Part shown: positions 1-28,728 of the stretch, piece after piece
Position numbering within the stretch: position 1 is the stretch's first letter
Layout: each line of letters opens with the position of its first letter
Virus record (IMG/VR): IMGVR_UViG_3300042545_000971
Coordinates: 1-28,728 of that record
From: a virus
Reading direction: 5' to 3' (one strand)
Length of the DNA stretch: 28,728 nucleotides
The notes under the pieces: generated by a model
Told to the model about the DNA's origin: nothing
The model's database searches: none
Seen by the model: the letters and a program-made list of their open reading frames with translations, nothing else
Program-made: the position numbers and the translations under genes

Positions 1-2
1 AT

Positions 3-743
3 AATCCTGGACAAGAATTTGCTGTTTTAAATTTTCAGTTTGAAATGGGTGATAGAGTAATTGGTGCAAGAGAATTAACTAAACCTCTAAGCATGGATAT
101 GAAAAAGATATTCAGTGCTCATCCTACCGATAAACTTTCTCCCACTGAAATACAAGACATAGAAAACTATTACAATAAGAAATGTAATGATGAGATATAC
201 TATATTACAGACCCTCTTACAGCTAAAGAATTTTCAAGAGAAGTTTTAAGATTTTATGCTGCTGTACAAAAACCTATTATTGTGACTTTAGATCATTCTA
301 TTCTTGTCAAAAAAAGTATAGATGAAGTAAGTCAAATAGAAGCATTGTATAATCTTTCTAGTGAAATGGTAGGTCTTAAGAAAAAAATACCAGATAGTAT
401 GTTTATTGTTCTTTCTCAAATGAATAGAACAATAGAAGATCACACTAGAAGACAATCTGGTACTGTAGGTAATTATCCAACATCTTCTGATTTGTTTGGA
501 GCAGATGCATTAATGCAAAATGCAGATGCTGTAATTCTAATAAACAGACCAGATTTAATGGGTATATCCGAATATGGTCCTGAAAAAATTAAAGTTGAAG
601 ACGGTATGGTGGTATTTCATCTTATTAAGAATAGGTTTGGTGAACAATGTATGTTGTTCTTTAAACAAGAACTTAAATATTTTGAAGTGCAAGAAGCACC
701 AACACCAAACACAAATAAAATAATGTTTAAAAAAATACCATAA
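3..743 (+). CDS. dnaB: DnaB-family replicative helicase, C-terminal part (5' end cut by window)
   Basis: This is the RecA-like motor domain of a hexameric DnaB-type (SF4) helicase, which unwinds DNA ahead of the replisome. The frame is open from base 3, before the first ATG at 45, so that ATG is internal. The first residues read NFQFEMGDRVIGARE, matching the 'FSLEM' segment that follows the DnaB Walker A. Further on come VTLDHSIL (Walker B region, usually DYLQL), VLSQMNR (the DnaB 'SQLNR' motif) and DLFGADALMQNADAVILINR (the 'SDLRESGSIEQDAD' segment). Walker A and the N-terminal domain lie left of the window. The stop codon TAA at 741-743 overlaps the next ATG by one base, so the two genes are translationally coupled. 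Confident for the family; the exact name is by motif only. Confidence 0.87.
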   Translation, partial: NPGQEFAVLNFQFEMGDRVIGARELTKPLSMDMKKIFSAHPTDKLSPTEIQDIENYYNKKCNDEIYYITDPLTAKEFSREVLRFYAAVQKPIIVTLDHSILVKKSIDEVSQIEALYNLSSEMVGLKKKIPDSMFIVLSQMNRTIEDHTRRQSGTVGNYPTSSDLFGADALMQNADAVILINRPDLMGISEYGPEKIKVEDGMVVFHLIKNRFGEQCMLFFKQELKYFEVQEAPTPNTNKIMFKKIP

Positions 744-1303
744 TGAGCTTATCAACAAAAACAGTTATTACTTCAGATGATAGGAAGATAGTAAATGAAC
801 AAATTAAAAAATATCATCAACCTGCATTTGATATGTTAGGGGAAATAAATCCACTTTTTCAACCACGTACAATGTTTACTTGGAACAATGAGATTCATGT
901 TTCTTTATACAAAAAAGAACTTACAGCTCCCGTTTTTTATATGGAGCTTATAAATGATGATATGTCTCCTAAGGATTCTGAAAGAACTCTTTATAAGTTT
1001 AGAGGAAATGTAGAATGTATTAACGAATATTTTAGCAAATCTTACACGGGTCAGTTTGGAGAATACAGTAAATATTTTGTACCTTTGGAAGATTTTGAAA
1101 AAGTAGATTTAAATAAAGTTTTAAAACCAAATGTAACACAAGCTCTTCCTTTTGACGAAGAGATTTATAAAACAGAAGATGAATTGGAAGATGCATTAAT
1201 GTCTAAGCTTACCATTAGAGATCATGCAGCTATTCAATGGAAGTTACCAGTTTCACAAAAAAAATGGTTAAATAAATTAATTCAAGAAATAAATAAAAAA
1301 TAG
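743..1303 (+). CDS. Hypothetical protein between helicase and Sak4-like ATPase
   Basis: I do not recognise this 186-residue protein. It is hydrophilic and mixed charged, with no signal peptide, membrane segment or cysteine motif. Near the C-terminus there is a well-formed segment, LTIRDHAAIQWKLPVSQKKW, the kind of short Trp-containing motif that can be a contact site. It starts inside the helicase stop codon (TAATG) and its own TAG stop at 1301-1303 is followed at once by the ATG of the ATPase. The three genes are therefore read as one tightly coupled unit, which suggests a replication or recombination accessory role; that is inference from position only. Confidence 0.8.
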   Translation: MSLSTKTVITSDDRKIVNEQIKKYHQPAFDMLGEINPLFQPRTMFTWNNEIHVSLYKKELTAPVFYMELINDDMSPKDSERTLYKFRGNVECINEYFSKSYTGQFGEYSKYFVPLEDFEKVDLNKVLKPNVTQALPFDEEIYKTEDELEDALMSKLTIRDHAAIQWKLPVSQKKWLNKLIQEINKK

Positions 1304-1987
1304 ATGGCACAAGGAATATTAATTGTAGGAGAGTCTGGATCTGGCAAAACTACAAGCATCGAACTATTAGATCCAAAAGAAACATTTATTATTAACGTTT
1401 CATGTAAACCTTTATCTTTTAAAGGATGGAGAAAAAATTATATTGAATGGACAAAAGACAATCCTACAGGTAATCTTTTCAAATCACCAGATCCTAAATC
1501 TATTGAGGCATGTATGAAATATGTGTCAGAAAAAAGACCTGAAATTAAAAATCTAATCGTTGATGATTTTCAATACATTTCTTCTTTCGAATTTTTTGAT
1601 AGAGCAGAAGAAAAAGGTTTTGAAAAATTTACTCAAATTGGTGCAACATTAGCAAGAATTTCAAGACTTCCTATGACTTTAAGAGATAACTTAATGGTTT
1701 TCTTTCTTACTCATGTTGAAGAAGGCACTGATATTGAAAACAGAAAAAGATATAAAGCTAAAACAATAGGACGACTTGTAGATGAAAAACTTACATTAGA
1801 AGGATTATTTACAATTGTACTATTTTGTAAAGCAAAGAAAGACAAAGATGGTAAGATCAGTTATATATTTGAAACACAAAATTCAGGTGATAATACATGT
1901 AAATCACCAAAGGATATGTTTTCATCTTCTATAATTCCTAATGACTTACAATTAGTAATAAAAACAATTCACGAATACGAAAATTAA
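1304..1987 (+). CDS. RecA-like P-loop ATPase, probably Sak4-type recombination/annealing protein
   Basis: A 227-residue P-loop ATPase. Walker A is GESGSGKT at residues 9-16, straight after a short N-terminal strand (MAQGILIV). Walker B is NLIVDDFQYI at about residues 82-91. A likely sensor strand, VFFLTHVEEG, follows. The small RecA-like core and its position directly before an SSB-like gene fit the Sak4 family of phage ATPases, which help anneal or exchange single-stranded DNA together with SSB. AAA_24-type phage ATPases of similar size are the main alternative. The start is fixed by the ATG that abuts the previous stop. Confidence 0.75.
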   Translation: MAQGILIVGESGSGKTTSIELLDPKETFIINVSCKPLSFKGWRKNYIEWTKDNPTGNLFKSPDPKSIEACMKYVSEKRPEIKNLIVDDFQYISSFEFFDRAEEKGFEKFTQIGATLARISRLPMTLRDNLMVFFLTHVEEGTDIENRKRYKAKTIGRLVDEKLTLEGLFTIVLFCKAKKDKDGKISYIFETQNSGDNTCKSPKDMFSSSIIPNDLQLVIKTIHEYEN

Positions 1988-2012
1988 ACATTAACAATTA
2001 AATTTTAAAAAA

Positions 2013-2669
2013 ATGGCTTTAAGCACAAAAAACATCAAAATTTCGGAAGGAAGACTTTCCAAAACTATTAACCCTGGAAACATTAAGGGTAAAATTTATG
2101 ACATTTCTTTGAAACCTGGATATAATCAAGGAAGTTATTATCTTATATTATCTATTGAAACAGAACCTATTGAAAACTTTGAAGGTTTCTTTATTAACTC
2201 TCAAGATGAATCTCAAGGAAAACATAAAGGTCAAGTAGGTAGAATAAGATATTCTCAATATGCTTTTGAAACTAAAACACTTCCTTCTGGTATTAAAGTT
2301 GATAGAGATGAGAATATTTTAAAAGCTATTTTGACATTAGCAAAAGCACAAGGTATTAGTGATACTATCAACGAAGTAGAAGGTGATACTATTGAAGAAT
2401 TTGTAATTAATGCAAAACCTGTAATTTGTAATGATATTTATTTAAATTGGTGTATTGCGGGTAAAGAATATAGCAATAAAGATGGATATACTGCTTATGA
2501 CTGTTTTATTCCAAAAGTAACAAATAAGAAATTTGGATTTGCAATGGATGATAATGCTGTAATTACTTTTAATGAAGCTGAACACATTATAAAAGAAAAA
2601 AAGAAGCAATCTGAAAATGTTTCTGATTTTGAACCACAGACAAAGAGTAGCGACTTTGATATGTTTTAA
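2013..2669 (+). CDS. ssb: Single-stranded DNA-binding protein (SSB-like)
   Basis: A 218-residue protein with a beta-rich first two thirds (alternating hydrophobic strands such as GSYYLILSIETEP) and a low-complexity, Lys/Glu/Ser-rich tail from about residue 190. The tail ends in acidic and aromatic residues, SSDFDMF, as bacterial SSB tails end in DDDIPF, the docking site for replication partners. No sequence motif proves an OB fold, so the call rests on the tail, size, position next to helicase, Sak4-like ATPase and primase, and resemblance to SSB-like proteins of crAss-like phages. It is the last gene before the terminator at 2687-2720. Confidence 0.65.
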   Translation: MALSTKNIKISEGRLSKTINPGNIKGKIYDISLKPGYNQGSYYLILSIETEPIENFEGFFINSQDESQGKHKGQVGRIRYSQYAFETKTLPSGIKVDRDENILKAILTLAKAQGISDTINEVEGDTIEEFVINAKPVICNDIYLNWCIAGKEYSNKDGYTAYDCFIPKVTNKKFGFAMDDNAVITFNEAEHIIKEKKKQSENVSDFEPQTKSSDFDMF

Positions 2670-2686
2670 TTGTTAATTGTTTGTAA

Positions 2687-2720
2687 ATAAAAGGGGGAGT
2701 AACATCCCCCTTTTATTTTT
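2687..2720 (+). terminator. Rho-independent terminator after the SSB gene
   Basis: A 12-bp perfect stem (2687-2698 with 2705-2716; five G-C pairs flanked by A-T pairs) encloses the six-base loop GTAACA and runs into a T-rich tract. It lies 17 bases after the SSB stop and before the primase start, so it ends the helicase-ATPase-SSB operon. The A-rich left flank might allow some function on the other strand. Confidence 0.85.
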
Positions 2721-2736
2721 ATTTTAATTTTAAACC

Positions 2737-3720
2737 ATGCTAACAACCAAAAATATAATAATAGATTATAAAGACGTACCAACTACATGGATATTTGAGC
2801 ATTATTGCAACCTTAATCAGAAATTAAATGGTCAGGATGTTAAAATAAAAAGTATGTTTAATAATGCTGATAAGATCCCAAGCATGTGTATTTATTATGA
2901 TAAAATAAAAAGCGTATACAAATTTAAAGATTTTTCTAGTGGTAAATCTGGTGAAGGTGCCAATCTACTTATGTATCTGTATAATCTAACATTTAGTGAA
3001 GCTGCTTTTAAACTTATTAACGATTATAAAGAATACATTAAGAATAATCATAAATCAGATGTAAAAATTAATGAATATGCTAAGTTTAAAGTAACAGACT
3101 TTATTATAAAAACATGGAATATATTAGATAGAGACTTTTGGGTAAAATATAATATTGGAACTACTATTCTAAATAAATATAATGTTAAACCTCTTAGTAA
3201 ATACACTATGAGTAAAGAAGAAGATGGTAGGACAGAAAGCATTACTATATCTGGTGATTATTTATATGGATATTTTAAAAATGATGGTACACTCTATAAA
3301 ATTTATCAACCAAAAAATAAAAAAAAGAAGTTTATAAAAGTAAAATCTTATATACAAGGTCTTGAGCAATGTGAAAATCATTCTTATTTGCTTATAACTA
3401 GTAGTCTTAAAGATATTATGTCTATCAAAAGTCTCGGTGTTAAAATAGATTGTATAGCTGCTGATAGTGAAAACACATTTATTCCTAAATCGGAAATAGT
3501 TAAACTTATGGAATCTTATAAGTCTATATCTGTATGTTTTGATAATGATTTACCAGGTATTACATCTATGCAGAAATATAAAGAACTTTATGGGTTTAAT
3601 GTATTTTATTTACCACTCAGTAAAGATATAAGTGATAGTATTAAAGATTATGGAGTTAAGAAAGTTTTATATACTTTTGTTCCTCTAATAAATAAATCAT
3701 TTGAAAATGGCAAAAGCTAG
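2737..3720 (+). CDS. DnaG-type primase with variant Toprim domain
   Basis: A 327-residue primase-like protein that would make RNA primers for the polymerase. The N-terminal third resembles the zinc-binding domain of DnaG-type primases in layout (substrate strand, FKDFSSGKSGEGANLLMYLY segment, helix) but has no paired cysteines to bind zinc. The C-terminal half is a Toprim domain: LLITSSLKDIMSIKSLG at about residues 218-234 is the first Toprim motif with Ser replacing the usual catalytic Glu, and VCFDNDLPGI at about 266-275 is the DxD metal motif. The position after the SSB terminator and next to helicase and HNH genes supports the role. Its last 14 bases overlap the HNH gene. Confidence 0.75.
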   Translation: MLTTKNIIIDYKDVPTTWIFEHYCNLNQKLNGQDVKIKSMFNNADKIPSMCIYYDKIKSVYKFKDFSSGKSGEGANLLMYLYNLTFSEAAFKLINDYKEYIKNNHKSDVKINEYAKFKVTDFIIKTWNILDRDFWVKYNIGTTILNKYNVKPLSKYTMSKEEDGRTESITISGDYLYGYFKNDGTLYKIYQPKNKKKKFIKVKSYIQGLEQCENHSYLLITSSLKDIMSIKSLGVKIDCIAADSENTFIPKSEIVKLMESYKSISVCFDNDLPGITSMQKYKELYGFNVFYLPLSKDISDSIKDYGVKKVLYTFVPLINKSFENGKS

Positions 3721-4132
3721 AAAATCTAAAGTTGTAAAAACAAGAAAAAATGCTGTATCTAAAACTAGAAATTCTGGTACAATGACAGAAGCAGCATTTT
3801 GGTCATTTATAAGATCAGCATTAAGACAGAAGTCAAGATGGTGGAAACCAGTTTCAGAATGTAAACAAAATGCTAGAAGAATATATGCAGGACCATTGAA
3901 AAGACAAAAGTGGGAATTTCAATGTAACTATTGTAAAAAATGGTTTAAAGATAAAGATATAGCCGTTGACCACATTATACCTGCTGGTGCGCTTAACTGT
4001 TGTTATGACCTTCCAGAATTTGTTGAAAAACTATTTTGTGAAGCTGGAGGATTGCAAGTATTATGTGCTAATGGAGAAAATTCATGTCACCATATTAAAA
4101 CGCAAAGTGAAAGAAAAAATAAAAGATGTTAA
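3707..4132 (+). CDS. HNH endonuclease-domain protein
   Basis: A 141-residue protein with a very basic N-terminus (MAKARKSKVVKTRK) and an HNH nuclease fold. A first zinc knuckle, CNYC, is followed by AVDHIIPAG (first His of the HNH motif), then LQVLCANGENSCHHIKTQSE, which holds the second Cys pair and last His. HNH proteins cut or nick DNA with one metal ion. I start it at ATG 3707 inside the primase 3' end; a TTG two codons earlier is less likely. Its fixed place beside the primase makes a replication or packaging nuclease as plausible as a homing enzyme. Confidence 0.8.
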   Translation: MAKARKSKVVKTRKNAVSKTRNSGTMTEAAFWSFIRSALRQKSRWWKPVSECKQNARRIYAGPLKRQKWEFQCNYCKKWFKDKDIAVDHIIPAGALNCCYDLPEFVEKLFCEAGGLQVLCANGENSCHHIKTQSERKNKRC

Positions 4133-4142
4133 AAATATAAAT

Positions 4143-4352
4143 ATGGAAGATTATAAAATAAAAGAAAATGAAAAATTTTTTACTAATGTATTAAATATGT
4201 TAGTTGAAGGAGGTTCATATGGATTTCCTAAAGCTATGCAGACTTATACAAAAGAAAATAATAAATTAGTAGGAAATGCAATAGCTTTATCACATATAAA
4301 AGATATAGTTAGTGATGAATTTTATAATGAAAATTTTAAACTAAAAGAATAA
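4143..4352 (+). CDS. Small hypothetical protein (69 residues)
   Basis: Unrecognised. The open frame reaches back into the HNH gene, but the part before ATG 4143 is only the shadow of that gene; from 4143 it reads as an ordinary small acidic protein (MEDYKIKENEKFF...). It contains VEGGSYGFPKAMQTYTK and a predicted helix-rich C-terminus. No cysteines or membrane segment. It lies 10 bases after the HNH stop and 5 bases before the next small gene, so it is part of the same transcript. Confidence 0.6.
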   Translation: MEDYKIKENEKFFTNVLNMLVEGGSYGFPKAMQTYTKENNKLVGNAIALSHIKDIVSDEFYNENFKLKE

Positions 4353-4357
4353 AACTT

Positions 4358-4537
4358 ATGCCAGAACTACATGAAACAATGATGGGTAAAAAACTTATTA
4401 CATCAGATATACCTAAACTAATAACTAATATTGAAAAATTAGGAGGTATTTTAGAAAAAATAAATGTTACTTTAGAAGATATGTATGACATATTACTAGA
4501 ATTTAAAACTAATCAAAATGAAAGAATTAACAAATAG
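4358..4537 (+). CDS. Small hypothetical protein (59 residues)
   Basis: A short gene beginning at ATG 4358 (MPELHETMMGKKLITSDIP) and ending TAG 4535-4537. The middle shows a heptad-like pattern of Leu/Ile residues (PKLITNIEKLGGILEKINV), so a single amphipathic helix or small coiled coil is likely. Function unknown. It starts six bases after the previous stop, and its last 20 bases overlap the next small gene, typical of compact phage operons. AT-rich codon use matches its neighbours. Confidence 0.55.
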   Translation: MPELHETMMGKKLITSDIPKLITNIEKLGGILEKINVTLEDMYDILLEFKTNQNERINK

Positions 4538-4640
4538 TCAATTAATTCAGTTTATAGAAAGCCTGGAAGCTACTTGTACAGATAAAGTTACAGTAGCTAA
4601 AATTGTAAAATTTTTAAAGGAAAACAATATATGGAATTAA
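4518..4640 (+). CDS. Very small hypothetical protein (40 residues)
   Basis: A 40-codon frame (MKELTNSQLIQFIESLEATC to KENNIWN) that overlaps the previous gene by 20 bases and the thioredoxin-like gene by 10. It exactly fills a stretch otherwise without a gene. The peptide looks like two amphipathic helices, a plausible small helical-bundle or helix-turn-helix-sized protein. No family is recognised. The position in a chain of overlapping starts and stops favours a real gene, but its length leaves doubt. Confidence 0.5.
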   Translation: MKELTNSQLIQFIESLEATCTDKVTVAKIVKFLKENNIWN

Positions 4641-4909
4641 AAATACTTAGATTTGGAGCAGTATGGTGCCAACCATCTAAAGTAGTTGATTCTATTGTAA
4701 ATATGATTAATGAAGAAAATGATAATGTAGAATACATTACATATGATTATTCAGATGATCCAGATATGTTTAGCAAATATAAAATAATAAGTGTACCAAC
4801 ACTTATTATCTTAGATAAAAAAGATAAAGAATTAGAAAAAATTAGAGGAATATTTCCTAAAATAAAATTGACATTATTAATAGAAAAATATAAAAATGAA
4901 AACATTTAA
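4631..4909 (+). CDS. Thioredoxin-fold protein with CxxS active site
   Basis: A 92-residue protein of thioredoxin size. The active-site segment is FGAVWCQPSK (residues 8-17): the first Cys is kept (Cys13) but the second is Ser16, giving CQPS instead of CGPC. The cis-proline loop ISVPTLIIL lies at about residues 54-62. With a single thiol it cannot make the usual internal disulfide, so it may act as a monothiol glutaredoxin-like enzyme, trap mixed disulfides, or serve as a structural subunit (phage T7 recruits thioredoxin as a polymerase clamp). The start overlaps the upstream small gene and the end overlaps the nuclease gene by 14 bases. Confidence 0.8.
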   Translation: MELKILRFGAVWCQPSKVVDSIVNMINEENDNVEYITYDYSDDPDMFSKYKIISVPTLIILDKKDKELEKIRGIFPKIKLTLLIEKYKNENI

Positions 4910-5930
4910 TGAATTAAGTGATTATATACAAAGTGCAGAAGATAAGTTTTATAGTGAGTATTTTTATTTTTCATACAGCAGTATAAATAAATTACTATGG
5001 AATCCAGCAGCTTTTTATCAATCATATGTTCTTGGACAAAAAGAGGAAATAACATCTCCTTCTTTGTTACAAGGTAAAGTAATACACGCTCTTCTACTTA
5101 GTGAGCAATACTTTAATGATATGTATATTATATCTAAGGATAATTTTCCAACAGGAAATTCTAAAATTGTAATTGACAAATTGTTTAATCATTATAAAGA
5201 ACTAAAAGCTAACGGAGATGAAAGAACATCATTAAATGAATTTGAAAATGCTATATTAGATATTCTTTTAGACATGAAATATCATCAATCTCTTAAAACA
5301 GATCAACAAAGATTAGATAAAATTATTACACCTGAAACAGAAAATTACTGGAACTTTCTTACAACCAAAGAAAATAAAGAAGTTATTGATACACAAACAT
5401 ATAATTTCTGTTTAGATGCGACTAATATTATTAGAAAAAACCCAGAGATTTCAGAATTAATGGGTCTTAATTTAACAGAATTTGATAACAAAGAAGTGCA
5501 CAATGAGATTGAACTGAGAAAAAAGTTAGATAGGTTTTCATTTGGACTTAAAGGAATTCTAGATAATATTGTTTTAGATCATGAACATAAAACAATATAT
5601 ATCAACGATCTTAAAACAACTAGTAAAGAACTCAAAGATTTTCCAGAAAGTATAGAATATTATTCATATTGGATGCAAATGACTGTTTATATGATATTAG
5701 TATATTTTAATTATAATAATTATATTAGTAATGAAAACTATAAAATAAAATCTCATTTTATAGTTATTGATAAAAACATGATGACATACGCCTTTGAAAT
5801 AAGTAATAATACACAACAAACATGGTTTAATAGATTTATGAATGAAGTAATGCCTATAGTAGAGTATCACTATACAGAACATAATTATACTCTCCCTTAC
5901 AAATTTTGTAAACAAAAGTTTATTTTATAA
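4896..5930 (+). CDS. PD-(D/E)XK nuclease, RecE/RecB-like exonuclease
   Basis: A 344-residue nuclease of the PD-(D/E)XK superfamily, close in layout to RecE-type/DUF3799 phage exonucleases. It opens with YSSINKLLWNPAAFYQ (residues about 27-42, the conserved N-terminal helix), then QGKVIHALLL near residue 60 (GxxxH motif), GILDNIVLD near 218-226 (first acidic residue) and YINDLKTT near 235-243 (the DxK core). A downstream YYSYWMQMTVYMILV segment matches the 'QxxxY' region of the family. It probably resects DNA ends to give substrate to the Sak4-like ATPase and SSB for recombination or DNA end processing. Confidence 0.82.
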   Translation: MKTFNELSDYIQSAEDKFYSEYFYFSYSSINKLLWNPAAFYQSYVLGQKEEITSPSLLQGKVIHALLLSEQYFNDMYIISKDNFPTGNSKIVIDKLFNHYKELKANGDERTSLNEFENAILDILLDMKYHQSLKTDQQRLDKIITPETENYWNFLTTKENKEVIDTQTYNFCLDATNIIRKNPEISELMGLNLTEFDNKEVHNEIELRKKLDRFSFGLKGILDNIVLDHEHKTIYINDLKTTSKELKDFPESIEYYSYWMQMTVYMILVYFNYNNYISNENYKIKSHFIVIDKNMMTYAFEISNNTQQTWFNRFMNEVMPIVEYHYTEHNYTLPYKFCKQKFIL

Positions 5931-5940
5931 ATTGTAAATA

Positions 5941-6477
5941 ATGATAAAACAGTTATATAGTAAGTATTTTCAGAAATCTAAAATATTTCTTTATCCTCTT
6001 CTCGGACTTCCTAAATCTGAAAAAGATGAGTTTTTGGTAGAAACATTTCTAAAATACGAAGATATAGAAATAGAAGACTGTAAAATCATTTGTCAATATA
6101 ATGTAAAAGATGTTTTATGCTTTCTTAAATACAGAAAAGATAACATATTAAAATCACCATATTTTATTTTTGAGAAACAATTAGATAAAGATGTGTATAT
6201 ATTTATTTTTGATTTATCAAACTTCAAAACAGATTATCACTATTTCTTGTTAGGAAATTATTCTAAATTCACTCAAAAATCAAAAAATCTTATTAAAAAA
6301 TATTTTGGTAACAACTCACAACAGTATGAATATATAGATACTTTTTTATATCCTACAGAATATTTTGAAAAATACTCTGAGCTTTTAGATGTAAATAAAG
6401 AAACTTTAATTTATATTGGAGAGTTGTGTGATAAGTATGATTTTGAAAAAGAATGGTTAAATAACTTAAATACTTAA
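5941..6477 (+). CDS. Hypothetical protein (178 residues)
   Basis: Not recognised. It is rich in aromatic and Lys residues with a central DVYIFIFDLSNFKTDYHYFLLGNYSKF stretch (split here in the protein as strand, loop, strand) and a conserved-looking opening, KIFLYPLLGLP. No catalytic motif or membrane segment is clear. It is separated by 10 bases from the nuclease gene and is the last gene before a promoter at 6488-6518, so it probably ends the upstream transcript or is read through. Confidence 0.72.
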   Translation: MIKQLYSKYFQKSKIFLYPLLGLPKSEKDEFLVETFLKYEDIEIEDCKIICQYNVKDVLCFLKYRKDNILKSPYFIFEKQLDKDVYIFIFDLSNFKTDYHYFLLGNYSKFTQKSKNLIKKYFGNNSQQYEYIDTFLYPTEYFEKYSELLDVNKETLIYIGELCDKYDFEKEWLNNLNT

Positions 6478-6487
6478 AATTTTTTTT

Positions 6488-6518
6488 TTTGGTTTTTAAA
6501 AACAGATTCATATATTTG
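6488..6518 (+). promoter_or_regulatory. Bacteroides-type promoter for the 126-residue gene
   Basis: TTTG at 6488-6491, then 19 bases, then TATATTTG at 6511-6518, a full match to the Bacteroides housekeeping promoter (TTTG, 19-21 bases, TAnnTTTG). Transcription would start near 6522-6525, leaving a leader of only about ten bases before ATG 6533. It sits in one of the few non-coding gaps of the window, just after a run of T. Confidence 0.75.
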
Positions 6519-6532
6519 CAAAAACAATTTCA

Positions 6533-6913
6533 ATGAAAAATATGATGCTCTATAAAAGCGGATGGGGAACAGAATCAAGTTTCGTACCTACTTTTAAAAT
6601 GATTCCTACATTATCTGATTGCCCTTTTAACGAGGTGTTATTTGATCCTAACAGTAAAATACTCGCTGTAGTAAGTAAAGAAAAAAAACAAGCTTATAGA
6701 TTAGTTCCTAAATTAAATGACAAAGGTAGACCTGTAATTGTAACAGAAAAGGGTGTACCTGTTGAAGTTCAAGAAAGGAAACTTATGGATAACTTCTATG
6801 AATATTATCTAGAAAATTTAGATGATGTTCAAAGATTTATAGAAACGTTTGCCATCAATTCTGAAAGTTTTGATTGGAAAGAATACTTTAAAGAAGAAAA
6901 GAAACAAAATTAA
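6533..6913 (+). CDS. Hypothetical protein in its own transcription unit (126 residues)
   Basis: An unrecognised soluble protein. It begins MKNMMLYKSGWGTESSFVP, has a central strand-rich part (SKILAVVSKEKKQAYRLVPK) and a helical acidic C-terminus ending in Lys/Glu. The gene has a consensus promoter just upstream (6488-6518) and a strong terminator just downstream (6931-6964), so it can be expressed alone, unlike its neighbours. That suggests a product needed early, continuously or in higher amount than the replication genes. Function cannot be named from sequence. Confidence 0.8.
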   Translation: MKNMMLYKSGWGTESSFVPTFKMIPTLSDCPFNEVLFDPNSKILAVVSKEKKQAYRLVPKLNDKGRPVIVTEKGVPVEVQERKLMDNFYEYYLENLDDVQRFIETFAINSESFDWKEYFKEEKKQN

Positions 6914-6930
6914 AAACCAACAAACTAAGA

Positions 6931-6964
6931 AAAGAGTGTGCAATATCAGCACACTCTTTTTTTT
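6931..6964 (+). terminator. Rho-independent terminator closing the single-gene unit
   Basis: An 11-bp perfect stem (6931-6941 with 6949-6959, arms AAAGAGTGTGC and GCACACTCTTT) with the loop AATATCA runs into eight T residues (6957-6964). It lies 17 bases after the stop of the 126-residue gene and eight bases before the next ATG. Confidence 0.92.
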
Positions 6965-6971
6965 CACTATT

Positions 6972-7283
6972 ATGAAGATTCCTTGTATTTGCATAGACGA
7001 TAGCTTTAGACCTGAGTCATTTCCATCAAGTAAATGGGTGGTTAAAAACAGAAAATATCACATAATTAATGTTTCATTTCATCCATTACAAGATGGTGGT
7101 GTACAAGGTGTTACATTAGCAGAAATTGATTTAAATGATGGATGTTGCTATCCATACAAAACATTTAGAATTAACCGTTTTGCTATAACAGAAGAAGACT
7201 TTTTAAAACTTGTAGATGCACTTAAAAAAGATAAAAAAAATGTTGAAGAAGTGCTCAGAAAAGAAGAATTAGAATTAGTATAA
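6972..7283 (+). CDS. Small conserved-looking protein (103 residues)
   Basis: I start this gene at ATG 6972, after the terminator; the open frame extends further left only as a shadow of the upstream gene. The protein begins MKIPCICIDDSFRPESFP and has a central part reading GVTLAEIDLNDGCCYPYKTF followed by RINRF. Small proteins of this pattern (a beta barrel-like domain ending 'YPYxxFRxxRF') are common in Bacteroidota and their phages, with no known function that I can name. The C-terminal 30 residues are a charged helix rich in Lys and Glu. Cysteines 5, 7 and a CC pair might bind metal, but no standard finger is formed. Confidence 0.72.
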   Translation: MKIPCICIDDSFRPESFPSSKWVVKNRKYHIINVSFHPLQDGGVQGVTLAEIDLNDGCCYPYKTFRINRFAITEEDFLKLVDALKKDKKNVEEVLRKEELELV

Positions 7284-7314
7284 AAGGGAGACAGCTTAAC
7301 TGAATAAATTAAAT

Positions 7315-9273
7315 ATGGCTAATCATTACGTAATGGATTTTGAAACCATTTCTAATTGTTTTGTGGGATGCTTTATTCATTATAAAGAAAATACAGAACA
7401 TACATTCGTTGTACATAAATTAAGAAATGATTTTGAAAAACTTCTTGAATTTCTAGAAAACAATGCTAAGAATAATGAATGGCATATTTCATATAATGGA
7501 ATAGCATTTGATTCTCAAATTACACATTACATCTTAGAAAATAAAGATAAATTATTAAAACACAGTGGAGAAGTAATAGCTAGATTGTTATATGCTTATG
7601 CTCAAAAAACTATTATAAAACAGGATAAAAAAGAATTTAGTGATTATCCATCATGGAAAATGAAAATTAAACAAATTGATTTATTTAAAATGAACCATTG
7701 GGATAACATGGCAAAGTTAAGTTCATTAAAATGGATTCAATATAGTATGGATTGGAAGAATGTTTTAGAAATGCCTATACATCACACTACAGAAATTACT
7801 ACATTAGAAGAAATAGTAATGATAATAGAATACTGTTTAAATGATGTTGAATCTACAAAAAAAATAATGGAACTATGTAAAAATCAAATAAATCTTAGAA
7901 AAACTATAGGTAATAAATATAATATAGATTGTTATAATTATTCAAATACTAAAATAGGAAGCGAATTATTATTTAAATTATATTGTGAAAAAACAAATAA
8001 AGATTCTAAAACTGTTAAAACATCTAGAACAATAAGAAATGAAATAATTGTTAAAAATATTTTATTTAATTATATTGAATTTAAAAGTAATGTTTTTACA
8101 GATTTTTTAAATAAAGTTAAAAATAGTATAATTAAAAATACCAAAGGTGATTTTTCTCATGTAGTTAATTTTAAAAATTATAATTTTATATACGGTACCG
8201 GTGGAATTCATCAGTGCATTAGTCCTGGTATTTATGAAACAGATGATAATTTTATAATTAAAGATTTAGATGTTGCATCACTATATCCTAGTATAGCTAT
8301 TGTAAATAACATGTATCCTGCTCATTTAGGAGTTGAATTTTATAATGTTTACAAAGAAGATATTGTGGATGTTAGATTAGCAGAAAAAGCTAAAAAAGAT
8401 AAAGGTGATAAAGCAATAGTTGAAGGATTTAAAGAAGCTGCTAATGCTTCTTATGGTAATTCTAATAGTGAACATTCTTGGTTATTTGATAGTTCTTATA
8501 CAATGCAAACAACAATTAATGGTCAATTATTATTAACCATGTTAGTTGAAGAATTGTTATTAGAATTTCCTGATGCAATTTTATTGCAAACTAATACAGA
8601 TGGAGCAACTTTAAAATTTAAAAAATCTGATGAAGAAAAATATTATAAAATTTGTAAAGCTTGGGAAAATAAAACACAATTAATTCTTGAATATGCTGAT
8701 TATAAAAAAATGATAATAAGGGATGTTAATAATTATATTGGAATTTATACAAATGGTAAAGCAAAATGTAAAGGTAGTTTTGAATGGGAAGATTTGCAAA
8801 ATTGTAAACCTACTCATTTGCACAAAAACAAAAGTTTTCTTGTTATACCAAAAGCTATATATGAATTTTATGTAAATGGAACTAAACCTGAAGATTATCT
8901 TAAAACAAACAGTAATATTTTTGATTATTGTGGTGCTGTAAAAGCTAAAGGTGATTGGAATTTTAAACTTACAGAAATAGTTCAAAATGATAATAATGAA
9001 AGTGTAATTAAAGATACAAAGCTTCAAAAATTAAATAGGTATTACATATCAAAAACTGGTCATAAAATTATAAAATATAATCCAGATGGTAGAGAAATAC
9101 AAACTGAAGCCGGTAAATGGAGACAAACACTTTGTAATAACATGGGTACAATAGATTCAGACATTAATAATCTAGATATTAATTATGAATACTATTTAGA
9201 AAGGATATATAAAGAAATAGAAACTATTAGTTCAATTAATAAACATGGTTATGTACAAGGAACATTATTTTAA
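7315..9273 (+). CDS. Family B DNA polymerase with 3'-5' exonuclease
   Basis: The replicative polymerase of the phage, 652 residues. The proofreading exonuclease motifs are all present: MDFETI (Exo I, acidic residues at about 8 and 10), NGIAFD at 61-66 (Exo II) and YCLNDVE near 173 (Exo III). The palm motifs follow: DLDVASLYPS near 316-325 (motif A), KEAANASYGN near 374-383 (motif B, KxxxNSxYG type) and TNTDGA near 426-431 (motif C, with Asn for the first Asp of the usual DTD). The protein is short for the family and only about 50 residues separate motifs A and B, so a TPR2-type insertion of protein-primed polymerases is not obvious. Starts at ATG 7315 after a 31-base gap. Confidence 0.92.
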   Translation: MANHYVMDFETISNCFVGCFIHYKENTEHTFVVHKLRNDFEKLLEFLENNAKNNEWHISYNGIAFDSQITHYILENKDKLLKHSGEVIARLLYAYAQKTIIKQDKKEFSDYPSWKMKIKQIDLFKMNHWDNMAKLSSLKWIQYSMDWKNVLEMPIHHTTEITTLEEIVMIIEYCLNDVESTKKIMELCKNQINLRKTIGNKYNIDCYNYSNTKIGSELLFKLYCEKTNKDSKTVKTSRTIRNEIIVKNILFNYIEFKSNVFTDFLNKVKNSIIKNTKGDFSHVVNFKNYNFIYGTGGIHQCISPGIYETDDNFIIKDLDVASLYPSIAIVNNMYPAHLGVEFYNVYKEDIVDVRLAEKAKKDKGDKAIVEGFKEAANASYGNSNSEHSWLFDSSYTMQTTINGQLLLTMLVEELLLEFPDAILLQTNTDGATLKFKKSDEEKYYKICKAWENKTQLILEYADYKKMIIRDVNNYIGIYTNGKAKCKGSFEWEDLQNCKPTHLHKNKSFLVIPKAIYEFYVNGTKPEDYLKTNSNIFDYCGAVKAKGDWNFKLTEIVQNDNNESVIKDTKLQKLNRYYISKTGHKIIKYNPDGREIQTEAGKWRQTLCNNMGTIDSDINNLDINYEYYLERIYKEIETISSINKHGYVQGTLF

Positions 9274-9284
9274 ATAAAATAAAA

Positions 9285-9635
9285 ATGAAAAAAGACAAAT
9301 GTTCATCCACAGGGAAAGTTATATTTGTTGATAAAAAAAATGCAGATAATGCAATAGAAGTCTTAAAGTTAATTAAAAGTCAAAATAACAAAATATTTAG
9401 AAATAATAAAAAGACTAAAGACAAAATTTCACAGTCTAGAAGTTATTTTTGTATTCATTGTAAAGGATACCATTTAACTTCTATGACTAGTGAAAATAAT
9501 TATAAACAAAAACAGGAAACACAAAAAGATATAGATAGAAAGAATTTTTTAAAGAATTTTGATATTAAAAAATGGAAATCTGATTCATTACCTTTTGAAT
9601 CAGGTCATATACCACCACCAAAAACAAAAAAATAA
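9285..9635 (+). CDS. Small Zn-finger-like protein (116 residues)
   Basis: A small very basic protein. The notable segment is YFCIHCKGYHLTS (about residues 54-66), the same shape as the 'YxCxxCxxWHLTS' motif seen in many short phage and bacterial proteins that carry a partial zinc finger. An N-terminal CSSTGKVIF adds one more Cys, so one metal site of Cys, Cys, Cys/His is possible. The rest is Lys-rich and probably unstructured. It lies 11 bases after the polymerase and might be a DNA-binding accessory; no function is known. Confidence 0.68.
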   Translation: MKKDKCSSTGKVIFVDKKNADNAIEVLKLIKSQNNKIFRNNKKTKDKISQSRSYFCIHCKGYHLTSMTSENNYKQKQETQKDIDRKNFLKNFDIKKWKSDSLPFESGHIPPPKTKK

Positions 9636-9637
9636 AA

Positions 9638-9967
9638 ATGGATAACGCAACACTTTGTATAAAAACTGTATTAACATCATTATCAATAGCTGAAAAATAT
9701 TTAGATCAATTTATTATAGAAACAAAACCTGTAATGGATACTAAAAAATTTTTAAATTTTGAATTAAAAAAGATACAATCTATAACAAAAGATATTAATA
9801 TTGTAGCAGGTCCACAAAATTCTAAAATTATTAATGATGAAATATTAAATAATTGGGATACCTTAGCAGTAAATAATGTATTGCAAATGATGGTTATGAT
9901 GGATGATAAGAAAAGATTAGAACTTGAAAATTTTGCAGAAGAATTATTAAATAAAAAAATTAATTAA
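9638..9967 (+). CDS. Hypothetical helical protein (109 residues)
   Basis: Not recognised. The sequence is mostly amphipathic helix, starting MDNATLCIKTVLTSLSIAEK and ending with ENFAEELLNKKIN; a helical bundle is likely. It begins two bases after the upstream stop and ends two bases before the ATG of the broken dNMP kinase stub at 9970, which shows that the kinase originally followed it directly. Confidence 0.7.
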   Translation: MDNATLCIKTVLTSLSIAEKYLDQFIIETKPVMDTKKFLNFELKKIQSITKDINIVAGPQNSKIINDEILNNWDTLAVNNVLQMMVMMDDKKRLELENFAEELLNKKIN

Positions 9968-9969
9968 AT

Positions 9970-10020
9970 ATGGCAATCATTGGCATTTCTGGTAAAATAG
10001 GTTCTGGAATTTGTATATAA
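9970..10020 (+). pseudogene. 5' stub of the original dNMP kinase gene, cut by the endonuclease insertion
   Basis: Sixteen codons reading MAIIGISGKIGSG followed by ICI and a TAA stop at 10018-10020. The first 13 residues match the start of the complete kinase downstream (MAILALAGKISSG), and the break comes exactly before the codon for the catalytic Walker A lysine. The stub follows the previous gene by two bases, as expected for the original gene start. The added ICI codons belong to the inserted sequence. Confidence 0.8.
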
Positions 10021-10782
10021 CAAAAAGATAATGTATATTTGTATTATGAAAACATATATTTATACATTATCTCATCCTATTACTAATGAAGTAAGGTATG
10101 TAGGTAAAACAGTAAATCCTAAACAAAGAAAACATAACCATAGTAATATTGCCAGAGATAAAGGAACTCATAAAAGAAACTGGATTAATTCATTAAAAAT
10201 TCAAAATTTAAAACCTAATTTTGAAATAATTGATGAAATAGATTCTGATTGGAAATTTTGGGAAAAATATTGGATTTCTCAATTTAAAGTTTGGGGATTT
10301 AGTCTTTGTAATTATACACTTGGAGGAGACGGTTTAGAAACAAGTAATCAAACATCTTTTAAAAAAGGTCAGATTCCTTGGAATAAAGGAAAAGGTAATA
10401 TGAAAACTTGCATTATTTGTAAAAATCAATTTACTTCATGCAAAAGTGCTAAAAAACTTACTTGTTCTAAATTTTGTGAAAAAGAATATAGAAAAAAAAA
10501 CCAAAGTAATACTACTTTTAAACCAGGATTTATTCCTTGGAACAAAGGAAAAACAGGGTACTCTACCACTAAAAAAGGACAAAAAGTATCAGATGCTACT
10601 AAAGAAAAACTACGAACCATAGCCATTGGCAACACTTATAGGCGTAAACAAGTAAAACAATATACAAAAAATATGAAACTTTTAAACACTTTTGAGTCTG
10701 TTACTCAAGCAAAACAATTAACAGGAATAAAAGCTATTGGTAACGTGCTTACAGGTAGATGTAAAACAGCAGGAGGATTTAT
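10009..10782 (+). mobile_element. Homing endonuclease insertion within the dNMP kinase gene
   Basis: The inserted stretch begins at about 10009, right after the Gly13 codon of the kinase stub, and contains a promoter and a GIY-YIG endonuclease gene. Its right border lies at or a little beyond the new kinase ATG at 10783, since the replacement kinase start (to about 10821) is probably part of what was brought in. No group I intron core, splice-like exon junction or terminal repeats could be seen, so this looks like a free-standing endonuclease gene that carries its own replacement 5' end for the target. Confidence 0.7.
10010..10041 (+). promoter_or_regulatory. Bacteroides-type promoter for the homing endonuclease
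   Basis: TTTG at 10010-10013, 20 bases, then TATATTTG at 10034-10041. The first box begins one base after the insertion point, so the insertion brings its own promoter. Transcription should begin around 10045-10048, on or next to ATG 10046, so the message would be leaderless or nearly so. The same TATATTTG box is used at 6511-6518. Confidence 0.7.
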
Positions 10783-10795
10783 ATGGCAATTTTAG
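10046..10795 (+). CDS. GIY-YIG homing endonuclease with NUMOD3 and NUMOD1 DNA-binding modules
   Basis: A 249-residue modular nuclease. The GIY-YIG domain opens YIYTLSHP (residues 4-11), followed by VRYVGKT at 16-22, a catalytic-type Arg near residue 28, and WEKYWI with the metal-binding Glu near residue 74. A first NUMOD3 repeat is FKKGQIPWNKGK (about 105-116), then a CxxC...CxxxC zinc-like knuckle (about 123-150), a second NUMOD3 repeat FKPGFIPWNKGK (about 158-169), and a C-terminal NUMOD1 module ending GGFIWQF. I prefer ATG 10046 to the upstream ATG 10031, which lies inside the promoter box. It inserts in, and presumably cuts, the dNMP kinase Walker A codons; its stop overlaps the new kinase start. 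Confidence 0.88.
   Translation: MKTYIYTLSHPITNEVRYVGKTVNPKQRKHNHSNIARDKGTHKRNWINSLKIQNLKPNFEIIDEIDSDWKFWEKYWISQFKVWGFSLCNYTLGGDGLETSNQTSFKKGQIPWNKGKGNMKTCIICKNQFTSCKSAKKLTCSKFCEKEYRKKNQSNTTFKPGFIPWNKGKTGYSTTKKGQKVSDATKEKLRTIAIGNTYRRKQVKQYTKNMKLLNTFESVTQAKQLTGIKAIGNVLTGRCKTAGGFIWQF
10771..10785 (+). promoter_or_regulatory. Strong Shine-Dalgarno that decides the kinase start
   Basis: AGGAGG at 10771-10776, six bases, then ATG 10783-10785. No other start I inspected has such a ribosome site; most are preceded only by A-rich sequence. The motif lies in the codons for the endonuclease tail (Ala-Gly-Gly-Phe-Ile-Trp). Confidence 0.75.
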
Positions 10796-11448
10796 CGTTG
10801 GCGGGAAAAATTTCATCAGGAAAAGATACTGTAGCCGACATTATAAAAAAAATTGATGCAGAAAGTGATTGGAAAATTAAAAAGTTTGCATCAAAACTTA
10901 AAGAAATAGCAACTATCCTTACAAGAATTCCTTCAGAAATGTTTGAGAATCAAGACTTTAAGAAAACATATTTAGGAAATGAATGGGATTTAACTAAAAA
11001 AACAGATCACACTCTTATTGAAAATGGTAAAGCTGCTAGTGAATATGTTAAAAGTAAAATGACTGTAAGAGATTTATTACAAAAAATTGGAACTGAAGCT
11101 ATGAGAAATGGTTTACATCCTGATACATGGGTGAATGCTTTGTTTGCTGATTATAAACCTGTTGTAAAAGAATGGGATGAGTTAGGTAATGACACTCTTG
11201 TTCAATATCCTAATTGGATTATTACAGACATGAGGTTTCCTAATGAAATGCAAGCTGTAAAAGCTAATGGTGGCATTACTATTAGAGTAGTTAGACCATC
11301 TGATAAAGAAATACCTTTAGATTTGCATCCAAGTGAAACAGCTTTAGATGATGCAGAATTTGATTATGAAATTATTAATGATGGTACAATAGAAGATTTA
11401 AAAGAAAAAGTAGAAGGAATAATACTTCATATCAATTTAAATAAATAA
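10783..11448 (+). CDS. Deoxynucleoside monophosphate kinase (T4 gp1-like)
   Basis: A 221-residue kinase that would phosphorylate dNMPs to dNDPs for phage DNA synthesis. Walker A is GKISSGKDT at residues 8-16 with the catalytic Lys14. Family features follow: TVRDLLQKIGTEAMRNGLHP, WIITDMRFPNEMQAV (the 'DxRFPNE' motif) and LHPSETALDD near the end (lid/base region). Its first 12 bases overlap the endonuclease stop in another frame. The first 13 residues match those of the broken stub at 9970, but the DNA is only about 24 of 39 bases identical, so the start was replaced rather than simply duplicated. The product looks intact and active. Confidence 0.88.
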   Translation: MAILALAGKISSGKDTVADIIKKIDAESDWKIKKFASKLKEIATILTRIPSEMFENQDFKKTYLGNEWDLTKKTDHTLIENGKAASEYVKSKMTVRDLLQKIGTEAMRNGLHPDTWVNALFADYKPVVKEWDELGNDTLVQYPNWIITDMRFPNEMQAVKANGGITIRVVRPSDKEIPLDLHPSETALDDAEFDYEIINDGTIEDLKEKVEGIILHINLNK

Positions 11449-11449
11449 A

Positions 11450-11716
11450 ATGTTAGAATTTTCAAAACCAATACCTGTTGTAGTAGAAGATAATAAAGAC
11501 GGTTATGCTTTATATGTATCTGATTCAGGAATGCTAGAAAATGATGTTTGGTGTGTTGTCTTATGTGACGGTGGTCATGTAAGACATTACACATCTGATC
11601 AAATTAAAATATATGTAAATAGAACATTTAATATTATTAAAAAATCAAAACCAGTAGTAAATGAAAAAGGTGTACTTAGCAATCCCCTATACCAACCTCC
11701 AGGAGATAAGTTATAA
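11450..11716 (+). CDS. Small hypothetical protein (88 residues)
   Basis: An unrecognised beta-rich small protein. The centre reads WCVVLCDGGHVRHYTSDQIK, followed by NRTFNI, a pattern like small phage SH3-like barrels ('VxLxDGGxVRHxxxDQI'). The C-terminal 18 residues (NEKGVLSNPLYQPPGDKL) lie in a 56-base overlap with the next gene and are less regular, as expected for dual coding. It starts one base after the kinase stop, so it is translated from the same transcript. Confidence 0.68.
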   Translation: MLEFSKPIPVVVEDNKDGYALYVSDSGMLENDVWCVVLCDGGHVRHYTSDQIKIYVNRTFNIIKKSKPVVNEKGVLSNPLYQPPGDKL

Positions 11717-12029
11717 AGCAGCTAATGAAGTGGCTGCTATGCTTATTGCACAAAAGATTTGTGTGTTTTCTCCCATATCTCACTCTCATCCTGTATGGAA
11801 AGCAGGAATAGGAATTGTAGAGCATAGTTGGGAAGTTTGGATGGAACAAGACAAAGAATTTGTACAATGGTGCGATGAAGTGTGGGTAATTGAGTTAATT
11901 AATCATGATGGACTTGGTTTAATTTTTAAATCAAAAGGTGTGCAACAAGAAATAATGTGGGCTGAAGAGTTTAATAAACCTTATAAATTAATTAAATACA
12001 ATACAAAAACAAAACAATTAGAATTATGA
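11661..12029 (+). CDS. DUF1937/nucleoside deoxyribosyltransferase-like protein
   Basis: A 122-residue protein with the start typical of the deoxyribosyltransferase-like fold: MKKVYLAIPYT, then a helix with AANEVAAMLIA, VFSPISHSHP at about residues 35-44 and DEVWVIEL near 72-79. DUF1937/DUF4406 phage proteins of this size share the pattern and are thought to act on nucleotides or nucleosides. Its ATG lies 56 bases inside the previous gene; the N-terminus is so family-like that this long overlap is real. Its stop overlaps the dCTP deaminase start (ATGA). The flanking kinase and deaminase support a nucleotide role. Confidence 0.75.
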   Translation: MKKVYLAIPYTNLQEISYKAANEVAAMLIAQKICVFSPISHSHPVWKAGIGIVEHSWEVWMEQDKEFVQWCDEVWVIELINHDGLGLIFKSKGVQQEIMWAEEFNKPYKLIKYNTKTKQLEL

Positions 12030-12577
12030 TTTTATCAGACAAAAAGATTTTAGAAGAATTTGAAAAAGGTAATATTATTATTCATCCATTTGAGATGAAA
12101 TATTTAAATCCGGTATCTGTAGATCTTACATTAAATCCAGAATTTAAAATTTATAAAAAAGGTGTATTAGATGTACGTAAACCTAATGAAACAGAATCAT
12201 TTACTATTCCTGAAGAGGGATATGTATTAGAACCTGGTGATGTATATCTATATGCTTGTAATGAGCGTATTGGTGTAAAAAGTAATATAAGAGCAAAAGT
12301 AGAAGGTAAGTCTTCACTTGGTAGACTTGGGCTATTTGTACACGTTACAGCAGGTTTTATTGACCCTGGCTTTGAAGGAAGTCTTGTACTTGAACTTGTA
12401 GCTACGAGACCTATTAGAATCTATCCTAATATGAAGATATGCCAAATTGAATTTGCTTATGTAAATGGTGATATTATTCAAACATATGATAAGAAAGCTG
12501 GAAGCAAATATATGAATCAAACTGGTGTTCAAGAATCAAAATATTATCTTAATGAAAATAATACACCAAAAAACTAA
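12026..12577 (+). CDS. dcd: dCTP deaminase
   Basis: A 183-residue deaminase of the Dcd/dUTPase trimeric fold, converting dCTP to dUTP on the way to dTTP. The signature is plain: VEGKSSLGRLGLFVHVTAGF (about residues 91-110, with the catalytic-type Ser and Arg), then IDPGFEGSLVLELV, whose final Glu matches the general-base Glu of Dcd, and IYPNMKICQIEF. A true dUTPase would carry GVID-type residues instead. The C-terminal YMNQTGVQESKYYLN matches the lid. Its ATG overlaps the TGA of the upstream gene, and its stop overlaps the next start, so the three are coupled. Confidence 0.9.
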   Translation: MILSDKKILEEFEKGNIIIHPFEMKYLNPVSVDLTLNPEFKIYKKGVLDVRKPNETESFTIPEEGYVLEPGDVYLYACNERIGVKSNIRAKVEGKSSLGRLGLFVHVTAGFIDPGFEGSLVLELVATRPIRIYPNMKICQIEFAYVNGDIIQTYDKKAGSKYMNQTGVQESKYYLNENNTPKN

Positions 12578-13403
12578 AACCTTAACAACAAGAGATAATG
12601 GGAGGAGTAGCGATGCTATTTCTCCCAATTTTATTTACGGCTGCAACGGGGGATGTCTTTCATCATATTGTTATGTTGCTAGATATAACAATGACAGAGT
12701 GTATATAAATGAGAATAGAGCAGATATATTTAACAGTATAGATAACTGGGTGAGTAAACAACCTAATGTTAAAACCCCTAATCAAATAGATGATAAGTAT
12801 TATACAATAGATATAGGATGTAGTACAGATGTTCCTTTAATGAGAAAACAATATGATTGGCAAAAAGTATTTGACTACTTTAATAATCATCCTAAACTTA
12901 AATCAACATTTGCCACTAAATATCCAACAAAATTTAAACCTGAAGAGTATAGTTTAAATCCAGATAAACATAGGATTAGAGTAAGTTTAATGCCTCAGAA
13001 ATATTCTGATATACTAGAACCTAAAACTGATTTTATATCTGAACGCATACAATCTATCCCTAGATTACAAAAATATATGGAAGTGCATATAAATTATAGT
13101 CCTATTATTTATAAAGAAGGATGGTTAGATGAATACAAAAAACTATTTGAAGAAGTTAAAAGTGCTAGTATAGATGTTAAATGTGAATGTATCTTTTTGA
13201 CACACAATAAGTTACAGCATGAAAGGAATTCAGAAGAAGTAAGAGAGCTTCTATGGAATCCTGATATACAAGAAACTAAAGACTCTCAATATGCTGCTGA
13301 CAACATTAGATATAGGTGGCAACTTAAAAACAAAATGATAGAACAATTTAAGGAACTATACAGTGAGTATTTTCCTATTAATAACATTAGATATATATTT
13401 TAA
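12552..13403 (+). CDS. Radical-SAM protein, spore photoproduct lyase-like
   Basis: A 283-residue protein with a radical S-adenosylmethionine cluster site, SPNFIYGCNGGCLSSYCYVA (residues 24-43); the cysteines are 31, 35 and 40, so the spacing is Cx3Cx4C rather than the common Cx3Cx2C. The following Tyr and the lengths resemble phage and bacterial proteins annotated as spore photoproduct lyase-like (SplB) or rSAM repair enzymes. A His/Lys/Arg-rich middle and LMPQKYSDILEPKTDFISER region could handle SAM or DNA. It may repair a DNA lesion or modify a nucleotide; the exact reaction is unknown. The ATG at 12552 lies in the dCTP deaminase 3' end. Confidence 0.75.
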   Translation: MKIIHQKTKTLTTRDNGRSSDAISPNFIYGCNGGCLSSYCYVARYNNDRVYINENRADIFNSIDNWVSKQPNVKTPNQIDDKYYTIDIGCSTDVPLMRKQYDWQKVFDYFNNHPKLKSTFATKYPTKFKPEEYSLNPDKHRIRVSLMPQKYSDILEPKTDFISERIQSIPRLQKYMEVHINYSPIIYKEGWLDEYKKLFEEVKSASIDVKCECIFLTHNKLQHERNSEEVRELLWNPDIQETKDSQYAADNIRYRWQLKNKMIEQFKELYSEYFPINNIRYIF

Positions 13404-13404
13404 C

Positions 13405-13842
13405 ATGAAAAAGAAAAGCGCACTTTATTTAGACGACCAGCGAACCCCAACTGTTGATCCTCCTACAGGATATAATCCTTGGTATATAGTAAGAAACTAT
13501 GATGAGTTTAAAGAATGGATAAACAAACATGGTATGCCAGACTATGTATCTTTTGACCATGACTTGGCAGATGAACATATGCAAGACTATTATAAATATC
13601 AGTTTAATGGTATTGCTGCTATAAACTATAACGACTTTAAAGAAAAAACCGGATTAGATTGTGCTAAATACATGATTGAGTATGCAATGAACAATAATAT
13701 TAATCTACCTAATCTAGTGGGGGTACACAGTCATAATCCACTAGGAGCTTTGAATATACAAAATCTTGTTAACAGCTATAAAAAACACTTAGACCAAGAT
13801 GAGAATGCGTATATTGCAAAGATTCCTTTTAAAATTAAATAA
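13405..13842 (+). CDS. Cyclic-phosphate-processing receiver-domain protein (cREC)
   Basis: A 145-residue protein with a receiver-like fold. ALYLDDQRTP at residues 6-15 holds the acidic pair, YVSFDHDLAD near 47-56 holds the second conserved acidic/His patch, and GVHSHNPLGALNI near 105-117 closes the fold. This is the pattern of the cREC family predicted to process cyclic phosphates at RNA ends, often near RNA ligases. I start it at ATG 13405, one base after the rSAM stop. It may help repair RNA cut by host defence nucleases; this is inference. Confidence 0.8.
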   Translation: MKKKSALYLDDQRTPTVDPPTGYNPWYIVRNYDEFKEWINKHGMPDYVSFDHDLADEHMQDYYKYQFNGIAAINYNDFKEKTGLDCAKYMIEYAMNNNINLPNLVGVHSHNPLGALNIQNLVNSYKKHLDQDENAYIAKIPFKIK

Positions 13843-13852
13843 AATAATAAAT

Positions 13853-14008
13853 ATGCATTATCAAATAACAATTACAATGTTTGACAAAAGAAAAACAATC
13901 TTAGGTTTATCTTATATATATAATGTTGAAGAAAATGTCCATATAATAGAAACTGGTTTTATTTTTGGATATATTATAATTGCTTTAAATAAAAAAGAGA
14001 AGGAATAA
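13853..14008 (+). CDS. Small hypothetical protein (51 residues)
   Basis: A short gene from ATG 13853 (MHYQITITMFDKRK) to a TAA that lies in the loop of the terminator hairpin at 13991-14022. It has a hydrophobic stretch, GFIFGYIIIALN, before a KKEKE tail, so a small membrane-associated peptide is possible but the segment is short. The frame is open further left only inside the upstream gene. No family is recognised. Confidence 0.5.
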   Translation: MHYQITITMFDKRKTILGLSYIYNVEENVHIIETGFIFGYIIIALNKKEKE

Positions 14009-14022
14009 CCTTCTCTTTTTTT
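13991..14022. terminator. Bidirectional terminator between convergent modules
   Basis: A 13-bp perfect stem (13991-14003 with 14009-14021, core GAGAAGG/CCTTCTC) around the loop AATAA, with A runs on one side and T runs on the other, so it works in both directions. It separates the + strand replication genes from the - strand giant genes; the last + stop is in its loop and the - stop lies just beyond, at 14024-14026. Confidence 0.9.
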
Positions 14023-14023
14023 A

Positions 14024-17000
14024 TTATCTATTTGTTGTATTAAATCTTATATCCCAATCTTTTCTAAAATCATCATCAAAAATTGCTCTTATTTGAATTC
14101 CTTCTTTAAATATAGGCATCATTTTTGATAAATATTTTGCAGGTTTTGCTTTTTCTAAAAGATCTTGATCATTTAAAACAAAACCGTATCCTTGACTAAC
14201 AACCGATTCAGTAAATTTAAAAAAATCATCAGCTAATCCAACTACAGGTAGTGGTTTGTTTACAAGATTTGACCAAGAAGGAGCACTATAAAAGAAAGAA
14301 AATTCATCAAAATATTTTCTAAATGCTCTTGCAGCATATGTTCTTAAACCGACATCTTGATCATCGTCATCATCATCACTCAATATTGTAAACATCAATG
14401 CTCCAATACCTATAATCATTAAGAATTCTCTGTACATTGATTTTATATTACCAATATACATATCTATAAATTCACCTTCTGTTATATTAAATTCTTCACC
14501 TTTTTCAATAGCTTCAGCTTTTAATAATAAATATTTTTGTTTAGCTGCTTCTATCATATTTGTTCCACTTGAATTAATTATTCCAGTTAATAATTGGGGT
14601 GCTCTTTTACTAAATAATTCTCCAATCCATAAATTAAATTTACCAATTGTATGCACTTCAAGATCCTGATCATATTTTAATTTTCCAAATCTTTCTTGAA
14701 CCATTTGTGGCATCCATGATCTAAATTGCATAGCCATAGAACCTAACATACCCATTCTAATATTATTAATATCATCTCTACTAGAGTTACCTAAAACATT
14801 TTTGTTTACTTTCTTAATTTTTAATCTAAATCTACCCCATTGTTCACTTTGTAAATCTATTCCGGGTATTTCAATTTTGTCATTAACAATTTTAGCAGTA
14901 TTATAAATTGATTTTGTATCTTTTAAAGTTTTTACTTCATCTTCTATTTTTTTTCTAATAACATCTTGTTCTGCCTTAGGAAGTGAATAAAATGATTCAT
15001 TATATTTATATTTGGCTTTAACATATGTTTTTATATCTACAATCTTTCCATTCTCATCTACCATATGATTTTTCATTATAGCAATTGCAATAGGATATTG
15101 TACAGCTTTATCACTTGCTCTCATCATAAAGAATGCTTTATCTATGGTGTTAGCATTAATAATACTTGAAACAGAAAGTTTATTTATCATTGCTTCTTTT
15201 CTATCTTCTATTAATACATCTGCAACACCTAATAGTCCAAAAGCAATTTCATTTCTTTTGGTTATATCATAAATAGAAGAAGTCCAGTCAGCTGTGTTAA
15301 ATATAATACCTTTACTTGCCTGGAAGAATGCATTACCTGTACCACCCACAAAGTTTGCTGTTCCTGATAAAGGATTTAATGCAAGTGTTTTAAGAGAAAA
15401 GAATCTTGTCATCCATCCGAGTACTTTATGTGCAGAATATTCTTTATCTCCAATCTTAAAAGCTTTATCTTCCATTTTACCGGATTGAATATTATAAAAA
15501 TAATAATTAATAAAGTCTGAAAGTAATTGTGAGTTTATTTCGTTTCCTGGTATTTCTTTTTTAATTCCGCTTTCAAATACAGGTTTACCAAACGGATTGG
15601 TCTCAATGTGAGGTTTATTTTTTTCAACAAACAATAATAATCTTGCTTTATCTTCAATTTCAGACATTGACTGATAATTAGCTAATTGTGCAGACCAAAT
15701 ACCAAACACTCTAAACAAATCCATACTCTTTTGAGAATAATCTAATGTACCATCTTCTCTTTCTATACCCATATCTCTAATGAAATGTGTAGGTATAGAA
15801 TGTTCAATAGCACCTGTGATCGGATTGATTTGAGGAGCAAATGGTGATTCTCCAGATTCAACTTCTAAACTTTCAAATATTCCTTTTTTAGAAAACATAT
15901 CACCACCAAAAACAAATTGTTCTAATTTATTCCTACTTATATTAGGAATAAACGCAGGAGAATAATCATCAATTAGCCCTGCTTTATTAGATTTTTTTAG
16001 TAAATCCTGAAAAAAGTTATAAGTTTTTAAAGCAATCGGACTTGCTTCTAGTTTTTTCCATTGTTCAGTTTGCCATTTTTCTTTTGGTTTTAAATATGAA
16101 TTTAATACTTTTTTACCATTGTAATTATCCATGTTTAAATAAGCATTCTTATTTTTATTTTTACCGCCAATATTTACATCATGTTTTTTCAACCAGTTAT
16201 TATATGCTTCTTCCTGAAGTTCTTTATTTCTTCTTTCATTTTTAGAATCATACACAATAGTTTCATAAAACTCTTTTTGTCTTATTTTATCTTTATTGAA
16301 TTTTTCTTCATTAAATTCTGTGTTGTCAATTAACCATATACTATCTTCTGATTGCACAGCATCTTGCATTTTTTTATAAAACTCACTTTGATATTTTTTT
16401 AAAAACTTACCGGTCCATTCGCCTTTAGCATTATAATCTAAAAGAGGTTTAAATAAATCTTTATCAGAATATCCTTTAGAACGAGCCCATTCAACATATT
16501 CTTTTCTTAATGTAGAAAGTTCTTCATAATCTTTATTAAATAAGTTATCTCTTTTATTTTGAGCATCACCAAGAATTCTACTAAACACCCTAAATGCTTT
16601 TTGAGGAATAGTACTTAATGAACTAAACATACCTGTTAATTTAGATATTTCGGTTTCAGCATCTAACAAATTTACAATACCTGTTTTTTCTTGTGAAAAT
16701 TTAAATGCAATATTTTTAATTGCATTTTGCATATCACTAAGTACAATGTCAGCAGAGGTATTCATTTGGTTGTAGTCATTTATTATTTCATCTACAACTT
16801 CTTTAACATACTCTTCTTTTGTTTCTTTTTTAATTTTTTTAAGTTCATTCATGTAATTATTAAATACACGTGTAGTATTTGTAAATACTTGTAATATTTC
16901 TAATGATTCAAGAGCATCTTTTTCAGTGAGATTGTTACTTTCAATTAATTTTTTATATTTATTAATTTCATAATTACCAAGGTCAATAAACTTTCTAATA

Positions 17001-20000
17001 TCACCTCTGAGTTGCAAATCTCTTACGGCGTTTTTATATTTAGCTAATTCTATTTGTTTACGCCTACGTTCATCTTCCGTTCTATATTTTTTATTTTCAA
17101 GAATATCCATTACACTGCTTAACTTCTTAATGTATTCAGATAGTTCTTTATCAGCAGATTTTTCATCTCTTAATGTAACGGGAAGTAAATAATTTTTATT
17201 ATCAGGAATTGATGAAAGATCAAAACTACCCATTTCAATTTTATTAATTCCTTCAATAGTTCGTTTCTCTTCTTTTCCTGTGTATGAATAAACTACTTTA
17301 ATAGGAATAGCCCTTACAAGTCCAAAGTTTTTAATGTCATAATGTGTTTGAAGAATTTTTTTATACTCTTGTAACTGAATTCTATACATTGTTTCTTTGT
17401 ATGATTTTAATTCAGTTTGTTCTTTTCCAATTTCTTGACTCTTCCAATCATATATGTTTGCTGTACCATCTGGTTCAATTACTAACAAGTCAATACTACC
17501 AGCAACATCTTTTATAGGGTCATATATTTTAACCTCACGCATGAATTTAGTGCCGGGAGCATTGTAGTTTTCAATTAAATCTTGTATATATTTTTCAAAT
17601 AATTTATAAGGATCTGTGTCAAAATATTTACTACTAGAAGCAGCTGGTATTTCTCTTACAAAATGTGTTTCAGGATCAACATAAACGTCTATTATATCCT
17701 GCATCATTTCGTGAATTACATCACCATAATCAGCTTTGAGAAGATCTATTTTCTTTTGTATTTCGCTTCTGTTGTCATTTGGAAATTTACGTTTTAACCA
17801 TGCATCAACATACTTTGAAGTAACTGAAGATTTTATATCTTTACCATTAATAGTATAGATGTGTCTTTTTTGTTTGGTTTTAGGATCAACGCTGTTGTCT
17901 AATTGAATATCTTTTTGATGTTGTTCAAGTTTTTCTATTCCTTCTAATTGATAATACTCACCTGTTTCTTGAATATTATCTTTAGATAAATTACTAATAT
18001 CTGCTTTTAAAATATTTTCTGCTGATTGAACAAAGGGATCTGTAACAGACTTAGTAAATAATTTTTTAATAAAATTTAATAATTTATCCCACCAATTATT
18101 AAATTCTTTTATTTTAGATTCTGACTCACCAACAGCAGAATGTTTAACAATGTGTTGTGCAATAAGTTTACCTATTGCTTCTTTTTTAAGTTTATTAATA
18201 TTAAGACTACCGTCTTTATTTCGATATTGACTGTTATTTCTATATGTCTGAACTGTGTCTTGGTATATTTTATATCCCGTAATTTTAGACATCATTTCAA
18301 TAAAGAGAGGATTATTCTCACCCAACATTTCAACAAAAAAGTGAGCAGCTTCTTCCGGTAATGTTGTTATATCTGCTTTACCTTCTATCACTTCAATTAT
18401 CTTATTAAGCATATCTGCTTTAGCAACAGCAGATAATTTATTACCTTCTGCATTTCTTATTTCATCTACAGATTTAACAGATACACCAATCTTTTCTAAA
18501 AAGTTTTGTACTAATACATTTAATTCTTTATTGACTTTTTCTGTAGATTGTGTTTCTTTTTGAAGATATATTTCTTCTTTATTTTTTTCTGTTAATGTTA
18601 TTTCATTCCATGTATTACCATATTCATCAGTAATAAAAGCATTAGAATTTACATAATATTTATCACTGAATTTACCATCTTTTTTATCTTGTTTAGTTAC
18701 AGAATTTTGTATAGAATTAAATTCCTTTTGAGTTATTTCTTTACCATTTTTTAAATACTGATTTTTGTCATTTAGTCTTTCATATTTATCATTGTTAAAG
18801 ACAAATTCATAATTCACAAATTTACTTTCTTTCCCATAAACATCGTTTATAAGAATGTTAGTTACAGTATTTTCGTAAAAGTTATAAATAGGTTTTAAAG
18901 CACCAAATCCTTCTGTTTCTACTCTTTCAAGTTCTTGTTTAAGTTGATTTATTTCTTCATTTATGTTTTTATTTAATTCTTCTACTGATTCTTCTATTTC
19001 TACAATAGTATATTTAGGGTTATTATAAGTTTTTAATTTTTCATCTGCTGCTTTTATATTAGTTATAAAAATTCCACCAAATATACCACCCGATATATTA
19101 TTTCCTTTTTCGTCTGCTATATAATACTTTTTATTGGGTGTATTTGTTTTTTGACTTTCTCTTAATTTTATTAAATCTTCTTTTTGCTTCTTAAATTCTT
19201 CTAAAGTAGTATGTCCTTCAACTTTACTAGCTGTATTACCACTTGGAAATAGTACTTTCTCATATCTTTTCTTAGCACTATCTTGTATAATAGATTTAAC
19301 AAAGAATGTTACCCAATTATTATCTTTGTTTAAAAGTTGTAAAAATTGATTTTCTTTAATATTTGGTTTATTTAATTCTGCACTTTTAAATTCATATTCA
19401 GTAATGTATTCTTTTAGTTTACCTACAGCGTGTTTATAAAAACCTTTTTCATCTTTACCATAAGCAGTAGAATTTGGATAAGTGCCTATTTTAAAAATTT
19501 CTCCTTTTATTAAAGATTTATGAATTAATTCAGTTTTATCTCTACCCTTTTGAAATAAATCAGATTGTACTTCTAGTATTCTACGAGTTTTAGTTACAAT
19601 ACCTTTTTCAGATTGTTTATTTGTAACACTTCTCTTATTAGAAATAATTAAATTAATATCTTCTTCATCATATCCTTGTTCAATCATTGATTTTTTTAAA
19701 GCATCATAATCTACTTTTTTACCTTCAATAACTTGTTCATCACTTCTAAACCATCCAATACCATTATCTGTAGCAAACTTAGCATGACCTTCAATACTTG
19801 GAATAACTTCTGGTGTAGCTATTTCATTCTCTGTATAGTTAGTTCCTCCTGGAACTGTTAGATTAGAATAGTATTGAGTTGGTGTTTTAACTTCATTAGC
19901 TGCTTTATAAGCTTCTTCAAATTCTTTTTTTGTTATTGCTATATTTCCTTTATGATAAGTAAAGGAATTTTCTATAGGATTAAAATCTTCATCTAATTCT

Positions 20001-20947
20001 ACTCCCATAAAATAGTCTTTTCCTTTATAAGAAAAAGCTTCTTCATGACCTTGGTCGTTATTACCAACATAACTTGTTGCTTTTATTTCATCAGTGGTAT
20101 TAATCTTAACAGTATAACTATAATTAGCAGCAAATGATGTTAACTTTTCTTCAATAGTATTACCTTCTGATTCTTTTAATAAATTAACTTGATCTTTAGG
20201 TATTTGAAAATCTTGTTGTATTTTATTCCAGAATGTATTATTATTACCTATTTGTTTCCAAAGTTTATTTATTTTATCTAAATTATTATATAAGTTTGAT
20301 ACAACTTTAAATTGATATTGTAAATTAGATTCTTCACCTATAGGTTTATATGCAGGTTCAACTACAGTATTACCAGTAACAAACTTTTTAAAATTTTCTA
20401 TGTCTTGTTTACCCGTATCTAAGTATTGAGAATATAGTTGTAATGCTTGTTGTTTTTGTTGTGGGGTTATTTGACCATTAAATATTTTTTCAGCTTTTAA
20501 TCTTAAATTATTATCTTGTTTTTCTAATCCATTAGTAAACCATAAATCTAATGTTTCAGTATCTTCATTATAAGATAATCTACCACCTTGTAAACCATCT
20601 TCTAATAATATTACATCTAATCCTTGTTTTAATGTTTTAACTGAGTTTTCAATACTTTGTCTTTCATTAACATTAAATCCAGCTTCTTTTAAATTTTTAA
20701 TTAAAGTAGGTAAATCATTTAAAGTATTTAAAGACTTTGTTTTAAATCCTAAAGCTTCATATACTTGATTTGCAAACTCTTGATTAGATTCAAATAGTTC
20801 TTCTACTCCTGGTTTAATTGAAACTTCATATTCATTTTTTGGAACAACTCCTTCATACTTATCCCATAAGTAATAAGCCATATCTTCACCTCTAGAAGAT
20901 ACCAATGATTTCCAAGAATCTAAATTTTTATTAGGACATGTTGCCAT
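14024..20947 (-). CDS. Giant polyvalent virion/cargo protein (2307 residues)
   Basis: A multidomain protein read right to left. It opens CPNKNLDSWKSLVSSRGEDM, a start I associate with polyvalent phage proteins. At about residues 365-700 is a polyvalent-type domain with NLTVPGGTNYTE, HAKFATDNGIGWFR and RRILEVQSDLFQKGR, matching the 'GTNYRE...IEEIQSDW' pattern. Near residue 863-876 is LPEEAAHFFVEML, zincin-like but with Glu for the first His of HExxH. At about 1075-1260 is a RecB/Cas4-type PD-(D/E)XK domain (GDVIHEMMQDI, GSIDLLV, YDWKS). Near 2175-2190 a hydrophobic segment (FLMIIGIGALMFTIL) is followed by six Asp. The gene starts one base after the RNA polymerase gene. It is probably injected to process or protect DNA; the role is inference. 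Confidence 0.82.
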   Translation of the reverse strand: MATCPNKNLDSWKSLVSSRGEDMAYYLWDKYEGVVPKNEYEVSIKPGVEELFESNQEFANQVYEALGFKTKSLNTLNDLPTLIKNLKEAGFNVNERQSIENSVKTLKQGLDVILLEDGLQGGRLSYNEDTETLDLWFTNGLEKQDNNLRLKAEKIFNGQITPQQKQQALQLYSQYLDTGKQDIENFKKFVTGNTVVEPAYKPIGEESNLQYQFKVVSNLYNNLDKINKLWKQIGNNNTFWNKIQQDFQIPKDQVNLLKESEGNTIEEKLTSFAANYSYTVKINTTDEIKATSYVGNNDQGHEEAFSYKGKDYFMGVELDEDFNPIENSFTYHKGNIAITKKEFEEAYKAANEVKTPTQYYSNLTVPGGTNYTENEIATPEVIPSIEGHAKFATDNGIGWFRSDEQVIEGKKVDYDALKKSMIEQGYDEEDINLIISNKRSVTNKQSEKGIVTKTRRILEVQSDLFQKGRDKTELIHKSLIKGEIFKIGTYPNSTAYGKDEKGFYKHAVGKLKEYITEYEFKSAELNKPNIKENQFLQLLNKDNNWVTFFVKSIIQDSAKKRYEKVLFPSGNTASKVEGHTTLEEFKKQKEDLIKLRESQKTNTPNKKYYIADEKGNNISGGIFGGIFITNIKAADEKLKTYNNPKYTIVEIEESVEELNKNINEEINQLKQELERVETEGFGALKPIYNFYENTVTNILINDVYGKESKFVNYEFVFNNDKYERLNDKNQYLKNGKEITQKEFNSIQNSVTKQDKKDGKFSDKYYVNSNAFITDEYGNTWNEITLTEKNKEEIYLQKETQSTEKVNKELNVLVQNFLEKIGVSVKSVDEIRNAEGNKLSAVAKADMLNKIIEVIEGKADITTLPEEAAHFFVEMLGENNPLFIEMMSKITGYKIYQDTVQTYRNNSQYRNKDGSLNINKLKKEAIGKLIAQHIVKHSAVGESESKIKEFNNWWDKLLNFIKKLFTKSVTDPFVQSAENILKADISNLSKDNIQETGEYYQLEGIEKLEQHQKDIQLDNSVDPKTKQKRHIYTINGKDIKSSVTSKYVDAWLKRKFPNDNRSEIQKKIDLLKADYGDVIHEMMQDIIDVYVDPETHFVREIPAASSSKYFDTDPYKLFEKYIQDLIENYNAPGTKFMREVKIYDPIKDVAGSIDLLVIEPDGTANIYDWKSQEIGKEQTELKSYKETMYRIQLQEYKKILQTHYDIKNFGLVRAIPIKVVYSYTGKEEKRTIEGINKIEMGSFDLSSIPDNKNYLLPVTLRDEKSADKELSEYIKKLSSVMDILENKKYRTEDERRRKQIELAKYKNAVRDLQLRGDIRKFIDLGNYEINKYKKLIESNNLTEKDALESLEILQVFTNTTRVFNNYMNELKKIKKETKEEYVKEVVDEIINDYNQMNTSADIVLSDMQNAIKNIAFKFSQEKTGIVNLLDAETEISKLTGMFSSLSTIPQKAFRVFSRILGDAQNKRDNLFNKDYEELSTLRKEYVEWARSKGYSDKDLFKPLLDYNAKGEWTGKFLKKYQSEFYKKMQDAVQSEDSIWLIDNTEFNEEKFNKDKIRQKEFYETIVYDSKNERRNKELQEEAYNNWLKKHDVNIGGKNKNKNAYLNMDNYNGKKVLNSYLKPKEKWQTEQWKKLEASPIALKTYNFFQDLLKKSNKAGLIDDYSPAFIPNISRNKLEQFVFGGDMFSKKGIFESLEVESGESPFAPQINPITGAIEHSIPTHFIRDMGIEREDGTLDYSQKSMDLFRVFGIWSAQLANYQSMSEIEDKARLLLFVEKNKPHIETNPFGKPVFESGIKKEIPGNEINSQLLSDFINYYFYNIQSGKMEDKAFKIGDKEYSAHKVLGWMTRFFSLKTLALNPLSGTANFVGGTGNAFFQASKGIIFNTADWTSSIYDITKRNEIAFGLLGVADVLIEDRKEAMINKLSVSSIINANTIDKAFFMMRASDKAVQYPIAIAIMKNHMVDENGKIVDIKTYVKAKYKYNESFYSLPKAEQDVIRKKIEDEVKTLKDTKSIYNTAKIVNDKIEIPGIDLQSEQWGRFRLKIKKVNKNVLGNSSRDDINNIRMGMLGSMAMQFRSWMPQMVQERFGKLKYDQDLEVHTIGKFNLWIGELFSKRAPQLLTGIINSSGTNMIEAAKQKYLLLKAEAIEKGEEFNITEGEFIDMYIGNIKSMYREFLMIIGIGALMFTILSDDDDDDQDVGLRTYAARAFRKYFDEFSFFYSAPSWSNLVNKPLPVVGLADDFFKFTESVVSQGYGFVLNDQDLLEKAKPAKYLSKMMPIFKEGIQIRAIFDDDFRKDWDIRFNTTNR

Positions 20948-20948
20948 A

Positions 20949-23900
20949 TTAACATATTGATTTTAAAATGTTACCAATTTGAAGAGGGGTGTATCCAATA
21001 CTTTCTAATAATTGAGAATTAATTTGTGATATAGGATATGCATTTCCATCCATTAATTTAAGTGTTTTTTCTTCTACTGGTTTAGTTATTGTTTGTTTTG
21101 TAATGCTACCGATATTAACATGAATTTTATCAGAATATTTAGCAAGATCCCATGTATTTTTAGTTCCACCATCAGCAGGTACATTACCTTTACCATAAGT
21201 ATATGCAATCATGGAATCTGATTCTTTAGCTACTTTTTCATTTCTTATAAACATTGCTTTATTGCTTATTTCTGATTCATAAGTAACATCAGCACCTTTT
21301 TCTATTGCTTCTTCAATTTCAGATATTGTATTTACACCTAATAATTTACTAAATATAGAATGATAATAATTTGCAGTACCACCTGCTGTACCACGTTCTC
21401 CTACAAATTTTCCATTTTTAATTTTAGCTGGTAATTTTAATTTTAATCCATTAACTTTTCCATCTAAAAATAATCTCACAGCTATGTGATCAGCAAAAGC
21501 TGCTCCACCCGAAATTAAAGTATCATAATTATTTACTTTAGATTCTGCATCTGCAATCATATTATTCCATTCATTAAGTGTTGGAACTTGACTTCTACCA
21601 GCTGTACCAATAATAGCAATAGTTCTGGGTTTTATTTGAGTTGAAGGTTGTACCATAGATTGATTTAATATTGTAGCAGCAGCTTGTGGATTTAATTGTT
21701 GTAATGTTTGTATTGCCGCTTGTGTAGCTTCTTGAAGATTACGTAATGTATCTTGTGTTACTGCTGGAACACTTGCTAAAGAACTTATTGAAGGTGTTTC
21801 TTCATATTGAGAAGGTTTTTTATATCCTTCAGGAGTAACAATATTATTCTTTTTAAGATTAGATTGTAACTGATTTTCCATTGATGTTTCGGTGTAATTT
21901 CTTCCATCACCTGAAGCAACAATTGGTGAATAAATAGCGTATTCTCTTTCTTTAAATTTTCCTTGAATTGTTTTGTAACCAATTCTTTGATGAAGATAAG
22001 TGTCAAATGCTTTATAGAGCTTACCAAATTTCTTCAGTTTTTCAATCTGACTATCAGTTATTCCATTCTTACGTTTAGAAGTTGCAATGTATTCATAATT
22101 TGAATCAGAGTAATCTGTATCTAATAATACATTACCTGTATACTTTTCAAACTTTTTAAATTGGGGTCTTATTACAATATTTCTATCAGATTTATTATTT
22201 TGATGAAATTGCTTCCATACCAGATTAGGATCAATAGTAAATTCACTATTCATATATACATCTAATATACTATTAACCACTTGACTATACAAATGTGCGG
22301 GCAATATTTTAGTATAATTAATTGTACTATCTTGAAGACCTGACTGAAGAATACTAAAAATAGACAGATTGTATACAAAGTTTTCAAGTTGTGTATTACC
22401 AGAAGCCTTTGCGTAATCTAATAAATTGTTTATAGACTCAATTAATACATCATTTTTAAATGTAGTCATTTTATTTCTAAACAGTTTAATATTATCTTGA
22501 TCATCAACATTATTAGCAAATATAGGTATTAGTTCTTTAATTGCTAAATTTTGAGATATGTTATAATCTTCAGAATTTTTAAGTAATTGTAATTGTTTAG
22601 TGATAGAATTTTCTCCCATCATTAATTCTTTAAACTTAGCAGATATATTTGTTTCAATCTCCCCAAGTTTAAAATTTGTATTCTGAATAACATATGTAAT
22701 AAAAAATCTCTGATATTTATTTATTAATAATGACTTATCATCATTGGAAATAAACTTTTCTCTGTCTTCTAAAAACTCATACATTTTTTCAAATACAGGA
22801 TATGCTCTTCTATCTAATGAAATAAACATATTTTCAAATACGGAAAAAAGATCTTCTTTTTGTTTTTTCATTTCCCCAATAAATGTCTTATCTAAAATAG
22901 AATCCGGGTTCTTAATAAATCCTGCTTCAAGCATTCTATTCCATCTAATAAGCTGCAATTGATTTTCAATAATAGTTTTTGTTTTTTTATTATCATATCC
23001 TATTGCACCAATAAATTCAGTAAGATAGCTTGACTGCTCAACATAATCTAAATAATCTGTTAATAACATAATCTGCATAGCTGCATCATCTTCTGTAATC
23101 TTATATTTAGGATTATTTAGATTTTTAATTGCATTCTTTAACTCATCTACTGTTGGCTTTTTATACTTGTTTTTGATTTCATTAATTCCTTGAAATAATT
23201 TTTCTTTAAGAGCTTTTATTTCCACTCTTAAATTAATCACTTCTTGTTCATTAAGACTTTCTGTAGTATTTAATATATTTGTTTTTTCATTAATCTGATC
23301 AATAACAGAAAACATTTCATTATTGTATATTTTCACATATTTAGAAATACTATTAATGAAAATCTGCTCTCTAAAAGTTACATTTTTATTTACTTTTCTG
23401 AAAATTGAGTTATTCATGTTTTCTGACTTCATAAAATTCTCAACAGCAGGTTGATTAAATAAATATGCAATTTCTTTCATTGGCACCCCAAGCTTTTGTA
23501 AATAGAACCAAGTGCCCGCAGTATTAAAATTAATATTTAAAGAAAATACAAAAGGATCTTTAGCGGCATCTACAAATCCAGAAAGTGCTTCAGATATATT
23601 TTCAGAAATCCATCTACCTTCAGCATCTGTTTTAGCATTTATGTAAAACTCACCTAATTTAGACTCGTTATGAGAAAGATTAATACTTATTGCTTTTACA
23701 TATTTTCCATCTTCTGTTTTAAATTCGGGATCATATTTAACTAAGAATTTCATTTTTGAAACTTCATACTTACCAGATAATACAATATCTGAAATTTGTG
23801 ACATAATGTGACTTGTAGATTGCAATGCTGCAATACCAACAAGACGCTTACCAGTTAAATATCTTTCACGTGTTTCAGCTGATTGAATAAATTTACGAAG

Positions 23901-26900
23901 AGCAAGCATAGAATTTTCAGCATCTTTCTTTCCTTTAAGATCATTAATTTCATTAGCTAATGATTTAAGAGTGGCTGTACTATTAGGCATTATAAGCTGA
24001 CGATAGTTTTCTGGCATGGAAATTAATTCTTCCATAGTTTCTCTTAATTCATTTTGAAGAGATTCCATACTATCTTGTCCGATTTCTACATATTCAATAC
24101 TTTCAATAATGGGTGTAAATGCTTTATTATTAATCCTATTATTCTTAATAACATCTTTACGATATTTATTATACTTTATTAACGCATCTTTAAATGTAGT
24201 GTAAAAAATATAATCTTCACCAGTAATGTTTTGCGCAACTAAATAATCTTCAAGATCTCCAAATTTACCCAATCCGCTTCCAGCTGAAAATTGATTTAAA
24301 TCTTCAACCATGTCTTTAAATTCTTCTTCCGTAAGATTTTTAATTTTATTTTTTACAGTTTTTGGAAGATCTTTATAATAGTCAGTTGATTTAAAATCAT
24401 TTATTGTTTCCTTAGTGAATCTAGTATATTTTAATTTATAATTAGGAATATACAAATTCATTTTATCAATATCAAAGTCAGATCCTGCCTTACCTACTAT
24501 TTCAGTAGGCACTACAATCATATCTCCACTTTCTCTTGGTAAAAATCCTTTTACTACTATATTTTCAATAGAGTTCATACCTTGTGTTGGAATACGAAAA
24601 CCAATCATATTAAGAAGTCTCTTATCCATGTTTGCTGGTATTTGATAAACCCCATTTACAAGTTTCATTCCAAAATCTTCAGGTTCAACATTTTCAAAAT
24701 ACCAGGGAATATAAATTTCCATTTTGGAAATCTTTCCATCTTTTAATTCATAGAATTTTAAATCAGATGATGTAGGAATAAGAGATTTGGTTTCATCTTC
24801 TGTTAACTGATCATCGGGTTTCATCTCAGTATATACACCGTCTTTTAAATACATCATAGTTCTGTTGGTAGAATTGTATCCCGTAAATGCAACCTGTACA
24901 GCAGGTTTACCAAACATTTTAGCAGATATAACTCTGCTATCCATTATAGAGTTTAATATATTATCTATTTTATCTCTATTAGCTAATGTATCAAATCTAT
25001 ATAACAATCCTTTAGTGTTAGGATTTACATCAAGTGCATCAACTAAATTAGAAGGAAGATCTCGTTTAGTTAATTCTTTACGTAAAAGATTAATCATGTT
25101 AGTGTAATCATTTACGGTGTAACTACCATCTTGTTCTTTTGTTATTCCTAATTCAACTAAAAGTTGTTCTTTACCTTTTTTAACTATATTTTCAATAAGT
25201 CTATTATAATTTGTAATTAATACTTCTGCTCGATCATTAATATATTTACCATTCACTTTAAAATTAGACATAATGAGTTTTGTAATCTGAGTACCTCTAA
25301 CCACTTTGTTTTTATAAATAGCAGGTTGTTCAGATTGAATGCCATAAAATTTAGTATATAATGATTGAACTGGTAATCCAGAAGGTAATTGCCATTGTTT
25401 ATTTTTTAATTCAATGTTAACTGCACCATCATTTTTAATTATAGAAACAAACTCACCAGTTTTAGGATTAAGCATTGCCCCCACTTTTTCACCAGATTCA
25501 AATCCAATAACATCTATTTGATTATTTTGTGCAGCTAAATATAACTTTTCATATTCAGTGCCCTCAACACTTCTGTAAAATTTAGGTTGTACCGAGTGTT
25601 TTAAAAATACAGTGTGCATCATTGATGTGTTCACCGCATATCCGAAGTATTGAGGTTTAATTACAGGAAGAGGTACGTTAGGATTGCCTTTTTTAAGTAT
25701 TCCTTCTGCCCATTTAACTGTGTATTTTCCTTTGTTATATGTTTTATATGCAGGATCTGTTTTAGATTTATTAGATCTTGCAACCACTTCATATGCAATT
25801 TCATAATCTATTTGATCTAATTGTTTTTGAGAAAGCTTACCACTTAAAAACAACATGTCCCTATACATATCACTCATAATCCAACCTTGACCATCTGCCT
25901 CATTTAATTCTACATATGCTTTAATTTCTCCAGTAAATTTGCCATCTTTAAGAATAAAGTTTTTAAATGTACCATCTTCATTAAAGTTTGCACCCACTCT
26001 ATTTTGTGCTTCTGTTAAAGATATACCATCTAAAAGAATCGACTTATATAAATTTTCAGCTATCTGCTTGTAAAAATTAGATACAGCAGTTACATCTTTA
26101 AATGATATATTTTTAAATGTTTGAATCTTTTCAGAAGCTCTTATTTTTTCATCAAATCTAGGAATTAAACTATCCATTTTAGATATGATGTAAGGATTAT
26201 CTACTATCGCATCTTTGGACGAATTGATACCATTAGCACGTTTTGCCAAGTCTTTATAAAGAGCAGGGTGTCCATATAACAATTTATGTTGTTCTGTAAC
26301 TGCAAGTTCTTTATTTATTGTAATATATTTTACAAGTTTTTCTAATTGATTTCTTGTTATGTTACTACTATCAATTTGAAAATAATCATTAAGCACTTGA
26401 GTATTAATAGCATCCGTTGTAAATTGATCTTCTGTAATCTGATTTATAATTCCAAGTTCTATCAATGCATCAATTGTAAAGTTTACAGTTTCTTTAAGAT
26501 CGTTTTTAATAAGTTCTTTGATGACATTATCTGCTAAAAATTCTTCTTTAGTTATTTTACCAGCAAGTAAGTTTTCAAATCTAACCTGTAATCCCGATTT
26601 TCTTTCACCTGATTTTTTAAGTTCCTTTTCTGTTTTAAATTTAAGAACATCTTTAAAGTGACCAAGATATTTTACATTCTCACTATAATATTGAATATTT
26701 GATTTTAAAGCTTTTTCTACTATTGCGGCATCAATTTCATCCTCTAAATGTTGTAAATAAATATCCAACACCTTATTAAAGTTAGGATTGTCAATATCAT
26801 ATTCAGCTATTCTTGCACTAATAAAAGGTTTAGAAAATGTTAATCCAAATTCTGAACTTTTATCTGAATTAATAATTGTAAAATAAATTGGTTTTAATCC

Positions 26901-28727
26901 TTCTTTATCTGCATTAAGTATGTAATTAATTTCTTGCATTATCCTGTCAGGATATGTAAGATTAGCTGTATCAACACCATTTGTATCCATTGAAGTTACA
27001 CCAGAAATAAGAGTGTAATCAATGTTATTTTTTTTATTACCATTTTCATCAAATATTAATCCTCCTGGTTTTAACAATTGTGAATTAGTTTGATACGCAA
27101 ATACATTCACAACTTGTTCTCCATTTTCATCATATCCCACTGTACCAAATTGAGGATTCGATGCTACAAAATCAGCAAGTGTTTTAGATTCATTTAATGA
27201 AGAAAGAACATAGTTTATACTAGCAGGTAATGTAATAGAATATTGAGTTTCTCCAGAAGCTGTTGTATGAGTTAAGACTGAGCTATCGTATCTCATTATT
27301 TTCTCAATATCAATTAGCTTTTTCATATTACCAGACTCAGGTCCAATATTAGAATATAAATCTGCAATATTGATTATGCTATTTTCTTCATTACTAATAA
27401 TTGAATTTTTAATTTTTATAAAAGAACTAATAACATCAGATCTTTTGTTTATTATATTCAAAGGAATATCAGAAATAGTTTTGTTTTCTTTATATTCAAC
27501 TCCAGTAAATGCTACACCCATATCTTTTAAATACAGTAATGCTGTTTGAATAGATATGTTTTTATCATTATTATTTTTTAATTTTAAAAACTCTCTGTAT
27601 TGAACGCTTTTTTTATCAAATACAATATTACCTGTATCATCAATTCCTAAAAGCTGATTATTATTTTCTTCTTTATCAGTTACAAGCTTAAGATTTCTTG
27701 GAAGTTCTCCCTGCCATTCTTCACGAATTCTATCTTCATTTGTGCTCTCTAAAGCATTCATTAAATAAATTGAAGAATCTTCGTTGATGATAAGTTTTGA
27801 AGGTATATTTTTTTTATTCATTAAGCTTTTTTCAAAGCCAATCAACAATTTTAAATCATCAATGTTTATATTTTCCTTTGTAAAATAATTAATTGCTTCA
27901 CCTGAGTATTTTAATCTTTTTTTCAATTTGTTAATCCATACAAAATTAGGTTTGTATTGATTAACTTTTTTATCGAAATACTTTTCATCAAGTTTTTTAA
28001 ACATTGCTTTTAAAGCATCAACAAACAACACTTCTCCGTTTTGATCAACTTCTAATTTAGAATATGTACCATTCAATTCATTTAAAAGTAAATTTAATGT
28101 TGCATCATAATCAACAAGTTCAGGTAAATTTAACGAATTTTTCTTAGTGTATATTTGATTTGTTTTAGAATCATATATATCTTTAGTTAAACTACCAATG
28201 AGAATTTTAAATGACGTAGCAGTTAATCTTCTAGGGTCTATATAGATTGTGTCTCTAATACCAGAAGTATCAACTACATCTAATTCATTAGGAGCACTAT
28301 CTTCTTCAGCACCATCTTTTACTTCTGCAAATTGTAATCCATACTTTTGTAATGATTGCTTTAATATATTATATACAATTGTTGAATTTTGAAATGCATT
28401 TTCAATCATTGACGCATATCTATTCTTTTCACTAAACTTGTTGTATGCAATATTTTTTATTTCATTGTTTTCTTCTACTGTTAAATTTCTACCGATTTGT
28501 TTTTGATAATTAATAAAAGTTGGTGCAAAATAATTTGTAAAAAATATGGATCCTTGTCCAAACAATTGTTCATAAATATTAGACATACTTGTTTCAAAAA
28601 GCTTTCTTAATATTTTATTATTGTTTTCATCTTCTGTAAGAAGAGATTCAATATTTAAAGAAATAAAGTTTCCTTTATTATCTGTAAATAAATTAGGATT
28701 ATGAAGATTCTGAAAGAAATATGAACT
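20949..28727 (-). CDS. Virion-packaged single-chain RNA polymerase with C-terminal SLOG domain (5' end beyond window)
   Basis: The frame is open to the right edge, beyond the first ATG (28586), so the protein is at least 2592 residues and that ATG may be internal. Counting from it, GSDFDIDKMN at about 1368-1377 is the catalytic DxDxD of two-barrel RNA polymerases. Before it come FRIPTQG (about 1327) and GDMIVVPTEIVGKA, in the same order as beta' 'RAPTLH...HPLVCAAYNADFDGD'. FLKHSVQPKF near 990 and AKMFGKPAVQV near 1230 may carry the first-barrel Lys residues. At about 2320-2520 is a SLOG/DprA-like Rossmann domain (RTIAIIGTAGRSQ, TLISGGAAFADHIAVRLF, PADGGTKNTWDLAK). In crAss-like phages this protein is packaged in the virion and transcribes early genes after injection. 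Confidence 0.85.
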   Translation of the reverse strand, partial: SSYFFQNLHNPNLFTDNKGNFISLNIESLLTEDENNNKILRKLFETSMSNIYEQLFGQGSIFFTNYFAPTFINYQKQIGRNLTVEENNEIKNIAYNKFSEKNRYASMIENAFQNSTIVYNILKQSLQKYGLQFAEVKDGAEEDSAPNELDVVDTSGIRDTIYIDPRRLTATSFKILIGSLTKDIYDSKTNQIYTKKNSLNLPELVDYDATLNLLLNELNGTYSKLEVDQNGEVLFVDALKAMFKKLDEKYFDKKVNQYKPNFVWINKLKKRLKYSGEAINYFTKENINIDDLKLLIGFEKSLMNKKNIPSKLIINEDSSIYLMNALESTNEDRIREEWQGELPRNLKLVTDKEENNNQLLGIDDTGNIVFDKKSVQYREFLKLKNNNDKNISIQTALLYLKDMGVAFTGVEYKENKTISDIPLNIINKRSDVISSFIKIKNSIISNEENSIINIADLYSNIGPESGNMKKLIDIEKIMRYDSSVLTHTTASGETQYSITLPASINYVLSSLNESKTLADFVASNPQFGTVGYDENGEQVVNVFAYQTNSQLLKPGGLIFDENGNKKNNIDYTLISGVTSMDTNGVDTANLTYPDRIMQEINYILNADKEGLKPIYFTIINSDKSSEFGLTFSKPFISARIAEYDIDNPNFNKVLDIYLQHLEDEIDAAIVEKALKSNIQYYSENVKYLGHFKDVLKFKTEKELKKSGERKSGLQVRFENLLAGKITKEEFLADNVIKELIKNDLKETVNFTIDALIELGIINQITEDQFTTDAINTQVLNDYFQIDSSNITRNQLEKLVKYITINKELAVTEQHKLLYGHPALYKDLAKRANGINSSKDAIVDNPYIISKMDSLIPRFDEKIRASEKIQTFKNISFKDVTAVSNFYKQIAENLYKSILLDGISLTEAQNRVGANFNEDGTFKNFILKDGKFTGEIKAYVELNEADGQGWIMSDMYRDMLFLSGKLSQKQLDQIDYEIAYEVVARSNKSKTDPAYKTYNKGKYTVKWAEGILKKGNPNVPLPVIKPQYFGYAVNTSMMHTVFLKHSVQPKFYRSVEGTEYEKLYLAAQNNQIDVIGFESGEKVGAMLNPKTGEFVSIIKNDGAVNIELKNKQWQLPSGLPVQSLYTKFYGIQSEQPAIYKNKVVRGTQITKLIMSNFKVNGKYINDRAEVLITNYNRLIENIVKKGKEQLLVELGITKEQDGSYTVNDYTNMINLLRKELTKRDLPSNLVDALDVNPNTKGLLYRFDTLANRDKIDNILNSIMDSRVISAKMFGKPAVQVAFTGYNSTNRTMMYLKDGVYTEMKPDDQLTEDETKSLIPTSSDLKFYELKDGKISKMEIYIPWYFENVEPEDFGMKLVNGVYQIPANMDKRLLNMIGFRIPTQGMNSIENIVVKGFLPRESGDMIVVPTEIVGKAGSDFDIDKMNLYIPNYKLKYTRFTKETINDFKSTDYYKDLPKTVKNKIKNLTEEEFKDMVEDLNQFSAGSGLGKFGDLEDYLVAQNITGEDYIFYTTFKDALIKYNKYRKDVIKNNRINNKAFTPIIESIEYVEIGQDSMESLQNELRETMEELISMPENYRQLIMPNSTATLKSLANEINDLKGKKDAENSMLALRKFIQSAETRERYLTGKRLVGIAALQSTSHIMSQISDIVLSGKYEVSKMKFLVKYDPEFKTEDGKYVKAISINLSHNESKLGEFYINAKTDAEGRWISENISEALSGFVDAAKDPFVFSLNINFNTAGTWFYLQKLGVPMKEIAYLFNQPAVENFMKSENMNNSIFRKVNKNVTFREQIFINSISKYVKIYNNEMFSVIDQINEKTNILNTTESLNEQEVINLRVEIKALKEKLFQGINEIKNKYKKPTVDELKNAIKNLNNPKYKITEDDAAMQIMLLTDYLDYVEQSSYLTEFIGAIGYDNKKTKTIIENQLQLIRWNRMLEAGFIKNPDSILDKTFIGEMKKQKEDLFSVFENMFISLDRRAYPVFEKMYEFLEDREKFISNDDKSLLINKYQRFFITYVIQNTNFKLGEIETNISAKFKELMMGENSITKQLQLLKNSEDYNISQNLAIKELIPIFANNVDDQDNIKLFRNKMTTFKNDVLIESINNLLDYAKASGNTQLENFVYNLSIFSILQSGLQDSTINYTKILPAHLYSQVVNSILDVYMNSEFTIDPNLVWKQFHQNNKSDRNIVIRPQFKKFEKYTGNVLLDTDYSDSNYEYIATSKRKNGITDSQIEKLKKFGKLYKAFDTYLHQRIGYKTIQGKFKEREYAIYSPIVASGDGRNYTETSMENQLQSNLKKNNIVTPEGYKKPSQYEETPSISSLASVPAVTQDTLRNLQEATQAAIQTLQQLNPQAAATILNQSMVQPSTQIKPRTIAIIGTAGRSQVPTLNEWNNMIADAESKVNNYDTLISGGAAFADHIAVRLFLDGKVNGLKLKLPAKIKNGKFVGERGTAGGTANYYHSIFSKLLGVNTISEIEEAIEKGADVTYESEISNKAMFIRNEKVAKESDSMIAYTYGKGNVPADGGTKNTWDLAKYSDKIHVNIGSITKQTITKPVEEKTLKLMDGNAYPISQINSQLLESIGYTPLQIGNILKSIC

Positions 28728-28728
28728 T

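Follow-up and report, generated by a model that had tools for sequence, protein, structure and literature searches.

The 28.7-kb virus record IMGVR_UViG_3300042545_000971 (positions 1 to 28,728; this whole 28,728-nt stretch is the window referred to below) carries what is, judged by its sequence, a GIY-YIG endonuclease gene inserted within the Walker A motif of a phage dNMP kinase gene. The question raised by this locus is how the interrupted gene can still be read as a whole kinase. The features concerned are:

9638–9967, + strand: upstream gene of 109 aa with no assigned function; syntenic left flank, also found directly before the kinase in the endonuclease-free contig L028
9970–10008, + strand: probable old native kinase start, now the stub MAIIGISGKIGSG, ending just before the Walker A Lys codon; 46 of 48 endonuclease-free starts are closer to it than to the replacement
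10009–10821, + strand: inserted cassette (promoter-like left end, endonuclease gene and replacement kinase start); left-end DNA common to L146 and L001, and the same architecture in 11 contigs including the window (right end not seen in L070)
10010–10041, + strand: Bacteroidota-type promoter-like site, TTTG-N20-TATATTTG, at the left junction; spacing identical in 11 of 11 cassettes
10046–10795, + strand: GIY-YIG homing-type endonuclease, 249 aa (Pfam PF01541, conserved columns, structure model)
10783–10821, + strand: replacement kinase start, MAILALAGKISSG, supplied by the cassette, with its ATG within the endonuclease Ile-Trp codons
10783–11448, + strand: complete hybrid dNMP kinase frame, made up of the replacement start and the resident body from the Lys codon at 10822

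The interrupted kinase gene and its insert

The old kinase start appears to survive as a 13-codon stub directly 3' of the 109-aa gene. From the ATG at 9970 it reads MAIIGISGKIGSG and then ICI before a stop codon (10018–10020), without reaching the Walker A lysine, as an earlier note on this DNA had said. What keeps the kinase downstream whole is a second start at the end of the insert: the final endonuclease codons, GGFIWQF-stop, hold the kinase ATG at 10783, the two frames overlap by 13 nt (endonuclease stop at 10793–10795), and the kinase, beginning MAILALAGKISSGKDT, then runs for 221 aa to 11448. It matches the phrog_139 dNMP kinase (E 7e-50) and Pfam DNMK (E 1e-20) and includes Walker A, which bears out the view that this is not a split gene. 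The match between stub and replacement exceeded all 30 null comparisons, ruling out chance, and the arrangement also recurs in other contigs; the kinase N-terminus is indeed present twice around the insertion, with the second copy alone continuing into the enzyme.

The insert had been described as an intact GIY-YIG/NUMOD gene. The GIY-YIG assignment holds, since the PF01541 match (E 8e-6) lies above the family cut-off, while NUMOD is suggestive at most, as the PF22083 match (E 4e-4) falls below its own. Residues Y6, Y18, G20, R28, E73 and N89, which we take to be the catalytic positions of the GIY-YIG domain, are invariant across 20 aligned endonuclease sequences including that of the window. 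In a structure model the N-terminal 90 residues are mostly confident (whole-model pLDDT 71.9); a fold search of the PDB with this model gave nothing below E 0.001, and among its weak top-ranking matches were a 5hmC-specific restriction endonuclease, Slx1, UvrC and I-HmuI. The dN/dS of the endonuclease was 0.09–0.21 in five comparisons (kinase bodies, 0.23–0.49), which indicates that the enzyme has been kept functional. A start at 10046 is more likely than one at 10031, because the latter lies inside the -7 box and the frames of L012 and L025 have no start codon before the equivalent of 10046.

The promoter-like site at the left junction matches the -33/-7 promoter type of Bacteroidota, for which the consensus is given as TTTG/TANNTTTG (PMC6847099). 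A single cassette of the 11 (L067) departs from it, with a G-to-A change in the last base. Within the window alone such sites are not above chance (4 sites against 1.55 expected; 8 of 100 shuffles had as many). If the G of the box is placed at -5, then +1 would be the A of the ATG at 10046, and a leaderless message is possible. No close named relative of the window was found by DNA; 36 records share only short matches with it, of which 29 are Flavobacterium phages, and one relative occurs in a Lacinutrix MAG, together pointing to a likely flavobacterial host. Elsewhere the window carries, on its minus strand, two very long adjoining reading frames (14024–20947 and 20949–28586; 2307 and 2545 aa), the former having no PHROGs match at 1e-3.

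Recurrence of the cassette and origin of the two starts

A kinase scan of the viral collection gave 64 loci, most with one kinase and no match to the window endonuclease, and further scans used endonucleases and left-end DNA as queries. Stub and insert were found in ten further viral contigs (L001, L012, L025, L026, L048, L067, L068, L070, L073 and L146), in which L001 is of the window's own lineage (96.6% identity across 4.3 kb) and L025/L026, L048/L068 and L067/L070 are related pairs, the last being 99% identical over 1000 nt upstream. After merging of related contigs, seven distinct backbones are represented, counting the window. In the window and nine other contigs it is the 5' end that has been replaced; the tenth, L070, ends inside the endonuclease, so that its right end and replacement start are not seen. 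The expectation that endonuclease tails of relatives would carry kinase starts was thus borne out.

Stubs of all 11 contigs end alike, between the P-loop glycine and lysine codons or two to three bases beyond, at the left end of the cassette, and the exact left-end patterns (one type in 8 contigs, the other in 2) occur in the viral collection solely at kinase P-loops. Like GIY-YIG homing endonucleases, the gene occupies one site in genomes that have otherwise diverged. Four uncultured-phage records (636–735 kb) also match the L012 endonuclease, and the genome collection yielded two kinase relatives only. All loci come from environmental assemblies, and the junctions recur in independent samples.

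Which of the two starts is native is best seen in L012, which can be compared with the endonuclease-free contigs L018 and L022 (upstream DNA 88–91% and kinase body 82–86% identical). The kinase start of L018 and L022 is 94–97% identical to the L012 stub and 61% to the L012 replacement; the stub is therefore what remains of the earlier start, and the replacement has another origin. This reading of the stub is decisive for L012, and for the window it follows from the nearest available relatives. The nearest endonuclease-free relative of the window, L028 (upstream about 70%, kinase body 86.6% over 426 nt), has a start that is just 67% identical to the stub, and 52% to the replacement. In the endonuclease-free relatives inspected, such as these three, the single kinase begins where the stub begins. 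The starts of endonuclease-free relatives had been predicted to resemble the stub, and this was found for 46 of 48 starts in the case of the window, and for 51 of 53 distinct 30-mers in a larger set; none of the 48 or 53 was more than 64% identical to the window replacement, so that relatives already carrying the downstream start, which would have spoken against the proposal, were not seen.

For other cassettes these counts of stub against replacement are less clear: in the set of 53 they are 25 to 26 for L012, 26 to 23 for L073 and 28 to 17 for L067, and in the set of 48 they are 25 to 14 for L012 and 32 to 7 for L073. For L012 and L073 the set of 53 gives hardly any distinction between stub and replacement, and the nearest relatives decide. 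Such unclear counts are expected, because the carried starts are ordinary kinase starts themselves. No close endonuclease-free relative was found for L067 or L146, and no donor phage for the replacement starts, the best natural matches being 60–83% identical over 30 nt.

The replacement start travels with the endonuclease. Comparison of backbones gives 93–96% identity for endonucleases and 88–100% for replacement starts, against 54–70% for upstream DNA, kinase body and stub, as the following pairs show (% identity):

L012–L067: endonuclease 96, replacement 91; upstream 55, stub 61, body 60
L012–L048: endonuclease 94, replacement 97; upstream 57, stub 55, body 57
L048–L067: endonuclease 94, replacement 88; upstream 55, stub 64, body 54
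L025–L073: endonuclease 93, replacement 100; upstream 55, stub 70, body 54

Over the seven backbones, replacement identity tracks endonuclease identity (Spearman 0.54, a value reached in 54 of 5040 permutations) and does not track that of the body (0.15), upstream DNA (-0.20) or stub (-0.12); stub identity does not significantly track upstream DNA (0.31; 688 of 5040) or body (-0.02). The window and L146 have the left end and catalytic half in common (92% over 300 nt) but not the tail and replacement start, and the same is true of L012 and L025; tail and replacement start therefore behave as one module.

Stubs themselves vary between close relatives. That of L048/L068 is 91% identical where the endonuclease is 100% and the flanks 98–99% identical, which fits expectation for a stub released from function. 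Those of L067 and L070 (nt 2915–2953 in each) share 27 of 33 bases despite 99% identity upstream, and this may reflect stub decay or co-conversion with the insert, since their endonucleases also differ. From the insertion point, the window (nt 10822–11120) matches L028 (nt 4041–4340) at 92–98% for about 300 nt and then at 54–74%. The tract looks like co-conversion, though L028 has no insert, and recombination unrelated to homing could also have produced it.

A proposed cut-and-replace mechanism and its rivals

These comparisons are very probably explained by a mobile homing cassette, in which the promoter-like site and the GIY-YIG endonuclease gene are joined to a substitute for the 5' end of the target. 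During mixed infection the enzyme would cut the conserved Walker A (P-loop) site of a cassette-free dNMP kinase gene, and repair from the insert-bearing genome would copy in promoter, endonuclease and replacement start. The resident start would stay on the left as a dead stub. On the right the carried start would be joined, with the frame kept, at the glycine that precedes the Walker A lysine, the resident body being retained from the lysine codon and thereby read again as a whole protein. Even with donor and recipient flanks at just 55–60% identity, the junctions are no more than a few bases away from the P-loop. With the new ATG placed in the final endonuclease codons and the upstream DNA now running into a stub, a phage that lost the endonuclease gene would tend to lose its kinase too. 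Insertion, the stub as old start, shared endonuclease and replacement start, and diverged backbones are the parts that the sequence evidence covers; from these we infer cutting, homing, expression from the carried promoter, kinase activity and the effect on retention. The earlier proposal that the endonuclease brings along a substitute 5' end of its target is supported by the comparison of L012 with L018 and L022 and by the joint travel of the two parts across backbones.

In the window, in type B and in L077 (see below), the replacement ATG is read from endonuclease Ile-Trp codons (ATATGG), and the second kinase codon therefore begins with G (MA-, MA- and ME-, respectively); the window stub happens to begin MA too. 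In L146 the overlap of endonuclease and kinase is just ATGA, and in type C there is none.

Several observations count against this explanation. The start of L028 differs considerably from the window stub, stub identity does not significantly track upstream DNA, and in the window alone the promoter-like site is not above chance. Recoding that would protect the replacement from cutting is not supported (when natural pairs with the same protein identity are ranked, 0 of 7 stub-replacement pairs lie in their lowest 10%); its divergence is ordinary, and the explanation gives no account of how the filled site escapes cutting. Against simple rescue stands the type C cassette, found in three contigs and two backbones (L025/L026 and L073; L025 nt 3945–4020, L073 nt 3584–3660). 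Its carried start, MKKENKKHP-NLIGINGRIGSG, ends in GGT-TAG (GGT TAG GT AAA) and misses the frame of the kinase body by five bases; rescue therefore fails there or needs an unusual reading event. The L025 body is nevertheless still open (dN/dS 0.26 against L018), and much of the divergence between these two bodies may be older than the insertion. One can speculate that type C phages do without the kinase, or that ribosomes pass the stop; a ribosomal hop from GGT to the next GGT would, equally speculatively, restore GSGKDT (Walker A) exactly.

Removal of nt 10009–10821 as a self-splicing intron or intein, with the stub as a first exon joined to the body, would give an ordinary kinase, since the stub ends and the body starts at a matching codon boundary, and in type C removal might also yield a whole kinase. 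The whole window has no match to an Rfam family at the gathering threshold, and the six matches at E up to 10 in nt 9900–10950 are at chance level, none being an intron family. Moreover, the stub stops by itself and the body has its own in-frame ATG, so that a replacement start would be pointless. Splicing, for instance by an undescribed element, is accordingly very improbable, in agreement with the earlier note, which had rejected an intron. That note's main alternative supposes an old tandem pair of kinase genes, one of which decayed to a stub, and an endonuclease that entered between them; it has in its favour the two successive kinase starts of the window. It fares worse still and is hardly credible: two full tandem kinases in relatives would have argued for it, and of 142 loci where a kinase match reaches 60% length or more, none has a second such match; in 11 contigs the stub breaks off at one P-loop codon, where the left end of the cassette lies; and the lone kinase of the endonuclease-free L018, L022 and L028 begins at the stub position.

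Alternatively, the insertion may have duplicated the resident 5' end as a target-site duplication, the copies having diverged afterwards, in which case the second start would not be foreign. The two copies in L077 share 23 identical bases, as in a young duplication, and the first origin of such a cassette may be of that kind. Against this, replacements are 88–100% identical between backbones that are otherwise at 54–70%, yet they differ from their resident stubs (52–76%). The L012 stub is still 97% like L018 where the replacement is at 61%, which is therefore not slow divergence in place. Duplication is incompatible with L012, L048, L067, L025 and L073 as recent events, and as a general explanation it is improbable.

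Other inserts and known systems

Homing genes are thought to enter conserved genes by self-splicing (introns, inteins), by gene splitting or by taking intergenic positions. The locus described here shows a further route in a phage, in which the gene is broken and a replacement part is brought in; the same cassette package occurs in several distantly related viral genomes, and in the window the interrupted gene still reads whole. On balance we favour the broader view that phages carry a natural class of home-and-rescue elements, i.e. homing genes that replace the end of the gene they break, either 5' (the window and its relatives, L077) or 3' (L003 and perhaps also L016/L017). Some of the 5' forms would have their rescue ATG built into the C-terminal Ile-Trp codons of the endonuclease (ATATGG), the parasite thus becoming part of the host gene start and not being easily lost.

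L077 (a 175-kb contig) provides a second target gene with the 5'-replacement design. Within nt 2922–4436 a stub, MRIIYRISD, precedes a GIY-YIG gene, after which comes a complete gene with the start MENKLRIIYRISD, and a 23-bp perfect repeat flanks the insert. The gene occurs in 79 other contigs, with the plain start M[KR][ILV]IYRISD in 64 and not in 15; the copies of L277 and L278 carry an extension of their own, and in none of the 79 does an endonuclease match lie directly before it. When 78 chosen endonuclease loci (most same-contig repeats omitted) were tested for the same design, 72 downstream frames could be scored, and among the best 25 of these 72, scores above all 30 null comparisons were obtained for six kinase cases with an in-frame replacement, for L077 and for L088. 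L025 and L073 are absent from the best 25 because their replacements are out of frame. The L088 match does not align at the starts and was not counted. In a survey of 83 distant loci plus 4 controls (repeats included), L077 was the sole convincing new case; L109 (z 6.3) was rejected because its score is due to low-complexity sequence.

A mirror image is seen in L003 (nt 417–1884), where a complete kinase is followed by a GIY-YIG/NUMOD3 gene and a second kinase C-terminus. Of 54 distinct natural C-termini, 48 resemble the second copy more closely and 5 the first. The distal copy is therefore the probable old end, which makes this a 3' replacement. Perhaps L016 (nt 3980–6020) and L017 are similar, with kinase, HNH-like gene, second C-terminal kinase piece and LAGLIDADG gene (PF03161, E 4e-25), the comparison of C-termini, at 31 to 21 of 54, clearly favouring neither as the old end; the HNH-like reading has no Pfam match at 1e-3 and is 39% identical to the insertion in L056 (see below). 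Together with the splits and the in-frame insertion described below, this one kinase gene seems to have been entered in several ways (5' replacement, 3' replacement, split and in-frame insertion), which makes direct comparison possible.

The closest known parallel is provided by mitochondrial mobile ORFs (mORFs) that replace gene C-termini, described for Allomyces atp6 and for Glomus atp6, atp9, cox2 and nad3 (PMC3630166) and also discussed in PMC4019555. As in the window, a free-standing endonuclease ORF lies within a gene without intron or intein and brings a foreign gene end, giving a hybrid, while the native end remains as a remnant nearer to element-free relatives than the carried copy is (PMC3630166; L012 is the decisive case here). 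In the fungal elements it is the C-terminal end that is replaced, in mitochondria, and the Glomus enzymes are given as LAGLIDADG except for a GIY-YIG in atp9 (PMC3630166), whereas in the cassettes described here a 5' start is replaced, in phages, with a promoter-like site brought along and the replacement ATG within the endonuclease gene or beside it. The C-terminal fungal form has an apparent phage counterpart in L003. A phage nuclease survey mentions interrupted genes, and the 5'-replacement design is not described in the part of it drawn on (PMC10448857). Within the open-access literature, of which coverage was limited, no phage case and no 5' case of end replacement was found, which is not proof of absence.

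The design also has an engineered counterpart. Synthetic home-and-rescue gene drives use a recoded substitute copy of their target. Like the window cassette, they couple a cutter of the target gene to a functional substitute for the part cut (PMC7968924); they are engineered, in Drosophila (PMC7968924), while the window is natural and without recoding beyond ordinary divergence. As a natural counterpart of such drives, the cassette offers a testable account of why the element persists, and in type C the rescue part looks broken.

Among T-even phages, mobE in Aeh1 nrdA and mobA in T4 gene 60 are reported to split their targets into two assembling polypeptides (PMC2988022). They share with the window the location of an endonuclease in a functionally critical part of a phage gene (PMC2988022), but in the window one complete polypeptide is restored. 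The split type is resembled by L055 (nt 2238–3785) and L059 (nt 2071–4252), in which the kinase is split into two frames by inserted genes, at other positions; the inserted gene is a GIY-YIG in L055 and has no Pfam match in L059. The intergenic seg/mob endonucleases of T4, some of which contain host promoters within their genes, said to favour retention (PMC2988022), likewise lack an intron, but the window insertion interrupts coding sequence and also supplies it.

In phage ShiLan an out-of-frame HNH insertion in a methylase gene is described, with no detectable intron or intein, the host frame running through the insertion (PMC11855218), which it does not do in the window. L056 (nt 3998–5326; AP2 match below the cut-off), with a 442-aa kinase frame that contains an in-frame insertion of about 170 aa and no stop, may resemble the ShiLan case.
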